A stretch of 64,000 nt of DNA, taken from positions 2,059,070 to 2,123,069 of the forward strand of contig NZ_CP030287.1 of the NCBI RefSeq assembly GCF_003287935.1. Direction: 5' to 3'. This document shows, one piece after another, positions 1 through 64,000 of this stretch. Origin of the DNA: Streptomyces sp. ICC1. GTDB taxonomy: Bacteria; Actinomycetota; Actinomycetes; Streptomycetales; Streptomycetaceae. A model generated the notes under the pieces. That model was not told the DNA's origin. It searched no databases and saw only the letters and a program-made list of their open reading frames with translations. The number at the start of each line of letters is the position of its first letter. The first letter of the stretch is position 1. The translations under genes were made by a program, and so were the position numbers.

Positions 1-202
1 GCCCGCGAACGGTCAGCTCAAGCTGGAACGCGGCGGCAGCCACGTCATGTTCATGGGTCTCAAGAGCACCCCCAAGGTCGGTGACAAGGTCACCGTCGAG
101 CTGCGCTTCGAGAAGTCCGACCCGGTCAAGGTCGAGCTGGACGTCAAGGAGCGGACGTACAAGGCACAGGCTTCAACGCCCACCAATGGCACCGCCCACT
201 GA
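1..202 (+). CDS. PCu(A)C-family periplasmic copper chaperone, 3' end only
   Basis: This is the C-terminal part of an extracytoplasmic copper chaperone; its start lies outside the window. The visible 66 residues contain the HVMFMGLK segment, which matches the second half of the His/Met copper site (H-x-M) of PCu(A)C proteins, followed by a beta-rich stretch (DKVTVELRFEKSDPVKVELDV) and a short disordered tail. The family carries Cu(I) to cytochrome oxidase and other cuproenzymes outside the membrane. It ends 22 bp before the CopC/CopD fusion, so the two are probably co-transcribed. Assignment rests on the motif and neighbours; the N-terminal signal and first copper ligands cannot be seen. Confidence 0.8.
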   Translation, partial: PANGQLKLERGGSHVMFMGLKSTPKVGDKVTVELRFEKSDPVKVELDVKERTYKAQASTPTNGTAH

Positions 203-224
203 CGGACCGAGGGACTGACACGCC

Positions 225-2267
225 ATGACGGCCACCGCCCCGCCCCCCTCCACGGCCCGCGTGCGTGCCACGGCACTGCTGCCGCGGCTCACGCTGGTCC
301 TCGCCGCGCTGCTGGCAGCCTTCTTCGCCGCGGCCGCCCCGGCCTCGGCGCACGCCGCACTCACCGCGAGCGATCCGGGGGACGGGGCGGTGGTCGCCGC
401 GGCACCCGCCCAGATCACCCTCTCGTTCTCGGAGGGCGTCGCCATGAACGGCGACTCCATCCGCGTCCTGGACCCGCAGGGCAAGCGCGTCGACACCGGT
501 GAACTGCGCGACCTCTGCAGCGGGAACACCATCCGCTACGGAACCGCCCTGCGCCCGGGACTGCCGGACGGCACCTACACGGTCGCCTGGCAGGCCATAT
601 CCGCCGACAGCCACCCGATCGCCGGCGCCTTCACCTTCTCCATCGGCGCCCCCTCCGCGACGACCGTCTCGCTGCCCTCGCGGGCGGCGGGGGACGGGCC
701 CGTCGCCATCGCCTACGGGATCGCGCGCTACGTCGCCTACGCCGGGTTCGCCGTCCTCGTCGGGGCCGCCGCCTTCATCCTCCTGTGCTGGCGCCGGGGG
801 GCCGCGGAGCGGTCGATGCAGAAGCTGGTCGTACGGGCCTGGGTCACGCTCACCGTGGCCACCCTCACGATGCTCGTGCTCCGCAACCCCTACACGGGGT
901 CCGGCAAGTTCGCCGACGTCTTCGACCTGGCCGGGCTGAAGTCCGTGCTGGAGACCAAGTCCGGCGCCTCGCTCGTCTCGCGACTGCTCCTCCTCGGCGC
1001 CGCCGCGCTCTTCATCACCGTCCTGTTCGGCGCCTACGCGCGGCGCCACCGGAGTGACGGGGCCTCCGGGGAGGGGACCCCTGTGGACGGAGGTCCCGTG
1101 GACGGGGCTTCCGTGGACGAGGCTTCCGGAGACGAGGCCAAGGACTCCGCCGACGCCAAGGACGAGAGCGACCTCCTCTTCGGTCTCGGCGTCGGCGGAG
1201 CCGTGGTCGCCGCGGGCATCGCCGCCACATGGGCGCTGTCCGAGCACGCCTCCACCGGCATCCAGCCCGCCCTCGCCATGCCCGTCGACATCCTGCACCT
1301 GATGGCCGTCGCCACCTGGCTCGGCGGACTCACCGCCCTGCTCGTCGCCCTCCACAAGGTCCCCGGGATCGAGCGCGAGGCCATCCGGCGGTTCTCCGCC
1401 GTCGCCTTCACCAGCGTTCTCGTGCTGACCGCCACCGGCGCCTACCAGTCCTGGCGCCAGGTCGGCAGCTGGTCGGCGCTGACCGGAACCGACTACGGCC
1501 GGCTGCTGCTCGTCAAGATCGGCCTCGTCCTCGTCCTCGTCGGCGTCGCCTACGTCTCCCGCAAGTGGACCTCGCGGCTCACCGGGACGGCCCGGGCCGA
1601 GAACGGGGTGGAGCAGGACGAGGAAGCCAGGGTCGGGGCCGCCGAGCCGGGCGATGTTTCACGTGAAACAACGGCCGGGGCGCTTCCCGCCGACCCCCGG
1701 CGCGCCGCCCAGCTGGCCCGCCAGAGCGCCGCCCGGCGCACCGCACGGGAGAAGCAGGCGCGCGACGCCGACCCGGACCGCGCGGGCCTTCGCCGGTCCG
1801 TGCTGGCCGAGGCGGGCGTCGCCGTGGTCCTGCTGGCCGTCACCACCGTCCTCACCAGTACGGAGCCCGGCCGCGCGGCGGAGCTGGAAGCCGGCAGCGG
1901 GTCCACCGCCACCGCCGTTCCCGACCGCGCGGTCAAGATCACGATGCCCTTCGACACCGGCGGCCAGAACGGCAAGGGCTCCGTCCGGCTCCAGCTCGAC
2001 CCCGGCCGCGTCGGTGCGAACACCCTCCACGTGTGGGCCGAGACCCCCGACGGCAAGCCCCTCGACCTCCCCGAGGTCAAGGTGGCGTTCACCCTCCGGG
2101 CCAAGGACGTCGGCCCGCTGCCGGTCGCACCCGAGCGGGCCGCGGCCGGACACTGGAGCGCTTCGGGCGTCCAGCTGCCGCTCCCTGGCGACTGGCAGAT
2201 CGACGTGACCGTCCGCACCTCCGACATCGACCAGACGACCGTCCAGAAGAACGTCAAGATCGGCTGA
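225..2267 (+). CDS. CopC/CopD fusion copper import/resistance protein (YcnJ-like)
   Basis: The 680-residue protein has a cleavable signal peptide (about residues 1-42) ending ASA, so the mature protein starts with His, the usual first Cu(II) ligand of CopC. A CopC domain follows (about 43-140, with the typical SHPIAGAFTFSIG end). A multi-spanning CopD membrane domain spans about 160-460 and an extracytoplasmic beta domain lies at about 550-680. Such fusions bind and move copper across the membrane. The cytoplasmic loop near residues 275-310 is an acidic low-complexity insert built from repeated gtggacgg-like units. A parS site lies inside the coding sequence and is translated as VSRET. The downstream peroxidase starts 5 bp after its stop. 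Confidence 0.9.
   Translation: MTATAPPPSTARVRATALLPRLTLVLAALLAAFFAAAAPASAHAALTASDPGDGAVVAAAPAQITLSFSEGVAMNGDSIRVLDPQGKRVDTGELRDLCSGNTIRYGTALRPGLPDGTYTVAWQAISADSHPIAGAFTFSIGAPSATTVSLPSRAAGDGPVAIAYGIARYVAYAGFAVLVGAAAFILLCWRRGAAERSMQKLVVRAWVTLTVATLTMLVLRNPYTGSGKFADVFDLAGLKSVLETKSGASLVSRLLLLGAAALFITVLFGAYARRHRSDGASGEGTPVDGGPVDGASVDEASGDEAKDSADAKDESDLLFGLGVGGAVVAAGIAATWALSEHASTGIQPALAMPVDILHLMAVATWLGGLTALLVALHKVPGIEREAIRRFSAVAFTSVLVLTATGAYQSWRQVGSWSALTGTDYGRLLLVKIGLVLVLVGVAYVSRKWTSRLTGTARAENGVEQDEEARVGAAEPGDVSRETTAGALPADPRRAAQLARQSAARRTAREKQARDADPDRAGLRRSVLAEAGVAVVLLAVTTVLTSTEPGRAAELEAGSGSTATAVPDRAVKITMPFDTGGQNGKGSVRLQLDPGRVGANTLHVWAETPDGKPLDLPEVKVAFTLRAKDVGPLPVAPERAAAGHWSASGVQLPLPGDWQIDVTVRTSDIDQTTVQKNVKIG
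1655..1670. promoter_or_regulatory. parS centromere site (perfect palindrome)
   Basis: The 16 bases TGTTTCACGTGAAACA form a perfect palindrome identical to the bacterial parS consensus bound by ParB. The site lies inside the CopC/CopD gene. It is the first of five identical sites in the window, which is typical of the origin-proximal region in Streptomyces. Confidence 0.95.
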
Positions 2268-2272
2268 CCAGC

Positions 2273-3574
2273 GTGACCCAGAACAGCAGCGAGACCACCG
2301 AGAACGCCCAGGGCAGCCCCGACGTCGAGATCTCCCGGCGCCGGCTGCTGGGCACGGTCGGCGCCGCGGGCGCCGCCGGGCTCGCCCTCGGCGCCACCGG
2401 CGGGGCCCTCGTGCACTCGGCCGTGTCCGGGCCGGGGACGACGGGCTCCGGCGGCGCCGCCGGCACGCTGGCGTCCATCGGCGCCACCCGGGTGGCCTTC
2501 GAGGGGACGCACCAGGCCGGCATCACGACGCCCCTCCAGGCCAAGGGCCACGTCCTCGCCTTCGACCTGGCGCCGGGTGCCGGTCGCACCGAGGCCGCCG
2601 CCCTGATGCGCCGTTGGTCCGACACCGCCCGGCGGCTGACGGCGGGCGAGAACGCGCCGATCGCCGACAGCGGCATCGCCCTGGACTCCGGCCCCTCCTC
2701 GCTCACCGTCACCTTCGGCTTCGGCCACTCCTTCTTCGAGCGCACGGGCCTGGCGGGCCGCCGTCCCGTCGCCCTCGACCCGCTGCCGGACTTCTCCTCC
2801 GACCGGCTCGACCCCCAGCGCAGCAACGGCGACCTGTGGGTCCAGATCGGCGCCGACGACGCGCTCGTCGCCTTCCACGCGCTGCGCGCCCTGCAGAAGG
2901 AAGCCGGGCAGGCGGCCCGCCTCCGCTGGCAGATGAACGGCTTCAATCGGTCTCCCGGCGCCACCGCCACCCCCATGACCGCCCGCAACCTCATGGGCCA
3001 GGTCGACGGCACCAACAATCCGAAGCCCTCCGAGGCCGATTTCGACAAGCGGATCTTCGTCCAGGGCGGGGGGCCGGCCGAGCACGCCTGGATGGCCGGG
3101 GGCTCGTACGCCGTCGTACGCCGCATCCGCATGCTCCTCGACCCCTGGGAGCAGCAGTCGCTCACCCAGCAGGAGCAGGTCATCGGCCGTACGAAGGCCA
3201 CCGGCGCCCCGCTGACCGGCGGCGGCGAGACCACCGCCATGGCCCTCGACAAGCTCGGCGCCGACGGCAAGCCGGTCATCCCCTCCAACGCGCACGCGCG
3301 GATCTCGGCGCCCGCGCAGAACGGCGGGGCGGCCATGCTCCGGCGCCCCTTCTCCTTCCACGACGGGACCGCCGCCGACGGGGCCCCCGATGCCGGGCTG
3401 CTCTTCATCTGCTGGCAGGCCGATCCGGTACGCGGTTTCGTCCCGGTCCAGCGCAAGCTCGATCGCGGCGACGCGCTGTCGGAATTCATCCGGCACGAGT
3501 CCAGCGGGCTGTACGCGGTGCCGCCCGGCGCGCGCGCCGGGGAGTACGTGGGTCAGCGGCTGCTCGAAGGGTGA
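2273..3574 (+). CDS. dtpA: Tat-exported DyP-type heme peroxidase (DtpA/EfeB-like)
   Basis: The 433-residue protein begins with a twin-arginine signal (SRRRLLGTVG near residue 20, then an Ala/Gly-rich hydrophobic stretch). It carries the DyP hallmark GxxDG (GQVDGTNNPKP) and a candidate proximal heme His in NAHARIS. DyP peroxidases use H2O2 to oxidise substrates. In Streptomyces lividans the Tat-exported DtpA is encoded with Sco, CopC/D and copper-chaperone genes and is needed to mature the copper oxidase GlxA, and the same company is seen here. The start is GTG, 5 bp after the CopC/CopD stop; longer in-frame starts upstream overlap that gene and would bury the Tat signal. Confidence 0.9.
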   Translation: MTQNSSETTENAQGSPDVEISRRRLLGTVGAAGAAGLALGATGGALVHSAVSGPGTTGSGGAAGTLASIGATRVAFEGTHQAGITTPLQAKGHVLAFDLAPGAGRTEAAALMRRWSDTARRLTAGENAPIADSGIALDSGPSSLTVTFGFGHSFFERTGLAGRRPVALDPLPDFSSDRLDPQRSNGDLWVQIGADDALVAFHALRALQKEAGQAARLRWQMNGFNRSPGATATPMTARNLMGQVDGTNNPKPSEADFDKRIFVQGGGPAEHAWMAGGSYAVVRRIRMLLDPWEQQSLTQQEQVIGRTKATGAPLTGGGETTAMALDKLGADGKPVIPSNAHARISAPAQNGGAAMLRRPFSFHDGTAADGAPDAGLLFICWQADPVRGFVPVQRKLDRGDALSEFIRHESSGLYAVPPGARAGEYVGQRLLEG

Positions 3575-3616
3575 ACAGCCCAGGTCGCGTCGGGGCCCCG
3601 GCATTAGGCTGATCGC

Positions 3617-4552
3617 ATGTCGGCCACCCGCTTCACCTATCTCGGTCCCGAGGGCACGTTCACCGAAGCCGCCCTTCGCACACTGCCCGAAGCCGCGACC
3701 CGGGAGCTCGTCCCGATGGTTTCGGTCCCGGCCGCCCTGGACGCCGTACGCAACGGCGAGGCCGCGGCGGCGCTGGTCCCGATCGAGAACTCGGTGGAGG
3801 GCGGGGTCACCTCGACCCTGGACGAGCTGGCCTCGGGCGTCCCGCTGATGATCTACCGCGAGGTGCTGCTCCCGATCGCGTTCGCGCTGCTGGTCCGGCC
3901 GGGCACGCAGCTGTCGGACGTCAAGACCGTCACCGGGCACCCGGTCGCGCAGCCCCAGGTGCGCAACTGGCTGCGAGCGAACCTGCCCGACGCGCTGTGG
4001 GAGTCGGCCGCCTCCAATGCCGACGGGGCCCGCCTCGTCCAGGAGGGCCGCTTCGACGCCGCCTTCGCGGGGGAGTTCGCGGCCGCCACCTACGGGCTCG
4101 TGCCGCTGGTCACCGAGATCCACGACGCGCAGAACGCGGAGACGCGCTTCGTGCTCGTGGGCCGCCCGGCCCGGCCGGCCGCGCCGACCGGCGCGGACAA
4201 GACCTCGGTGGTGCTGTGGCTCGGCGACGACCGCCCCGGTGCCCTGCTGGAGCTGCTCCAGGAGTTCGCCGTCCGCGGAGTGAACCTGATGCTGATCCAG
4301 TCCCGGCCGACGGGCGAGGGGATCGGCAACTACTGCTTCGCCGTGGACGCCGAGGGGCACATCTCCGACCGCCGCGTGGGCGAGGCGCTCATGGGCCTCA
4401 AGCGCACCTGTCCCCAGATCCGGTTCCTCGGCTCGTATCCGCGCGCCGGTGTAGCTCAGGGTGACGTCCAGGGGGCCCGGCCCGGCACCTCGGACGGCGA
4501 TTTCACGGCGGCCTCGGACTGGCTGACGCGCTGCCTCGACGGGCGTCCGTAG
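3617..4552 (+). CDS. pheA: Prephenate dehydratase
   Basis: The enzyme converts prephenate to phenylpyruvate, the committed step of phenylalanine synthesis, in the cytoplasm. The 311-residue monofunctional protein has a catalytic domain (about 1-190) starting TYLGPEGTFTEAA and containing the conserved TRF segment (NAETRFVLVGR). A C-terminal ACT regulatory domain (about 195-280; GALLELLQEFAVRGVNL, QSRPTGEGIGNYCF) normally binds phenylalanine for feedback control. There is no fused chorismate mutase. The gene begins 42 bp after the peroxidase, and the preceding sequence looks like a separate promoter region. Confidence 0.97.
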   Translation: MSATRFTYLGPEGTFTEAALRTLPEAATRELVPMVSVPAALDAVRNGEAAAALVPIENSVEGGVTSTLDELASGVPLMIYREVLLPIAFALLVRPGTQLSDVKTVTGHPVAQPQVRNWLRANLPDALWESAASNADGARLVQEGRFDAAFAGEFAAATYGLVPLVTEIHDAQNAETRFVLVGRPARPAAPTGADKTSVVLWLGDDRPGALLELLQEFAVRGVNLMLIQSRPTGEGIGNYCFAVDAEGHISDRRVGEALMGLKRTCPQIRFLGSYPRAGVAQGDVQGARPGTSDGDFTAASDWLTRCLDGRP

Positions 4553-4575
4553 CGCTCCGTCCACTGTCCACAGAG

Positions 4576-4584
4576 TTATCCACA
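4576..4584 (+). promoter_or_regulatory. DnaA box TTATCCACA
   Basis: This is an exact match to the classical strong DnaA 9-mer. A near match (TGTCCACA) sits just upstream at 4565-4572. Confidence 0.7.
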
Positions 4585-4834
4585 GGCAGAGATGTGAACC
4601 TGGGGACAAGTCGACAGAGCAGCACGACAAGGTCGACAAATCGGTCGGGTGGCACAGGTTTCGCGCTGGGGAGCGAGAGGTGAACGGCGTCACCCCCGCA
4701 TCGTCGATCAACTCTTTGGGGCGAGCCATTCCCACCCGAATGAGTGTGTGAGGGTGGTTTGAACCCTGATTGAGCCCGCTCGCTCCGCCGCCGGGATTGA
4801 ACTATTCCTGTGTCCACAGATGCGGCGCACAGCC

Positions 4835-4843
4835 TGTGGATAA
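4835..4843 (-). promoter_or_regulatory. DnaA box TTATCCACA (reverse)
   Basis: TGTGGATAA on the plus strand is the exact reverse complement of the DnaA 9-mer. It lies 22 bp from the next box in the same orientation. Confidence 0.7.
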
Positions 4844-4864
4844 GCCGGTCCAGGGGGAAATCCC

Positions 4865-4873
4865 TGTGGACAA
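4865..4873 (-). promoter_or_regulatory. DnaA box TTGTCCACA (reverse)
   Basis: TGTGGACAA on the plus strand is the reverse complement of TTGTCCACA, the form preferred in Streptomyces origins. Confidence 0.7.
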
Positions 4874-5079
4874 GGAACGCGCTGCGGCCCTGCTCAGGGG
4901 GTGCCCGGCCGCCGGCGCCCCGTCCCATTTCGGGGAATGGGACCGCTTTTATCGACTCCGGAGGAAGGATCACTTCCGGTCACCTGTCGAAAGTTTTCCA
5001 TTCGCGGCAATTGGGACATAGCGACACGCAGCGTGATATCGGTGTGATCCCAGGAAGCCCGGCCCGGTAGCCTGGAGGG

Positions 5080-6357
5080 GTGATTGACCTCCGGCTGCTC
5101 CGTGAAGACCCTGACCGTGTCCGCGCCTCGCAGCGCGCCCGTGGAGAGGACGTCGCCCTCGTCGACGCCCTGCTCTCCGCCGACGAGCGCCGCAGGTCCT
5201 CCGGCATGCGATTCGACGAACTCCGCAACGAGCAGAGGTCGCTCGGCAAGCTCATCCCCAAGGCCTCTCCGGAGGAGCGGGCCGAGCTGCTGAAGAAGGC
5301 CGACCAGCTCAAGCAGAACGTCAAGGCGGCCGAGGCCGAGCAGAACGAGGCGGACGACGCCGCCAAGCAGCTGCTCCTGCAGCTCGGCAACATCGTCCAC
5401 ACCGACGTGCCCGTCGGCGGCGAGGAGGACTTCACCGTCCTCGAGACGCACGGCACCATCCGCGACTTCGGCGCCGAGGGCTTCGAGCCCAAGGACCACC
5501 TGGAGCTCGGCGAGTCCCTCGGCGCCATCGACGTCGAACGCGGCGCCAAGGTGTCGGGCTCGCGCTTCTACTACCTCACGGGTATCGGCGCCCTGCTCGA
5601 GCTCGCGCTCGTCAACGCGGCCATCGCCCAGGCCACCGAGGCCGGCTTCATCCCGATGCTCACCCCGGCGCTGGTCCGCCCGCGCGCCATGGAGGGCACC
5701 GGCTTCCTCGGCCAGGCCGCGGAGAACGTCTACCACCTGGAGAAGGACGACTACTACCTGGTCGGCACCTCCGAGGTGGCGCTCGCCGCGTACCACATGG
5801 ACGAGATCATCGACGCGGACAAGCTGCCGCTGCGCTACGCCGGCTTCTCCCCGTGCTTCCGCCGCGAGGCCGGCACGTACGGCAAGGACACCCGCGGCAT
5901 CTTCCGCGTCCACCAGTTCGACAAGGTCGAGATGTTCTCGTACGTCGCGCCGGAGGAGGCCGAGGCCGAGCACCAGCGTCTCCTCGAGTGGGAGAAGCAG
6001 TGGCTGACCAGCCTCGAGCTGCCCTTCCAGGTGATCGACGTCGCCACCGGCGACCTGGGCTCCTCCGCCTCCCGCAAGTTCGACTGCGAGGCGTGGATCC
6101 CCACCCAGGGCAAGTACCGCGAGCTGACCTCCGCCTCGAACTGTGACGGCTTCCAGGCCCGCCGCCTGTCGATCCGCTACCGCGACGGCAAGAAGACCGC
6201 TCCGCTGTCCACGCTGAACGGCACTCTGTGCGCCGTCCCGCGCACGATCGTCGCCATCCTGGAGAACCACCAGCAGGCCGACGGCACGGTCCGGGTGCCC
6301 CCGGTGCTCCGTCCCTACCTGGGCGGCCGCGAGTTCCTGGAGCCGATCGCCAAGTGA
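5080..6357 (+). CDS. serS: Seryl-tRNA synthetase
   Basis: This cytoplasmic enzyme charges tRNA-Ser with serine. The 425-residue length is standard. An N-terminal coiled-coil arm (about residues 30-105, rich in Glu/Lys/Ala) precedes the class II catalytic core. Motif 2 is [21 protein letters not shown], within the core near residue 265. Motif 3 lies near residue 390 ([19 protein letters not shown]). The GTG start gives the conserved N-terminus [12 protein letters not shown] four-base GTGA overlap joins it to the HAD phosphatase gene, implying translational coupling. Confidence 0.98.
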
Positions 6358-7166
6358 GCCCGGCCCCGTTCCCGTACAAGCTCGTCGCGACCGATCTGGA
6401 CGGCACGCTGCTGCGCGGCGACGACACCGTCTCCGAACGCACCCGTGAGGCACTCGCCGCGGCCACCGCGGCGGGTGCGGCGCACATCGTCGTCACGGGC
6501 CGCGCCGTGCCGTGGACCCGGCACATCCTCGACGACCTCGGCTACCAGGGCATCGCGGTCTGCGGGCAGGGCGCACAGGTCTACGACGCGGGCACGCACC
6601 GGCTGCTCACCTCGGTGACGCTCGACCGGAAGCTGGCCGCGATCGCGCTGGAGAAGATCGAGGCCGAGGTGGGTCCGCTGGCCCTGGCCGCCAGCCGGGA
6701 CGGAGTCGACGGCGACGTGCTCTTCGGCCCCGGCTACCAGGTGCAGGAGGGTCTTCCGGCGGTCTACCTGGAGGACACCGCCGATGTCTGGACGGCCCCG
6801 CTGAACAAGCTGTACATACAGCACCCCGAGCTGGACGAGGACGCACTCGTCGAGGTGGCCCGGCAGACCGTGGGCAATCTGGTCGGCGTCGTCATGGCCG
6901 GTCCGGGCGTCGTGGAGATACTGCCGCTGGGGCTGAGCAAGGCCACCGGCCTCTCGCTGGCCGCGCGCCGGCTGGGCGTGAAGGCCGCCGACACGATCGC
7001 CTTCGGCGACATGCCCAACGACATCCCGATGTTCGGCTGGGCTGCGCACGGGGTGGCGATGGCCAACGCCCACGCGGAGCTGAAGGCGGTGGCCGACGAG
7101 GTGACCGCCTCCAACGAGCAGGACGGCATCGCGGTGGTCCTGGAGCGTCTGCTCGGCACCGCATAA
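6354..7166 (+). CDS. HAD-superfamily (Cof-type) phosphatase
   Basis: The 270-residue protein has HAD motif I DLDGT ([11 protein letters not shown]) at the N-terminus, a motif II threonine in IVVTGRA, and motif [14 protein letters not shown]2-type cap sits between, as in Cof/YidA phosphatases that hydrolyse small phosphorylated metabolites. The substrate cannot be told from sequence. The start is a GTG overlapping the serS stop by four bases; a longer frame reaches into serS but lacks homology. It ends just before a strong terminator. Confidence 0.9.
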
Positions 7167-7186
7167 CCCGGGACGGCACACAGGGA

Positions 7187-7242
7187 AGGGTCCGGAACAG
7201 CCCGCGCCGCGAGGCGCGCTCGAAGTGGCTGTTCCGGACCCT
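7187..7242. terminator. Strong bidirectional hairpin terminator
   Basis: Arms at 7187-7202 and 7227-7242 are exact 16-bp inverted repeats (AGGGTCCGGAACAGCC and complement) enclosing a second GC-rich hairpin, followed by CTTTGTT. It sits between the plus-strand HAD gene and the convergent minus-strand membrane protein gene and can serve both. Confidence 0.9.
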
Positions 7243-7308
7243 CTTTGTTCTCCCCGCACGGCTCACTCTGCCCCTGCCGCACGCCTCGTACCAGTCAATT
7301 TCCGTGCC

Positions 7309-7908
7309 TCAGCCGTGGATCCGGCGCCGCCGCCAGTACGCCGCCGTGGCGAAGGCCAGCAGCGGCCCCCACAGCAGCAGGGGCGCGTAGCTCGCGGTCA
7401 TGACCCACCGGGCGATGCCGGTCGGGGCGAACTCACCGCCCATGTTCTCGGGGTCGCTCCAGCCGAACGCGCAGTACACAGTGATCAAGGTGACCAGCGC
7501 GGCGCCGGTGGCGGCGGGTATGACGGCGGCGAGCGGAGGGATGCGGCGGCCGCCGAGCCACGGCACCCAGTGGGGCATCACCTCTCCCCAGCGCTGGACG
7601 AGGCCCAGGGCGAGCAGACCGATCAGCTCGGCGACGACGCTGAGCGCGATCAGGTAGAAGGAGTACCTGCTCGGGTAGTTGCTCACGTGCAGCACATCGC
7701 CCTCCTTGAAGCCCGACGGGATGCCGAAGGCGATGGCCGTGCGCCACAGGCCGGTGGGCAGGAGCGTGAGGGCGGCGCCCTTGGCGGCCCAGCGGGCGGC
7801 CCGCGAGACACCGGGAACCGTGGCGAGCGCCGGGTCCGTGGAGGCGGGAGGGGCGGAGACGGAGTCAGGGACGGTCGGGGCGGGGGTGGTGTGCACGGTC
7901 ATCGTCAA
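7309..7908 (-). CDS. Conserved four-helix membrane protein, function unknown
   Basis: The 199-residue protein has a disordered Pro/Ala/Thr-rich N-terminus (about 1-35) followed by about four hydrophobic segments near residues 40-60, 80-105, 118-145 and 165-190, and ends with RRRR. No catalytic motif is seen. It is read toward the shared terminator and diverges from the two-component system genes, so it may be a target of that system, but this is inference from position only. Confidence 0.7.
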   Translation of the reverse strand: MTMTVHTTPAPTVPDSVSAPPASTDPALATVPGVSRAARWAAKGAALTLLPTGLWRTAIAFGIPSGFKEGDVLHVSNYPSRYSFYLIALSVVAELIGLLALGLVQRWGEVMPHWVPWLGGRRIPPLAAVIPAATGAALVTLITVYCAFGWSDPENMGGEFAPTGIARWVMTASYAPLLLWGPLLAFATAAYWRRRRIHG

Positions 7909-8062
7909 GTCCTGTCCGGGAGGCGGGGTGATGCCTCAAGCCTCGTGCGGCGAAGCCCTCGGAACCATCCGCCGATCAGCAGGTCTCCGGGCCGGCCGGC
8001 GCCGGTCCGCCTCTGCCGAACGGCAGATGGCCCCGGTGGGGGCGGCCTCGTAGGGTCGGGGC

Positions 8063-9049
8063 GTGCCTGCGAAACCGAACGCGTACGCTCCCGCGCTGGC
8101 CTCGGCCGGCCTGCTGTCCCTGGTCTGCTCCGTCGTGCGCGTTCCCGAGGCGTGGACGCTGGCCGGGATGGTCCTCCTGCTGCCGCTGCTGGCCCTGGTG
8201 GCGCGCTGGTCCCCGGTGCGGTCCGGGTGCGCCGCGGGCTTCCTGGGCGTGGCCGCGGTGGCCGGGTGGCCGGTCCCGTTGGTGTGGGGCGGCGGATCGT
8301 GGCTGGAGGTCTGCGGAGCGGCGGCGTTCTGGTCGCTGCCGGCCGTCGGCGCGGTGGCCGCCGGCGGTTACCTGCGCCGTCAGGCCGGTCGGGTCCGGCA
8401 GGCCGTACGGGACGCGCGGCGCGACCAGCAACTGGAGCTGGCCCGGGACCTGCACGACTTCGTCGCGCACGACGTGAGCGCGATCGTGGTGCGGGCACAG
8501 GCGGCCCGGTTCGTGGCCGAGCGGGATCCCGGACAGGCGCTCCTCGCCCTGGAGCGGATCGAGGCCGCCGGTCTGAGTGCCCTGGCGTCGATGGACCGGA
8601 CCGTGCACGCGCTGCACGAGGCCGCCGGCGGGCCCACGGCCCCGGTGCCGGGTCTGGCCGAACTGCCGGAGCTGGTGGAGCGGTTCGAGGGCGCGGAACT
8701 GGCCGCCGACCCCGGCGTGCTGGAAGAGCTGTCACGGGAGGCGGACACCACCGCGTACAGGGTGGCCGTCGAGGCCTTGACGAACGTACGCCGGCACGCG
8801 CCGGGGGCGGCCTCGGTGCTGGTCACCCTCCAGCGGGCCGGGTCGGGCATGGAGGTCAGCGTGGCCAACTCCGCCGCCCCGCGCGGCCCGGCGGGGCTGC
8901 TGGGCCGTCGGCGCCGCAGCGGTACGGGACTGGCCGGTCTGCGCGCCCGGGTGGAGGCCGCGGGCGGGACCCTGCGGGCCGGGGCGGGAGCCGACGGCGG
9001 CTGGAGGGTTTCCGCCGTCTTCCCGGCGGCGGGGCGCCCGGCCGGGTGA
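8063..9049 (+). CDS. Two-component sensor histidine kinase (NarL/LiaS type)
   Basis: The 328-residue protein has an N-terminal membrane domain (about four helices, residues 8-112) and a HisKA_3 dimerisation domain with the phosphoacceptor His near residue 130 in ARDLHDFVAHDVSAI. It ends with a short HATPase domain (AVEALTNVRRHAPGA as N-box, GTGLAGLRARVEAAGG as G-box). No extracytoplasmic sensor domain is present, so it probably senses a membrane or intramembrane signal. The GTG start is 10 bp upstream-coupled to the response regulator. The signal is unknown. Confidence 0.9.
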   Translation: MPAKPNAYAPALASAGLLSLVCSVVRVPEAWTLAGMVLLLPLLALVARWSPVRSGCAAGFLGVAAVAGWPVPLVWGGGSWLEVCGAAAFWSLPAVGAVAAGGYLRRQAGRVRQAVRDARRDQQLELARDLHDFVAHDVSAIVVRAQAARFVAERDPGQALLALERIEAAGLSALASMDRTVHALHEAAGGPTAPVPGLAELPELVERFEGAELAADPGVLEELSREADTTAYRVAVEALTNVRRHAPGAASVLVTLQRAGSGMEVSVANSAAPRGPAGLLGRRRRSGTGLAGLRARVEAAGGTLRAGAGADGGWRVSAVFPAAGRPAG

Positions 9050-9059
9050 TCATGTCCGA

Positions 9060-9704
9060 GTGACCACACGCATCCTGATAGCCGACGACCAAGAGGACAT
9101 CCGCAGCGGCTTCCGGTTGATCCTCGATTCGCAGCCCGACATGACCGTCGTGGGGGAGGCCGCGGACGGGGAGCGTGCGGTGGCGCTGGCCCGGGAGCTG
9201 CGGCCGGACGTGGTGCTGACGGACATCCGGATGCCGTTGCTGGACGGGCTGGAAGTGACGCGGCTGCTGGCACCCGCGACCCGGGTCGTGGTGGTGACCA
9301 CCTTCGACCTGGACGAGTACGTGCACACCGCGCTGCGGGACGGTGCCTGCGGTTTCCTGCTGAAGCGGTCGGGACCGGCGCTGCTGATCGAGGGGGTGCG
9401 GGCGGCCATGGCCGGGGACACGCTGATCAGTCCCCAGATCACGGTGCGTCTGCTGAGCCGGCTGGCCCAGGAGCACCCGGTCGCGCCGCGCGGCGGCCAC
9501 CCGTTGACGGGGCGCGAGGTGGAAATCGTACGGCTGGTGGCGAAGGGGCACACGAACGCGGAGATCGGTGCCGAGCTCTTCATCAGCGCCGGGACCGCGA
9601 AGACGCACGTCGCCAACGTGCAGGCGAAGCTGGGGGTCCGCAACCGGGTGGGGATCGCCTCGTGGGCCTGGGAGCACGGGGTGGCGCAGCCGGAACGCGC
9701 CTGA
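9060..9704 (+). CDS. Two-component response regulator, LuxR/NarL family
   Basis: The 214-residue protein has a receiver domain (1-120) with acidic pocket DDQED, phosphoacceptor Asp in VVLTDIRMP, and the conserved Thr/Lys (VVTTF, LLKRS). A C-terminal LuxR HTH spans about 140-205 (LTGREVEIVRLVAKG, NAEIGAELFISAGTAKTHV). It is the partner of the kinase encoded 10 bp upstream. The gene stops at 9704, one base before the end of the convergent rhomboid-like gene, with a parS site in the last codons of that gene. Confidence 0.93.
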   Translation: MTTRILIADDQEDIRSGFRLILDSQPDMTVVGEAADGERAVALARELRPDVVLTDIRMPLLDGLEVTRLLAPATRVVVVTTFDLDEYVHTALRDGACGFLLKRSGPALLIEGVRAAMAGDTLISPQITVRLLSRLAQEHPVAPRGGHPLTGREVEIVRLVAKGHTNAEIGAELFISAGTAKTHVANVQAKLGVRNRVGIASWAWEHGVAQPERA

Positions 9705-10376
9705 TCATGTTTCACGTGAAACACGCGCGGCCGGGGCGGCCCGCGCTGCGCGCGGGTGCGGATGCCGGGTGAGCGGCCACGCGAGCAGTCCTACGGCGAG
9801 CGCGATGGCGTGGCCGTAATCGGTGAAGGTGGCGCCGGTGAGGAGCGGGATCCCGAAGAACGCCACGGACCCCGCCAGGTAGAGCCAGCGCCAGGGGCCG
9901 GGGAGGCGGTAGGCCAGCACTCCGATGGCGGTGGCGAGGCCGTAGCTGACGCCGATGTCGACGACACGGACCATGCTGCGCGGGGCGCGGTTGTCCTGGA
10001 TGGCCATCAGGACGAGCTTCTGGCTGATCAGGGTGGCGGTGACGTGGCCGGTCGTGATGATGAAGAGCCAGCGCAGCGTGCCGAGCCAGCGTTCGACATT
10101 GGCGTGGAAGACCTCGAAGAGCACGACGTAGAGGGGGAGCGAGGCCGGGTCCTCGATCCAGAAGGCGCTGCTGAGCAGGGCCCGTATGGGGTGGCGGGCG
10201 AGCTCGTGGATGTTGCTGCTGTTGCGGTGGAGCAGGACGTGCTCGAGGTGGTCGGGCACGATCACGACCACCACGCTGGTGAGGGCGATGATCAGCAACC
10301 AGATGTGGGTTCCGGGCGCGGACCGTATCCAGGACCGTATCGGCCTGGACGGCTCGGGCTCGGGGTGCTCGATCAT
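9705..10376 (-). CDS. Rhomboid-like intramembrane protein
   Basis: The 223-residue protein has about six hydrophobic helices. It retains a GxSxG-type motif (IGVSYGLATA) and a later membrane His (DYGHAIALAVG), the Ser/His dyad pattern of rhomboid proteases, so it may cleave membrane substrates. The N-terminal lumenal helix-loop is divergent. Its last codons are the parS at 9708-9723 (VSRET then stop), and a second parS lies 60 bp upstream of its start. The gene is thus bracketed by two centromere sites 728 bp apart. Confidence 0.75.
   Translation of the reverse strand: MIEHPEPEPSRPIRSWIRSAPGTHIWLLIIALTSVVVVIVPDHLEHVLLHRNSSNIHELARHPIRALLSSAFWIEDPASLPLYVVLFEVFHANVERWLGTLRWLFIITTGHVTATLISQKLVLMAIQDNRAPRSMVRVVDIGVSYGLATAIGVLAYRLPGPWRWLYLAGSVAFFGIPLLTGATFTDYGHAIALAVGLLAWPLTRHPHPRAARAAPAARVSRET
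9708..9723. promoter_or_regulatory. parS centromere site (perfect palindrome)
   Basis: Exact TGTTTCACGTGAAACA at the convergent ends of the response regulator and rhomboid-like genes. It encodes the last residues of the latter. Confidence 0.95.
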
Positions 10377-10435
10377 GTCCCCGATGATGCCGCGCGAACC
10401 TGTGCCCCGCCTGGCCGGTGGGCCGGGCGGGGCAC

Positions 10436-10451
10436 TGTTTCACGTGAAACA
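10436..10451. promoter_or_regulatory. parS centromere site (perfect palindrome)
   Basis: Exact TGTTTCACGTGAAACA in the intergenic space between the 3' end of the ABC permease gene and the start of the rhomboid-like gene. Confidence 0.95.
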
Positions 10452-10479
10452 CCCGGCACGGGTGCGGGTGGTTCGTGCC

Positions 10480-11199
10480 CTACTCCTCGCCCGCCAGGGT
10501 GAGGCGGCGAAGCCTCTGTCCGGCGTAGAGGGTGGCGCCGACGGTGACCGCGACGAGCAGGATCACCGCGGTGGGCAGCCCGACGGTGGCGTCCACGTAC
10601 CCCTCGCCGGCGACCTTCTGCGCGAGGGCGAGCGACCACTGCTGGACGCTCAGGGTCTTGGCTCCGTCGACGAGGCTGCCGAAGAGCGACTCCCAGATCA
10701 GCGCGTAGACGAGGCCGAAGACGACCGCGTGCCGGCTGACGGTGCCCAGCAGCAGGAACAGCGCGCTGTAGGCGATCGAGGCGATGAGCGCCGCGACGGT
10801 GTAGGCGACGGCGATCTGCTGGCCGTTGCCGTTGAGGATGAAGCCGGCGATCAGGGTGGGGATCGCGGAGAAGACCATGGTGACGGCGATCGCGACGATC
10901 AGCTTGGTCATGATGATCGTCGGGCGCTTCACCGGCTTGGAGAGCAGGTAGACGATCGAGCCGTCGTCGATCTCCGGGCCGATGGCGCCGGTGCCGGCGA
11001 TGACACCGATCAGCGGGACCATCGTGGCCAGGGCGAATCCGCCGAGGAGGTCGGCGGCGACCTTGTCGTCCAGACCCGTGAAGGCGCGGACGGCGATGGA
11101 GATGAGGATCAGCAGGGCGGGCAGCGCGAAGAGGATCAGCGCGCGACGGCGGCCGAGCAGGGCCCGGTAGGTGAGCCGGGCAACGGTGGGGTTGTACAT
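10480..11199 (-). CDS. ABC-2 type transporter permease
   Basis: The 239-residue protein has six predicted membrane segments and the layout of ABC-2 permeases (cytoplasmic N-terminus MYNPTVARLTYRALLGRRRA, then paired helices). It is the last gene of a minus-strand set ATPase-permease-ATPase-permease. The upstream ATPase gene ends 14 bp before it, so the two form an exporter module. The substrate is unknown. Confidence 0.88.
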   Translation of the reverse strand: MYNPTVARLTYRALLGRRRALILFALPALLILISIAVRAFTGLDDKVAADLLGGFALATMVPLIGVIAGTGAIGPEIDDGSIVYLLSKPVKRPTIIMTKLIVAIAVTMVFSAIPTLIAGFILNGNGQQIAVAYTVAALIASIAYSALFLLLGTVSRHAVVFGLVYALIWESLFGSLVDGAKTLSVQQWSLALAQKVAGEGYVDATVGLPTAVILLVAVTVGATLYAGQRLRRLTLAGEE

Positions 11200-11213
11200 G
11201 GATGCCAGCTCCT

Positions 11214-12125
11214 TCAGGCCGCGACGAGGTAGGAGAAGACCGACTCGAGGGACTCGTCGGAGGGCGAGACCGTCAGCAGCCGGATGCCGTGCTCGCGGGC
11301 GACCCGCGGCAGCAGTTCGGTGAAGCGCCCGAAGTCGACCGCCTGGATGCGCAGGACGCCCTCCTTCAGGTCGACCTCGATCCCGGCGGTGGACGGGTCG
11401 GCGATCAGGGCCGCGGCGAGCACCCGGTCGTCGGAGGAGCGGACGAGGTAGCGGTGCGGGCGGTCCGTCATCAGGCGGCGGATCTTGCGGAAGTCTCCGG
11501 AGGCGGCGTGCCGGCCTGCGACGACCACCTCGATGTGGGAGGCGAGCTGTTCGACCTCCTCCAGGATGTGCGAGGAGAACAGCACCGTGCGGCCGTCGTC
11601 GCCCATCCGCCGCAGCAGGTCCATGAGCTGCATGCGCTGGCGCGGGTCCATGCCGTTGAACGGCTCGTCGAGCAGCAGCACGGACGGGTCGTGGACCAGG
11701 GCGGAGGCCATCTTCACGCGCTGGCGCATGCCCTTGGAGTACGTGGAGATCTTGCGGTCCTGCGCGTATTCCATCTCGACCGTGGCCAGGGCCCGCTGGG
11801 CGGCGAGCCCGTCGAGCCCGTGCAGCTCGGCGTTGGCGACGACGAACTCCTTGCCGGTGAGGAAGTCGTACATGGCCTCGCGCTCGGGCACGACACCGAT
11901 CTGCTTGTAGACCTGCTCGTTGCGCCAGATCGGGGTGCCGTCGAGGGTGACGGTGCCCGTGGAGGGGGCGAGGAAGCCGCCCATCATGTTGATGAGGGTG
12001 GACTTGCCCGCGCCGTTGGGGCCCAGCAGGCCGGTGACGCCGGGACCGATGCGCATGGTCACGTCGTTGACGGCGACGACGTTCCCGAACCAGCGGGAAG
12101 TGTGGTCGATGTCGATGATGGTCAC
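11214..12125 (-). CDS. ABC transporter ATP-binding protein
   Basis: The 303-residue ATPase has Walker A GPNGAGKST, a Q-loop (YKQIGVVPE), signature YSKGMRQRVKMA, and Walker B VLLLDEPFNGMDP followed by an H-loop (FSSHILEE). A C-terminal extension of about 85 residues is typical of drug or antibiotic exporters. The GTG start at 12125 overlaps the upstream permease stop by four bases; the longer open frame upstream is antisense-like and not used. It pairs with the permease just downstream. Confidence 0.92.
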   Translation of the reverse strand: MTIIDIDHTSRWFGNVVAVNDVTMRIGPGVTGLLGPNGAGKSTLINMMGGFLAPSTGTVTLDGTPIWRNEQVYKQIGVVPEREAMYDFLTGKEFVVANAELHGLDGLAAQRALATVEMEYAQDRKISTYSKGMRQRVKMASALVHDPSVLLLDEPFNGMDPRQRMQLMDLLRRMGDDGRTVLFSSHILEEVEQLASHIEVVVAGRHAASGDFRKIRRLMTDRPHRYLVRSSDDRVLAAALIADPSTAGIEVDLKEGVLRIQAVDFGRFTELLPRVAREHGIRLLTVSPSDESLESVFSYLVAA

Positions 12126-13009
12126 AGCCCGGCCTTCCGGTAGCGGGCCATCAGGGCGGCGTAGGAGCCGGCGATCAGGCCGAGGATGACGAGCAGGTAG
12201 ACGGTGCCGGCGGCGGCCGAGGGGGCCTCCTGGCCGGGGAAGGCGGAGGTGGCGCCGAGGAAGGCGGCCTGGAACCCGTCGATGAGGCTGATCGGGGAGA
12301 ACAGCCCCAGCCACTGGACGACTCCGGTCGATCCGGTGCTGTAGGCGATCCCCTGGACGGCCGTGACCGCGCCGAAGGGGATCAGGAGCACGGCGATGAT
12401 GGCGGCGACGCCGAAGCCGCGGCGCGGGGTGAGCGCGGCCATGACCAGGCCGAGGCCGGAGAAGAGGAGCGACAGCAGCAGTACCGACACCAGTCCCTGT
12501 CCGAATCCCTTGGTCTGGTCACCGAAGTCGAACTTCGCGAGCAGCGAGCCGATGTACATGATCACCAGCGGGGTGGCCGTGAGGATGAAGAGGGCCGAGG
12601 CCATGGCGGCGAACTTGGCCACCACGTAGTCCACGCGCTCGATGGGCCGCGAGAAGTAGAGCGGCACCGTCTTGAAGCGCAGGTCCCGGGAGACCGACTG
12701 CGGTGCCTGCGAAGCGAGGTAGAGGCCGATGATCACCTGGGTGGTCAGGGCGTACGTCGTGTACTTGATCGGCAGGTCCGTGGAGCCGGGCACGGCGATG
12801 GCGATGGCGACGAGGATCAGCGCGGGGACGCACATCACCGCGAAGAGCAGCATCGGCAGCACCTTGGACTTGGCCGAGCGGCCGAGTCCGTAGGCACCGC
12901 GCAGCGACTGCGCGAACAGCGACTTCCGGGCGTAGGCGCGGCCGAGCCGGGGGCCGTCGTAGGACCGGTAGCCGATGTTGTGGATCTGGGTCGAGGTGTC
13001 AGGCGCCAT
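12122..13009 (-). CDS. ABC-2 type transporter permease
   Basis: The 295-residue membrane protein has a cytoplasmic N-terminus (IHNIGYRSYDGPRLGRAYA) and six hydrophobic helices spread over residues 50-285. It follows its ATPase with a short overlap and is itself coupled by a GTGA overlap to the second ATPase. It belongs to the ABC-2 permease clan. Confidence 0.9.
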   Translation of the reverse strand: MAPDTSTQIHNIGYRSYDGPRLGRAYARKSLFAQSLRGAYGLGRSAKSKVLPMLLFAVMCVPALILVAIAIAVPGSTDLPIKYTTYALTTQVIIGLYLASQAPQSVSRDLRFKTVPLYFSRPIERVDYVVAKFAAMASALFILTATPLVIMYIGSLLAKFDFGDQTKGFGQGLVSVLLLSLLFSGLGLVMAALTPRRGFGVAAIIAVLLIPFGAVTAVQGIAYSTGSTGVVQWLGLFSPISLIDGFQAAFLGATSAFPGQEAPSAAAGTVYLLVILGLIAGSYAALMARYRKAGL

Positions 13010-14006
13010 CGGAACCGGCTCCCTTCTGCTGGGTGGCGGACAGCGCGGCGGCCTGGACGGCCTTCGCGTCGCTGTCGCGGAAGACCTCCGCGATGTGGTG
13101 GCGGCGCTGCTCCATGCGGACCAGGCCGATGCCGAGCTCGGCGACGGCGTCGCGGACGACGTCGTACGTCGCCTCGCCGGTGGCCTCGACGAGGAGGATG
13201 TGGCCGGCTCCGGGCAGGCCCTCCTCCTCGCCCGCGTGCAGCGTGACGCCCGCCTCGGCCAGCGCCTTGCGCAGGGCGGCGGTGCCGTCCGGGTGGGCGT
13301 CGGAGTCGGTGACCTCGACCGCGAGGGTCGTGGTGGTCTGCATGAAGTCGCTGGTGGAGCTGGAGCGCAGCAGCTTGCCGCCGTCGACGACCACCACGTG
13401 GTCGCAGGTGCGCTCCAGCTCGCCGAGGAGGTGGGAGGTGACCAGGACCGAGATGCCGAAGTCGGTGTAGACGCGGCGGATCAGGCCCAGCATCTCGTCG
13501 CGGCCGACCGGGTCGAGTCCGTTGGTGGGCTCGTCGAGGAGGACCAGCTGGGGGTCGTGGACCAGCGCCTGAGCCAGCTTGACGCGCTGCTTCATGCCGG
13601 TGGAGTAGCCGCCGATGGGGCGGTAGCGCTCCTCGTACAGCCCGACGTGGCGCAGGGTGTCAGCGGTGCGCTCGCGCGCCGCGGTCGGCGGGAGCCCGGA
13701 CATGCGCGCCATGTGCACGACGAACTCGGTGGCCGAGACGTCGGGAGGCAGGCAGTCGTGCTCGGGCATGTAGCCGACGCGTTCACGGATCGTGCCGCCA
13801 TGGGTGGCGACGTCGAGTCCGAGCACGGCGGCGGTGCCCTCGGTGGCGGGGGAGAGTCCCAGCAGAATCTTGATCAGCGTGGACTTGCCGGCCCCGTTGG
13901 CGCCCACGAGCCCGGTTACGCCGGGCCCGATGTCCAGGGAGAGCCGGTCGAGCGCGGTCACTCGGGGGTACCGCTTGCTCAGGCTTTCGGTCGCGATGAC
14001 AGTCAC
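12999..14006 (-). CDS. ABC transporter ATP-binding protein
   Basis: The 335-residue protein shows Walker A GANGAGKST, signature YSTGMKQRVKLA, Walker B LVLLDEPTNGLDP and H-loop VTSHLLGE, plus a C-terminal domain of about 110 residues of the kind found in multidrug exporters. It is the first gene of the four-gene exporter locus. The GTG start is supported by the conserved beginning (TVIATESLSKRYP). A DnaA-like 9-mer lies in its upstream region at 14130-14138. Confidence 0.92.
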   Translation of the reverse strand: MTVIATESLSKRYPRVTALDRLSLDIGPGVTGLVGANGAGKSTLIKILLGLSPATEGTAAVLGLDVATHGGTIRERVGYMPEHDCLPPDVSATEFVVHMARMSGLPPTAARERTADTLRHVGLYEERYRPIGGYSTGMKQRVKLAQALVHDPQLVLLDEPTNGLDPVGRDEMLGLIRRVYTDFGISVLVTSHLLGELERTCDHVVVVDGGKLLRSSSTSDFMQTTTTLAVEVTDSDAHPDGTAALRKALAEAGVTLHAGEEEGLPGAGHILLVEATGEATYDVVRDAVAELGIGLVRMEQRRHHIAEVFRDSDAKAVQAAALSATQQKGAGSDGA

Positions 14007-14129
14007 GTCACCGACGTTAGTGGCGGTGGACGGTCCGATCGTCAGACCTGGAGCTCGATCCTTTCTCCGCCTTCAGGACTACGGACCCTGGCAGAAGGCT
14101 GACTCCAGGCTGACGCGCACCGGACAAGT

Positions 14130-14138
14130 TTGTCCACA
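14130..14138 (+). promoter_or_regulatory. Isolated DnaA box TTGTCCACA
   Basis: An exact 9-mer in the divergent space between the ABC ATPase and the M24 gene. It forms part of a small inverted repeat (GGACAA-GT-TTGTCC, 14122-14135). A single box has uncertain meaning. Confidence 0.4.
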
Positions 14139-14233
14139 GGTCCGTGCACGGGCCTTGACGTGACCTCCGGTCATTGTCACATTCATCAGTGTCAAGTTAC
14201 GGGCGCGTACGGCTACACGGACGGACGGCTGGC

Positions 14234-15091
14234 ATGGCTGGGGACACCAAGCAACGCACCACAGAACTCTCCGCCGAACTGCGCGGGTTCAAGGAAGTGC
14301 AGCGACTCTCCTACGAGTGCGCGGAGGCCGTCGCGGCGCAGCTGCGCCCCGGTGTCACCGAGCGCGAGGCCGCGCGGATGCAGCGCGAATGGCTGCGCGA
14401 GCGCGGGGTGCGGGACTGGTTCCACATGCCGTTCGCGTGGTTCGGCGACCGCACCGCCTTCACGGACTTCAAGATCCCCCTGCAGTTCTTCCCGACGAAC
14501 CGCGCCCTGGAGCCGGGGATGCCGTTCATCCTCGACATGGCCCCGGTCTACAAGGGCTACACCGCCGACATCGGGTACTCGGGCAGCCTCGGCCTCAACC
14601 CGGTGCAGGACCGGCTCATGTCCGACCTGAAGGCGCACCGCGCGCTGATCCTGGACCAGGTGCGCGAGCGCCGCTCCCTGCGCGACATCTACGAGAACGT
14701 GGAACGGCTGATGATCAGCCAGGGGTACGCCAACCGGCACCGGGCCTACCCCTTCGGCGTCATCGCGCACAAGATAGACCGGGTCAAGGAGCGGCGCTGG
14801 TCGCCGACCGCGTTCGGGTTCGGCACCCAGGCCCTGAAGGGGCTGGCCTCCGACGCCCTGCACGGCCACCGCGAGGGCTGGTCCCCGCTGTGGAGCCCGT
14901 ACCACTTCTCCGACCACCTGCCGCAGCCCGGCCTGTGGGCGGTGGAGCCGCACCTGGGTTTCCGGGGCACCGGCGCGAAGTTCGAGGAGATCCTGGTCGT
15001 CACCGACTCCCGGGACCCCGAGGAGAGCGCGTTCTGGCTGGACGACGATCTGCCGCACGTGCGGCGCTGGGCTGAGGAGAAGGCGGCATGA
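14234..15091 (+). CDS. M24-family metallopeptidase-like protein (Xaa-Pro aminopeptidase fold)
   Basis: The 285-residue single-domain protein has a pita-bread fold. Candidate dinuclear metal ligands are present in order: Asp in FILDMAPVY, Asp in YTADIGYSG, His in the GVIAH region, Glu in WAVEPHLG and Glu in KFEEILVV. This indicates a peptidase or a related enzyme such as a creatinase-like hydrolase. The ATG at 14234 is preferred over an in-frame start 60 bases upstream because the upstream codons are not protein-like. The next gene overlaps its stop by four bases, so the two are translationally coupled. Confidence 0.85.
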   Translation: MAGDTKQRTTELSAELRGFKEVQRLSYECAEAVAAQLRPGVTEREAARMQREWLRERGVRDWFHMPFAWFGDRTAFTDFKIPLQFFPTNRALEPGMPFILDMAPVYKGYTADIGYSGSLGLNPVQDRLMSDLKAHRALILDQVRERRSLRDIYENVERLMISQGYANRHRAYPFGVIAHKIDRVKERRWSPTAFGFGTQALKGLASDALHGHREGWSPLWSPYHFSDHLPQPGLWAVEPHLGFRGTGAKFEEILVVTDSRDPEESAFWLDDDLPHVRRWAEEKAA

Positions 15092-16869
15092 GCGGGATGA
15101 CGGAGACGGGTCTGGCGGGCGCGCGCGAGCGCTGGGTGAGCACCGGCGGGGTCGAGCTCTGCGTCGTCGAGCTCGGTGACGCGCAGCGGCCGACCGTGGT
15201 GCTGGTGCACGGGTACCCGGACAGCAAGGAGGTCTGGTCGGAGGTCGCCGAGCGGCTGGCCTCCCACTTCCACGTCGTGCTCTACGACGTGCGCGGCCAC
15301 GGGCGCTCCACGGCCCCGAAGCCGCTGCGCGGCGGCTTCACCCTGGAGAAGCTGACCGACGACTTCCTCGCGGTCGCGGACGCGGTCAGCCCGGACCGCC
15401 CGGTCCACCTCGTCGGCCACGACTGGGGCTCGGTCCAGGGCTGGGAGTTCGCGACGGTGGCCCGGACCGAGGGCCGGATCGCCTCCTTCACCTCGATGTC
15501 CGGGCCCTCGCTCGACCACTTCGGGCACTGGATCAAGAAGCGGATGGCGCGGCCCACCCCGCGGCGGGCCGCCCAGTTGCTGAGCCAGGGCGCCAAGTCC
15601 TGGTACGTGTACATGCTCCACACGCCCGTGCTGCCGGAGCTCGCCTGGCGCGGGCCGCTCGGCAAGCAGTGGCCGAAGATCCTCCAGCGGATCGAGAAGG
15701 TCCCGGCCGGGAACTACCCCACGGCCTCCCTGCCCTCTGACGCCGCGCACGGCGCCTGGCTCTACCGGGACAACGTCCGGCCCCGGCTGCGCCGGCCGCG
15801 CGCCGACGCGTACGCGCACGTACCGGTCCAGCTGATCACCCCCACCGGGGACGCCTTCCTGTCCGAGCGGCTCTACGACGAGCTGGAGCTGTGGGCCCCG
15901 GACCTGGTGCGGCGCACCCTGCCGGCCAAGCACTGGGTGCCCCGGACCCGGCCCGACCAGCTGGCCGCGTGGATCACCGAGTTCGTCACCGCGCGGGAGG
16001 AGCCCGCCGCACGGGCGCCCGAGCGGAAGGCCCCGGGCAAGTACGCCGACCGGTTCGGCGGGCAGCTGGTCCTGGTCACCGGAGCCGCCAGCGGCATCGG
16101 CCGGGCCACGGCCTTCGCGTTCGCCGAGTCCGGGGCCCGCGTGGTGTGCGTGGACCGGGACGCGGAGGGCGCGGCCCGCACCGCCGACATGGCGCGGCTC
16201 GTCGGCTCGCCGAAGGCGTGGGGCGAGTGCGTCGACGTCAGCGACGAGCAGGCGATGGAGAAGCTCGGCGCGAAGGTCGCCGCGGAGTACGGGATCGTGG
16301 ACGTCCTGGTCAACAACGCCGGGATCGGCCTTTCCGGCCCGTTCCTGGAGACGACCGCCGAGGACTGGAAGAAGGTCCTCGACGTCAACCTGTGGGGGGT
16401 CATCCACGGCTGCCGGATCTTCGGCAAGCAGATGGCCGAGCGGGGACAGGGCGGGCACATCGTCAACACCGCGTCCGCCGCCGCCTACCTGCCGTCCAGG
16501 ACGCTGCCCGCCTACAGCACCTCCAAGGCGGCGGTGCTGATGCTGAGCGAGTGCCTGCGCGCGGAGCTGGCGTCGCAGTCGATCGGGGTCTCTGCGATCT
16601 GCCCCGGCATCGTCAACACCAACATCACCGCCACCTCCCGCTTCGCCGGGGTGGACGAGGCCGAGGAGAAGCGCCGCCAGCAGAAGTCCTCCCGGCTCTA
16701 CGGGCTGCGCAACTTCCCGCCGGAGAAGGTCGCCGACGCGATCCTGCTCGCGGTGGTGCAGAACCAGGCCGTGGTCCCGGTGACTCCCGAGTCCAAGGGC
16801 GCCCTGTGGATGTCCCGGTTCGCGCCGGGGACGCTGCGCCGGCTCGCGAGAGTGGAGCCCAGGCTGTGA
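15088..16869 (+). CDS. Alpha/beta hydrolase-short-chain dehydrogenase fusion (EphD-like)
   Basis: The 593-residue protein fuses two enzymes. The N-terminal half (about 25-300) is an alpha/beta hydrolase resembling epoxide hydrolases (VLVHGYPDSKEVW, GHDWGSVQGWEF with Asp in the nucleophile elbow, and a late His in AKHWVPRTRP). The C-terminal half (about 320-590) is a classical SDR with TGAASGIG for NAD(P), NNAG and the catalytic YSTSK. Mycobacterial EphD has the same layout. It may hydrolyse a lipid epoxide and oxidise the alcohol; the substrate is unknown. A perfect 30-bp palindrome follows immediately after the stop codon. Confidence 0.92.
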   Translation: MSGMTETGLAGARERWVSTGGVELCVVELGDAQRPTVVLVHGYPDSKEVWSEVAERLASHFHVVLYDVRGHGRSTAPKPLRGGFTLEKLTDDFLAVADAVSPDRPVHLVGHDWGSVQGWEFATVARTEGRIASFTSMSGPSLDHFGHWIKKRMARPTPRRAAQLLSQGAKSWYVYMLHTPVLPELAWRGPLGKQWPKILQRIEKVPAGNYPTASLPSDAAHGAWLYRDNVRPRLRRPRADAYAHVPVQLITPTGDAFLSERLYDELELWAPDLVRRTLPAKHWVPRTRPDQLAAWITEFVTAREEPAARAPERKAPGKYADRFGGQLVLVTGAASGIGRATAFAFAESGARVVCVDRDAEGAARTADMARLVGSPKAWGECVDVSDEQAMEKLGAKVAAEYGIVDVLVNNAGIGLSGPFLETTAEDWKKVLDVNLWGVIHGCRIFGKQMAERGQGGHIVNTASAAAYLPSRTLPAYSTSKAAVLMLSECLRAELASQSIGVSAICPGIVNTNITATSRFAGVDEAEEKRRQQKSSRLYGLRNFPPEKVADAILLAVVQNQAVVPVTPESKGALWMSRFAPGTLRRLARVEPRL

Positions 16870-16899
16870 GCGCGATCGCGTACGCGTACGCGATCGCGC
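16870..16899. repeat. Perfect 30-bp palindrome directly after a stop codon
   Basis: The 30 bases starting directly after the stop codon of the fusion gene are fully self-complementary, made of GCGATCGC and TACGCGTA blocks (centre ACGCGT). There is no spacer loop, so an RNA hairpin would lose a few central pairs. It may act as a terminator or a protein-binding site. Confidence 0.85.
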
Positions 16900-17160
16900 C
16901 GCGGCGGGTGGCCTTCGACGGGAAGACCACCTCCTCTTCGAGCGGCTGCTGAGGGAGAGCCCGCCCTTCGGAGCACCGGTCCCGGCGCGGAGGAGGTTGG
17001 AGAGAGCTCGGCATGGCCATACCCCGCTACCTGCGGCGGTCGTACCATCCCTCGCAGGAGGGCTCGCTGCGCAGGGCGGTCGAGTACCTTGCGGCTTCGC
17101 CTGCCGCCCGCTCCGCGGCGGGCGCGGTCGGCCGAGCCGCCATGTCGTAGGGAGCCGGGA

Positions 17161-18075
17161 TTGTCCGAGCAGGCAGTAGCCGAGTACCGGATCGAGGATC
17201 TGGCGCACCACAGCGGTGCGACCGTCCGCACGATCCGGGCGTACCAGGACCGCGGTCTGCTGCCGAAGCCGGAGCGCCGAGGCCGCTCCAACGTCTACCG
17301 GGACACGCATCTGGCGCGGCTGCGCCAGATCGCCGACCTGCTGGACCGCGGCTACACCCTGGCCTCCATCAAGGAACTGCTGGAGGCCTGGGACGCGGGC
17401 CGCGGGCTCGGCGGCGTCCTCGGGCTGGTCGCCGAGGTGCACGGACCGTGGACGGACGAGGAGGCGGCCCGGATCACCCGGGACGAGCTGAACGACCGGT
17501 TCGGCGGCAAGCCCGACGACGACGCGGTCGGCGAGGCCTGCGAACTGGGAGTGCTGGAGCGGATCCCGGGGCGCCCTGACCAGTACCTGGTGCCCTCCCC
17601 GCAGGAGCTGGCGGTGGCCGCCGAGCTGTATGCCGCCGGGGTCCCGCTGCCCGCGATCACCGGTCACCTGCGGGAGCTGCGCGGCCAGGTGGAGCACATC
17701 GCCTCGCGCTTCCTGGAGTTCACCACGGAGCACGTCTTCGCCCGCTACCTGGGCGCCGTCCCGCCCACGGACTCGGACGCGGCCGAGGCGGCGACGATGG
17801 TGCGCAGACTGCGGCCGCTGGCGCAGCAGTCGGTGGACGCGGAACTGGCCCGGGCGATGCGGCTCTTCGCGACCCGGCACCTGCAGCGGCACCTCGGAGC
17901 CGTCGGGACCCCGCAGCCTTCGGGGCCGGCTCCGGTGGCGCTGCCCGCCGAGACCGTGCGGGCGGTGCAGGAGCTGGTGGGCGCCGACCACGTGGCGGAG
18001 TTCGTCCGGGCCGCCACGGAGCGGGAGCTGCAGGCCCGGACGATGAACGATCTGGCGAGCCGGGGCGGCCGGTAG
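17161..18075 (+). CDS. MerR-family transcriptional regulator
   Basis: The 304-residue protein begins with a MerR winged HTH (about 8-75: YRIEDLAHHSGATVRTIRAY, GLLPKPERRGRSNVYRDTHL). This is followed by a long helical C-terminal region without the cysteines of metal-sensing MerR proteins, so it probably senses an organic ligand or another protein. The TTG at 17161 is chosen because it gives the family-typical short leader; an in-frame upstream extension is Arg/Ala-rich. It has its own promoter region after the palindrome. Confidence 0.85.
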   Translation: MSEQAVAEYRIEDLAHHSGATVRTIRAYQDRGLLPKPERRGRSNVYRDTHLARLRQIADLLDRGYTLASIKELLEAWDAGRGLGGVLGLVAEVHGPWTDEEAARITRDELNDRFGGKPDDDAVGEACELGVLERIPGRPDQYLVPSPQELAVAAELYAAGVPLPAITGHLRELRGQVEHIASRFLEFTTEHVFARYLGAVPPTDSDAAEAATMVRRLRPLAQQSVDAELARAMRLFATRHLQRHLGAVGTPQPSGPAPVALPAETVRAVQELVGADHVAEFVRAATERELQARTMNDLASRGGR

Positions 18076-18136
18076 TGCTCGATCAGTAGTCCACAGGGCG
18101 GATCGCTCTTTTGCCGCCGAAACCGGCCCAAAGGGC

Positions 18137-18145
18137 TGTGGACAA
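18137..18145 (-). promoter_or_regulatory. Isolated DnaA box TTGTCCACA (reverse)
   Basis: TGTGGACAA on the plus strand, between the convergent MerR and aquaporin genes, with a weaker copy (CCTGTGGGGAA) about 20 bp away. As a single exact site it may be accidental. Confidence 0.35.
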
Positions 18146-18180
18146 CTCCCCCCACCCTGTGGGGAACCATGCCCCGGAGG

Positions 18181-19077
18181 TCATCCGACGGTCTGGTACG
18201 CCGAACCGGAGGGGCCTGTTTCGGCCACCGGACGGCTGATCCCGGACGATCCGGACGGTCCGGACGGCCCGGCCACGTCAGCCACATCCGTCACTTCGGT
18301 CGCGTCGGTCGCGTGGGCCACGTCCGTCGTGTCGATCGTGTCGGCCACGTCCGCCACCCCGGTCTTCGCCGCCGGGCTCCCGGCCGCGGCCCGGCGGGTG
18401 GTCCCGTAGAGCAGGGCCGCGAGCGCCAGGCCGAGGATCCCGCCGAGCAGTTGCGCGGCGACGAACCCCGGCAGCGACTGCGGGGCGATGCCGGTGAAGG
18501 AGTCGCTGAAGCTGCGCCCGATGGTGCCGGCCGGGTTGGCGAAGGAGCCCGAGGAGGTGAACCAGATCGCGGCGGCGATGTACGCGGCGACGGCGGCCGG
18601 GATGAGCTTCGGGCGGCCGATGCGCCCGAGGCCCTGGATCACCAGGACCAGTCCGGCCGTGGCCACGACCTCGCCGACGAGCAGATGGCCGCCGTCGCGG
18701 ACCTGGGTGGAGAAGGTGCCCGGCACCCGGCCGAACATCGCCTCCGCGAGGACCGCGCCGCCGATGGCCCCGGCGGTCTGGGCCGCCACGTAGACCAGGG
18801 CCTCCCGGCCGTCGAGCCCTTCGCCGCCGGTACGCCGCCCCCACCAGGCGGTGAGGGTGACCACCGGGTTGAGGTGGGCGCCGGAGAGCGGCCCGAAGAG
18901 CGTGATGATCAGCCCGAGCCCGATGGCCGAGGCGAGCGAGTTGGCGACGAGGGCGACGCCGATGTCGGCGGTGAGGGCGGCGGCCTGGATCCCGGACCCG
19001 ATCACCACCACGAGCAGCGCGGCGGTGCCGATGAACTCGGCGGCCGCTCGACGCGACAGAGACGCACTATTTATCAT
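18181..19077 (-). CDS. MIP/aquaporin-family channel with repetitive C-terminal tail
   Basis: The 298-residue protein has six membrane helices and two half-helix loops. The first is altered to NPV (SGAHLNPVVTLTAWW) and the second is NPA (FANPAGTIGRSF). The channel would pass water, glycerol or small neutral solutes; the altered first motif makes selectivity hard to predict. Residues from about 235 form a cytoplasmic tail of repeated VTDVADV/DTTDVAHAT-like units and GPSG, encoded by short degenerate repeats at about 18270-18360. The gene diverges from kptA. Confidence 0.85.
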   Translation of the reverse strand: MINSASLSRRAAAEFIGTAALLVVVIGSGIQAAALTADIGVALVANSLASAIGLGLIITLFGPLSGAHLNPVVTLTAWWGRRTGGEGLDGREALVYVAAQTAGAIGGAVLAEAMFGRVPGTFSTQVRDGGHLLVGEVVATAGLVLVIQGLGRIGRPKLIPAAVAAYIAAAIWFTSSGSFANPAGTIGRSFSDSFTGIAPQSLPGFVAAQLLGGILGLALAALLYGTTRRAAAGSPAAKTGVADVADTIDTTDVAHATDATEVTDVADVAGPSGPSGSSGISRPVAETGPSGSAYQTVG

Positions 19078-19210
19078 ATTTTCTTCCCCTTAGGCGGCAG
19101 TCCAGCGGAAAATGTATTCCGTATCTTGGAACTGCGATAGAGGGAGTCCACCTCCGGAGGACCGCGGAAATTCGCTGCGCCGACCGCCGCCGACCCGGCA
19201 CCCTGGGCGG

Positions 19211-19750
19211 ATGGACGACAGACGCACCGTGAAGGTGTCCAAATACGTCTCGAAACACCTGCGGCACCAGCCGGAACGCATCGGACTGGTGCTCGATCCA
19301 CAGGGCTGGGTGGAGATCGACGACCTGCTGAACGCGGCGGCCGCCCACAACTTCCCGATCGGCCGCGCCGAACTCGACCACGTCGTCGCCGCCAACGACA
19401 AACAGCGCTTCGCCGTCGACGGCACCCGCATCCGGGCCAGCCAGGGCCACACCGTCCCCGTGGACCTGGGCCTGCCGGAGGCCGAACCGCCCGCGTACCT
19501 CTACCACGGGACGGTCGCCGCGGCCCTGGACGCCATCCGCGCCGAGGGCCTGCGCCCGATGGCCCGCCACCACGTCCACCTGTCCCCCGACCGGGAGACC
19601 GCGACGCGCGTGGGCGCGCGGCGCGGGCGGCCGGTCGTCCTCAGCGTGGACGCGGGGGCGATGCGCGCCGCCGAACACGTCTTCCGGATCAGCGCCAACG
19701 GGGTGTGGCTGGTCGATTCGGTGCCGCCGCAATTCCTGCGCTTCCAGTAG
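19211..19750 (+). CDS. kptA: RNA 2'-phosphotransferase (Tpt1/KptA family)
   Basis: The 179-residue protein starts KVSKYVSKHLRHQPERIGL with the conserved Arg-His pair. It continues with WVEIDDLL, a central Arg in RIRASQGH, YHGT and HLSPDRETATRVG, all hallmarks of Tpt1/KptA. The fold moves an internal RNA 2'-phosphate to NAD+. Bacteria lack the intron-splicing pathway that generates 2'-phosphates in yeast, so the native substrate may be damaged or modified RNA, or ADP-ribosylation of another end. The ATG at 19211 gives the family-typical length. Confidence 0.93.
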   Translation: MDDRRTVKVSKYVSKHLRHQPERIGLVLDPQGWVEIDDLLNAAAAHNFPIGRAELDHVVAANDKQRFAVDGTRIRASQGHTVPVDLGLPEAEPPAYLYHGTVAAALDAIRAEGLRPMARHHVHLSPDRETATRVGARRGRPVVLSVDAGAMRAAEHVFRISANGVWLVDSVPPQFLRFQ

Positions 19751-19881
19751 CGGGAAAAGCACGGGAATTCACCGAGGGATTGTCAGATCATCCCCCTACT
19801 CTGTTCCTCACTCCGGGATCTGTGAGGGGGGGTACCTCGCGGTCGCCGAACACGAAACGCCAGCACGCGAGGTGACGCACC

Positions 19882-21750
19882 ATGACGTCCGAACAGCCCC
19901 ATCCGAACACCTTCCAGGTCGATCTGCGCGGCCTGGTCGACCTGCTCTCCCACCACCTCTACTCCAGCCCGCGCGTCTACGTCCGCGAGCTGCTGCAGAA
20001 CGCCGTCGACGCGGTCACCGCCCGCCACGCCCTGGAACCCGGGGCCGAGATCCGCATCCGCCTGTCGGCCGCCGGAAACCGGGTGACCATCGAGGACAGC
20101 GGCATCGGCCTGACCGCCGCCGAGGCCCACTCCCTCCTCGCCACCATCGGCCGCAGCTCCAAGCGCGGGGACGACGGTGCCGGCCTCAACGGGCACGGCC
20201 TGGAGACCACCCGCCAGGAGTTCCTCGGCCAGTTCGGCATCGGCCTGCTCGCCTGCTTCGTCGTCGCCCGCCGCATCCGCGTCATCACCCGCTCCGCCCG
20301 CGACCCCCGGGCCGCGCCCGTCGAATGGCTGGCCACGGACGACGGCTCGTACACCGTCCGCGAACTGCCCGCCGACGCCCGCCCGGAGCCCGGTACGACC
20401 GTCATCCTGGAGGCCCGCCCGGGCGCCGAGGAATGGATGGCCCCGGCCAAGGTCGAGCAGCTGGCCCGCGACTACGGCTCGCTCCTGCCCTACGACATCA
20501 CCTTCGACGACGGCTCCGGTGACCGGCCGCGCCAGGTCACCGACCGCCCCGCCGTATGGGACCGCGCCTTCCCCACCCCCGCCGCCCGCCGCGTCGCCCT
20601 CGCCGGGCACTGCGCGGCGCTGTTCGGCTTCACCCCGCTCGACAGCATCGACCTCGACCTGCCCGTCGCCGGCGTGCGCGGCGTCGCGTACGTCCTGCCC
20701 GAGCCGACCAGCCCCGCCCACCGGTCCGGACACCGCGTCCACCTCAAGGGCATGCTGCTGACCGACAAGGCCGACAGCCTGCTGCCCGACTGGGCGTTCT
20801 TCGTCCGCGCCGTCATCGACACCGACACGCTGCGGCCAACCGCCTCCCGCGAGAACCTGTACGACGACGAGACCCTCTCCGCCGTGCGCGAGGCCCTCGG
20901 CGCCCGCGTCCGCACCTGGCTCGCCGAGCTCGCCGCGAGCGACCCGGAGCGCCTCGCCGCCTTCCTGAGCGTCCACCACCTCGGTGTGAAGTCCATGGCC
21001 CGGCACGACTCCGAGCTGCTCGGACTGATGCTGCCCTGGCTGCCGTTCGAGACCAGCGACGGCTCGATGAGCCTCGAGGAGTTCGCGGCCGCGCACACCG
21101 ACATCCACTTCACGCGCACGGTGGAGGAGTTCCGCCAGATCGCCCCGATCGCGGCGGCCCACGGCCTCGGCGTCATCAACGCCGGCTACACCTACGACGC
21201 CGACCTGCTGGCCCTGCTGCCCTCCGTACGGCCCGACCTCAAGGTCACCGAGCTCGACGCCGGAGCCGTCACGGAACGCCTCGACCCGGTCCCCACCTCC
21301 GCCGAACTGGCCCTGGCCCCCTTCCTGGCCACCGCCCGCACCCGGCTGGAACCCCAGAGCTGCGACGTCGCGCTCCGCGCCTTCCAGCCCGTCTCCATCC
21401 CCGCGCTCTACCTCGACGACCGTCAGGCCCGCCAGGAACGCGACCGAACGGCCGCCCTCGACAGCGCCGACTCGCTGTGGAGCGGCATCCTCGGCGCGCT
21501 CCGCGGCTCCGCGCCGCGCGCCCGCCTCGTCCTCAACCACAACAACCCGCTGATCCGCCGGATCGCCGCCCTCCCCGACGAGGCGCTGACCGCCACCGCC
21601 GTCGAATCGCTCTACGGCCAGGCCCTGCTGATGTCCCAGCGGCCGCTGCGCCCGGCCGACGCCACCCTGCTCAACCGGGCCTTCCTCGGACTCCTGGAAT
21701 GGGCGACACATCCCGGTGGCAGCGCTGTCACCCAGGAAGGCCAGAAGTGA
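19882..21750 (+). CDS. Hsp90-family molecular chaperone (HtpG-like)
   Basis: The 622-residue protein has the GHKL ATPase domain (about 1-200): Glu and Asn in VRELLQNAVDAV, DSGIGLT, GQFGIGLLACF and the TTVIL segment. A middle domain follows with a conserved Arg region (RPTASRENLYDD), then a shortened dimerisation region. It would be an ATP-driven chaperone, more compact and divergent than canonical HtpG. Its stop overlaps the start of a large TPR protein gene by four bases. TPR proteins are classical Hsp90 partners in eukaryotes, so a dedicated chaperone/co-chaperone pair is a reasonable inference. Confidence 0.9.
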   Translation: MTSEQPHPNTFQVDLRGLVDLLSHHLYSSPRVYVRELLQNAVDAVTARHALEPGAEIRIRLSAAGNRVTIEDSGIGLTAAEAHSLLATIGRSSKRGDDGAGLNGHGLETTRQEFLGQFGIGLLACFVVARRIRVITRSARDPRAAPVEWLATDDGSYTVRELPADARPEPGTTVILEARPGAEEWMAPAKVEQLARDYGSLLPYDITFDDGSGDRPRQVTDRPAVWDRAFPTPAARRVALAGHCAALFGFTPLDSIDLDLPVAGVRGVAYVLPEPTSPAHRSGHRVHLKGMLLTDKADSLLPDWAFFVRAVIDTDTLRPTASRENLYDDETLSAVREALGARVRTWLAELAASDPERLAAFLSVHHLGVKSMARHDSELLGLMLPWLPFETSDGSMSLEEFAAAHTDIHFTRTVEEFRQIAPIAAAHGLGVINAGYTYDADLLALLPSVRPDLKVTELDAGAVTERLDPVPTSAELALAPFLATARTRLEPQSCDVALRAFQPVSIPALYLDDRQARQERDRTAALDSADSLWSGILGALRGSAPRARLVLNHNNPLIRRIAALPDEALTATAVESLYGQALLMSQRPLRPADATLLNRAFLGLLEWATHPGGSAVTQEGQK

Positions 21751-24700
21751 GCACGATGACCGCGGCGGAAATCCGCCGGGCACTGCACGAGAACCAGTGC
21801 CTGCCCAACGGAACCGCGCGCAGCGCGCAGGCTGAGGCACTGGCGAACGCCGCCGAAGCCTGCGGCGACAGCGGCCTGTTCCGCCAGGCGCTGCTCAACC
21901 AGATCGACGCCTACGAGTACAGCTCCGAGCGGACCCGCATGGTGGTCCCCTTCGCCCGGCTGCTCCAGGAGTACGACCGCGACCCGGGCGGCTTCGACGG
22001 CAGCCAGGCCCACGCCCTGTTCTGGCGGTTCAAATGGGTGTCAGGCCAACTCGTCAGCTCGCCCGAGATCCCCCTGTCCTCGGTCACCGGCTGGCTGGAG
22101 GACATGGAGCGGCGCTACCGGCTCGCCGGATACAGCGAACGCGCGGTGCGCCAGAGCGAGTTCTACCTCGCCGACGCCACCGGCGACGACGAGCGGGCGG
22201 AGCGGGCCGTCCTCCGCTGGCAGGCCGCCGACCGCGACCCGATGAGCGACTGCCACGCCTGCGAGACCAACTCCCAGGGCTGGTTCTGGGCCAGCCGCGG
22301 CGACGACGCGAAGGCCGTCGACATCTGGGAACCCGTGCTGGCGGGCAAGCAGAGCTGCCTGGAGGAGCCCCACCGGTTACTCGCCCGCTCCCTGCTGCCC
22401 CTGGTCCGGCTCGGCCGCGGCGCCGAAGCCCGCGCCCACCACCTGCGGGGCTACCGCATGGCACGGGGCAACGAGAGCCTGCTGCGCTCCATCGGCGAGC
22501 ACATCGAATTCTGCGCGCTGACCGGCAACGAGGCCCGCGGGCTGGAGATCCTCGCCGAGCACGCCGCCCGGCTGGGGCCGCTCGTGGACGTCGAGGCGCA
22601 GATGCAGTTCTACGGCGGCATCCTCGTGCTCCTGCGCCGCCTGGGCGAACTCGGGCACGGCGCGGACCTGTCCGTCTCCTACGAGGGCGCCGCGCGCACG
22701 GCGGACGAGCTCCACGGGATCCTGCGCGAGGAAGCCCTGGCGATCGCCCGGCGTTTCGACGAGCGCAACGGCACCACCCGGGTCTCCGACCGGCTCGCCG
22801 AACGCATCGGCCGGGCTCCGCTCCTCGACGCCCTGCCGCTGGGCGTGCGCAGCCCGGCGCTGCCGCCCGCGGCCTCCGCACCCGTGCCCAAGGGGCCGGG
22901 GCCGGCCTCCGCATCGGCGTCGGCCTCGTCTTCGGCGTCGGCCTCGGCCGAGGGCTTCGCGGAGCTGGTGGAGCGGGCCCGCGCGGCCCGGGAGCTCGGA
23001 CACCCGGGGGCGGACGCGCTGTGGGCCGGGGTGGCCGCACGCCCCGAGGCCGGGACGGACCCGCTGGTCGCCGCCGACCTGGCGGACCACCGCGCCCTGA
23101 CGGCCGCCCGGGCCGGGGCCCCCGAGGCCGCGGAACTGCTGGCCGGCGTACGCGAGGGCTACCGGGAGCTCGGTCGGGCCGAGCGCGCGGCCCTGGCCGA
23201 GCTGCGGCTCGCGACCGTGGCCGCGCAGTCCGGGACCGGTGCGGGGGAGCTGCGCAAGCTGATCTCGGTGGCTCTGCGCGCCGCCGAGGCACTGGACGCG
23301 GACGAGCCGCTGCGGACCCGGCGGATCGCCTACGCGGAACTGACCTCGATCCGGGTGGAGTCGTACCTGCGCTCGCTCGAGGCTGCCGGAGACGCACACG
23401 AGCACGCGCACGGGCACGCGCACGGCGGCGGGCAGGACCACGGACACGGCGAACTGGCCGCCGAGCTCCGCTCCTTCGTCGACGCCTACGGGCCGGCCCT
23501 GCCGGACGTGGCGGCGGAGGCCGAGGAGATGCTGGGCCGCCTCGCGCTCTCGGAGGGCGACCCGGAGCGGGCCGTGGCCCTGCTCGCCGCCTGCGCCGAC
23601 CGGGCGCTCGCTTCGGGCCGGCCCTGGCTGGCCGTGGACCCGCTGGTGCTGCGGGCCGGCGTCCTGCTGTCGCTGGACCGCGCCGAGGATGCGCGGGAGG
23701 CGGCGCGCGCGGCGCTGGCGCACGCCTCCGAGGTCACCGACCCCGAGACGCAGGGCGTCGTACGGCTCACCCTGGCCGATGTCCTGGTCCGCCGGGGCGA
23801 GGCGGACGCGGAGGCCGCCGGGCACGCCCTGGAGGCGGCGCACTGGTTCGACCAGGCCGGTCTCTCCGCCGACGGCGGGGCCCAGGCCCGGCTGCTGCTC
23901 GCCCGGTGCCACGCCCGGGAGGGCCGGACCGCCGAGGCGGCCGAGGTCCTGCAGTCGACCCTGCCGGACCTGCTGGAGCACGGCGAGGGCCAGGCCGTCT
24001 CCGTACGGGAGTTCCTGGGCGACCTGCTGCGCGACCTGAGGGACCCCCGGGGCGCGGCGGAGCAGTACCTGCTGGCGGCGGAGGCGACCAAGGACTGGGA
24101 GGACCCGCGCCCGCAGGCCCACTTCGCCCAGGCGGCGGCCGACCGGCTCTCCGAGGCACAGCTCGTGCCGGAGGCGGTCGCGGCGTACGAGCGGGCCCTC
24201 GACCTGCACCGCCGGTCCCAGGACGCGCCGATCGCCGAGGTCCGGATCCTGCGCTCGCTGGCCTGGCTGGGGCTGCGCGAGGAGGTCTCCAACGCGGTGG
24301 TGGCGCGGGCCCGGGCACGGATGGAGGAGGCGGTGGAGGTGCTGAGCGCCGTCCTGGCCGAAGACCCGGAAGCCACGGAGGCGCGGGCCGAGCTCGCCGA
24401 GACCTGGAACCAGCTGGCCCAGGTACTCGACCGGCGGGTCTCCGCGCACGAGGAGGACACCGGCGAGGAGGAGGACGGGGACGGTTCCGGAGACGGTGCC
24501 GGGGACACTGCCTCCGGCCGCGCCGAGCTCCTCGGCGCGGCGGAGCTCGAGGCCCTGCGCCTGGAGGAAATCCGGCTCTGGGAGCGGGCCGCCGCCCTCT
24601 ACGCCGAGCTGGGTCCGGCCCACCTGGAGGCCCGCTACCACTGCGTGAACAACGCCGCCTGGACCCAGCACGAGCTGGGCCGCCCCGAGGCCGGAGCCGC

Positions 24701-24815
24701 CCTGCTCGACGCGCTGGCGGCCGAGGTGCGGGCCCTGCCCGAGGGCACCGCACCGAAATGGCTGACGGAGCAGGCCGAGCGCACCCGGGACAACCTGCTG
24801 CGCACCTCGTCCTGA
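21747..24815 (+). CDS. Large tetratricopeptide-repeat protein coupled to the Hsp90 gene
   Basis: The 1022-residue, almost wholly helical protein has many degenerate TPR units, clearest in the C-terminal half (for example YLLAAEATKDWEDPRPQAHF and the following AVAAYERALDLHRR repeat). An Ala/Ser low-complexity linker (about residues 386-405) separates the halves, and a His-rich patch (HEHAHGHAHGG, near residue 552) could bind metal. No enzyme motif is visible. The GTG at 21747 overlaps the chaperone stop (GTGA), with an alternative ATG nine bases later. It is probably a scaffold or client adaptor for the Hsp90-like protein. Confidence 0.85.
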   Translation: MSTMTAAEIRRALHENQCLPNGTARSAQAEALANAAEACGDSGLFRQALLNQIDAYEYSSERTRMVVPFARLLQEYDRDPGGFDGSQAHALFWRFKWVSGQLVSSPEIPLSSVTGWLEDMERRYRLAGYSERAVRQSEFYLADATGDDERAERAVLRWQAADRDPMSDCHACETNSQGWFWASRGDDAKAVDIWEPVLAGKQSCLEEPHRLLARSLLPLVRLGRGAEARAHHLRGYRMARGNESLLRSIGEHIEFCALTGNEARGLEILAEHAARLGPLVDVEAQMQFYGGILVLLRRLGELGHGADLSVSYEGAARTADELHGILREEALAIARRFDERNGTTRVSDRLAERIGRAPLLDALPLGVRSPALPPAASAPVPKGPGPASASASASSSASASAEGFAELVERARAARELGHPGADALWAGVAARPEAGTDPLVAADLADHRALTAARAGAPEAAELLAGVREGYRELGRAERAALAELRLATVAAQSGTGAGELRKLISVALRAAEALDADEPLRTRRIAYAELTSIRVESYLRSLEAAGDAHEHAHGHAHGGGQDHGHGELAAELRSFVDAYGPALPDVAAEAEEMLGRLALSEGDPERAVALLAACADRALASGRPWLAVDPLVLRAGVLLSLDRAEDAREAARAALAHASEVTDPETQGVVRLTLADVLVRRGEADAEAAGHALEAAHWFDQAGLSADGGAQARLLLARCHAREGRTAEAAEVLQSTLPDLLEHGEGQAVSVREFLGDLLRDLRDPRGAAEQYLLAAEATKDWEDPRPQAHFAQAAADRLSEAQLVPEAVAAYERALDLHRRSQDAPIAEVRILRSLAWLGLREEVSNAVVARARARMEEAVEVLSAVLAEDPEATEARAELAETWNQLAQVLDRRVSAHEEDTGEEEDGDGSGDGAGDTASGRAELLGAAELEALRLEEIRLWERAAALYAELGPAHLEARYHCVNNAAWTQHELGRPEAGAALLDALAAEVRALPEGTAPKWLTEQAERTRDNLLRTSS

Positions 24816-24872
24816 CGCCGCCGCCCGGATCCCGCCGCCCCCGCCGTCGAAGCGGTGACGGCGGGATCCGGA

Positions 24873-25775
24873 TCAGCCCAGCTGGGCGAGACCCTCGGTG
24901 GCGATCCGCTCGAAGACCTGCTGGTCGGCGGCGAAATCGGACTCGGGGATCGGCCAGTGGATCACGAGTTCCGTGAAGCCGAGCTCTTGGTGGCGGCCGG
25001 CGAAGTCCACGAAGGCGTCCACGGATTCCAGCGGGCGGCCCCGGTCCGGGGTGAAGCCCGTGAGCAGCACCTTGTCCAGCCCGGCCACGTCCCGGCCGGA
25101 CTCCGCGCACGCCTTGCCGAGCTTGGCGATCTGGCCGCGCAGGGCCTCCACCGAGTCCTCCGGGGTGCCCTCCTCGAAGATCTTCGGGTCACCCGTCGTC
25201 ACCCATGCCTGCCCGTACCGCGCGGCGAGCTTCAGCCCGCGCGGGCCGGTCGCGGCGACGGCGAAGGGCAGCCGGGGCCGCTGGACGCAGCCGGGGATGT
25301 TGCGGGCCTCCACGGCCGAGTAGAAAGTGCCCTCCTGGGAGACGTCCGCCTCGGTGAGCAGCCGGTCGAGCAGCGGCAGGAACTCTCCGAAGCGGTCGGC
25401 CCGCTCCCTCGGGGTCCAGGGCTCCTGGCCCAGCGCGGTGGCGTCGAAGCCGTTGCCGCCGGCGCCGATGCCGAGGGTGATCCGGCCGCCCGAGATGTCG
25501 TCGAGGGACATCAGGTCCTTGGCCAGCGTCACCGGATGGCGGAAGTTCGGCGATGTGACGAGCGTGCCCAGCCGCAGGCGCTGCGTCGCCGTCGCGGCCG
25601 CCGTGAGCGTCGGCAGCGCACCGAACCACGGGCCGTCCCGGAAGGTCCGCCAGGACAGGTGGTCATAGGTGTAGGCGGCGTGGAACCCCAGTTCCTCGGC
25701 CCGCTGCCAGCGGTCGCGTCCCCCTTCGTGCCAGCGGTGGACGGGAAGGATCACGGTGCTCAGGCGCAGAGTCAT
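24873..25775 (-). CDS. LLM-class F420-dependent oxidoreductase
   Basis: The 300-residue protein is a luciferase-like TIM barrel, with RLSTVILPVHRW at the start, LGTLVTSPNFRHPVTLAKD and the flavin/F420-binding ITLGIGAGGNGFDATALG. In actinomycetes such enzymes usually use coenzyme F420 for hydride transfer; the substrate is unknown. The last convincing core gene before the accessory region, it is convergent with the TPR gene. The 3' extension of the downstream MFS frame runs across its first 38 codons in another frame on the same strand. Confidence 0.88.
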   Translation of the reverse strand: MTLRLSTVILPVHRWHEGGRDRWQRAEELGFHAAYTYDHLSWRTFRDGPWFGALPTLTAAATATQRLRLGTLVTSPNFRHPVTLAKDLMSLDDISGGRITLGIGAGGNGFDATALGQEPWTPRERADRFGEFLPLLDRLLTEADVSQEGTFYSAVEARNIPGCVQRPRLPFAVAATGPRGLKLAARYGQAWVTTGDPKIFEEGTPEDSVEALRGQIAKLGKACAESGRDVAGLDKVLLTGFTPDRGRPLESVDAFVDFAGRHQELGFTELVIHWPIPESDFAADQQVFERIATEGLAQLG

Positions 25776-27492
25776 GCCCCGAGCCTACGACCGCCGCCCC
25801 GGCCCGTGTCACGCCGCGCGCCGGGCGCACCCGCGCCGCGACACGAGCGGAACAGGGCATAGGCCTCGCCCGCCAGAACCTCGCCCACCAGAACCGGTTC
25901 GCGCTCCGGATGGGCGGCGTCCGCCCGTTCACAGGCCGCGCAGAGAGCCATCCACAGACTCGCGACCCACTTGGCGTGCGGGCCGCCACAGGCATCGCAA
26001 TCCGACTTCCGAGCTGAAGGGATGAGCACGGCGCCCCCCGTGTGACGTCCTCGTCTGAATTGGCGAGGAGATCCTTCCACCCACCACTGACAACCATGTG
26101 GCGGTGTTTCACGTGAAACACCGCCCGCGTTCGTCGCCCGCTCCGCCGAGGTGATGTTTCACGTGAAACACGGGCCCCTGCGGCATGGGCGAAGATGGGG
26201 TGTGACCTCGGCTCCCCAGCGCCCGGACGGGCCCACCCCCACTTGGCGGGCATGTCCCGCATGGTGCGGACAGGGGAGAGGAGCAGGATGGCGACGGGGA
26301 CGAGTTGGAAGAGCGCGCCGATCGTGAGGGTCGTGCGTACGCCGAGGTAGAGGGCCAGGGCGCCGGCGGCCGCGGCGGCGAGCGGGCGGATGCCGGCGGT
26401 CATCGTGGTGCTGGCGGCTTGCATCCGCCCTTGGAAGCCGGGCTCGCAAATGGTCTGCCGGAGGGAACGTTGACTCGTTCCGGACGCGGTGGCCCAGAAG
26501 AGCTGGACGGCTAGGACCAGGGCGAGGGCGGTCTGCCAGCGCAGGCCGGGCCCGGCGAGCAGGAGGGGTACTTGTGCCAGGGGGCTGACGGCGAATCCGA
26601 TGATGATCGTCGGCCCGATGCCGATGCGGGAGGCGATCTTCGGGGCGAGGAGCGCTCCGGCCAGACTGCCGACCCCTCCAATGCCCATGATCACGCCGAA
26701 CGCCGTCGGGGTGACGGCGAGGACGGCGAGCAGGTAGTACGCCCAGTAGGTGTTCATGATCGCCAGCCCGAAGCTGAGCGTGGACAGCGCTGTGATCACC
26801 GTGCGGATGGTCGGCTGCCCGGCCACGTAGTGCAGTCCCTCACGGATGTCCCGTGCGAGGCTGCGCCGGCCCTGGGGCCGCGCGGTGGCGGGCTCGGGGG
26901 TGCGGATGCGCCAGACCAGGAAGGCCGAGACGAGGTGGGACAGGGCATCGACGATCACCGAGCGGGCCGCGCCGACGGCGGCGATCAGCGCGGCGCCCAG
27001 GTTGTTCCCAATGCTGTCGGCGACCGACGAGGCAGCGCCTAGGCGGGAGTTCGCGCGCTGGAGGAGGTGGGGTTCGACGAGGACGGGCAGGTAGCTGATC
27101 GAAGCCGCGCCGTGCACGATCTTGGCGATGCCGAGGACGACGGCGACCGCGTACAGCTGCCCGATGGTGAGCATTCCGGACACGGCGGCGGCCGGGATGG
27201 TCGCGAGGGCCAGCGCGGCCGTGATGTCGGCGCCGATCATCTGGGGGCGCTTGCGGTGGCGGTCGGAGAGCGCGCCGGCCGGGAGCGCGACGATCGCGTT
27301 CGGCAGCTGGCCGAGGAAGGCGAGGACGGCGATCTGGAGGGTGGAGGCGTGCAGCACGAGCACGGCCAGGGTGGGGATCGCGACGGCGCTGACCGCCGAT
27401 CCCGACAAGCTCGCGCATTCGCTCGCGACCAGCAGCCGCAGGGCCGGCGAAGTCCACCGCGGGGCCTTCACCATCTGGGCGGGGGTCGTCAC
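25663..27492 (-). CDS. MFS transporter with long run-on C-terminus
   Basis: The frame is 609 codons. The first 420 residues form a normal 12-helix MFS drug-type exporter (LPAGALSDRHRKRPQMIGAD is the conserved loop 2-3 motif; ends near DMPAKWGW). The family normally stops about there. Instead the frame runs on for some 190 non-membrane residues through both parS sites (translated VSRET and FHVKH) and over two same-strand genes in another frame. I infer that the native stop was lost at a rearrangement junction near 26200-26230. It starts 38 bp after the phosphotransferase remnant on the same strand. The functional stop is uncertain. Confidence 0.7.
   Translation of the reverse strand: MTTPAQMVKAPRWTSPALRLLVASECASLSGSAVSAVAIPTLAVLVLHASTLQIAVLAFLGQLPNAIVALPAGALSDRHRKRPQMIGADITAALALATIPAAAVSGMLTIGQLYAVAVVLGIAKIVHGAASISYLPVLVEPHLLQRANSRLGAASSVADSIGNNLGAALIAAVGAARSVIVDALSHLVSAFLVWRIRTPEPATARPQGRRSLARDIREGLHYVAGQPTIRTVITALSTLSFGLAIMNTYWAYYLLAVLAVTPTAFGVIMGIGGVGSLAGALLAPKIASRIGIGPTIIIGFAVSPLAQVPLLLAGPGLRWQTALALVLAVQLFWATASGTSQRSLRQTICEPGFQGRMQAASTTMTAGIRPLAAAAAGALALYLGVRTTLTIGALFQLVPVAILLLSPVRTMRDMPAKWGWARPGAGEPRSHPIFAHAAGARVSRETSPRRSGRRTRAVFHVKHRHMVVSGGWKDLLANSDEDVTRGAPCSSLQLGSRIAMPVAARTPSGSRVCGWLSARPVNGRTPPIRSANRFWWARFWRARPMPCSARVAARVRPARGVTRAGAAVVGSGHDSAPEHRDPSRPPLARRGTRPLAAGRGTGVPRRLHL
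25772..26029 (-). CDS. Small protein with two CxxC pairs
   Basis: The 85-residue frame from a GTG start contains CDAC and CAAC separated by about 20 residues (SDCDACGGPHAKWVASLWMA), a pattern typical of a small zinc ribbon. The C-terminal third is Arg/Gly-rich and disordered. It overlaps the oxidoreductase start by four bases, suggesting translational coupling. An ATG 51 bases upstream is possible but less likely. The overlapping run-on MFS frame cannot be real at the same time as a folded protein. Confidence 0.55.
   Translation of the reverse strand: MLIPSARKSDCDACGGPHAKWVASLWMALCAACERADAAHPEREPVLVGEVLAGEAYALFRSCRGAGAPGARRDTGRGGGRRLGA
26105..26120. promoter_or_regulatory. parS centromere site (perfect palindrome)
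   Basis: Exact TGTTTCACGTGAAACA; the flanking GCGG/CCGC extends the palindrome to 24 bp. The start of a pair with the site at 26155. Confidence 0.95.
26155..26170. promoter_or_regulatory. parS centromere site (perfect palindrome)
   Basis: Exact TGTTTCACGTGAAACA, 50 bp from the previous site and near the inferred junction between core sequence and the accessory region. Confidence 0.95.
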
Positions 27493-27529
27493 CGGCCTCC
27501 ACCGTCCCGGAGGCTTTGGGGAGCCTTGC

Positions 27530-27840
27530 TCATGATCCGCTCTCCCTCATCAGCCGGTCCAGGGTCCGCCGGCCCCGGGCCGTGACGAGCTCGTCACCGT
27601 TGTCCGGGCCCCAGGCCAGGCAGTTGACCGCGTCCAGCACGGTCAGGCAGCGCAGGGCGTGCCGCTCGCCGTCGGTGAGGGCGCGCCCGTAGGACGAGAG
27701 GAACGCCCGCTCGCGGTCCGGATGGTCGACCCACTGGGTGACCGCCAGGATGGCCAGGTCCTGGACACGGGCGGCAGGCCGGGTCCTTTCGAAGTCGATG
27801 AGGACCAGACCGGATGGGGACCACAGCCAGTTCCTGGGCT
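27530..27840 (-). pseudogene. C-terminal half of a split aminoglycoside-phosphotransferase-family gene
   Basis: Read on the minus strand this gives PRNWLWSPSGLVLIDFERT followed by about 80 residues to a stop at 27530. That is the second half of the catalytic loop and the DFE metal-binding segment of an APH-family kinase. The frame is preceded by in-frame stops inside the mobile element, so nothing can start here. The missing first half lies 9.2 kb away (37067-37642), ending HGDNQ. Joined, they give HGDNQPRNWLW in frame, 294 residues. Confidence 0.92.
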
Positions 27841-27867
27841 TTCACTAGGCTTCCCAGAGTTGTCGGG
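27841..27867 (+). repeat. Left terminal inverted repeat of the recombinase element
   Basis: TTCACTAGGC at the very end, then AGTTGTCGGG at 27858-27867. The first block matches the right end in 9 of 10 positions (inverted). Confidence 0.75.
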
Positions 27868-27899
27868 TAATCGGCTCATGGCTCGCCCTTGGAGAAGTG

Positions 27900-29468
27900 A
27901 TGTGGGATCGCTGGAGTGTCGAGTTCTACGACTTTCTGAAGCCGCCGCCGTCCTTGGGTGAGGGCATGCTCGGAGGATTCGGTGATCTGCACGACCGGGC
28001 GGCGAGGAACGGAGCTCAGCATGGCACGCCGGTCCTGTTCACTGTCTCGGGCTTTGCCGATCCAGGCGTGAATCTGTTCTTTCGCGTCTCGCCGATGAAG
28101 GGGCGCGGGGCCCGGACTTGGAAGCGGTACGCGTACACGCTGGTCGTGTGGTTGAACTTCCTGCAGGTGTTCGGAAAGGGCTGGCGGGAGGCGACAGCGC
28201 GGGACGTGGAGGCGTTCAAGGACTGGCGCCTGACCGATGTACGCAATGACGACCGGATCAAGGCGGCCAGCTTCGACACGGACCGTGCCGCTCTGAACAC
28301 CTTCTACACCTGGGCGTTCGGGAAGTACGGGGTCCAGAACCCGGTGTCCGGGGTCGCCCTGGCATCGAACTCCGGCGGCCGTTCTGGACAGGGGGTCGGT
28401 CCTGGAGGAGAGCGGCGCGATGGGCTCCGGCCAGCGGGTTCACGTGGTCGGCAGGTGAAGTGGATGCTGCGTGCGCCCTTCGAGCAGTGGCGGGACATCG
28501 GTCTGCGCGGCTACGGCTTCGACGGGTTGCGCAGAGCTGGCTGGTCGGGACCGAACGAGGACCGGGATGCGGTCTTCATCGACGGGTTGTACGGCACGGG
28601 GCTGCGCCTTCAGGAGTGGGGAAGCGTCCTGGACGTAGAGATGCCATGTTCCGCTGGAGGCCGTCTTGCGCGGGCCTGGTTGGCGGCGGCGTGCGTGAAG
28701 GGCGCCAAGGAGGGGCGGTGGTACCGAATACCGAGGGCGGTGCTGCGGGAGATCGAGGGCTACGCCGACCCGTTGGAGGGTTCCCGGACGCAGGCGATAC
28801 GCCGAGCCCAACGGCGAGGGACCTACGAGAAGATCCCGTATAAGCGGGTGGTCCGTGGCTACAACGCCCGAAGCCGGCTGCTGTATCTGGAGAGCGAGGG
28901 ATCGCTCTCGGTAGACGTGCTGGGCCCCGACGAGCGCCGTCTGCTGTTCCGGCGCACCGCGTCTGGGCTGGAGCCGTTGGCACTGTGGCTGTCGCCGAAC
29001 GGGATGCCGAAGAAGTTCGAGGGCTGGGAGGACACGTTCACGGCTGCCAACGAACGGATTCAGCGGGTCTGGGCGCAGGCGGGGGGTGAGGGGCTCGTTC
29101 CGTTGTGGTGCCGACCGCACATGTGCCGGCACTCCTTCGCCCTCAAGTGGTATTCGCTGCTCTCGACGGTGTGGCAGCCCCAGCTGGACGGGTTCACCGA
29201 GCAGGAACTTCTCGACATCCGGGAGATGTTCGGCGGCGTGTGGTACGCGCTGTCCCTCATGTTGGGGCACGCAGACCCGTCCACAACGCGGGACACGTAC
29301 CTGGAGCCGTTCACCGCGCTGCAGGTCGACTACTTGATGGAGTTGCTGGACAGCGAGGAGACCCAAGCGGTCGAGGCGCTGATCCGCACCGTGGCGGAGC
29401 AGGGTGGACGGACGCTGACCAGCGTCGCTCGTCCGGCCGCCCACGTTCAGACGGGGGGCCGGGCGTGA
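27900..29468 (+). CDS. Tyrosine recombinase 1 of the trio (TnpA-like)
   Basis: The 522-residue integrase has a SAM-like core-binding region (about 80-140, KRYAYTLVVWLNFLQVFGKG). The catalytic domain shows Arg near 235 (GTGLRLQEWGSVL), HxxR near 406 (RPHMCRHSF), His near 455 (LMLGHADPS) and Tyr near 466 (TRDTYLEPF), so it looks active. The ATG at 27900 has GGAG five bases upstream; a GTG one codon earlier is the alternative. It begins about 60 bp inside the left terminal repeat and overlaps the next recombinase by four bases. Confidence 0.9.
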   Translation: MWDRWSVEFYDFLKPPPSLGEGMLGGFGDLHDRAARNGAQHGTPVLFTVSGFADPGVNLFFRVSPMKGRGARTWKRYAYTLVVWLNFLQVFGKGWREATARDVEAFKDWRLTDVRNDDRIKAASFDTDRAALNTFYTWAFGKYGVQNPVSGVALASNSGGRSGQGVGPGGERRDGLRPAGSRGRQVKWMLRAPFEQWRDIGLRGYGFDGLRRAGWSGPNEDRDAVFIDGLYGTGLRLQEWGSVLDVEMPCSAGGRLARAWLAAACVKGAKEGRWYRIPRAVLREIEGYADPLEGSRTQAIRRAQRRGTYEKIPYKRVVRGYNARSRLLYLESEGSLSVDVLGPDERRLLFRRTASGLEPLALWLSPNGMPKKFEGWEDTFTAANERIQRVWAQAGGEGLVPLWCRPHMCRHSFALKWYSLLSTVWQPQLDGFTEQELLDIREMFGGVWYALSLMLGHADPSTTRDTYLEPFTALQVDYLMELLDSEETQAVEALIRTVAEQGGRTLTSVARPAAHVQTGGRA

Positions 29469-31360
29469 GCGGGGGAGGGCGCGGCGGGCGCCAGGCGGGC
29501 ATGCCGCCGAGCGACTGGCGGCCTCCGGAGCGGCTGCTGGAGGCATCGGGGGGTACTGCGGTGCGCGTCATCGAGGAGTCCGGCGCCCGGTCGCGGGTCT
29601 TCGACTTCGCCAACATCCAGGACCCCAAGGGGAAGCGAGTCGTGATTGATGAGGGCCTGCAGCGCTGGTTCGCCTCCGCCTTTGCGGAACGTACTTCGCC
29701 GCGTTCGGGCGTGAAGCGGGTGAGAGGGGCCGAGAGCCTCTACTCGGTACTGTCCTGGCTCGCCCGCTACTTCTCCGTCCAGAGTCCGACCGTCCGGGGG
29801 CCGGGCGACGTCACTGAGGCGCACGTGCTGGAGCTGTGGACGCACACGGAAGGACGAAACGCCGCCTCGCAGTGCACCCACCTTCATCGGCTCCGGCAGC
29901 TGTGGCGCGATGACGAGAAGCTGTCGAAGGAGGTGCGAGACGCGCTGTACAAGGAGCGGATGCCGGAGGTGACGGAGCTTTCCGACGTCCCGGAATATGA
30001 CGACGACGCCATGCAGCGGATCATGGTCGCCCTGCGGCACGACATTCGGGTGGCGCGGGACCGCATTCGGGCTGGCCAGGATCTCCTGGCCCGTTACCGA
30101 GCCGGACAGGTCGGATCAGGGCATCCAGACCACGAGCTCGGCATGCTGCTGGACGTCTTCGAGCGCACTGGTGATCTTCCACGCGCGCCTGGAGGCACGA
30201 TGGTGAGGGTGGTGTGGAAGCTGGGAGGAACCCAGGAGATCACTCGGCGGTTGTGCCTTTCCTCAAGGGAGTTGACGGCGTTCGGCCTGTTGCTGACGGC
30301 CTTGACCGCGGAGAACTTCGGCACGGTGGCGGCTTGGCCCGCCGCGCACTACCGTCCAGATGGTGGAGTCGAGGGAGTTCCCCAGATCGCGCTGATCGAG
30401 GCATCCAAGCCCCGGCGAGGCCCGGAGCGCGAGCACATGGTGACACCCGTGGAAGATGTGCCGGAAGAACTGGCCGTTCTGCTGGTCGCCGATGATCCAG
30501 AGCCCCGACTGTTTCGTTCCCCGCTTCGGGTCTACCAGCTGCTGTTGGACCTGACTCAGCTCGCCAGGCGTCACGGCGGCCACAGCTCGGCCTTCGCCGG
30601 ATTCCGGACGCAGACATCCGGAGCGAAACGCTGGACGCGTGGGGCCGACGCCAAGAACATCGCCCGATGGTCCGTTCAGCACGGATTTCCTACCAAGGAG
30701 CCCACGAAGGACGGAGTCGAGCCGGTGGAGGCGCGGCGGCTGCGGCAGACCGGCATCGAGCGCAAGCGGCGCCCGGTGGCCCACACCCGGTCCACCATGA
30801 ACGACCTCTACCTCGCCCGCAGCAAGGATGTCGCCACCCAGTCCCGCGTCGTCGTCGCGGACGCACTGCGCTCCCAAGTCGCCGCTGCCCGCAAGCGACG
30901 CAGTATCGCCGTACTGCCGGCCGCGCTGGTTGCCCGGGCGGCCTCCGATCTGGAGGGCGCTGCCCGGGACGCCGGGCTGGATCCTACGGTCCTTCAACGT
31001 CTGGTCTCCGGTGAACAGGACACCGTCCTGGCGGGGTGCACCGATCACCTCAACAGCCCTGGGGCCCCTCCGGGCGAACCCTGCGCGGAATCGTTCCTGG
31101 CTTGCCTGGGATGCGAGAACGCCCGCGCGCTGCCCCACCAACTCCCCTTGCAAATAGCCGCTCTGGACCAAATGAGCATCCTGAAGGTTCACACCGATGT
31201 GGCGACGTGGAACGCGCGACACGCGGTGCACCATGAGCGACTCGAGGACCTGGTGGGGCAGTACCACCAGTCCGAGCAGGACCAGGCACGCCGGCGGCTC
31301 ACCGGGCGCCAGTCGGAAATGATCAACGACCTGATGGCCGGACGGATGGACCTGCGATGA
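29465..31360 (+). CDS. Middle recombinase-like protein of the trio
   Basis: The 631-residue protein starts at a GTG overlapping the previous stop (GTGA). It is much more diverged than its neighbours. I see an Arg-rich late segment HTRSTMNDLYLARSKD (near residue 440) resembling the His...Tyr end of tyrosine recombinases, but no clear HxxR box. The last 120 residues carry a Cys cluster (CTDHLN, CAESFLACLGCENA) probably binding zinc. Its position between two recognisable recombinases, with 4-base overlaps on both sides, identifies it as the middle member of the trio. It may bind DNA or hold the complex together rather than cut. Confidence 0.75.
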   Translation: MSGGGRGGRQAGMPPSDWRPPERLLEASGGTAVRVIEESGARSRVFDFANIQDPKGKRVVIDEGLQRWFASAFAERTSPRSGVKRVRGAESLYSVLSWLARYFSVQSPTVRGPGDVTEAHVLELWTHTEGRNAASQCTHLHRLRQLWRDDEKLSKEVRDALYKERMPEVTELSDVPEYDDDAMQRIMVALRHDIRVARDRIRAGQDLLARYRAGQVGSGHPDHELGMLLDVFERTGDLPRAPGGTMVRVVWKLGGTQEITRRLCLSSRELTAFGLLLTALTAENFGTVAAWPAAHYRPDGGVEGVPQIALIEASKPRRGPEREHMVTPVEDVPEELAVLLVADDPEPRLFRSPLRVYQLLLDLTQLARRHGGHSSAFAGFRTQTSGAKRWTRGADAKNIARWSVQHGFPTKEPTKDGVEPVEARRLRQTGIERKRRPVAHTRSTMNDLYLARSKDVATQSRVVVADALRSQVAAARKRRSIAVLPAALVARAASDLEGAARDAGLDPTVLQRLVSGEQDTVLAGCTDHLNSPGAPPGEPCAESFLACLGCENARALPHQLPLQIAALDQMSILKVHTDVATWNARHAVHHERLEDLVGQYHQSEQDQARRRLTGRQSEMINDLMAGRMDLR

Positions 31361-33501
31361 CCACGGCCAATGACGGTGCCGCTACCTTGCCGTCGCTACT
31401 GAGCGAGCTTGCGGACAGGGAAGTGCTCCATACCCGGTCTCTGCGGCACGGAACCGACCGCGCGGCACTGTCGAGGGTCGGGGATCGCGTCTGGTCGCTG
31501 GCGGAAGCGCAGCCGGACCAGCACACCCAATCGATCACGCTCCATTGGTCGACGTACCCGAACCTGCTGGAATACGACTTCCGGGTCTTCATCCTGGCGA
31601 CCCTCGACAGCCCGTACCCGCCCGCTCTGGGCAGGTTCACGGGGATCGACCAGGCGAGCGTCTCCACGGTGAGCAATTGGTTCAAGCGCCTGCGCGTCTT
31701 TGCGACCTGGCTGCGGCATCGTGGCATCGATCGGCTCTACGAAGTGAACGACCGTGATCTCGACCTGTATCTGGATCATGTCCGGTCCATCCAGGCCAGC
31801 ACGGGCACGCGCCGTCAGCTCTTCAGTGCGGTTCGGGCCGTGTGGGCCTATGCGCCGTATTTGCCTCCGGAATGCCGTATGTCCGTCGCGGAGCCGTGGC
31901 AGGGGCGCTCTCCGGGCGAGCTCGCGGAGGACATCCAGACCGGCCGCGGCAACAAGACCGCGAGGATCGCGGTGGACACGATGATCCCCCTGCTGGACTG
32001 GGCCCTGCGGATCGTCGAAGACATCGGCCCGGATGTCCGTGACGCCTGGCGAGAGTTCCGTCAGCTGTACACCGGAACCCATCCCGGGCAGGCGCGGTTC
32101 GCCGGGCTGCCGCGCACCGAGCGCATGAACCTCTTCCTCCGAGATGCGCACCGCACGGGTGTCGCACTGCCAGGAGAGCCCGAGGACCCCGGCGCGATCG
32201 ACTACAAGTACCTGGCCTGCCTCCTCGGGCTTCCCGTGCTGTCCAATTCCCTCGGCCTCGGGCCACGTTCGATCGCCGAAGCCTCCGGGATTCCGGTGGC
32301 CGGGGGCTTCTTCGTCGGTAGTGTCACTGGTCAGGTCGACGGGCGCCCGTGGAGGGACAAACCGATCACCGCGTCCGAACTCCCCGAGCTCGTCTGGGTG
32401 GTGACGGCGGCATGCTTCGTCATCGTGTCCTATCTGTCGGGTATGCGCCCCGGGGAAGTGTCCAATCTCCGCCGCGGCTGCCGTGCGGAGGATCCCGATT
32501 CCGGGGAGCTGCTGGTGCTCGGGCACCGCGGCAAGGGCCACAACCGCACCGCGGCCGAGTCACACAGACCGGCCAGCCGCCCCTGGGCCGTCGTCCGCCC
32601 CGTACACCAGGCCATCGACCTGCTGGAGACGCTCCACGCAACCGACCTGATCTTCCCGACCCGCCTGCCCGGCAGCAGCGGCCGCAAGAGTCGTCGAATG
32701 GGCACCCTGACGTGGGGCTCCAGCAAGACCATCCGTGAACTGCAGAGGCTCCAGGACTGGGTGAACTCCACCTTCACCCCCGCCGATGGCACAGCGGCAA
32801 TTCCTCCAGATCCCATCAAGCACCTGCACGGGTCGCGCTTCCGCCGCACCCTCGCGTACTTCATCGTCCGCCGACCCCGCGGCCTCATCGCCGCCGCCCT
32901 GCAGTACGGCCATCTCAAGACGAAAGTCACTCTGAACTACGCTGCCACCGGCGACGATTCCTGGCTGGACGACGTCGCTGTGGAGCGACTGGAGATGGTC
33001 CTCGAACAGTCCGAGGACGACTGGACCCGTCTGGATGAGGACAACGAGCACGTCAGCGGTCCGGCCGCAGCCGAGTACCGGCGCCGCACCGCTGGCGCAG
33101 CGACCTTCCTCGGCCGCACCGTACGCGCGCAGGCGAGCGTCAAGCGGCTCCTTGAACAGAGCGACACCGACATTCATCACGGCGAAGCCATGACGTGCGT
33201 TCATCGTGCCGAAACCGCCGAGTGCCGCAAGGAGAAGCTGCTGCTGGGCCTGCCCGCCGACGATGGGCCCGACGAATCGCTGTGTCACAGCACCTGCGCC
33301 AACCTTGCCTACACCGACCGGGACATCGCCGATCACCGCAGGCGACTGCCCGTCCTGGAAGCCGAGGCTCATGACCCGATGACGCCACGTCCGCGCCGGG
33401 ACCGAGCTGCCGCAAAAGCGGCGCAGATCTGCGCGGTGATCGAGCGGCACGAGACGTCACGTCCGGAAGTTACGCACATGGAAGGCGGTCGGGTCGCATG
33501 A
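31357..33501 (+). CDS. Tyrosine recombinase 3 of the trio (TnpB-like)
   Basis: The 714-residue integrase has Arg near 362 (SYLSGMRPGEVSNLRRGC), HxxR-type box near 490 (HGSRFRRTLAYF), His near 518 (ALQYGHLKTKV) and Tyr near 527 (TLNYA). It thus has a complete catalytic set. A Cys/His cluster near residue 610 (CVHRAETAEC, LCHSTCANLAY) suggests a zinc finger. The ATG overlaps the previous stop (ATGA), and the same overlap joins it to the small DUF6262-type gene. The N-terminal 150 residues contain the core-binding helices. Confidence 0.9.
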   Translation: MTTANDGAATLPSLLSELADREVLHTRSLRHGTDRAALSRVGDRVWSLAEAQPDQHTQSITLHWSTYPNLLEYDFRVFILATLDSPYPPALGRFTGIDQASVSTVSNWFKRLRVFATWLRHRGIDRLYEVNDRDLDLYLDHVRSIQASTGTRRQLFSAVRAVWAYAPYLPPECRMSVAEPWQGRSPGELAEDIQTGRGNKTARIAVDTMIPLLDWALRIVEDIGPDVRDAWREFRQLYTGTHPGQARFAGLPRTERMNLFLRDAHRTGVALPGEPEDPGAIDYKYLACLLGLPVLSNSLGLGPRSIAEASGIPVAGGFFVGSVTGQVDGRPWRDKPITASELPELVWVVTAACFVIVSYLSGMRPGEVSNLRRGCRAEDPDSGELLVLGHRGKGHNRTAAESHRPASRPWAVVRPVHQAIDLLETLHATDLIFPTRLPGSSGRKSRRMGTLTWGSSKTIRELQRLQDWVNSTFTPADGTAAIPPDPIKHLHGSRFRRTLAYFIVRRPRGLIAAALQYGHLKTKVTLNYAATGDDSWLDDVAVERLEMVLEQSEDDWTRLDEDNEHVSGPAAAEYRRRTAGAATFLGRTVRAQASVKRLLEQSDTDIHHGEAMTCVHRAETAECRKEKLLLGLPADDGPDESLCHSTCANLAYTDRDIADHRRRLPVLEAEAHDPMTPRPRRDRAAAKAAQICAVIERHETSRPEVTHMEGGRVA

Positions 33502-33935
33502 CGCGGAAGAACCGAGACCGGGAAGCCGAACGTCAGGAAATACGCGCCGCCGCAGAACGCCTTCTGGCTGGGACGCCCCTGCGCTCGCCCGTCGGAAAGC
33601 TCACGGGGACAGAGCTGATCGCCGAGTGCGGGCTCCGGCGCGACGTCGTCTACGGCGATCACAAGGAGCTCGTGGACGAGTTCCGGGCACGGGCCAAAGC
33701 GCAGAACTTCACTCCGCAGGTTGTCCAGAGCATGGCCGACGAGAACATCGTGCTGCGCGAAGCCCTGGCGAAGATCAAGGCGGAACTCGCAGCGGAGCGA
33801 GAACGGGTTCACGCCCTGGTACGCGCTGCCACCGAGCTGTCCCTGGAGCTGGAGCAGACCCGCGAAGAGCTCGCAGCGGTGCAACAGGTCACCCGGCTTC
33901 CGGGTCCGCGAGGAACTGGACGAATTCCCGGCTGA
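33498..33935 (+). CDS. DUF6262-type accessory protein of the recombinase module (TnpC-like)
   Basis: The 145-residue protein has a small HTH-like N-terminal part (TGTELIAECGLRRDVVYGDH) and a long C-terminal coiled coil (about 85-130). Such proteins sit at the 3' end of triple-recombinase operons and of Tn554-type elements, where TnpC influences insertion efficiency and orientation. The ATG overlaps recombinase 3 (ATGA). Function here is inferred from context. Confidence 0.78.
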   Translation: MTRKNRDREAERQEIRAAAERLLAGTPLRSPVGKLTGTELIAECGLRRDVVYGDHKELVDEFRARAKAQNFTPQVVQSMADENIVLREALAKIKAELAAERERVHALVRAATELSLELEQTREELAAVQQVTRLPGPRGTGRIPG

Positions 33936-34038
33936 AGCTCGGCACATTCCACGGTGCGGTCAGGTTGGGCAGCGTCGGGCCACGGCGTCGGGGACCTCGC
34001 GGGTATTCGGGCTTGGTACATCGGTACAGCGGCTATCG

Positions 34039-34191
34039 GTGAGATTGATCACGGTCCGGGCGGCCTTCGCGCTTCTGCGCTGGTTGCGTCGGCTGCGTAT
34101 CCGCTGGGACATCCGCGCCGACATCCACCAGGCCTTCCTCACCCTCGGCTGCGCAATCATCTGCTGGCGGCGCCTCAGAAAACAGTGCTGA
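34039..34191 (+). pseudogene. C-terminal remnant of an IS5-type transposase
   Basis: About 50 codons read RAAFALLRWLRRLRIRWDIR then DIHQAFLTLGCAIICWRRLR and a stop. This closely resembles the extreme C-terminus of actinomycete IS5-family DDE transposases. No upstream transposase sequence or start remains, so it is a fossil inside the element between the recombinase module and the cargo. Confidence 0.65.
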
Positions 34192-34200
34192 TCTGAGCCC

Positions 34201-35178
34201 TCAGCCCGAACCAGCGACCAGTGCCTCGCCGAGCGGGGTGCGCCGGTAGAGCACCGACCGTCCGGACCGGGCGCGAACGAGCAGCCCCGCGCCTCGCAGG
34301 ATGGCGAGGTGGTCTCCTACCGCGCCGGGTGCCATGGCGAGGCTTCGGGCGAGATGGCTGGTACTGGCCGGGGCGTCCAGCGCCAACAGCAGCCGGGCTC
34401 GGGCCCGGCCGACCAGAGCGGTCAGCGCGTCCGGTTGGGGGACGCTCTCCTGTTCGCCCCACAGGGCGGCGGTGCCGCGGGCACGGTAGACCAAGGTCCT
34501 GGGCCAGGGGTCTTCCATTTGGGCGGCGATATGCCCGACGATGGCCGAAGGGATCAGCAGGAGCCCGTCGCCGGCGAGGCGGACTGTTCCGCCTCGGAAG
34601 AAGCCGATCTCGATACCGCCGGCGCGCCAGGCGACGCCCGAGTGCAGGCTCTCGATGGCCGCGGCCCATCCGTGTTCGCCGATCACACCCACCCGGTGCA
34701 CGACATCGCGCTCACAGATCGCGCGCAGCTGCGGCCAGTCCGCGGCGAGCAGCTCGTGCCACGCCTGGTCCATCGCCTCGGCGATCCTGGAGACGGCATC
34801 CGCCGAGTCCAGCACTGCGCGTACGCGGGGATCACGGGCGGACGGGCCGGTCGCGGTGGCGGCGAATTCGTGGCGGGCCGCTTCCAGCGGTGTGGCCCGG
34901 ATCACGGCCAGGTCGTCAGCCCAGGTCTGGATGAGGCCGCGCGGGGGCGGGGCGACGAAGTTCGGTCCGCCTTGCGGGGCCTGCAGCGCGAGGGCGGCGT
35001 CCAGTTCGGTCTCGCGGCGAAGCCGTTCAAAGGCCGGCATGAGCCGGGCGGCCCAGGCTCGCGGCAGCGGCTGGCCTTGGCCGGCGAGCGAGCGCAGCAG
35101 CAAACAGAGGTCCAGTGCAGGCGACAGCGCGAAGCGGCTGCGCAGCAGGTCCTCGACGGAGACTTCGAAGCGCAGCAC
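34201..35178 (-). CDS. ArsR-like transcriptional regulator (DUF5937 plus C-terminal HTH)
   Basis: The 325-residue protein has an N-terminal alpha-helical domain of the DUF5937 type (about 1-230) and a C-terminal ArsR-like winged HTH (about 245-320: LLLALDAPASTSHLARSLAM, GDHLAILRGAGLLVRARSGR). The cysteine metal sites of classical ArsR are absent, so the ligand is probably organic. It is divergent from the MFS gene with an 89-bp gap holding a perfect palindrome, so it very likely represses the pump and itself. The GTG start at 35178 gives the family-typical N-terminus LRFEVSVEDLL. Confidence 0.85.
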   Translation of the reverse strand: MLRFEVSVEDLLRSRFALSPALDLCLLLRSLAGQGQPLPRAWAARLMPAFERLRRETELDAALALQAPQGGPNFVAPPPRGLIQTWADDLAVIRATPLEAARHEFAATATGPSARDPRVRAVLDSADAVSRIAEAMDQAWHELLAADWPQLRAICERDVVHRVGVIGEHGWAAAIESLHSGVAWRAGGIEIGFFRGGTVRLAGDGLLLIPSAIVGHIAAQMEDPWPRTLVYRARGTAALWGEQESVPQPDALTALVGRARARLLLALDAPASTSHLARSLAMAPGAVGDHLAILRGAGLLVRARSGRSVLYRRTPLGEALVAGSG

Positions 35179-35208
35179 CCTGCGACGCTACCGCAGGACG
35201 TCCGTTCC

Positions 35209-35228
35209 GATTCGTCGAGCGACGAATC
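35209..35228. promoter_or_regulatory. Palindromic operator between regulator and pump
   Basis: GATTCGTCG-AG-CGACGAATC: perfect 9-bp arms around a 2-bp centre in the regulator/MFS divergent space, 40 bp upstream of the MFS start. It is the likely binding site of the ArsR-like repressor. Confidence 0.75.
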
Positions 35229-35267
35229 ATTGTTGGGTGGGGTGGGCGCACGGCGAGGCTGGGCGTC

Positions 35268-36584
35268 ATGACCCCAACCGCCGAGCCCGCGCAGGGCAAC
35301 CACCGTGCCACCTACCGGGAGGTGCTGGCCGAGCCGCGATTCCGGCTGCTCTTCTCAACCCGCACCGTCGCGATCACTGCGGACGCGCTGCGTATCACCA
35401 CGTTCTCGGTGCTGGTCTTCTCGGCCACCGGCTCTGCGCTGCTGAGCGCACTGGCCTTCGGCATCGGCTTCATCCCGCAGCTGTTCGGCTCGCTGCTGCT
35501 GGGCTCACTGGCCGACCGACTGCCGCCCCGCGCGCTCATCACCGGCGGCTACGCCTTGACGTGCGCCGCCGCCCTGCTGCTCGCCCTCGTGCGGATGCCG
35601 ATCGCGGCAAGCCTCGGTGTCGTGGCGCTGGTCGCCCTCGCCACACCGGTGTTTCACGGCGCGTCGAGTCGGCTGGTCGCGCAGTCGCTGGAGGGCGACG
35701 CCTATGTACTGGGCCGCTCACTGAACAACATCGCCTCCTCCGGCGCGCAATTGTTCGGTCTGGCGCTGGGAGGCGCGGCCGTTGCGGTACTCGGCCCACA
35801 CCGGGCACTCGCGGTAAGCGCCGCCCTCTACCTCGGTTGCGCGCTCGCTATCCGCATCCGGCTACCCCGGCTGCAGCCGGGAGAGTTCGGCGTCACACCC
35901 GGCAGCGCTCGGGGCGACGGCGGGGCCGTCCGGGCAAGCCTGCACGGTGCCGGCCGGCTGCTGCGCGGACGCACGGTGCGACGACTGATGCTGGCCCAGT
36001 GGCTACCGACCGGCTTCGTAGCGGGCGCGGAAGGTCTGATCGTCGCCTACGCAGGAGGACGCCACTTCGCGCCCGGCTGGTACGCGGTGCTGATGGGCTG
36101 TCTGCCGGTCGGCATGCTTGTCGGCGACCTGCTGGTGGGCCGACTCCTCCGGCCACTCACCCGGGAGCGACTGGTAGTCCCGTTGATTGCGCTGATGGGA
36201 CTGCCGCTGGTCGGCTTCGCTGCCGAGCCCGGAGTGGGCGTCTCGTCCTGTCTGCTGCTGCTCTGCGGCTTCGGATTCGCCTATGGTCTCGGCTTGCAAC
36301 GGCCGTTCCTGGATGCCCTGCCGCAGGATGGTCAGGGCCAGGCCTTCGGTCTGCTCGGCTCCGGCGGCATGACGCTACAGGGCGTCGGGCCGGCGTGCTT
36401 CGGGTTGGTGGCCGCAGGCATCGGAACAGGCGGCGCAATCGCCCTGGCAGGTGGCGCGGCGGCGCTTACCGCCGGCTGGATTCTCACCTGGCACCCGCCC
36501 ACCTCCCCGGTCCCCGTCCCGAACTACTCAACGGGATCGGAGAACGGCACCGAACAGCATGCGTGTAGTTCTCCTGCGCAGTAA
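35268..36584 (+). CDS. MFS transporter (cargo of the mobile element)
   Basis: The 438-residue protein has 12 hydrophobic helices and the MFS loop motif GSLADRLPPRALI. It belongs to the drug-export branch often found next to DUF5937 regulators in actinomycetes. The substrate is unknown but is expected to be a ligand of the divergent regulator. Its start ATG lies 40 bp after the operator. It is the plausible selectable cargo of the transposon. Confidence 0.87.
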   Translation: MTPTAEPAQGNHRATYREVLAEPRFRLLFSTRTVAITADALRITTFSVLVFSATGSALLSALAFGIGFIPQLFGSLLLGSLADRLPPRALITGGYALTCAAALLLALVRMPIAASLGVVALVALATPVFHGASSRLVAQSLEGDAYVLGRSLNNIASSGAQLFGLALGGAAVAVLGPHRALAVSAALYLGCALAIRIRLPRLQPGEFGVTPGSARGDGGAVRASLHGAGRLLRGRTVRRLMLAQWLPTGFVAGAEGLIVAYAGGRHFAPGWYAVLMGCLPVGMLVGDLLVGRLLRPLTRERLVVPLIALMGLPLVGFAAEPGVGVSSCLLLLCGFGFAYGLGLQRPFLDALPQDGQGQAFGLLGSGGMTLQGVGPACFGLVAAGIGTGGAIALAGGAAALTAGWILTWHPPTSPVPVPNYSTGSENGTEQHACSSPAQ

Positions 36585-36789
36585 CCGCCGCAGGTCGAGT
36601 CACCACCACACCCGTCGGTCACGCCCAGGCCCTCAGCCTGATCACCGCCCCCGAACTGCGCCAGAGCCTGTACGACGTCCACGCCCACGCACTCACCCTG
36701 TATCCACCCCGAGCTCTGCGGCCTAGCGCATCTCGCTGCTACCCCGCCAACCGACGACACCAGCCGTACGGGCGTGCGAGGCTCGCACC
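36585..36789. other. Short non-genic stretch in the element
   Basis: About 200 bp. One frame gives a protein-like fragment (GRVTTTPVGHAQALSLITAP and about 25 further residues) with no start or domain, perhaps the remains of a gene. I see no intact feature. Confidence 0.35.
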
Positions 36790-37005
36790 ATGACGACGGA
36801 GAGCAGCCAGGAGTACGGGAAGCACAAGAAGTTCCGCCAGTTTGTCGACTGCCCGCGCTGCGGCTACACCGACTTTCCTCCCGGCCAACTCAATGAGGAA
36901 CAAACGATTGAGACCCGGACGTGCGAGGACTGCGGCACGGAGGTAGAAACAGAACCATTCTTTACCGCGCCTCCAGGCGAAGCCACCCACACCTTCGATA
37001 GCTGA
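36790..37005 (+). CDS. Small zinc-ribbon protein
   Basis: The 71-residue protein carries CPRCGYTDFPPG and CEDCGTEVETEPF, two CxxC pairs about 23 residues apart: a classic zinc ribbon. The ATG is preceded by a purine-rich segment. It lies 18 bp before the right-end repeats, so it is the last cargo gene. It resembles no specific family I can name; zinc ribbons of this size often bind nucleic acid or act as partners. Confidence 0.65.
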   Translation: MTTESSQEYGKHKKFRQFVDCPRCGYTDFPPGQLNEEQTIETRTCEDCGTEVETEPFFTAPPGEATHTFDS

Positions 37006-37022
37006 GATCCCTGGGCCAAAGT

Positions 37023-37062
37023 CCCGACAACTTCGAACCCGACAGTCGACTTGCCTAATGAA
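37023..37062 (-). repeat. Right terminal inverted repeat of the recombinase element
   Basis: Read inward on the minus strand this begins TTCATTAGGC (37053-37062), then ACTGTCGGGTT (37036-37046) and AGTTGTCGGG (37023-37032). Two copies of the TGTCGGG block occur here against one on the left. Confidence 0.75.
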
Positions 37063-37066
37063 GGTA

Positions 37067-37642
37067 CTGGTTGTCGCCGTGGATGTATCCGACGGGAACC
37101 GGCCCGACGTGGCGCAGCTGGGCGGCGTGGTCGCGGACCAGCTGCTGCTCGCCGTCGGTGAGTCTGTCTCCGGCGCGGGTCAGGTACTTCTCCGCCCCGT
37201 CGGCGGCGGCCTCCAGAGAGGCTTCGGCTTCCACCCGATCGGCACGGCAGAGCTCCCCGGCCTCGTGCAGCCGGGCACACAGCGCCCCAGCTTGCTGGTG
37301 GACGGCCCGCCAGTCGCCGGCGGACAGGCTGAGCGCCTTCGCCGGGGTACCGGGGACCGCGGTGAGCAGCAGGGCCAGGTCCTCGGCCCGGCTGTCGATG
37401 AGGCTGGGTGCCCGGCTGTGCCCGAGGGCGGGGACGACATGCCTGTATGCGCGGGTCTCACGGGTGAAGAACTTCTCGCTCGGCGAGACCTTCACGTACC
37501 GGTGCACGCCGTCAGCGCCCTCCACCTCCCACACTCGGGAGCGGTCCCAGTCGTGCGAGGCGTCGCGTACGGAGACGATGGACCCGATCCGCTGCTCCGC
37601 CCACCCCCGCACCGCCGGCGGCAGTAGCTTCGGCTGCCTCAT
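37067..37642 (-). pseudogene. N-terminal half of the split phosphotransferase-family gene
   Basis: From ATG 37642 the minus strand encodes 192 residues of an aminoglycoside-phosphotransferase-like kinase: a beta-rich N-lobe (RVWEVEGADGVHRYVKVSPS with the ATP-binding Lys), helical linker, and the start of the catalytic loop GYIHGDNQ. The frame then runs three codons into the mobile element (YLH, stop at 37055). The second half is at 27530-27840. The upstream ABC exporter gene is on the same strand, so all three formed one series before insertion. Confidence 0.92.
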
Positions 37643-37784
37643 CGGACGGACCTCCTACTGGGGCGCTCGGATCCCGAAGGGCCGCATGCAGGGCCGTCGG
37701 ATGTGGTGAGGTGGGGGAGCAACGAGTTCTCCTTGCTGGGTCGGCCACGACGGACGACGGTGGGTCGGGCGGGGGTGGAGCCGG

Positions 37785-39674
37785 TCAGCGGTCCTGGGAG
37801 AGGGCGAGGAGCTCGGCGAAGGTCCCGCCGCCGTGGACAAGATCGTCGTAGCGGCCCTGTTCGGAGATCCGACCGTCTTCCAGCACGATGATGTGGTCCG
37901 CGATCTTCGTGTTTTCCAGCCGGTGGGTGACCATGATCGTGATCCGGTCGGCGGCGATGGCCTTGATCTGCTCGAAGATCAGATGCTCACCACGCGGGTC
38001 CATCTGAGAAGTCGGCTCGTCCAAGATCAACAACTCGGGCTTGCGGTACAGGGCCCGGGCGCACGCCTCGCGCTGCCACTCCCCGCCGGAGAAAGTGATG
38101 CCTCCCCAGATATCGCGGGCCTGGAGGGTGTTCAGCCCGTTGGGGAGGTCTTCGACGGCTTTGCGCAGGCCGACCGCGTCGATGGCCTCCCATACGGGTC
38201 CGTCGTCGTGGGTGTGCGGCTGGCCGAGGGTGATGTTCTCGCGAACCGGCCACGGCCACTTGGCGAACTCCTGCGGCACCAGGCCGGTACGTGCCCAGAC
38301 GCTGGCCGGGTCGGTGTCAGCGAGGTCGCTACCGTTCCAGGTGACCCTGCCCTTGTCGCAGAGGTAGATACCGGTGATCAGGCGCGACAGGGTCGACTTC
38401 CCGGAGCCGTTCGCTCCGACGATTGCGAGGATCTGGCCGCGCTCCAGGGTGAGGGAGACGCCGTCGACCGCAGGCTTGTCCTTCCCGGGGTACTGGTAGG
38501 AGACCTCTTCGAGCCGGATCTGCTGGACCGAGCCGGTGATCTCGCCCGGTCCGCGCTGGGGCGTAAGGGCGGCGGCCTCGTCGAGGAAGGACTGCATGTC
38601 GGTGAGATAGAGGCTGGTGTGGAAGATGGCGGCGCCGTTGATGACAACCTGGGACAGGGCGGCGAGTGCGGTCTGGACGGCGATGACGGCCGTGGCGGCG
38701 ATGGCGGGTTCGATCCGGCCGGTCACGGCGAGCCAGGCGAGCGCCCCCCACGTTGCGAGGAGGAAGACGCCGCCGGCCAGCGCGGAGAGCAGGGAGATCC
38801 GCAAGGTCCGCGGTGCGGCGGCCAGGTTCCGCCGGTCGCACCGGTCGGACAGGGCCCGGTACCAGTAGACGAGGTAGTCGGTCATCGAGTTGGCACGAAC
38901 CTCGTCCCCATACTGGGATGCGGTGGCCCACCAGCGCATCATCCCGCGCACGTTGCGGTCGGAGATGTTCGAGTAGTGGATCTCGTAGTCGACACGGGCG
39001 GTCAGCACAGCTCCGATGCCGGCGGGGAGTACGGCGAGGAGCAGCAGGGGCAACATCATGACGTTGAGCAGGGACAGGACGCTGCCGGCGGTGACCAGGC
39101 GGATCAGGGAGGACATGAAGCGCTGGGCGTCGGTGACCATCACGTGGGTGCGGACCACCCCCATCTCGGCCGCCTCCTGCCGGTCGGAGAAGCCGTCCCC
39201 GGCGTAGGCCGAGGCCTCGACCCGGCAGACCGCCTCGACCAGGGCGCTGTCCGTCTCCGAGGTGAGCAGCGGGGTGATCCGTCGGGCGGCGTAGGTGGCC
39301 ACGGCCCCTGCGACGCGGTTCATCGTGGCGGCGAGCGCGACCACGAGCAGCGCGGGCAACGCTCCGTGAAGACGGTCGCCGGCACTGCCGGCGCCGAGTA
39401 CGGGCCCCATCGCGCGGGCGGTGGCGGCCAGCAGCACCGCGGCGGATACGCCCGTGATGACCTGGCACCCGATCAGGAGCCGTACGGCCTGCCGGTCGGT
39501 CTGCCACGACAGCCGGCCGATGCGGGCCAGGACCGACGGGAGCGTGGCGCACAGCTTCTGGAAGGAGACCTCGGCGAGTGGGTTGACGGAATACTGCCCG
39601 CTGTAGGTGATCTCCGCCGGAGGCGGCGGAGGCGGAGCACCGGCCGGTTTGCTGTGTGCTTCGGACGTGGTCAT
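37785..39674 (-). CDS. ABC exporter, fused membrane and ATPase domains
   Basis: The 629-residue half-transporter has six membrane helices (about 65-340) and a C-terminal ATPase with Walker A GANGSGKST, signature FSGGEWQREACA, Walker B LLILDEPTSQMDP and H-loop VTHRLEN. A Pro-rich stretch (PPPPPPAE) lies near the start. Such proteins act as homodimers exporting lipids, peptides or drugs. The downstream genes on the same strand are the interrupted phosphotransferase and the MFS transporter, suggesting an export/self-protection locus. Confidence 0.9.
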   Translation of the reverse strand: MTTSEAHSKPAGAPPPPPPAEITYSGQYSVNPLAEVSFQKLCATLPSVLARIGRLSWQTDRQAVRLLIGCQVITGVSAAVLLAATARAMGPVLGAGSAGDRLHGALPALLVVALAATMNRVAGAVATYAARRITPLLTSETDSALVEAVCRVEASAYAGDGFSDRQEAAEMGVVRTHVMVTDAQRFMSSLIRLVTAGSVLSLLNVMMLPLLLLAVLPAGIGAVLTARVDYEIHYSNISDRNVRGMMRWWATASQYGDEVRANSMTDYLVYWYRALSDRCDRRNLAAAPRTLRISLLSALAGGVFLLATWGALAWLAVTGRIEPAIAATAVIAVQTALAALSQVVINGAAIFHTSLYLTDMQSFLDEAAALTPQRGPGEITGSVQQIRLEEVSYQYPGKDKPAVDGVSLTLERGQILAIVGANGSGKSTLSRLITGIYLCDKGRVTWNGSDLADTDPASVWARTGLVPQEFAKWPWPVRENITLGQPHTHDDGPVWEAIDAVGLRKAVEDLPNGLNTLQARDIWGGITFSGGEWQREACARALYRKPELLILDEPTSQMDPRGEHLIFEQIKAIAADRITIMVTHRLENTKIADHIIVLEDGRISEQGRYDDLVHGGGTFAELLALSQDR

Positions 39675-40250
39675 CGGGTCCCCCTGGATCGCCGGTCGGA
39701 CGCTGTCGGAAGCTCAACGACAGCCTCCATTTTTCGAACACACGTTTTTCGGTCGGCCCCGAACTCCCGGAATAGAGCGCCGGGCGGACCGTGGGAACTA
39801 CACCGATCCGCTCCCGACAACGGCGCTGCCACCAAAGGTGGTTGGCCGAATCGCCGACGTTTCCAAGCGCCGCAAGGCCACGGGTGAGTTGGAGCGGATC
39901 GGGCTGGGCTCGCTTGTAGGGTGCAGGGCCTCTCGACGGCCACGGCCCCCTGGGGAGCTGACTGCTCGCCCGAGCGGGCGCGGCGTTGGGCTTCCGATTC
40001 GCCCGCTCACCCATTTGGGGTATCGCTCGGAAATGGTTCTGCATGACGGAAAGCGAGTTGTCGGGGTGCGGAATGACGCTGCGGTCGGCAATGCGCTGAC
40101 GTGAGTACCGGCTTCGGTCGGGGTGCCGTGGCCGCCCAGCTCTGCACGCAACGGATAGGGGAGAGGCGAGAGCCGTGAAGTGAACCAGGGGACATTTCCA
40201 AGCCTGTACTCTGACGCCCAATCTCCCCCTGACAACAAAGGTGACGCACT
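39675..40250. other. Intergenic region between divergent ABC exporter and HIT genes
   Basis: About 575 bp with no credible gene. It contains an AT-rich patch near 39728-39752 just upstream of the exporter start (probable promoter) and a small hairpin CCACC-AAA-GGTGG near 39828. I see no repeats or known sites. Confidence 0.5.
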
Positions 40251-40631
40251 GTGAAGACCGAAGCGCCGGTGAGCGACTTCTACTGCAACAAGGTCCTCAG
40301 CGGGCTGGTGGAAATCCAGCCGGTGGTCGAGACGGAGCGGGTGCTCGCCTTCCACCACACCAACCCGTCGTATCCAGTGCACATCGTGGTGATTCCGAAG
40401 GCGCACGTTCCCTCGCTCACGGACCTCGGCGACGCGGACCCCGGCTTGGTATACGAAGTGGTCGAGGTGGTCCGTGAAGTCGCGGCCATGGTGGAGAAGG
40501 AGCACGGTTCGTGTTCCGTCAACACGAACCTGGGGCTCTACCAGGAGTCGAAGCACATGCACTGGCACGTGTACTACCGCGGGGAGAGCGAGAGCGAGAT
40601 CCTCGGCATGTACGGCCACCACGACCGCTGA
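40251..40631 (+). CDS. HIT-family hydrolase
   Basis: The 126-residue protein is a complete HIT domain: PSYPVHIVVIPKAHVPSL in the core and the His triad HMHWHVYY at the C-terminus. HIT proteins hydrolyse or transfer nucleotidyl groups (AMP-lysine, adenylylated intermediates, dinucleotides). The GTG start at 40251 follows an AAAGGTGACGC ribosome-binding region. It converges with the MurG-like gene, its stop lying 2 bp from that gene's end. Given the neighbouring aaRS-like and nucleotide-related enzymes, a role in cleaving an aminoacyl-AMP or nucleotide side product is possible but unproven. Confidence 0.88.
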   Translation: MKTEAPVSDFYCNKVLSGLVEIQPVVETERVLAFHHTNPSYPVHIVVIPKAHVPSLTDLGDADPGLVYEVVEVVREVAAMVEKEHGSCSVNTNLGLYQESKHMHWHVYYRGESESEILGMYGHHDR

Positions 40632-40633
40632 CC

Positions 40634-41728
40634 TCAGCGCCGTACAGCGGCTGGCCTTGCAGCGGCCAGGGTCAGCCGGGCAACCGCGGAGGCGGCTTCA
40701 CGGGCATGGCGTGCCATGTCGTCCGGGTCCGCCCCGCGCGCGGTTCCCCGGAGCTTGCCGCAGGCCTGTACGAGAGGCTGCCCGTCGGCCAGGGCCTCGT
40801 CGGCTACGACGACGCAACGGGCCGGATTCCGTTCGGCGTACGCGGCGGCGTTTTCGATCTGGTCGCCGCGGCTGACGGACGTGGGCAGCGGCACGAGCAC
40901 GGCCGGGATGGCGAGAGCTTCGAGTTCGGCGAGGGTGGTTGCGCCGGCGCGGCCGATGACGGTGTCGGCCAGGTGCAGGGCGTCGTTCATGTCCTGGTGC
41001 AGGTATTCGAACTGCCAGTACCCGGCCCGTCCTTCGAGGCTGGGGTTCAGGTTGCCCTTGCCGCAGATGTGAAGGACCGCGTACTGGTCGCGCAGGGCGT
41101 CGAGTTGGGCGCGGACGGCCTTGTTGACGCGCTGGGAGCCGCTGCTGCCGCAGAAGACGAGCAGCACCCGGGTGCTCCCGGGTACCCCGAGGCGGTTGCG
41201 GAGGCCGGCGGGGTCTGCCGTGGTGAGGTCCGATCGGAGCGGGAGCCCGGTGATCTCCGCCTTGGCGGATAGCCAGCGCGGGGTTTCGGGGGCCGGCGTC
41301 GTGCTGAAGCAGACGGTGTCGGCGAGGCGCGCGAGAATGCGGTTGGCGAGTCCGAGGGAGCGGTCGGACTCGTGGATCACGATGGGGACCTTGCACAGCC
41401 AGGCGGCCACGCCGACCGGGACCGACACGTACGAGCCCTTGGAGAACAGGGCGTCGGGGCGCTCCGAGCGCATCACGCGCCAGGCGGCGGCCACCCCGCG
41501 TGCGACGGTGAGGGGCATGAGGAGGTTGCTCCACGAGCGGTGGCGCTTCAGCCCGGCGGCGGGCACTGCCCGAAAGGGCAGGCCGGCGCGCTCGGCGTAC
41601 TCGCTTTCGATGCTGCCGCTGCGGCCGATGAACACGAGCTGGGCTCCGGAGGCGGCGAGCTGGTCGGCCACGGCCAGGGCGGGGACGACGTGGCCGGCGC
41701 TCGCGCCACCGGTGATAGCGATCTTCAC
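40634..41728 (-). CDS. MurG-like GT28 glycosyltransferase
   Basis: The 364-residue GT-B enzyme resembles MurG: N-terminal GGASAGHVVPALAVADQL (the lipid/sugar-binding Gly loop), HESDRSLGLANR, then VFCGSSGSQRVN and GRAGATTLAELEAL in the nucleotide-sugar domain, and DQIENAAAY. MurG moves GlcNAc from UDP-GlcNAc to a lipid carrier. Position outside the division/cell-wall cluster and the altered loops indicate a specialised paralogue. It is transcribed in the same direction as the tRNA-like gene and the ProRS-like operon, starting 69 bp after the tRNA-like gene. GTG start. Confidence 0.87.
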   Translation of the reverse strand: MKIAITGGASAGHVVPALAVADQLAASGAQLVFIGRSGSIESEYAERAGLPFRAVPAAGLKRHRSWSNLLMPLTVARGVAAAWRVMRSERPDALFSKGSYVSVPVGVAAWLCKVPIVIHESDRSLGLANRILARLADTVCFSTTPAPETPRWLSAKAEITGLPLRSDLTTADPAGLRNRLGVPGSTRVLLVFCGSSGSQRVNKAVRAQLDALRDQYAVLHICGKGNLNPSLEGRAGYWQFEYLHQDMNDALHLADTVIGRAGATTLAELEALAIPAVLVPLPTSVSRGDQIENAAAYAERNPARCVVVADEALADGQPLVQACGKLRGTARGADPDDMARHAREAASAVARLTLAAARPAAVRR

Positions 41729-41796
41729 AGTATTCCCATTCGAGTTCTGTGCGGCACGCTGCAGCCGCACCCACCGGCAGAATTGAATTGTGTGTC

Positions 41797-41871
41797 TGGT
41801 CGGGTCGACTGGATTCGAACCAGTTCCTCGACAACGCTTTTGCCGTGCTCCACCAGTTGAGCTACGACCCG
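41797..41871 (-). tRNA. Non-canonical tRNA-like gene (proline-type acceptor, no U33)
   Basis: The 75-nt minus-strand sequence folds as a full cloverleaf: acceptor CGGGTCG/CGACCCG, D stem GCTC/GAGC with GG in the loop, anticodon stem CGGCA/TGTCG, T arm ACTGG-TTCGAAT-CCAGT, discriminator A73 and an encoded CCA. The anticodon loop is AAAGCGT: A at position 33 instead of the near-universal U, A34-G35-C36 as nominal anticodon. C1-G72 with A73 is the bacterial tRNA-Pro acceptor signature, yet the GG of a proline anticodon is missing. It lies between a ProRS paralogue and a MurG-like gene. I infer a dedicated, non-decoding amino-acid carrier. Confidence 0.8.
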
Positions 41872-42044
41872 TTTGAGTTGCAACGATGGCGACTATATGG
41901 CTGGCTATCTCGGCACGTCAACGGTGGGATGGGAATTGACTGGCGTGAATGTCGGAGGGTCCTGATAATTCGAGGCAGCCCGAATTGGCGTCGCTCGTAA
42001 TCGGAATTCGAGCGACGCCACGTTCGGTTAGTGGCCTGTTTGCT

Positions 42045-43712
42045 CTATTGGCGTGTGCTGCAGATTTGGTGAACGGTGCTGGGTTCGGTGGTTGTGGTGC
42101 GACCGGTCCAGCGGTTGGTGATCTCGACTTCGTCGTCGTTGTGTCGGGGGGAGATCAGGGCGTGGTGCGGCAGGCCCAGGAGTCGGGCGTAGCGGAGCTT
42201 GTCGCCGGCGGGCAGGTGCCGGTCGTCGATGAGCAAGCTCACTCCGTGGGTGCGGAGTTGGCGGACGAGCTGGTCGGTGCGTTCGCGCATGGCGGGGAGG
42301 TCGGCGCGCAGGACGGTGAGGTGCAGGTCGGCGGGTCCGGTGCCGGCCTTCCAGCGCAGGCCGTGGTGGTCTCGGTGGATTTCGGCGGTGGTCTGGAGGC
42401 AGCGGGTGATGCCGATGCCGGAGCAGGCCATCCAGGGCGTCTGGGCGGCGCCGTGCTCGTCGGTGAAGGCCAGGTTCATGGGGGCGGAGTACTGGCGGCC
42501 GAGTTCGAAGACATGGGCGACTTCGACCGCGTGGGTGTCGCTGTACTGGCCCTGGTGGCAGCGCACGCAGGTGGATCCGGGCGTGGCCTGGTGGAGGTCG
42601 GTGCCCGAGGGCGTGATGGCCAGCAGGCCGCGCCCGCCGTCCCAGGACATGGAGGTGCGCAGTCCGTCGGCCCCGTCGGAGATGGCGAACTTCTCCAGGG
42701 TGCTGACGGAGGTGTCGAAGAGGAGGACGGTGCCCGGGGCTCGGGCGGCGGTCCAGGGGGTGAGGGTGCCGGCCGGGGTGCCGTACAGCTCCGGAAGTAG
42801 GTCGGGGTCCAGGAGGGTGACGTGGGTGGCGCCGGTGGCTTCGGCGAGTTTGCGGGCGCTGACCTGGAGGTCGGAGCGGATGGCGACGGCGGTGGGCCGG
42901 CGACTGCCGTCGGGGCCGGTCGCGGCGAAGACGATGACGTTGACGACGGGTTCCCCCGTGTGGGGTGCGGGCTTGGAGCTGAGGACGGCGGCGTCTCCTC
43001 GGTTGCCGCAGTGCCTGCAGGCCAGGATGGTGCTCTGCCCGCTGTCGCCGAGGAGGAGGTGCTCGGTACTGGGGCCGGCGGAGATGCTGCCCCCGTCGGC
43101 GGGGGCTTGGAAAGTGCCGGTCAGGCCCATTCCGGTGAGGGCGGCCGCGCACGCGTCGTTGAGGAAGCGGGTCGAAGTCCGCATCGCCTCGGGGCTGGCA
43201 TCGAAGGTGTAGCAGTCGGCCATCGTGAACTCGCGGGAGCGCATGAGGCCGCCGCGGGGGGAGAGCTCGTCGCGGAACTTGGTGGTGCTGAGGAAGAGGC
43301 GGGCGGGCAGATCCCGGAAGGACCGCAGGCGGTCGCGGACCGTGGCGGTGGCGATCTCCTCGGAGGTCGGCGCCAGGCACATGTCCTCGCCGCTGCGGCT
43401 GCGGGAGGTCAGGAGGGCTCCCTCCCGCTGGTAGGCGTCCCAGCGCCCTGTCTCCTTCCACAGCCTGCTGCTCTGCAGGGTGGGGAAGGAGACCGTGTGG
43501 GCGCCGCGTTCCTCGAAGGCCCGGCGGGCGATGGAGGACAGGCGGTCGTGAACCCTTAGTCCGAGGGGCAGGAGGGTGAAGACACCGCTGGCGGCTGTGG
43601 CGGAGACGAGGCCGAGGGAGTCGAGGAGCTCCATCGTGGTGGATCCGGGGTCGGCGGCGCGGGGGCGGACCGGAGGCCACAGGGTGCTGGTGTAGAGGGG
43701 GGTGTCATGCAC
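42045..43712 (-). CDS. Prolyl-tRNA synthetase paralogue (class II aaRS)
   Basis: The 555-residue protein follows the bacterial ProRS plan: FTLLPLGLRVHDRL, motif 2 TKFRDELSPRGGLMRSREF (near residue 145), a divergent insertion, motif 3 WMACSGIGITRCL, and a C-terminal HGTP anticodon-binding domain (LLIDDRHLPAGDKLRYARLLG). Unusual features are two CxxC pairs, CRHCG and CVRCH, in the insertion region, suggesting a bound zinc. It is the last gene of a coupled operon and is followed 173 bp later by the tRNA-like gene. It would activate proline or a related imino acid and charge that RNA. The GTG start overlaps the GT4 stop by eight bases. Confidence 0.88.
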   Translation of the reverse strand: MHDTPLYTSTLWPPVRPRAADPGSTTMELLDSLGLVSATAASGVFTLLPLGLRVHDRLSSIARRAFEERGAHTVSFPTLQSSRLWKETGRWDAYQREGALLTSRSRSGEDMCLAPTSEEIATATVRDRLRSFRDLPARLFLSTTKFRDELSPRGGLMRSREFTMADCYTFDASPEAMRTSTRFLNDACAAALTGMGLTGTFQAPADGGSISAGPSTEHLLLGDSGQSTILACRHCGNRGDAAVLSSKPAPHTGEPVVNVIVFAATGPDGSRRPTAVAIRSDLQVSARKLAEATGATHVTLLDPDLLPELYGTPAGTLTPWTAARAPGTVLLFDTSVSTLEKFAISDGADGLRTSMSWDGGRGLLAITPSGTDLHQATPGSTCVRCHQGQYSDTHAVEVAHVFELGRQYSAPMNLAFTDEHGAAQTPWMACSGIGITRCLQTTAEIHRDHHGLRWKAGTGPADLHLTVLRADLPAMRERTDQLVRQLRTHGVSLLIDDRHLPAGDKLRYARLLGLPHHALISPRHNDDEVEITNRWTGRTTTTEPSTVHQICSTRQ

Positions 43713-44814
43713 GGGTTGCTCCGATCACCGTGTCGGACAGGGCGCCGAGGCGGTCGGCGGTGGCGGCGATGTCGTGCTGGCGGCTGTTGTCGGCGGCGGA
43801 CTGGCGGAGGATCGGGCGCAGGTGCGGGTTGGCGGCCACACAGTCGATGACCGCGGCCAGTGCATGGCTGTCACCCGGCGGGTAGGACAGGCCGCCGTGG
43901 CCGAGGGTGGCGCCGAGGCCCGGTACGTCGCTGTAGAGGATCGGGAGGCCGTGGGCCTGGGCTTCGATCGCTACGAGCCCGTACGCCTCCAGGGTGCGGG
44001 TCGTGAACACGAAGGCGTCGAAGGCCCGGAAGCGGGCCCACAGGTCGGCGCGGGGGGCGAAGGGTTCGAACGTGACCCGGTGTGCGAGGCCGTGGTGCTG
44101 CACGCGGGCCTGGAGCGCGGGCAGTTCGGGTCCGCTGCCGATGACGGTGAGGTGGTGCGGCTCCCGGGTGGCGGCGAGCGCGTCGATGGCGGTGATGGTC
44201 GACTTGTTGTCGTCCAGGCGCCCGGCGTGCAGGAGCCGCAGGACGCTGCCGGTGGTGGGCTCCGTGGTGGGGGCCGCAGGGAGCGGGATGCCCCACGGGA
44301 CGGTGACCAGCCGGTCCGCGTACAGGTTCCCGGTCAGGGTGTTCACCTGGTCGGCCATGGCCTGGTTGGGGACGGCGACCGCCGTGCTGGCGGCGACGAT
44401 CTCGTGGAGCACCGTGCGGGCCTGGCCAATCTCGGTGGCCACGATGATGTCCGTGCCGTGCGCGATCGAGATCAGGGGGATGGCGCCGGCCGCGCGGGCG
44501 AAGGCCAGGGCCAGGCCGAAGCCGAGGTGCTGGGCGTGGATGAGGTCCGGCTCCGCCCGGGTGAGGAGCTGGGCCACCTCGCTGGTCAGGGAGTCGGCGT
44601 ACCGCTCGAAGCCGGGGCCGTACGGTGCCTTCTGGGAGGCGAGGGGGACGGTCTCTTCGAAGCGGTGCTTCCAGGTGCCGGAGCCGGGCAACGCGGCGAA
44701 CGTGGTGTGGAAGCGGTCACTGAGGCGCGGATAGGTGTCGTTGCACCAGATAGTCGAGCCGCAGGAGGGCTCCAGCGGCAGGTCGATGCCGGTGAGGATG
44801 CGGTGTCGGCTCAC
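43705..44814 (-). CDS. GT4-family glycosyltransferase
   Basis: The 369-residue GT-B enzyme has an N-terminal acceptor domain (DLIHAQHLGFGLALAFAR, SIAHGTDIIV) and a C-terminal nucleotide-sugar domain (LLHAGRLDDNKS, EAYGLVAIEAQAHGLPIL with the EX7E motif). It is a retaining glycosyltransferase of the MshA-like type. With the adjacent PIG-L deacetylase it recalls the MshA/MshB order of mycothiol synthesis: GlcNAc transfer, then deacetylation. The GTG start overlaps the WbqC gene by four bases. Confidence 0.88.
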   Translation of the reverse strand: MSRHRILTGIDLPLEPSCGSTIWCNDTYPRLSDRFHTTFAALPGSGTWKHRFEETVPLASQKAPYGPGFERYADSLTSEVAQLLTRAEPDLIHAQHLGFGLALAFARAAGAIPLISIAHGTDIIVATEIGQARTVLHEIVAASTAVAVPNQAMADQVNTLTGNLYADRLVTVPWGIPLPAAPTTEPTTGSVLRLLHAGRLDDNKSTITAIDALAATREPHHLTVIGSGPELPALQARVQHHGLAHRVTFEPFAPRADLWARFRAFDAFVFTTRTLEAYGLVAIEAQAHGLPILYSDVPGLGATLGHGGLSYPPGDSHALAAVIDCVAANPHLRPILRQSAADNSRQHDIAATADRLGALSDTVIGATRA

Positions 44815-45545
44815 GCGCTCGCTCCGGTGGATGCGGTCGGGAGGTAGGTGTCCAGTCCGGTGCGCAGCATCGCGGCCAGCCCGGCCCAGCCGGTCGCCGC
44901 TACCGCGTCGATGAACGAGAGGCAGGGGATGAAGCCCTGCTGGGGCCATGCCTGTCCGTACTGGGGGTGCCGGTCTGCGAACTCGTTCCAGACCACGGAG
45001 ATGCCGTGCCCGGCCAGGGCGTCGGTGTCGAGGTAGCCGCGGGTGCCCGAACCGGCCCACAGCACGTGCTCGTCGGCCTGGGCGGCGATCTGGGCCAGCC
45101 GCACCGACTTGCCGCTGTCGGCCGTCGTGTCCATGTCGGAGGTGAGCCGCAGGCGGGCGTGGGAGCCGAGCGCGGTCGCGATCTGGTTGATGAGGTCGAC
45201 GTTCAGGTCCAGGAGCCAGCGGTGGCCGCCGCCGAGGGCGGGACCAAGGACGTTCAGCGCCTCCTCGACGTACGGGGTGCGCGCGTAGGCTAGGCGGACG
45301 CGGCGCAGCAGGCTGTCGGGGTCGAAACTGTCGGCAAGGCGGGTGTCGCGGATCAGCTGGCCCGAGGCGCGGACGACGGGGACCGTGAGCCAGGCCGGCC
45401 CGTCGGGGGTCTTGATGCGGTTGCGGTTGAGGAACCCGCCCTCGGTGTACTGCACGTCGTCGAACAGGGCGACGGTGGTGCAGCCGAGGAGGGCTTCGCA
45501 GAAACCCAGCCACGGGGCGAACCCGGGCTGCTCGATGTAGATCAC
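44811..45545 (-). CDS. WbqC-family protein
   Basis: The 244-residue protein shows the WbqC start (IYIEQPGFAPWLGFCEALL), FDDVQYTEGGFLNRNRIKTP and a late HPQYGQAWPQQGFIPCLSFI segment. WbqC-like proteins occur in sugar and polysaccharide gene clusters and are thought to be involved in amino-sugar acylation or related transfers; the exact reaction is not established. It has 4-base overlaps with the genes on both sides. GTG start. Confidence 0.87.
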   Translation of the reverse strand: MIYIEQPGFAPWLGFCEALLGCTTVALFDDVQYTEGGFLNRNRIKTPDGPAWLTVPVVRASGQLIRDTRLADSFDPDSLLRRVRLAYARTPYVEEALNVLGPALGGGHRWLLDLNVDLINQIATALGSHARLRLTSDMDTTADSGKSVRLAQIAAQADEHVLWAGSGTRGYLDTDALAGHGISVVWNEFADRHPQYGQAWPQQGFIPCLSFIDAVAATGWAGLAAMLRTGLDTYLPTASTGASA

Positions 45546-46270
45546 GAAAGCTCCAATCCGAGGGCCGGGTGGGAGAGGGTGAGCAGCGGTGTCTCGAACG
45601 CCTCGAAGGAACGGCCCGCCGCAGCGGCGGCCGGGCGCAGCCGCCACCCGGCGTCGGCGGCGCGGTGGCGGGTGTACTCCTCGCCGAGGTACCAGCGTCC
45701 GGCCTGGCTCTGATGCGCTTGCAGGGCCTTGATCTTGTCGTCGAGGACATCGGTGATGTCGACGAGGACGGTCGGCGCGAACTGGGATCGCGGTGCGTGG
45801 GGTTCGCCGTACAGGACGGTGCGGCACGTGCTGACCCGGGTGGCCGCGTTCGAGGCCGCCACAGCTACCGCGAGGTGGTCTTGGTGGTCGTTGGCCACCC
45901 GTGGGCTGTGGGTGATCAGCGTGGTGCAGCCGGATCGGACGAGCTCCCCTTCTAGGAGGGAGATCATGTGCCGGTCCGCGGTCAGGGCCCCGTCTTCCAG
46001 GCCGAGGCCGGACAGCTCGATACCGGTACCCGCCCATGCCGCAGCGGATTCGACGGCGCGGTCCTCCGGCCTCAGCCGCCGTCCCGCCTCGCTGTCCGCG
46101 ACCGAGACGCCGTTCGCGCCGTGGGTGGCGGTCAGGATGCTGACGCGGGCGCCGGCCTGGCGGAGCCGAAGGAGGGTTCCACCACAGAGCAGTTCCGCGT
46201 CGTCGGGGTGGGCCACGACGGCGACCACGTGCTCGCGCGCATCGCCTTGGGGCCCGGGCACGGCGGTCAC
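45542..46270 (-). CDS. PIG-L family N-acetylglucosamine deacetylase
   Basis: The 242-residue zinc hydrolase carries AHPDDAELLCGG (zinc His and catalytic Asp) near the start and the third ligand in HQDHLAVAV. The family removes acetyl groups from GlcNAc conjugates, as MshB, BshB and antibiotic deacetylases do. It would act after one of the cluster's glycosyltransferases. The GTG at 46270 overlaps the Dcd-like stop by four bases and gives a short leader before the AHPDD motif. Confidence 0.88.
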   Translation of the reverse strand: MTAVPGPQGDAREHVVAVVAHPDDAELLCGGTLLRLRQAGARVSILTATHGANGVSVADSEAGRRLRPEDRAVESAAAWAGTGIELSGLGLEDGALTADRHMISLLEGELVRSGCTTLITHSPRVANDHQDHLAVAVAASNAATRVSTCRTVLYGEPHAPRSQFAPTVLVDITDVLDDKIKALQAHQSQAGRWYLGEEYTRHRAADAGWRLRPAAAAAGRSFEAFETPLLTLSHPALGLELS

Positions 46271-46794
46271 CGGTCCTCGAAGTCGCGGTAGGACTGGGAG
46301 GGCATGGGCCCGGTGCTGTTCTGGTACTTGCCGTCGTAGAGGACGATCTCGCCGGTGGTCTCCCAGAAGGTGACCTGGCCGATCGGCATGCCGGGATAGA
46401 TCAGGACCGGGGCTCCCGAGCAGTGCAGTTGGAGGGTCAGCTGACCGTAGGACCCGAGATCGATCAGGTCCGCGGTCACATGGACGAACAGTCCCAGGCG
46501 CGCGATGGAGGATTTGGCGCGGATGATGGGGACCACGGTGTCGCTGCCGATCCGCTCCAGCGTCGGTGCGAGGTAGATGCGGTCCGGGGACAGCACCATT
46601 CCGTCCGTGGGGATCGGGTGTACTTCGAAGGCGTTCTCCCTGGCGCAGTCGAGGACTTCGGCGGTGTACCAGCCGATGGTGTCCCCGAGGTGGAAGTCCA
46701 GGCTGTTGGGCTGGATGAGGGTGGGGTCGTAGGGCGAGACCTTGATCTCGCCGCGTTCGATGCGGGCATGGATCTCGGGGCCGGTGAGGATCAC
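46267..46794 (-). CDS. dCTP-deaminase-fold protein with Glu-to-Gln active-site change
   Basis: The 175-residue protein matches Dcd: YDPTLIQPNSLDFHLG, the IIRAKSSIARLGLFVH segment that binds triphosphate, PGMPIGQVTFWE. In E. coli Dcd the catalytic Glu138 sits in the VLEFYNSG segment; the aligned segment here is TLQLHCSG, with Gln in its place. It may be a non-catalytic partner of the neighbouring paralogue, a binding protein or an enzyme with another chemistry. GTG start overlapping the paralogue stop by four bases. Confidence 0.85.
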   Translation of the reverse strand: MILTGPEIHARIERGEIKVSPYDPTLIQPNSLDFHLGDTIGWYTAEVLDCARENAFEVHPIPTDGMVLSPDRIYLAPTLERIGSDTVVPIIRAKSSIARLGLFVHVTADLIDLGSYGQLTLQLHCSGAPVLIYPGMPIGQVTFWETTGEIVLYDGKYQNSTGPMPSQSYRDFEDR

Positions 46795-47333
46795 GCGGCG
46801 ACCTCCCGTACGTGGGTGCCGGCGGCTGCGTGGGGCGAACAGGGGGAAGGCTCGCTGAGGGACCCGTAATAGCCGCCATAGGGCACGATCCGGCCCCGAG
46901 GCCGCCAGAAACTGACCTGCCCGATCCGCATGCCCGCGTACACGCGCAGCGGCTGCACGACGACGATCTCCAGGGTCCACTGGTGGATGGCGCCGAGCTG
47001 GCCGAGGTCCGCGGAGACCTGGAGGTAGGTGCCGAGCCGCCCTATCGAGGAACGGCCGATCAGACTCGTCACGAACTCGGCGCTGCCGATCCGCTCCACC
47101 GTCACGCCCAGGTAGAGGGTGCGGGGCTGCAGGACGTAGCCGCCGGGGCCGATCTCGATGCTCTCGGTCTCAGCTTCGCGGCGCGGGTCTACGGGGCTGC
47201 CGACCAGGGTCTTCAGCGTGCTGCCGAGGCGGTAGTTGTAGCTGTTGGGGTTCAGGAGAGCCGGGTCGAACGGATCGATGGTGATCGCCCCCGACGCGAC
47301 CGCGTCCCGGACCGCGGGACCGGTGAGGATCAC
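46791..47333 (-). CDS. dCTP-deaminase/dUTPase-fold protein, catalytic Glu retained
   Basis: The 180-residue protein is the sister of the downstream gene product: FDPALLNPNSYNYRLG, SLIGRSSIGRLGTYLQ and AGMRIGQVSFWRP. The catalytic segment reads WTLEIVVVQ, keeping the Glu. The family deaminates dCTP (some also hydrolyse dUTP). In this setting it may act on a modified cytidine nucleotide. The C-terminal 25 residues are longer than usual and may close over the site. GTG start, 4-base overlap with the oxygenase gene. Confidence 0.87.
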   Translation of the reverse strand: MILTGPAVRDAVASGAITIDPFDPALLNPNSYNYRLGSTLKTLVGSPVDPRREAETESIEIGPGGYVLQPRTLYLGVTVERIGSAEFVTSLIGRSSIGRLGTYLQVSADLGQLGAIHQWTLEIVVVQPLRVYAGMRIGQVSFWRPRGRIVPYGGYYGSLSEPSPCSPHAAAGTHVREVAA

Positions 47334-48130
47334 AGGACGCCTCCGACATAGGTCTGCTGCAGGAGCCGCCTCTCGTCCGGGGCGACCGTCTCCTGGCCCA
47401 GGCCGAGCGGCATGCGGCCGTGGGCGTAGCGGTGCTGGTCGAAGACGAGCAGCTGGCCGGGCAGCAGGCGCACCGCGATGCGCTGGTGCTCGACACAGGC
47501 GACGAGTCGGCCGAAGGCATCCGCAATGCGCCGCTGGTCGGCGTCGTTCGCCAGGAGTTCGCCCCGTTCCAGATGCGGCTGCATCTTCGCGGTGAACCGG
47601 ACCGGCCCTTCCCCGCCGGCCGGAGGAAGGACCGCGAACCGCTCCAGGCTGGATCCGACTCCGTGTACGCCCTCGTCGGTGAAGTACGAGTAGACCGGCT
47701 CGGACAGCAGCCTGCGGTCAACGTCGGTGAGGCTCTCGACGGCCGCCCACATGTCGGCCAGGGCCGATGCGCCGCCGCCACGCGGGTCCGAGCGCACGCA
47801 GTACAGGGCGATATAGCGGGGCATCAGGGTCCGGTCGACGAGGTCGACGTGGAGCCGGTTCTCACCCACACCGTGCGTGCGCCCCGGGTCGGCGTCGGTG
47901 CGAACGCTCAGCGTGCTCCAGCATCCGTCCTGCGGGTACACCGCCAGAACCGGGCCCAGGGCGGAGAGCAGGCTGAGCCCCAGCTCCATGTTGAGGGCGT
48001 GTGCGGCCGGGTCCTCGAAGGCGATCAGGGCCCGGCCGTTCCCGGCCCCGGACAGGTGATCGGTGAAGTCCCGCGGAGCCGTCGCGCCCCGCGTCAGGTC
48101 TCGGCTCGGAAGAGGGCTGAAGTCGTTCAT
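47330..48130 (-). CDS. 2-oxoglutarate/Fe(II)-dependent oxygenase (TauD/CAS-like)
   Basis: The 266-residue protein has the Fe(II) ligand pair HVD in GENRLHVDLVDRT and a late His in FDQHRYAHGRMP with an Arg nearby for 2-oxoglutarate. This matches clavaminate-synthase-like oxygenases, common tailoring enzymes that hydroxylate or desaturate amino acids or nucleosides. The ATG at 48130 overlaps the phosphatase stop (ATGA). Substrate unknown; a charged amino acid or a nucleoside are candidates from context. Confidence 0.85.
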   Translation of the reverse strand: MNDFSPLPSRDLTRGATAPRDFTDHLSGAGNGRALIAFEDPAAHALNMELGLSLLSALGPVLAVYPQDGCWSTLSVRTDADPGRTHGVGENRLHVDLVDRTLMPRYIALYCVRSDPRGGGASALADMWAAVESLTDVDRRLLSEPVYSYFTDEGVHGVGSSLERFAVLPPAGGEGPVRFTAKMQPHLERGELLANDADQRRIADAFGRLVACVEHQRIAVRLLPGQLLVFDQHRYAHGRMPLGLGQETVAPDERRLLQQTYVGGVL

Positions 48131-49305
48131 GGGGACGTCTCCTCGGTGAGGCGGGTGAGGATGCCGCGCAGGGTGCACGGCGGGTCGGCCGGCCGGTATG
48201 ACAGGCCCAGCCGGTCGGCGAGGTAGCGGGTGGTGGAGACGACGGCCGGTTCTGCCGGCGGCGTCTCGGGGGCGCTCGTCACGTCCTCACCGAGCACGGA
48301 GGCCAGGTTGGCCAGAGCCCGCGCGTCCTGCAGGCCGTCGAGGACGACGATGTCGCTGTCGAAGGGCGCGCAGTTCAGCAGGTCGATACGCAGGACGTCC
48401 GCGGGCAGGCCGGTGCGCAGGCTGAAGGTGTTGACGAGGAAGGCGCCGGCCTTGGTTTCGCCCACGGCTTGTCGCGCGAGGGCACGAGCGGCGTGCTCGC
48501 GGTCCGGCAGCGGCATGGGCAGCGTGCCGACGCGGTCCGACCCCCAGCGGAGGAAGGCGTCGACATCCTCCGCGAGCCCTTCGGCCGGCTCGGTGCCGGA
48601 GCTGAACGTGTCGATCGTGACGCGGTGGGAGCCCACCTTGTCCAGGCCCAGGCGCAGCAGCCCCATGCCGGTCTCCGGCGCCTTGGCGACGTGCCGGCCG
48701 CGGGAGCACCAGTGGGAGGACGGGCTGTGGCAGTGGCCGGCGATGACCACCGTGAGGGGCCAGTCCTGGTCCTGGTCGGTGATGTCGTGCGCGAACCCGG
48801 AGTGGCTGACGCCGACGACGAGGTCCGCACCGGCCTCCAGGAGCCGGTCCCGCTCTGCCGCGATCAGCTCGGCGGTCGGCTCCGCGTAGGTGAATCCGGA
48901 CCGCTCCGAGCGCGGGACCGCGTTGAAGGCCTGCCGGCCGAGGTAGCCGACGATGCCGATGGCCAGCTCGCGGCCGCGCAGCACCAGACCGCTCTCCCAC
49001 CTCCCACGGAAAGACGCCGGCGGGCGCAGGTTCGCACAGACCAGGGGAGGGAACAGGTCAGGGCGGTCCAGGCTCATCAGGTCGGCGAGGTCGTGGTTCC
49101 CGGGCACGACCGCGTCGTAGTGCTCACGGAGGATCCGCTCTTCGACCCGGCCCCCGGAGAACTCGTGGAAGGCGTTGCCACCGAAGAAGTCGCCGGCGTC
49201 CACGACCAGGGCCCCGGCCTGCCTCCGCTCACGCAGGGCGGCCAGCATCTCGGCGCCGTCGGGAACGGAGGAGTGGAAGCAGCCGGTCGCGATCAGCTCT
49301 TGCAT
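48127..49305 (-). CDS. Calcineurin-like metallophosphatase (5'-nucleotidase family)
   Basis: The 392-residue protein resembles UshA/5'-nucleotidases without a signal peptide. Metal motifs in order are VDAGDFFGGNAFHE, PGNHDLADL, GVSHSGFAHD and IAGHCHS. A C-terminal nucleotide-binding-type domain covers about 255-392. Being cytoplasmic, it probably removes phosphate from a pathway nucleotide or sugar phosphate rather than scavenging outside the cell. The ATG start lies 5 bp after the methyltransferase stop. Confidence 0.85.
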   Translation of the reverse strand: MQELIATGCFHSSVPDGAEMLAALRERRQAGALVVDAGDFFGGNAFHEFSGGRVEERILREHYDAVVPGNHDLADLMSLDRPDLFPPLVCANLRPPASFRGRWESGLVLRGRELAIGIVGYLGRQAFNAVPRSERSGFTYAEPTAELIAAERDRLLEAGADLVVGVSHSGFAHDITDQDQDWPLTVVIAGHCHSPSSHWCSRGRHVAKAPETGMGLLRLGLDKVGSHRVTIDTFSSGTEPAEGLAEDVDAFLRWGSDRVGTLPMPLPDREHAARALARQAVGETKAGAFLVNTFSLRTGLPADVLRIDLLNCAPFDSDIVVLDGLQDARALANLASVLGEDVTSAPETPPAEPAVVSTTRYLADRLGLSYRPADPPCTLRGILTRLTEETSP

Positions 49306-49310
49306 GTTCC

Positions 49311-49916
49311 TCAGCCCCGCTCGATCGCCACGACACGAAGAACGGACGGCGCCGACGGCCAGAAGTCGGAGCGGGAAATGCCATCGACCTCCTCCAGCCG
49401 AAGGCCGCCGCCTTCCTCGTCGAGCTGCGCCATGGTCTGCCGGGTGATCACGACCAGCCCCCGCTCCACCCGCAGCGACGTGAAGACGTGCCGGATCAGA
49501 GCTGTGGAGAGGTCGGCGTCGAAGGGCATGATCGCCAGGAGGTGCGTCCCGGCAGCCAGGCCCCCGTCCAGGTCGACGGCCCGGACATCGGCGATGGTCA
49601 CTCGCGTGCCCTCGCCGAAGCCGGAGAGTCGGCCGGTCAGGTGGGCCCCCAGCCGGTCGTCCTTCTCCACCGCCCACAGGGGGTGCCCGGCACTGGCCGC
49701 GGCAAGCGACAGGGTCCCCAGCCCAGCGCCGACTTCCAGTACAGGCCGACCCTTGGGGATGGCAGCGGATGCGAGCAAGCGCAGCGCCGCGTCCTCATGG
49801 CGCAGGAAGTACTGGCCCAAGTCCGCCCGTGTGGTGAAGCCCGCCGCTGCGACAGCCTCTGCCGCCGAGGGGGCCGACGGCTCCGCCAGGCCCCGGGCCG
49901 GTGCGATCTCGATCAA
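49311..49916 (-). CDS. KsgA/Erm-like SAM-dependent methyltransferase
   Basis: About 201 residues from a TTG start at 49916 (the frame is open to a TTG at 49985). It has ADLGQYFLRHEDAALRLLAS, typical of the start of rRNA adenine dimethyltransferases, the SAM motif LEVGAGLGTLSLAAA, and acidic VEKDDRL. The target-base motif NLPY/F is altered to IMPF, so the target may not be an rRNA adenine. It is the first gene of the coupled minus-strand operon, so it could be a resistance rRNA methylase or act on the tRNA-like gene product. The TTG at 49916 is favoured by an upstream GAAGGGA. Confidence 0.78.
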   Translation of the reverse strand: MIEIAPARGLAEPSAPSAAEAVAAAGFTTRADLGQYFLRHEDAALRLLASAAIPKGRPVLEVGAGLGTLSLAAASAGHPLWAVEKDDRLGAHLTGRLSGFGEGTRVTIADVRAVDLDGGLAAGTHLLAIMPFDADLSTALIRHVFTSLRVERGLVVITRQTMAQLDEEGGGLRLEEVDGISRSDFWPSAPSVLRVVAIERG

Positions 49917-50182
49917 CTCGGTTGTCCCTTCAAGGAGCAGCGCAAGGACACGCCGCGAGGGGGAACTGCATGGAGGGAATGGCAAGGCCGGATACGGGGA
50001 GAGGCCGGTCTGGGCCTCGTGCCGCTTGGCGTGTGCGTCACAGGAAACCGGTCCCGCAGGCTTTGCGGGAGGCGAACTAGGGGGGCGAACTCACCACGAA
50101 CCAATGCGCCCCCAGCACCTGGCGCCCTACGCTCAAATCCACCTTCGAAGCACGGGCGCGACACTCGAACAGGGAGGGACCC

Positions 50183-51568
50183 GTGGCAGGCAGCCAACGG
50201 CGGGCAAGACAGCCGAACGAACCGCTGGCGCGACTCATCACGGCCGCGGGAGCCAGCCACATCTCGCTGGCCGCGCAGATCAACAAGATCGCGGCAGCGG
50301 CCGGCGTCGTCACCCGCTACGAGAAGACCAGCGTCGCCAATTGGGTGAATCTGGGGATGATCCCCCGGGGCCGGGCTCCGGAGTTCGTGGCCGCTGCGCT
50401 GCAAGAACGCCTCGGTCGGCCTGTCAGTCTCCAGGAAATCGGTATGTACCGCCGTGAACGAGGCGACGCCGACATGGGGTTGGATTTCGCACGCGACCCC
50501 GCCGACGCCGTACACGTCGCCGCGACCTACTGGAGAACCGTGGACCGCCGAAAGCTCATCACCACCGGATTCGCCGTATCCGCATACGCCACCCCGGTGA
50601 TGCGCTGGATGACCACGCCGGCCGACCCGGCGGTCACCCACCAGGGCGGCCAGCGAGTGGGACGCGGGGATGTAGAGGACCTCTGGCAGGCCGCCGAGGA
50701 CGCGCGGCTGTGGGATTCCCGGTACGGAGGCGGAAACGGGAAGGCGAACTCGGTCACCGAATGCCTCAAGCTCAAGGCGGCCCCGCTGCTTACGGGTACC
50801 TACACCGAGACGGTGGGCAAAGAACTGTTCACCGCCACCGCCGAGCTCTCCCGCGTCGTCGGATGGAGTGCCTTCGACATGGGACAGCACGAACTCGCGC
50901 AGCGCCATTTCGTCCAGGCCCTGCGCCTGGCCCGGGCCGCCGGAGACGTCCAGACCGGCTGCTACGTCCTGACCACCATGTCCCTGCAGACGTTCCTGCG
51001 AGGATTCCCCCGCGAAGCGGCGGACATGGCCGAAGGCGCCTACGAGCGGGCCAAGGGGCACGCGGCACCCCGAGTGCTCGCCTTCGCGAAGCTCGCCCAG
51101 GCCCGCGCCCACGCCCGAGAGGGCGACGCCCGGGCGGCGGGCGCTGCGCTGGCGCTCTCCGAGAGCCTCCTCGACTCGATCGGGCCTCACACCCAAGATC
51201 CCGAATGGCTCGCCTACTTCACCCACGCTCGCCTGGCCACCGACGCAACCGAGATCTACCGGGACCTGGCCAACCCGAAGGCCGCACTCACCTGGGCCCG
51301 GCAGGCAGATGCCATGCCCGCCGGCCGCTTCACCCGAGCAGTCGGCATCCGCCTCGCCGTCCTCGCCACCAGCCACCTCCAGGCCCGCGACCTCACCCAG
51401 GGCCTCCAACTCGGAACCCAGGCACTGCAGGTGCTCCGTCAGGTCCACTCCAGCCGCGCCCACGGCTACGTCCGCGACATCACCACGGCCCTGGCCCCCT
51501 GGCGGGCCGAGCCCCAGGTAGCCGACTTCACCCACCAGGCCCGTACGGCGCTCGCGGCAACCGCGTAA
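50183..51568 (+). CDS. HTH regulator with TPR-like C-terminal domain, divergent from the operon
   Basis: The 461-residue protein has an N-terminal DNA-binding helical region (about 5-75; LARLITAAGASHISLAAQIN then YEKTSVANWVNLGMIPRGRA) and a long TPR-like helical domain (about 150-455). This layout is common in Streptomyces regulators that respond to small signals or peptides. It is transcribed away from the methyltransferase-to-ProRS operon across an approximately 265-bp space, so it is the likely controller. GTG start with AGGGAGGG upstream. Confidence 0.82.
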   Translation: MAGSQRRARQPNEPLARLITAAGASHISLAAQINKIAAAAGVVTRYEKTSVANWVNLGMIPRGRAPEFVAAALQERLGRPVSLQEIGMYRRERGDADMGLDFARDPADAVHVAATYWRTVDRRKLITTGFAVSAYATPVMRWMTTPADPAVTHQGGQRVGRGDVEDLWQAAEDARLWDSRYGGGNGKANSVTECLKLKAAPLLTGTYTETVGKELFTATAELSRVVGWSAFDMGQHELAQRHFVQALRLARAAGDVQTGCYVLTTMSLQTFLRGFPREAADMAEGAYERAKGHAAPRVLAFAKLAQARAHAREGDARAAGAALALSESLLDSIGPHTQDPEWLAYFTHARLATDATEIYRDLANPKAALTWARQADAMPAGRFTRAVGIRLAVLATSHLQARDLTQGLQLGTQALQVLRQVHSSRAHGYVRDITTALAPWRAEPQVADFTHQARTALAATA

Positions 51569-51696
51569 ATTGCCCACAGCCGTAGCTGAGGACGCAGTAC
51601 CACCGATGCCGCGGGCCCGAAAGCGTTCGGACATGAGCGGCCACTTCCTCTCTGGCGGGCCTCGCAGGTTCGCTGGGCGGTATGAGGACGGGGGCT

Positions 51697-52899
51697 TCAG
51701 CCGCGCGTGAAGGCCAGGAAGACACGAAGGGCGGCGGCCAGTCGGGCGGTGTGCCACAACCCGAGCAGGCTGGTATCGGGAAGCGGTGCGTGGACGGCCT
51801 CCCGGAGGAGGAGGACGGCATGCCGGACACGGTCCGGCGGCCCGACGGTGGTCCCGGCGCAGGCCGTCAGAAGCTGGACGGCCATCTCCCGCAGGCTCTC
51901 CCACCGTGCTGCGACTTCCTCGGGCGGCAGGAAGCGACGGTGGCGCCAGCAGTTGTGGGCTTCATGCATCGCCTGGCGGACCACCGCCGGCGCGGGACGC
52001 TTCCCGCTCGCGGAGGAAGGAAGCACCGCGTTGGGACGTGGGGCGAGCAGGTGCGCCGAGGCCAGGACCAGGGCCGGGCGTCCCCGTGTCCGGGCCACCC
52101 ACCCTTCGTGCTCCAGAAGCTGCAAAGCTTCGGTGACCAGCCTCACGTCCGAGGCGCAGTAGTTGCCGAGCTCGTCGGCGCCGGGGAGCCTGTCCCCAGG
52201 CAGGTAGAGGCCGAACGCGAACGAGTCGAGCAGCCGGTCGGCGAGGTGGCGGACCCGGCCCGTTCGCTCATCAGGTGCTCCACAGACTGTGGTGCGGTGG
52301 TGGGACGCGATCAGCACGCCGACGGCGGACAGGTCCGCGAAAGCGAGCCGGACCAGCTCTGCGGGCACGCCGAGGTCAACAGCTGTCGTCTCCCGGCTCA
52401 GCTGCATCCCCGGCGCGTACCGGCGGCTTGCGACGTGTGCGGCGATCCGATCCGCGATCTCCGCGACCGGAGGGCAGGGCGGAGCGCTGGTCTCCAGAGC
52501 GACGAGCAGAGTGTGGACGGCCTTTGCACCGGCACGGATCTGTGCCACCACGGAGAGGTCGGTATCGCTCTGGTCGGCATCGTTGATGAGGCCGGCCCAT
52601 CGGGCGGTGTCACTGGGCGATCCGGCGGCCGCCTCGGCCCTTTCGAGGGCCTGTGGCATCCAGAGGCACACCGTCGAGCGGATCCACGCCGCATACCCGG
52701 CGGCATGCGTCTCGATCAGCAGCGAGCCCCGGTTTGCCATATCGAGGGCGCGACGAATGTCGAAGCTCAGGCACTCTGGCGTGGTGCTGGCCTCCGGGAG
52801 CGGCATGGGTTGGGTGGGGCTGGCCGGGTCCGGCAGGCCCGCTGGAGGGGGCACGACGGCGCGGGAGCCGCCAGCCGCGGGGAGGGTCATTGCGTGCAC
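51697..52899 (-). CDS. GntR-like regulator with two winged-helix segments
   Basis: The 400-residue protein contains two GntR-type winged-helix segments, about 145-205 (EIADRIAAHVASRRYAPGMQ) and about 215-280 (ADRLLDSFAFGLYLPGDRLP). A helical C-terminus follows, with no clear effector domain. A KorSA-like or local regulator is possible. GTG start; it overlaps the next winged-helix gene by 13 bases, so the two proteins are probably made together. Confidence 0.65.
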   Translation of the reverse strand: MHAMTLPAAGGSRAVVPPPAGLPDPASPTQPMPLPEASTTPECLSFDIRRALDMANRGSLLIETHAAGYAAWIRSTVCLWMPQALERAEAAAGSPSDTARWAGLINDADQSDTDLSVVAQIRAGAKAVHTLLVALETSAPPCPPVAEIADRIAAHVASRRYAPGMQLSRETTAVDLGVPAELVRLAFADLSAVGVLIASHHRTTVCGAPDERTGRVRHLADRLLDSFAFGLYLPGDRLPGADELGNYCASDVRLVTEALQLLEHEGWVARTRGRPALVLASAHLLAPRPNAVLPSSASGKRPAPAVVRQAMHEAHNCWRHRRFLPPEEVAARWESLREMAVQLLTACAGTTVGPPDRVRHAVLLLREAVHAPLPDTSLLGLWHTARLAAALRVFLAFTRG

Positions 52900-53450
52900 G
52901 AGACCTCCTCCGGGACGGTTGAGCGTCTAGGTGTAGGGCGCTCACGGAGGTAGAGACCGGGTCCGTGGGGCCCACCCAGCCGGTACCGAAGGAGACCGGA
53001 CGAGATGAAGGGCCGGGCCGCGCGGTGTACTCGTGTCGTCTCGACCCCGAGGTCCAGAGCGATCAGCCCATGGGGGAGGGCCTGACCGGGCCGGTAGGCC
53101 AGGGCCGTCTCTTCGATCAGGTTGGTGATGGCCACATCGTCGGGGTGCGGCTGCCCTGGCGGCACTACGATCAGCCTGGTGCCGGCGAAGGCGAGGTCAC
53201 CGCGCTGTTCGAGCACACCGAGCGCGGCTGCGGCCAGCGATTGTGAAAGCCCGAGCTGGGAGCCGAGGGCCCGGGCCGCCTGCGCTCGCGATGCCCTCCG
53301 CGGCACGGTCACGGGAGTCTCGCGCAGGTGCCGTCGTATTGAGAGGACGGCTACCGCCAGGCGTCTCAGCCGGGCCGGGGAGTCCTTGGAGACACGAATG
53401 CGGTGTCCACCCGACACGCCGGTGGAGCTAGGGAGGTCGGTGTCATTCAC
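52887..53450 (-). CDS. Winged-helix DNA-binding protein
   Basis: The 187-residue protein has two short GntR-like helical segments (about 50-95 and 115-155), related in style to the larger downstream gene product. I recognise no ligand-binding domain. It starts 2 bp before the DUF6624 gene ends (coupled) and probably co-regulates this accessory operon. Confidence 0.55.
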   Translation of the reverse strand: MNDTDLPSSTGVSGGHRIRVSKDSPARLRRLAVAVLSIRRHLRETPVTVPRRASRAQAARALGSQLGLSQSLAAAALGVLEQRGDLAFAGTRLIVVPPGQPHPDDVAITNLIEETALAYRPGQALPHGLIALDLGVETTRVHRAARPFISSGLLRYRLGGPHGPGLYLRERPTPRRSTVPEEVSCTQ

Positions 53451-53452
53451 GG

Positions 53453-54001
53453 TCAGCCCTGCCCCTCCGCGTTGGGGCCCGCTCCGTGCGCGAGGTAGTC
53501 GGCGGTCTGCTTGGCCAAAGGCACGAGCCCGATATCGGCCCGCAGGCGCTCCGCAGCTTCAACGTCCTTGATCGCGTACGGGCGCAGCGTGCGGGGGTTG
53601 ACCTGGGTTCCGTAGGTCTGGGGCACGGACATGGTCACGGCGCAGACATCGACGACGTGGGCGAAGAACTGCTCCGGGAGTTCGCCGCTCTCGACGGCCG
53701 GTTTCATCATGTCGCGGCACTGGAACAGGAAGGCCGGCTCCTGACAGACCAGCAGGATCCGTACGGCGTGGACGGCGGCCTCGTCACCGACCAGCCCGGC
53801 CGTCGGCCACCCGTGTGCGGCCACGATCTTCTTCAGGCCGTCGGCATTGGTCCGCCGAACCAGGTGCAGTTCCTTCTCCCGATGCTTCGAGGGGATCCGC
53901 CAGGCAATCAGCTGGGCTCGGCGTTCAGCACGCCCCATCTCCGTCAGCTGGTGCGCGACTGCGGCCAGGGGGATGGTGACCGTGGTGGTGGGAGGGATCA
54001 T
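53453..54001 (-). CDS. DUF6624 domain protein
   Basis: The 182-residue protein matches the DUF6624 pattern: MGRAERRAQ, AHGWPTAGLVGDEAAVHAVR, CQEPAFLFQCRDMMKPAVES, VPQTYGTQVN and ERLRADIGLVPLAKQTADY. The conserved His, Gln and Tyr suggest an enzyme or ligand-binding fold, but the function is not established. The ATG overlaps the DUF5999 stop by four bases. Confidence 0.75.
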   Translation of the reverse strand: MIPPTTTVTIPLAAVAHQLTEMGRAERRAQLIAWRIPSKHREKELHLVRRTNADGLKKIVAAHGWPTAGLVGDEAAVHAVRILLVCQEPAFLFQCRDMMKPAVESGELPEQFFAHVVDVCAVTMSVPQTYGTQVNPRTLRPYAIKDVEAAERLRADIGLVPLAKQTADYLAHGAGPNAEGQG

Positions 54002-54198
54002 GCGGCACCGGCCAGTGTGGGGAGCGGGCGGTGCGGGGCGATGATCTGCCCGTTCGGAAGCAGGGCGCCGGTGTCGTCGAAGATCAGCAAGCCGTTGCAC
54101 CGGCGGCCCCACCCCTGTGAGACGGCCTGGGTCACGAGCTGGGCCTGGTCCCGGTCCGCGGAGTCGGCGTCCGGGCAGCGGGGTTTGTGCTGGCACAT
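53998..54198 (-). CDS. DUF5999 small protein
   Basis: The 66-residue protein shows MCQHKPRCPDADSADRDQAQ, GWGRRCNGLLIFDDTGALLP and NGQIIAPHRPLP, the complete DUF5999 pattern found widely in Streptomyces. The four Cys/His near the N-terminus may bind metal. Function unknown. It is coupled to the DUF6624 gene. Confidence 0.85.
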   Translation of the reverse strand: MCQHKPRCPDADSADRDQAQLVTQAVSQGWGRRCNGLLIFDDTGALLPNGQIIAPHRPLPTLAGAA

Positions 54199-54273
54199 GG
54201 GAAGTCCTCGGTCGAAGGGGCGCGGCGGGCGCCGGGGTCCGTGTTCGAGTGATCTGGTTCGGGTGTCCGGCCT

Positions 54274-54684
54274 CTACGGGGTGTCGCCGGCGAGGTCGAG
54301 GATCTCCTCCGCGCAGGCAGCGAGGAGACGCAGGTAGCCCAGCTCGGTGCGGGCCACTGCCGGGGCGTGGAGCAACCGGTGGGCGCGGAGGAGGGCGTTG
54401 TCCATCGCGGTCTCTTCCGCCCGCCCCGACTCCACCGCCTTCTGGTGGATCGCCCGGAGACGCGGTCCGCAGCTGCCGAGCGTGCCTAGAACTTCCTGGA
54501 GTTCCAAGATCAGGGACGGGATCTCGTGGGCCCCGGGGGCCGAGGGCCCGGCTACCCGGTCCAGGGCGTCCCAAGTGCGGGCGGCTTCTGACAGTGCGGT
54601 CAGCTCTCGGGCGCACGCGAGGCCGTTGATGAGGAGAAGGAAGCCCTCCGGCGGACTCGGTCTTGGAAGGGTGGAGACGGACAC
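54274..54684 (-). CDS. Hypothetical helical protein
   Basis: The 136-residue protein is almost wholly alpha-helical and acidic, without signal peptide, membrane segment or recognised motif. It is located in the minus-strand accessory series, 29 bp after the primase-polymerase-like gene. I do not recognise the family; coding potential rests on GC3 bias and context. Confidence 0.55.
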   Translation of the reverse strand: MSVSTLPRPSPPEGFLLLINGLACARELTALSEAARTWDALDRVAGPSAPGAHEIPSLILELQEVLGTLGSCGPRLRAIHQKAVESGRAEETAMDNALLRAHRLLHAPAVARTELGYLRLLAACAEEILDLAGDTP

Positions 54685-54713
54685 GACGGCTCCTTGGAGA
54701 AACGGTTGAGGGG

Positions 54714-55235
54714 CTAGCTGGTGAGGGTGCTGGCCATGGCGGTCCGCAGGAGCGGCAAGAGGCAGCCGCCGTCGCTCAAAGTGGCGGGCGTCGGTTCGTC
54801 GAGTGCCCAGGGCCAGGTGTCCCAGCGCGAGCCACCCGAGGGCGGGAGCGCGATGCGGCCACCCGGACCGGACTCCACACGGACGCCGGCCACTCCGATC
54901 AAGGGAGCAGCGGTGCCCGGGGCGACGAGCAGCACTGTCTCGCCTGTCCCGTACACGAGGGAGGGCACGGGAGCGGGGTCCTGGCCACGCCGATCGGCCA
55001 AGACCAGGAGGTCCGCCCCCAGGACGGCGGGCACGATCACCGCGTCGAACGCGGAGCAGGTCGTCTGCAGTTCGAGACGACCAGGTGCCTCCTGCACGAG
55101 GGCGAGAGCGCGGTGTGCGGAGACGATGTCGCTACCCACGATCAGCGGCCAGGCAAGCACGTCCTCGTAGGCGGACACCAGGGCTGGGACGTTCCGGCTG
55201 ATTGGAGGCCAGTGAGAGGCCCGAAGTGGTGTCAC
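54714..55235 (-). CDS. Primase-polymerase (Prim-Pol)-like short protein
   Basis: The 173-residue protein resembles the N-terminal part of actinomycete bifunctional DNA primase/polymerase proteins (HRALALVQEAPGRLELQTTC, PLIGVAGVRVESGPGGRIAL, SGGSRWDTWPWALDEPTP). The acidic metal triad of active Prim-Pol is not obvious and no helicase domain follows, so activity is doubtful. Short versions are common in Streptomyces accessory operons. The GTG overlaps the TauD-like stop by four bases. Confidence 0.6.
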   Translation of the reverse strand: MTPLRASHWPPISRNVPALVSAYEDVLAWPLIVGSDIVSAHRALALVQEAPGRLELQTTCSAFDAVIVPAVLGADLLVLADRRGQDPAPVPSLVYGTGETVLLVAPGTAAPLIGVAGVRVESGPGGRIALPPSGGSRWDTWPWALDEPTPATLSDGGCLLPLLRTAMASTLTS

Positions 55236-56041
55236 GGTGTGCCTCCTCCAACTGCTGCTGGTGTGTGGACCTGGCTCGGGGCTACCTGGGGAAAGCCGAT
55301 CGGCATCGGGAAGCGGGGGGTGCCCAGGGCACGGAGGCACACACGGTTTCCGGTAAAGGCGGTGCGTGCGTGGAGCCATCGGTAGTTGTCGATCAGGTAG
55401 CCCTGGCCCGCTTCGAGGGTGAGGCGCTGTTGTACGGCGTTGATGGCCTGTCTGAGCTGGGGGAGGTACCCACTGATGAGGGGGCTGAATGCGGCAAGGG
55501 AGTCTTGCCGCAGCCGGATCGAAGTTCGTTGGCCGGGATGCCGGGTGAAGACCTGGGACGGGTGGCCCCCGCCGTCGCCGTAGAAGACGGTGTTGGGGAG
55601 GGTGAGTGCCTCCAGGGCCGCGGGGGAGCGCTCGGCGAGATAGCCGTGGACGGCTTGGCCGTCGGTCAGGATCACTTCGCCGCCGGTGGTTGCGGGGCGC
55701 AGGCACACCAAGAGCATCAGCCGTGGCGGATGTGGCTCGCTGGACCGCTCGGTATGAGGCAGAAGTTCACCGTTGCCCAGTCCGCCCAGGCCCGACTGCT
55801 GGGACCGGCGGCCGATGTCCTGGATGGTGGTGAGTTCGTCCGAGTCGCTGTCGCGGTGGGGTTCCAACCTCATCACGCGCTGCGCGAGGGCGAGTACAGC
55901 GGTGCGAGTCGTCAGGCCCTCGATGGTGGCCAGGCCCTGGCTCTGGAGCCGGGAGGTTATGCCACGGGGCTGCTCAGGAAGGGGTCGGGGCGCGCGGTGT
56001 GCATCGAACAGGCTGAGCGTCGGCATCGACGTGCTCCTCAT
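55232..56041 (-). CDS. TauD/TfdA-like 2OG-Fe(II) oxygenase
   Basis: The 269-residue protein has the first ligand segment LLPHTERSSEPHPPRLML (H-x-E rather than H-x-D), CLRPATTGGEVILTDGQAV, and the distal His in DNYRWLHARTAF with a following Arg (RVCLRAL). The pattern matches TauD-like oxygenases. The Glu variant of the facial triad still usually binds iron. It is the first gene of the accessory minus operon, divergent from the Nudix gene. ATG at 56041, with a second in-frame ATG 15 bases later. Confidence 0.83.
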   Translation of the reverse strand: MRSTSMPTLSLFDAHRAPRPLPEQPRGITSRLQSQGLATIEGLTTRTAVLALAQRVMRLEPHRDSDSDELTTIQDIGRRSQQSGLGGLGNGELLPHTERSSEPHPPRLMLLVCLRPATTGGEVILTDGQAVHGYLAERSPAALEALTLPNTVFYGDGGGHPSQVFTRHPGQRTSIRLRQDSLAAFSPLISGYLPQLRQAINAVQQRLTLEAGQGYLIDNYRWLHARTAFTGNRVCLRALGTPRFPMPIGFPQVAPSQVHTPAAVGGGTP

Positions 56042-56194
56042 GCGGTGGGCGGTGCGCCCAGGGTCTGGACAGGCGGCCAGATGCGTAAAGCGACAGGTTG
56101 TCGACTCGGACATACGCGACAGGCTGAGTCGCCGCCACGAGCGCGGTGCTACGTTCCGAAGGACAACCCCGCCACCACTTCTCCGGGACGGTCG

Positions 56195-56638
56195 ATGTAC
56201 AAGCCCTCGCTGTGGCCCGTGTCCGTCAAGGGCGTTGCTCTCGACTCGAAGGACCGGGTGCTGCTGCTCAAGAACGAAAGATCCGAGTGGGAACTCCCGG
56301 GCGGCCGCTTGGAGGTTGGTGCCGAAGGAGGCGGTTCGGCACCTGCCGACGACAGTCCCACCAAGGCTCTGGAGCGTGAGATCGCCGAAGAGACCGGCTG
56401 GGTGGTCACGGCCGGCACCGAGCTGGCTGGCGGTACGTGGATCTACGAGCCGCTCCCGGGCCGCCGCGTCCTGATCGTCACCTACGGCTGCACGGTCCTG
56501 ACCCCCGACCGTGATCCGGCACTGAGTCACGAGCACAAGGAGATCGGTCTGTTCCGTCGCTCCGAAGTCGACGCTCTGAACATGCCTGTCGGCTACAAGC
56601 AGTCGATCGCGGCCTGGTACGGACATCCGCAGAGGTAA
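56195..56638 (+). CDS. Nudix hydrolase
   Basis: The 147-residue protein has a Nudix fold with GGRLEVG, a longer than usual loop (about 15 extra residues), then ALEREIAEETGW, which keeps the REUXEEXG helix. It would hydrolyse a nucleoside diphosphate derivative. In the integrative plasmid pSAM2 the transfer-immunity protein Pif is a Nudix hydrolase; the nearby integrase, excisionase and GntR-like genes make that role worth considering. It is followed after 6 bp by an HTH-TPR gene. Confidence 0.85.
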   Translation: MYKPSLWPVSVKGVALDSKDRVLLLKNERSEWELPGGRLEVGAEGGGSAPADDSPTKALEREIAEETGWVVTAGTELAGGTWIYEPLPGRRVLIVTYGCTVLTPDRDPALSHEHKEIGLFRRSEVDALNMPVGYKQSIAAWYGHPQR

Positions 56639-56644
56639 CCCGCC

Positions 56645-57823
56645 ATGTACACCCCGCAGAAGACAGGCGAGCGGCCACGACGATCGCCCCGGTTCGTCTC
56701 CTGGCATTGGGCGACTCCTGAAGCCCAGGCCATCCTCGCCACACGGAACCTGTCCGCGATCCTGAAGTACCACCGGCGTGTCCATGGCGACAGCCAGACT
56801 CAGACCGGTGAACTCCTCGGCTACGACAAGACGTACGTCTCCGCCCTGGAACTCGGAAAGCGGCACCTCAACGACGTCGGCAGTCTGCGCCACGTCGCTG
56901 AACGCCTCTCCCTGCCCCCACACGTTCTTGGCGTCACCGACCCCGCCGACGCGGACCACCGCGCGATGCTTCAGTTCGGCCAATCCACCGTCCGTCTGGC
57001 CGAGATCGCTCGCCAGTCCGGGCACGCCACCGAAGCCGTCGCGGAACTCTGGCCGCTCGTCGCCCGACTCGAAGCCCGGGCCCGCGATGGGAACACTGAA
57101 CGAGAGGTCCTGCGCCTCCTCGCCCATGCTCGCCTGGGCCTGGGCACGGCCCTCGGCAACGTGCTGCCGGAGGAGCGCCTGGCCACCGCCGCGCACTGGA
57201 CAGCGCAGAGCCTGGACGTCGTGCGCATCTTCGATGACCCGGCGCTCACAACCACGGCTCTCCGCATGCACGGAAACGAGCTGCGAAAGTCGGGCCTGGT
57301 CGGCGCTGCCGTCCACCGCCTTGTTCATGCTGCGGCCGTGGCCCCGAACCTGTCCGAGCGCGCGGCCGTCCTGCCGCTCCTCGCACGAGCCGCCGGATCC
57401 CTCGGCAACCAGACCCTCTTCGACCGCACTATCGAGGAGGCACACCAGCTCCTCGACGAGGTAGACCACACGAGCCTGGTCAACCCCACGGCCCTCTACG
57501 AGATCCATCTGCGGGGCCTTATCGCCACCGGCAGGGCAGACGACGCGATACGGCGCGCCGAAGCCGCCGCGCCCACCTCGACCATCTCGATCGCACCCCA
57601 GTGGCGCGTCATCGAACTCATCACCACCGGCCGTGTCCGGCTCCTCGCCGGAGACCAGCGCGGCGCCACCGAACTGCTCGTGGGCGCCGTACGTGAAGCG
57701 CGCGCCCAACGCCTCCCACACCAGCTCCAGCGCGTCCTGCGCGCCGCTGGCGACGCCCTCCCGGATGCCCACGAATCCGCCGAACAGGCATTGACCCAAC
57801 TGCGCACGGAGATGGCCGCATAG
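56645..57823 (+). CDS. XRE-family HTH regulator with TPR domain
   Basis: The 392-residue protein begins with an XRE HTH (about 35-95: LSAILKYHRRVHGDSQTQTG, YVSALELGKRHLNDVGSLRH) and continues with a TPR-like helical domain (about 115-390). It is co-directional with the Nudix gene 6 bp upstream, suggesting one transcript. It probably senses a small molecule or peptide, but no ligand can be named. Confidence 0.83.
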   Translation: MYTPQKTGERPRRSPRFVSWHWATPEAQAILATRNLSAILKYHRRVHGDSQTQTGELLGYDKTYVSALELGKRHLNDVGSLRHVAERLSLPPHVLGVTDPADADHRAMLQFGQSTVRLAEIARQSGHATEAVAELWPLVARLEARARDGNTEREVLRLLAHARLGLGTALGNVLPEERLATAAHWTAQSLDVVRIFDDPALTTTALRMHGNELRKSGLVGAAVHRLVHAAAVAPNLSERAAVLPLLARAAGSLGNQTLFDRTIEEAHQLLDEVDHTSLVNPTALYEIHLRGLIATGRADDAIRRAEAAAPTSTISIAPQWRVIELITTGRVRLLAGDQRGATELLVGAVREARAQRLPHQLQRVLRAAGDALPDAHESAEQALTQLRTEMAA

Positions 57824-58038
57824 AGAAGAAGTCGAACCGCGGTGGCCTCGGGGTCCACCGGTCGCACGGTTCGAAGGATCTCTTCCGCACATCGAACGTT
57901 CCCTTCATTCCGTGGGCTGGACTTCTGAGGCCCCATCAGGCTCAGGCGGTAGGTAAGAGTCGCCACGGCCCACGTGGGCCTCAACCGGCGCACCCGCCGG
58001 ATACGGCGCATGCGGCGACAGATTTTGGGAATCCCGCG

Positions 58039-58066
58039 GATTCTCCGGCGCATCCGCCGGAGAATC
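58039..58066. terminator. Perfect 12-bp-arm hairpin between two HTH-TPR genes
   Basis: GATTCTCCGGCG (58039-58050), spacer CATC, then CGCCGGAGAATC (58055-58066). It lies about 215 bp after one regulator gene and 49 bp before the start of the next. No U-tract follows, so it may also be a regulator-binding site. Related CCGGCGCA/CCGCCGG units occur just upstream at about 57986-58012. Confidence 0.6.
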
Positions 58067-58114
58067 GTGGGAACCCGAGGTGCTGCTGGGCGGCGCCCCC
58101 TGATCGGAGCCCAC

Positions 58115-59482
58115 GTGACGACACCAGCGCCTCCTCACCGGCCAAGCTGTGCGCGCGCTATCCGTGTCCGCGAAGAGCGCGCCGGCCGGTCCCACCACGA
58201 CATCGCCGGCCTGATCCACCGGCATTGCGGGGTCTCGGCTCTCCGGGCCTACCGCTTGGCCCTTGGCAAGACGCTGGCCGTAGCTGGTCGGGAGGTTCGA
58301 GCCTTGGCTTTGAACCACGACCCCGAAGGACCCCGGGTCGAGGGCGACCAGCTGAGCTCTTGGGAAACTGGCGGCCGAGAACCGCGTAAGGCCGTCGTCT
58401 CGGTGCTGTGCGAGTACTACGGCGCGACGGCAAGCGCACTTGGGCTCTCTGGCGAGCCGCCGGCTCCCGGCTACACCGGGGAGGCGCTGCTCCCAGTCCC
58501 TGCCGTTCCGAGCTCCTCGTCACTGGGAGACCGCGTTGATGCCGCACGGCGGTCGACTAACTCGACCCTCGCGGCGGGTACAGTCGCCGGCGGGCAGATC
58601 GACCTCCTGGACGAGCGACTCCTACTTCTCCGGAGGCAGTACCTCTACACGCCCCCGGAAGCCATGCTGACCCAGCTGCTGGAGGAACTCGACGACGTCG
58701 AGAGCCTGGTGCGCGAGCGGCAGACGACCTCCGTTCACGTCCGCCTGACTGAGATGACGGCACTTCTGGCCACACTGATCGCCGATTCCCTCATGAAACT
58801 CGGCGACCTGCGTCGAAGCGGCGTCTGGTACGAGACTGCTCGCTTCGCCGCGGAGGAGAGCGGCAACCTGGATCTGCGTGCCCGGGTCCGGGCACAAGCC
58901 GCGATGCTGCCGTACTACTACGGCCCCCTCGATACCGCCATCGCACTCGCCCGCGAGGCGCGACTGCTCACCCGGGGCCGGCCGACCGTAACAGCAGCGT
59001 TCGCCACGATGGCGGAAGCGAGGGCTCTTGCCCAGGTCGGAGACGGCGCGCAAGCGGAACTCCGGCTCAGAGAAGCGGCGACGATGTACGAGCGCCTGCC
59101 CACTGGGGCCGATGACGATGCGTTCACCTTCCCGCGGCGCCGGTACCTGCTCTACCTCAGCGGTACGTACACCGCCCTCGGCCGCAGCTCGGCCGCGATG
59201 AAGACCCAGGCCGAAGCACTCGCCCTTTACCCGGCGCAGACCGGGATCGACCCCTCGCTCCTTCGACTGGAGACCGCCATCTGCCTGGCCATGGGCCGCA
59301 GCGCGACCGAGGCCTGCCAGTTGGCCACGGCCGTCTTCCTTGAGGTGCCGGAAGAGCACCGGACTCCCATCATCGGGGCACGGGCCCGCGGGGTGATCGA
59401 AAAGCTACCGGGAGCGAACGGTCGGTCCCGTGCGGCGATGGAGCTACGCGAGCTCCTGTCACTCCCAGCCGGGCCGAGGTGA
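58115..59482 (+). CDS. HTH regulator with TPR domain
   Basis: The 455-residue protein has an HTH-like region (about 40-105: CGVSALRAYRLALGKTLAVA, SSWETGGREPRKAVVSVLCE) and a TPR-like C-terminal domain (about 150-445). It is the third regulator of this type in the accessory region. The GTG at 58115 is selected because upstream codons give an Arg-rich, repeat-derived peptide. It ends 33 bp before the phosphotransferase-like gene and may form an operon with it. Confidence 0.8.
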   Translation: MTTPAPPHRPSCARAIRVREERAGRSHHDIAGLIHRHCGVSALRAYRLALGKTLAVAGREVRALALNHDPEGPRVEGDQLSSWETGGREPRKAVVSVLCEYYGATASALGLSGEPPAPGYTGEALLPVPAVPSSSSLGDRVDAARRSTNSTLAAGTVAGGQIDLLDERLLLLRRQYLYTPPEAMLTQLLEELDDVESLVRERQTTSVHVRLTEMTALLATLIADSLMKLGDLRRSGVWYETARFAAEESGNLDLRARVRAQAAMLPYYYGPLDTAIALAREARLLTRGRPTVTAAFATMAEARALAQVGDGAQAELRLREAATMYERLPTGADDDAFTFPRRRYLLYLSGTYTALGRSSAAMKTQAEALALYPAQTGIDPSLLRLETAICLAMGRSATEACQLATAVFLEVPEEHRTPIIGARARGVIEKLPGANGRSRAAMELRELLSLPAGPR

Positions 59483-59515
59483 CAGCTGGGCCGATCATCG
59501 GACAGATTGACCCCC

Positions 59516-60421
59516 ATGACTGCATCGTCGACAGCACCCGGCGGCTACACAGAAGCGGACATGTGGAGCATCCTGCGCCAGGCCTGCGAGGTGGTTGGCC
59601 TCAACGCCGAGGGCGCCGAAGTGCTTCGCGGACACACCAACGCCGTCCTGCGCCTCCATCATCACCCGGTCGTCGTCAAGATCGCTCGGCTCGGGACTCC
59701 GCCCGAAGCTACGGAGCGCACGGTGCGGTTCACCCGATGGTTGATGGATGCCGGGTTCCCCACGGCGCCTCTTCTGGAATGTGACCAGCCGGTCCTCGTC
59801 GACGGGCAGCACGCGGCAACGTTCTGGGTCTACCTACCGCAGCCCACGGCCTCGGTGACTGCGGAGCAACTGGCCAAGCCGCTCCAGATGCTGCATACCC
59901 TAGGCCGCCCTCCCTTTGCGCTTCCCGAGCACGACAACGTACGCGCGATACGGCGGTCGCTCGCGGTCACCACTACCCTTCCCGCTGCCGATCTCCACTT
60001 CCTGTCCTCGCGTGCCGATCAACTTGAGGGGGCGCTCGAAGACGTCGTATTCGAGTATCCGCCGGGTGTTATCCAGGGCGACCCACAACATCGAAATGCC
60101 CTCCACACCGGTGGATCAGCCGTACTGTGCGACTGGGACACCGCGGCAATTGGTCAACCCGAATGGGACCTTGTCACGGTGGAGGTGCACTCGCGGCGAT
60201 TTGGATACGGCAAGGAGCACTACGACGAGTTCGCCGCAGCATATGGATTCGACGTGACTCGATGGCCGGGATACGAAACGCTCCGTGATCTCAGAGAACT
60301 ACGCATGATCACGACCAACGCCAGAAAGGCTCGTCACACGCCGGGCAGCATCCACGAAGTCGAGCGCCGGGTTCAGGGTCTTAGGCGAGCCGAAGCGGGT
60401 CTCCCCTGGCGGATCCTTTGA
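59516..60421 (+). CDS. Aminoglycoside-phosphotransferase-family protein with QGD loop
   Basis: The 301-residue kinase-fold protein has an N-lobe Lys (VVVKIARLG), catalytic loop GVIQGDPQHRNAL and the metal-binding CDWDTAAIGQPEWDL. The usual HGD is changed to QGD, while Asp and Asn are kept, so phosphotransfer is still possible. It may phosphorylate a small molecule or aminoglycoside-like compound, or a cellular metabolite. The ATG at 59516 is preferred to a TTG three codons upstream. It follows the HTH-TPR gene closely. Confidence 0.8.
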   Translation: MTASSTAPGGYTEADMWSILRQACEVVGLNAEGAEVLRGHTNAVLRLHHHPVVVKIARLGTPPEATERTVRFTRWLMDAGFPTAPLLECDQPVLVDGQHAATFWVYLPQPTASVTAEQLAKPLQMLHTLGRPPFALPEHDNVRAIRRSLAVTTTLPAADLHFLSSRADQLEGALEDVVFEYPPGVIQGDPQHRNALHTGGSAVLCDWDTAAIGQPEWDLVTVEVHSRRFGYGKEHYDEFAAAYGFDVTRWPGYETLRDLRELRMITTNARKARHTPGSIHEVERRVQGLRRAEAGLPWRIL

Positions 60422-60455
60422 CGCGGGAATGCGAACTGTCCACTGGTACACGCGC

Positions 60456-61124
60456 TTACTGGACGTTGCTGTTGTGCCACTCGGCGAGCAGGACTCGGAC
60501 CGCGTTGCCGTAGCCCCGGGCCCGTTCCCAGACTTGGTACCGATCGGTATGGAGCCGGTGTGCCTCGCCCTCCATACCGGGGCGGATCCGGAGGCTGGCA
60601 GGTACCCCGAGTTGGTCGGAGTCGTGACCGGACTCGATGACTTCGTACAAGACAGCGGAACCCCGGACGTTCCTTGCCTGGCTGCTCAGACCCAGAAGCT
60701 TCGTCCATGAGGCGACGGAAGCAACAGCTGGATGATCGCTCGGCATCCCCAAGGCCCACTCAGGTCCGCTGCCGGGGATGCTCCGCCAGATAGCTCCAGG
60801 TCCATGGACCGCACCGACCCACCAATGCGGTGCCCCGGGGCCCACAGGCCATGGTCGGACCAGCCGCATAGGGGGCCGTCGATCCGAGGCTGCCCGCCGA
60901 AGCAGCAGGCCGGCGGCTCGAAGATAGGCCACATCGCATGTCTTGCTACGGGCTTGCAGCGCCGAGTGAGTGGCGCCCCGGTGGCTGCGGGTCCCGCTAG
61001 CGGCCTTCGTGGAGGCGAGCGCCTCGCGTGCCGAGGAAGCCCGTTCAAGTGCCATTTCGGATAGCTGCCCAATCTTATCCAACTGGCCCAGCGATCGGGC
61101 CCAGGACGATTCCACGGTCCGCAT
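60456..61124 (-). CDS. Hypothetical protein
   Basis: The 222-residue frame has no recognised domain. The C-terminal third (WTKLLGLSSQARNVRGSAVL, ASLRIRPGMEGEAHRLHTDR) looks like conserved protein, with good codon bias; the N-terminal part is helical. ATG at 61124 is chosen; the frame extends to 61187. It is convergent with the phosphotransferase-like gene, 34 bp apart. Confidence 0.5.
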   Translation of the reverse strand: MRTVESSWARSLGQLDKIGQLSEMALERASSAREALASTKAASGTRSHRGATHSALQARSKTCDVAYLRAAGLLLRRAASDRRPPMRLVRPWPVGPGAPHWWVGAVHGPGAIWRSIPGSGPEWALGMPSDHPAVASVASWTKLLGLSSQARNVRGSAVLYEVIESGHDSDQLGVPASLRIRPGMEGEAHRLHTDRYQVWERARGYGNAVRVLLAEWHNSNVQ

Positions 61125-61302
61125 GCGCCGACTCTCCTTACTTGCTCGGTCGAGATGCAAACTGAATTCGCTTACGGCAGACGCCAATTATGCCCAAATG
61201 ACTGGCGCCTTCTGTTGGGGCATGTCAACCTACAACACCCCCGTCAACCACCATCCAGGCAAGATCGCATGTAACCCGTGCTGTGCTCGGATCGCGAGCC
61301 GG

Positions 61303-61689
61303 ATGCAGATCCAAGGAAAGCCGCTGCCTAAGCCCCTCTTGCTGTCCATTCGCCTGACCGCCCCACTCCTCTTCGTGCTTGGGGGCGCATGCGCAGTGAT
61401 CGGGCAACAGAACCATGACCACCTGTCCGTGGCCACGGCTCTATGCCTGATCGTGTCCTCGGCTGGCCTCATCGCCCATGACCTGACCCAGGGCCGCTAT
61501 CGGCGCGACCGAGACGTACTTGTTCACGTGGCTGCGAATCCCGGAGTCACTGCAGAACAGATCGCCAGTTCCTTGAAGATCGCTGACAGGGCAGTGGTAG
61601 CCGTCCTGGCCCGGCTCGTGGGGGACGGGCTGGTGGTGCAGGCAGATGAAGACTCGCCAGCGCGCGGATCGTACAGGCTGGTTGGTTGA
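61303..61689 (+). CDS. Small membrane protein with winged-helix domain
   Basis: The 128-residue protein has two membrane helices (about 15-32 and 42-60) and a cytoplasmic winged helix (about 70-128: LVHVAANPGVTAEQIASSLK, LARLVGDGLVVQADEDSPAR) of the MarR/IclR style. It may be a membrane-tethered regulator; small membrane proteins are common near the integrase end of actinomycete integrative elements. ATG at 61303; the frame upstream is less protein-like. Confidence 0.55.
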   Translation: MQIQGKPLPKPLLLSIRLTAPLLFVLGGACAVIGQQNHDHLSVATALCLIVSSAGLIAHDLTQGRYRRDRDVLVHVAANPGVTAEQIASSLKIADRAVVAVLARLVGDGLVVQADEDSPARGSYRLVG

Positions 61690-62109
61690 CGTCGGCCATG
61701 CCGTACCGCTCCGCCGAAGGCGATACATAGCCGATGATCCCCGGTCAGCCAAACCGGGGATTCTCCAGACCATTGAAGAAGTTCGCATCGGCTGCTTGGC
61801 GGTGGACCGCAGCGAACAGCCTGACCGATGCCCGGAACGCGGTGTTCAGGGATCCGTGCGGAGTCGGCCTGCCCCCGAAAGCGGGTGCGCAGCGCCTCTC
61901 CCCGTGGATCCCTGCGCACTCGGCCGGCGCGAACCACCAGCACTACTCGTGAGGATTCCTGCCAGTGCACCCTCTTGCGATATCTCCTGCCCAAAACGTC
62001 CAGTCGTCTCTCCTTTGCGGGCCGCCACACGCCTTCGAGTGGGAGCTGCTCTGTGCGCCGTTTTGGGTGGGGGTGCAGAGTGAGGGGGCGTGATCGGCAT
62101 GATGAGCTG
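61690..62109. other. Intergenic region before excisionase/integrase
   Basis: About 420 bp. It holds a terminator-like inverted repeat (ATCCCCGGT at 61737-61745 with ACCGGGGAT at 61753-61761) and then a fragment that reads protein-like in one frame (to 61952) but lacks support. An AT-richer segment near 61960-62095 probably includes the xis/int promoter. No known motif is seen. Confidence 0.45.
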
Positions 62110-62283
62110 ATGACTGTTCCCGAGATTCTTACAGAACTGAAAGGTGTCTCCCGTAGGACATTCTATCGATGGCGAGAAATGGGGACCGGCCCCACTTCAT
62201 TCAAGCTCCCTAATGGTGAACTTCGTGTTTGGCGTAGCGCATTTGTGGAATGGCTCGAAGATCGAGAGAGGTATGCGGCTTGA
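62110..62283 (+). CDS. xis: Excisionase-like HTH protein
   Basis: The 57-residue MerR-like excisionase reads MTVPEILTELKGVSRRTFYR, then WREMGTGPTSFKLPNGELRV and a short end. This is the standard actinomycete integrative-element Xis (winged HTH only). Its stop overlaps the integrase start (TTGA). It would bind arms of the attachment site and favour excision. Confidence 0.85.
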   Translation: MTVPEILTELKGVSRRTFYRWREMGTGPTSFKLPNGELRVWRSAFVEWLEDRERYAA

Positions 62284-63656
62284 AGACAACTGATGTGCTT
62301 ATTTGGGGCGTCAGGGTTAAGTCGCGCCAGGGGAAGGACACCTACGAGGTCCGCTGGAGGGTGGGCGACCGCCCCATTTCTCGATCGCGTCGCACGAAGG
62401 GGCTCGCCGACAAGTTGCGGGCGCAGCTGCTCATGGCCCAGGAGGCTGGCGAGCAGTTCGACACCGACACAGGACTCCCGTCTTCGATGGAGGAGAAGGC
62501 GCCGGCCCGCACTTGGTACGACTTTGCGCTGGACTACTTGCGGATGAAGTGGCCGCACTGCTCTCCTAATTACCGCGATGAAATCAACGAGGCACTGACC
62601 GGGGTAACGAAGGCCCTCATGCCCAAGAAGCCCGGTCGGCCGTCGGATGTCGCGATGCAGCGTGCGCTCCGGGATTGGGCTTTCATATTGCCCGGTCCGG
62701 ATGAGCGGGACGTCCCTCCGGAGATTCTGGTTGTACTCGAATGGATCTCCAAGAATTCGCCCCCACTCGAAGATCTTTCCAAGCCTGCGGTCACGCGAGG
62801 CGTTCTGGATGCGTTGACCCTGAAGCTCGATGGTGAGGCGGCGGCGGGGGAGACGATAAAGCGGAAGCGCAAGGTGTTCGTAAATGCCTTGAATTATGCC
62901 GCCGAATTGGGGGAGTTCGCCGAGAACCCGATCAAGTCGGTCTCCTGGCAGAAGCCGCCCCGAATTATCCAAGTCGACCCGCGGGTCGTAGCCAACCCGC
63001 GTCAGGCGGGCAACCTGCTTGGAGCCGTCTCGTATGTGGGGGGCTATGGGCGCGCCAGAGGCAGGCGTCTGGTCGGCCTGTTCGCGGGCATGTACTACGC
63101 CGGCCTGCGTCCGGCCGAAGCTGTGGGCGTCGCGCTCCCCGACTGCACACTGCCCAGCGAGGGCTGGGGGGAAGCGGTGCTGCACCGGACCAGGCCCACG
63201 GTCGGGAAGAAGTGGACCAGGAGCGGCGAGGTCCACGACGACCGGGGGCTGAAGAATCGCGATCCGGCGGACGTGCGGCGAGCTCCACTGCCCCCCGCGC
63301 TCGTCGCGATCTGGCGAGACAGCATCGACACGTTTGGCACGGCTGACGACGGGCGTCTCTTTTTCAACGAACGTGGTGGTCTGGTTGGATCATCCACATA
63401 TTCTCGCGTTTGGGGCGAGGCTCGTGGCCTCGGCCTTCCGCCGGAGCTTGTCAACAGCCCACTGGCAGACGTTCCCTATGACCTTCGCCACTCTGCGCTC
63501 TCCACGTGGCTGAACGCCGGGCTCGATCCGACCGAGGTCGCCGAGCGTGCAGGTAACAGCGTGGAGGTCCTGCTGGCCAGGTATGCCAAATGCCTCCATG
63601 GGCGGCATGTTGTGGCCAATCAGCGCATCGACGACCTACTGCGCGAATATGAGTGA
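62280..63656 (+). CDS. int: Tyrosine integrase of an element at tRNA-Arg
   Basis: The 458-residue tyrosine recombinase has an arm-type/SAM-like N-terminus (KSRQGKDTYEVRWRVGDRP). In the catalytic domain Arg lies in AGMYYAGLRPAEAVG, HxxR-type in DVPYDLRHSALSTW, the next box in AERAGNSVEV (His replaced by Asn, as in many actinomycete integrases) and Tyr in LLARYAKCL. The TTG start overlaps the xis stop; an ATG 30 bases earlier is possible. It reads toward the 3' end of tRNA-Arg, 212 bp away, the usual position for an integrase whose target is that tRNA. Confidence 0.88.
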   Translation: MKTTDVLIWGVRVKSRQGKDTYEVRWRVGDRPISRSRRTKGLADKLRAQLLMAQEAGEQFDTDTGLPSSMEEKAPARTWYDFALDYLRMKWPHCSPNYRDEINEALTGVTKALMPKKPGRPSDVAMQRALRDWAFILPGPDERDVPPEILVVLEWISKNSPPLEDLSKPAVTRGVLDALTLKLDGEAAAGETIKRKRKVFVNALNYAAELGEFAENPIKSVSWQKPPRIIQVDPRVVANPRQAGNLLGAVSYVGGYGRARGRRLVGLFAGMYYAGLRPAEAVGVALPDCTLPSEGWGEAVLHRTRPTVGKKWTRSGEVHDDRGLKNRDPADVRRAPLPPALVAIWRDSIDTFGTADDGRLFFNERGGLVGSSTYSRVWGEARGLGLPPELVNSPLADVPYDLRHSALSTWLNAGLDPTEVAERAGNSVEVLLARYAKCLHGRHVVANQRIDDLLREYE

Positions 63657-63671
63657 TGATCGTCACATCCG

Positions 63672-63699
63672 ACGCCCCGGGGCCACCGCCTCGGGGCGT
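63672..63699 (+). terminator. Hairpin terminator after the integrase gene
   Basis: ACGCCCCG (63672-63679) and CGGGGCGT (63692-63699) form the stem 15 bp after the integrase stop, followed by TTCC. A second inverted repeat lies at about 63811-63847 (GGCCCCCTGATC with GATCAGAGGGCC), close to the attachment region. Confidence 0.75.
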
Positions 63700-63867
63700 T
63701 TCCTATGTGACGGTTCATCGGGTACGTGGGTGAATGTCCGATCCCACGTATGTCCCACGAGGCGTGTCCTACGGGTGCTTTCACTCGAACACGGCTGCAT
63801 ATGACTGCAGGCCCCCTGATCCGGCTAGTTGCCTGATCAGAGGGCCTATTAGGCACCTGAACTGCGG

Positions 63868-63939
63868 TGCCCCCGGCAGGATTCGAACCTGCGCACACGG
63901 CTCCGGAGGCCGTTGCTCTATCCCCTGAGCTACGGGGGC
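63868..63939 (-). tRNA. tRNA-Arg (anticodon CCG)
   Basis: A 72-nt cloverleaf: acceptor GCCCCCG/CGGGGGC, D stem GCTC/GAGC, anticodon stem ACGGC/GCCGT with loop CTCCGGA (U33, anticodon CCG, reads CGG), T arm GCAGG-TTCGAAT-CCTGC, discriminator A. CCA is not encoded. Its 3' end faces the integrase gene, so it probably contains the attachment core. Confidence 0.95.
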
Positions 63940-63981
63940 GCTGTCGCTGGTGTTGCGGCGACGGGTTGAACACTACCAGCA

Positions 63982-63997
63982 CTGTCTCTTATACACA
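63982..63997. other. Tn5/Nextera mosaic-end adapter remnant (assembly artefact)
   Basis: CTGTCTCTTATACACA is identical to the first 16 bases of the Nextera transposase adapter (reverse mosaic end). It lies at the very end of the window and is not genomic. Confidence 0.9.
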
Positions 63998-64000
63998 CTC

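Follow-up and report, generated by a model that had tools for sequence, protein, structure and literature searches.

Gene content and organization of the locus

The window (the whole stretch of DNA that was analysed, 64,000 nucleotides from Streptomyces sp. ICC1) contains nine coding genes on the minus strand (49916-42045) with zero internal stops. They encode, in order, a methyltransferase, a metallophosphatase, a 2OG oxygenase, two Dcd-fold proteins (Dcd1 and Dcd2), a PIG-L deacetylase, a WbqC protein, a GT4 glycosyltransferase and a ProRS-like protein. Gene starts were set by the lengths of orthologues for all nine. The eight junctions in gene order were +5, -4, -4, -4, -4, -4, -4 and -8, so that the first pair of genes is separated by 5 bases, the next six pairs overlap by 4 bases and the last overlaps by 8. 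A tRNA gene and then a MurG paralogue lie downstream, both on the minus strand. The initial annotation had described nine overlapping minus-strand genes followed by a tRNA-like gene and a MurG paralogue, and all genes named in it are present. Pfam matches were obtained to RrnaAD, Metallophos, TauD, DCD (twice), PIG-L, WbqC, Glycos_transf_1 and GT28; the ProRS-like protein matched the class II synthetase core, the editing domain and the anticodon domain. The features are as follows.

49311..49916, minus strand: methyltransferase, RrnaAD fold family (Pfam RrnaAD, 30.5 bits)
48127..49305, minus strand: metallophosphatase with a 5'-nucleotidase-like N-domain (Pfam Metallophos)
47330..48130, minus strand: 2OG oxygenase, TauD/clavaminate-synthase type (Pfam TauD)
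46791..47333, minus strand: Dcd1, dCTP-deaminase-fold (Pfam DCD)
46267..46794, minus strand: Dcd2, dCTP-deaminase-fold (Pfam DCD)
45542..46270, minus strand: PIG-L deacetylase, BshB/MshB-like at family level (Pfam PIG-L)
44811..45545, minus strand: WbqC protein, BshC-like predicted fold (Pfam WbqC)
43705..44814, minus strand: GT4 glycosyltransferase, MshA/BshA-like at family level (Pfam Glycos_transf_1)
42045..43712, minus strand: prolyl-tRNA synthetase paralogue (Pfam class II synthetase core)
41892..41921, minus strand: promoter-like site of the tRNA gene (TTGACG, 18 bases, TATAGT)
41797..41871, minus strand: tRNA with A33, triplet AGC, C1:G72, A73 and encoded CCA (ARAGORN, Rfam)
40634..41728, minus strand: MurG-like GT28 glycosyltransferase paralogue (Pfam GT28 N and C domains)
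40251..40631, plus strand: HIT-family protein, convergent (Pfam HIT)

Conservation and distribution

The block and its convergent HIT gene were complete and in identical order in 11 loci, one of them on a plasmid. The initial annotation had made its proposal of a biosynthetic system depend on conservation of the gene set as a block; this conservation, in the same order, was observed by tblastn in ten other loci (L033, L034, L036, L050, L051, L052, L069, L121, L122 and L123). The HIT gene occupied the identical place in 13/13 loci examined. L053 is a decayed copy of the block. L124 is a variant without the methyltransferase, the ProRS-like gene and the tRNA, which retains the oxygenase, WbqC, GT4 and PIG-L; retention of the last three without the synthetase/tRNA pair runs against the pathway preferred below, but the L124 metallophosphatase is frame-broken. 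The block is supported as one conserved unit.

When one draw of 392 Streptomyces genomes was searched, the 7 genomes with the ProRS paralogue were also the 7 with the tRNA; the latter was searched by exact match, which diverged copies such as those of L121-L123 would escape. Both were missing from G911. In the class sample (394 genomes), a metallophosphatase orthologue was present solely in the own genome; four further matches at 32-33% were set aside as not orthologous. A metallophosphatase relative in G205 (31-33%; L125) had no other block gene nearby bar weak ABC/regulator matches, and ProRS copies at 30-32% in G287 and G049 had no block around them within the stretches examined. One search scored only the 8000 candidates with most words in common. 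In the open-licence PMC literature, no described cluster matched and no biosynthetic cluster with a dedicated tRNA was found; other print could hold one.

The tRNA

The gene at 41797-41871 (minus strand), previously annotated as tRNA-like, is a real tRNA gene by both ARAGORN and Rfam (47.8 bits, cut-off 29). Copy counts leave out the Nocardia and Pseudonocardiaceae loci. The cloverleaf has conserved stems (99.2% of 252 cells paired over 12 copies), with compensatory changes among the copies. An integration site or a chance tRNA was set aside in view of the conservation inside the block and of these compensatory changes. The number of pair types was not above that of shuffles (119/500), an observation that counts against the explanation preferred below. 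CCA is encoded in 10/12 copies. The promoter-like site gave 10/12 matches, against 0.1 expected in shuffles; its TTGAC is kept in 11/12 copies and reads TCGAC in L053.

Position 33 is A, not U, in 12/12 copies. U33 is present in 60 of 61 distinct tRNA genes of the own genome (a listing of 77 hits without the block's tRNA, to which the latter was added), and the sole exception is the tRNA of the block. The triplet at the anticodon position is AGC in 7/12 copies and AGU in 5/12, so that orthologues have no constant triplet. The ARAGORN labels, Thr(AGU) for five copies and otherwise Ala(AGC), mean little, because the loop is without U33. Queuosine-type glycosylation was set aside, position 34 being A in 12/12 copies.

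C1:G72 and A73 are identity elements for ProRS. This end is found in 12/12 copies and, within the own genome, is common only to four tRNA-Pro sequences. Judged by its sequence, the tRNA looks non-decoding and dedicated to the ProRS paralogue. Its place beside an altered charging enzyme of proline type, and beside enzymes resembling those that attach an amino acid to a sugar, suggests that one tRNA is set apart in this cell for making a small molecule.

The ProRS paralogue

The paralogue has the fold and class II motifs of bacterial ProRS. Motifs 2 and 3 are kept, as is the TxE loop (PTSEE, K-F/Y-R-x-E and G-I/V-G-x-x-R, each in 80/80 readable clusters). Unlike bacterial ProRS, and the housekeeping ProRS of its own genome, it has a changed pocket loop and an editing domain that is shortened or missing; in its changed anticodon domain, the TDA motif is altered, with an aromatic middle residue in 79/80 clusters. 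A lysine of the editing domain has a functional role in canonical ProRS. At this position, N was found in 60 of 81 clusters and K in 13, with 8 unread; these counts were taken from a pattern match, MAFFT having placed the lysine uncertainly. Scores with curated NCBI models were also non-canonical and under cut-off (proS_fam_II, 291 vs 306.7; PRK09194, 339.1 vs 558 bits). On alignment evidence, the catalytic motifs are kept and the pocket and anticodon domain are altered. The ProRS and tRNA genes had been taken as a sign of aminoacyl transfer, and this role is supported because the two genes occur jointly, are jointly absent from G911 and include a tRNA that looks non-decoding.

Enzymes of the sugar module

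GT4 scored far under the cut-offs of MshA (51 vs 462.5 bits) and BshA (41.9 vs 273.7 bits), as did PIG-L under that of BshB1 (62.8 vs 182.5 bits); PIG-L was also below the MshB cut-off. The predicted fold of WbqC resembles BshC (E 8.4e-3 and TM 0.42 by Foldseek alone; structural re-alignment covers Foldseek's own candidates only). No BshC match was obtained with the WbqC profile against PDB sequences, no link to BshC with WbqC against Pfam, and no thiol_BshC match among those listed for 50 WbqC members against NCBIfam. The missing sequence link between WbqC and BshC, the modest Foldseek values and the low GT4 and PIG-L scores count against the preferred explanation. A BshC gene was sought on a Paenibacillus megaplasmid and none was there. 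Around WbqC genes elsewhere (30 loci at 28 distinct places, mostly stretches of about 3.6 kb), a search for a nearby PIG-L motif found none; an association of WbqC with deacetylated amino sugars is therefore not the general rule, and this also goes against the preferred explanation. No reaction is assigned to the WbqC family in the databases searched. On its predicted structure, the protein is a candidate amide-forming enzyme. The mycothiol-type logic that GT4 and PIG-L had initially suggested is strengthened, because WbqC is predicted to have the fold of BshC, which acts in the final step of the related bacillithiol pathway.

Methyltransferase, nucleotide-type and other enzymes

The methyltransferase was under all rRNA-methyltransferase cut-offs (ksgA, 54.3 vs 171; Erm, 41.1 vs 212 bits). 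The NLPY motif marks adenine-N6 methylation; I-x-P-F stands in its place in 11/11 aligned sequences. An rRNA-protecting enzyme of the KsgA/Erm type was set aside on these two grounds. The self-protection role first attributed to this gene is weakened accordingly, and small-molecule tailoring, which fits the scores and the lack of NLPY better, is probably its function. When the ten minus-strand proteins were searched with PADLOC, the single match was that of the methyltransferase to mads_2 (E 2.9e-11).

The top PDB matches of the metallophosphatase were 5'-nucleotidases (E 9.7e-9), and the oxygenase was weakly nearest to a lysine 3-hydroxylase (E 5.7e-5). In dCTP deaminase, two conserved acidic residues are functional, and neither Dcd chain carries both: Dcd1 keeps the Glu of TLE and lacks the Asp of ID-x-G, and Dcd2 keeps this Asp and has TLQ in place of TLE (12/12 sequences each). 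Against the dCTP_deam cut-off of 92.8 bits, Dcd1 scored under (62.9) and Dcd2 over (106.6). Family membership alone suggests that the pathway perhaps has a nucleotide part. The MurG-like paralogue was under the murG cut-off (213.1 vs 250.25 bits). Alignment consensus was lowered by mis-cut rows for the oxygenase (L052) and the MurG-like protein (L051).

Comparison with known systems

Non-translational tRNAs include the peptidoglycan tRNA-Gly of S. aureus and the tRNA-Other of Bacillus cereus. The present tRNA likewise appears to stand outside translation and to have another use; unlike them, it sits in a gene block that also encodes biosynthetic enzymes and a synthetase of its own. In the pyrrolysine cassette, too, one locus combines a tRNA, a synthetase and genes of biosynthesis, but that tRNA decodes UAG, whereas the present one is without U33 and has no constant triplet.

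As in the bacillithiol (BshA/BshB/BshC) and mycothiol (MshA/MshB/MshC) pathways, a GT4, a PIG-L and, here, a BshC-like predicted fold occur together, and the common logic is to glycosylate, deacetylate and add an amino acid. The block differs in that GT4 and PIG-L match only at family level, WbqC has no BshC sequence match, and a ProRS paralogue, a tRNA and nucleotide-type enzymes are added. According to the part of PMC4159871 consulted, mycothiol synthesis also uses a relative of aminoacyl-tRNA synthetases, MshC.

Synthetase relatives inside Streptomyces biosynthetic loci, which would supply a small molecule with an aminoacyl group, are described in the consulted parts of two sources: AcmD/AcmF and SbzA (PMC12945691) and VlmL of valanimycin (PMC4159871). 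The present block similarly encodes a synthetase relative together with tailoring enzymes, in 11 loci. The AcmD/AcmF and SbzA systems draw on Ala-tRNA-Ala and Ile-tRNA-Ile, as far as the same part of PMC12945691 goes; they differ from the present block with its private tRNA, and the terms 'tRNA gene' and 'dedicated tRNA' are absent from that review.

Proposed pathway and alternatives

The operon may carry an amino-acid-activating module of its own (ProRS paralogue and non-decoding tRNA) that works together with a sugar module of the bacillithiol type, a reading that we put slightly short of an even chance. We infer the charging, the amino acid, the donor role, the acceptor and the product, which would be an aminoacyl-glucosaminyl compound, perhaps nucleoside-linked. 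GT4 would add GlcNAc to the acceptor and PIG-L would then expose the amine. The ProRS paralogue would load proline or a closely related imino acid onto the dedicated tRNA, and the BshC-fold WbqC protein would transfer the aminoacyl group from the tRNA to the amine. The acceptor may be a nucleoside, which the two Dcd proteins and the 5'-nucleotidase-like metallophosphatase would prepare. The oxygenase, the methyltransferase and the MurG-like transferase would tailor the molecule; the HIT protein would hydrolyse a nucleotide-linked product or by-product. That the sole use of the tRNA and its synthetase is to provide a BshC-fold enzyme with an amino acid for acylating an amino sugar is a slightly more tentative proposal.

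Other roles of the pair were weighed. The ProRS paralogue could itself be an SbzA-like aminoacyltransferase, charging the tRNA and transferring the residue in its own active site while WbqC does something else. Such transfers are known for SbzA (IleRS-like) and AcmF (AlaRS-like) in the part of PMC12945691 consulted, and the pocket loop and editing domain of the paralogue are unlike those of the own ProRS. However, the motifs for ordinary charging are intact in 80/80 readable clusters, unlike in AcmF, no dedicated tRNA is reported for the SbzA/AcmF systems in that part of the review, and the BshC-like fold of WbqC is left without explanation; we consider this role unlikely. It is improbable that the tRNA acts as a carrier on which the amino acid is modified, e.g. 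by the 2OG oxygenase, before later release. Modified residues would be protected on a tRNA kept out of translation, and amino acid hydroxylases are the nearest relatives of the oxygenase, but these family matches are weak, L124 retains the oxygenase without the tRNA, and no such case was found in the literature examined. Slightly more improbable again is a resistant spare ProRS, the role that AcmD has for ascamycin in the consulted part of PMC12945691, here shielding the producer from a product that resembles prolyl-adenylate. The HIT protein adjoining the block in 13/13 loci would fit, yet a spare copy must charge normal tRNA-Pro, and here the TDA motif is altered (middle residue aromatic in 79/80), editing is shortened and the gene travels with its own unusual tRNA. 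Finally, an orthogonal decoding system recoding Ala GCU/Thr ACU codons, or an ordinary decoding tRNA, would agree with the ARAGORN and Rfam calls and the CCA encoded in 10/12 copies, but is very improbable given A33 in 12/12 copies against U33 in 60/61 own tRNA genes, and a triplet that shifts from AGC to AGU between orthologues under the same synthetase clade.

Significance

Small-molecule synthesis dependent on aminoacyl-tRNA is already known, but the examples in the consulted part of the literature use translation tRNAs. If the preferred reading of an activating module coupled to a sugar module is true, charging machinery would be separable as a metabolic module, via a tRNA of its own that seems barred from the ribosome, and the block would hold a natural synthetase/tRNA pair, maybe orthogonal to that of the host. 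A tRNA without U33 adjoining a synthetase paralogue would provide a genome-mining handle on an unnamed product class.

The BshC-like fold of WbqC is a testable idea for the WbqC family. To our knowledge, the reaction of BshC itself has never been rebuilt in vitro. If the proposal holds, WbqC and BshC would form an amide-forming family able to use aminoacyl-tRNA as amino-acid donor, and this would point to a testable candidate donor for the final step in making bacillithiol.

Gene organization and flanking genes

The genome containing the window is 9.03 Mb in one contig, and the closest proteins with a named source come from Streptomyces. Gene starts in the block were set to fit orthologue lengths, and Pfam supported the family names marked below.

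Features of the block and its flanks (P, assigned by Pfam)
35115-36584, MFS transporter, flanking the block
37055-37642, APH-like reading frame of 195 aa, which looks short, flanking the block
37785-39674, ABC exporter, flanking the block
40251-40631, plus, HIT-family gene converging on the MurG-like gene (P)
41728-40634, minus, MurG-like (P)
41871-41797, minus, tRNA
43712-42045, minus, ProRS-like (P)
44814-43705, minus, GT4 (P)
45545-44811, minus, WbqC (P)
46270-45542, minus, PIG-L (P)
46794-46267, minus, Dcd2 (P)
47333-46791, minus, Dcd1 (P)
48130-47330, minus, 2OG oxygenase (P)
49305-48127, minus, metallophosphatase (P)
49916-49311, minus, methyltransferase (P)
50183-51568, plus, NsdA-family regulator (388.2 bits), upstream of the block and divergent

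The eight junctions between the nine coding genes from methyltransferase to ProRS-like consist of six 4-base overlaps, one 8-base overlap and one 5-base gap, and no internal stops were found. Among the ten minus-strand proteins, Dcd2 alone reached an NCBIfam cut-off (dCTP_deam, 106.6 versus 92.8 bits); the HIT protein scored under the cut-offs of its NCBIfam models. The methyltransferase (49311-49916, minus) matched the PADLOC model mads_2 (E 2.9e-11, residues 25-159).

NsdA-type relatives (~26-29% identity) lie upstream in six other loci (L033, L034, L069, L121, L122 and L123). In the other loci, the MFS, APH-like and ABC exporter genes (35115-39674) did not turn up together as a group.

Conservation and distribution

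The window's proteins were searched by tblastn. The complete block, in unchanged order, was found in L033 (S. turgidiscabies Car8), L034 (Streptomyces sp. GQFP), L036, L050, L051, L052, L069 (carried by a linear 312 kb plasmid in Streptomyces sp. NBC_00239) and L121, L122 and L123 (two further genera of the same family). With the window, 11 of the 13 loci examined are thus complete and share the same order, which bears out conservation of the gene set; the block is one unit. Of the other two, L053 is a decayed copy (first genes gone, GT4 and ProRS frames broken) and L124, in genome G911, is without methyltransferase, ProRS and tRNA and has a frame change within the metallophosphatase match. 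The HIT gene is convergent to the MurG-like gene in all 13, at a distance of ~0.9 kb in L033. On the plasmid, locus-tag numbering skips one between ProRS-like and MurG-like, at the site of the ARAGORN tRNA call. Beside the plasmid copy (L069:20169-26833), two radical SAM proteins, an LD-carboxypeptidase, an SDR oxidoreductase and an amino acid--tRNA ligase-related protein are annotated.

Few genomes carry these genes. In the Streptomyces sample, 7/392 genomes have the ProRS paralogue; an orthologue of the metallophosphatase is found in 5/394 genomes of the family sample and in one, the strain's own, of 394 in the class sample. Among the protein-database candidates scored, the paralogue clade holds 81 clusters at >=40% identity, including the window's own, and the next lie near 32%. 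Source names displayed for the clade were Streptomyces, Kitasatospora, Nocardia and one Pseudonocardiaceae MAG. The ProRS and WbqC records of Nocardia gipuzkoensis have an identical longest contig (174,919), which suggests that both lie on one contig. A subclade at 40-47% identity (P0068-P0077) includes S. hayashii and S. tanashiensis. A second ProRS type, 30-32% identical to the paralogue, occurs in L054, L126 (G287) and L055 (G049), with no block around it in the stretches examined.

The tRNA and the synthetase paralogue

Twelve orthologous tRNA copies were aligned. Of 252 cloverleaf cells, 99.2% are paired, the two exceptions lying in L034 and the decayed L053; with partners slid as a control, at most 48.4% paired and two-sided changes fell to 0. 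Two-sided changes occurred at 5 pairs (shuffles: mean 1.9, as many in 1/500); the pair-type count was not beyond shuffles (119 of 500). Positions 32-38 read A/U-A-A-G-C/U-G/A-U, with A33 in all twelve copies and the triplet AGC in seven and AGU in five. CCA is encoded in 10/12, the exceptions being L036 and L053. A TTGACG-N18-TATAGT site upstream scores 10/12, shuffles averaging 0.1 sites; TTGAC recurs at a similar position in 11/12 copies and is TCGAC in L053.

For the strain's own genome, the loci of all 77 Rfam tRNA hits and the block's tRNA were called by ARAGORN. Among 61 distinct sequences, 60 have U33, the block's tRNA being the sole exception, and C1:G72 with A73 is confined to this tRNA and four tRNA-Pro sequences. 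Five of the hits form a tandem array (L152, G000:C1:4923256-4923780) that includes Arg(UCU), with U1:A72 and G73, and Glu(CUC).

Exact tRNA pattern matches occurred in 7/392 genomes, the same seven that carry the paralogue. In G911 the tRNA was not found in the whole genome (E 0.001), and the best ProRS match (33%) is the housekeeping ProRS. This shared occurrence and shared absence are the strongest sign that paralogue and tRNA are one module, very probably a matched non-decoding pair. At the expected site of the pair in G911, between GT4 and MurG-like, lies an FGE-sulfatase-family gene (L124:6509-7261, minus; Pfam E 3.6e-29), possibly an alternative activation or oxidation module.

Putative nucleotide and tailoring enzymes

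The reference acidic residues of the Dcd motifs were identified in PDB alignments. In 12/12 sequences, Dcd1 keeps the Glu of TLE and lacks the Asp of the ID-x-G motif, and Dcd2 keeps this Asp and has TLQ in place of TLE. Dcd1 and Dcd2 may therefore assemble into a mixed oligomer in which each supplies the residue that the other lacks. The metallophosphatase resembles 5'-nucleotidases. For the oxygenase, the closest matches, both weak, are lysine 3-hydroxylase and clavaminate synthase. The methyltransferase had been proposed to confer self-protection. I-x-P-F replaces NLPY in all 11 aligned sequences and scores are far below the KsgA and Erm cut-offs, which makes tailoring likelier than self-protection by rRNA methylation.

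Proposed mechanism and comparison with known systems

GT4 would add GlcNAc, the amine of which would be freed by PIG-L and then acylated with an imino acid from the private tRNA, by WbqC or the paralogue itself. The pair probably feeds a small molecule. That WbqC performs the aminoacyl transfer is an even call, and a nucleoside acceptor is suggested tentatively.

According to one review, small-molecule aminoacylation involves the synthetase-like AcmF, with AcmD help, and SbzA, using Ala-tRNA-Ala and Ile-tRNA-Ile (PMC12945691); the terms 'tRNA gene' and 'dedicated tRNA' are absent from that review. According to a second source, synthetase paralogues supply aminoacyl-tRNAs to pathways such as valanimycin, and mycothiol is a case of a synthetase homologue serving as a ligase (PMC4159871). 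The block shares with these systems a synthetase relative encoded in a biosynthetic locus. Synthetase-like proteins in small-molecule aminoacylation are known; relative to the systems described in the passages of these two sources, the new elements here are the private tRNA and a module of BshC-like type.
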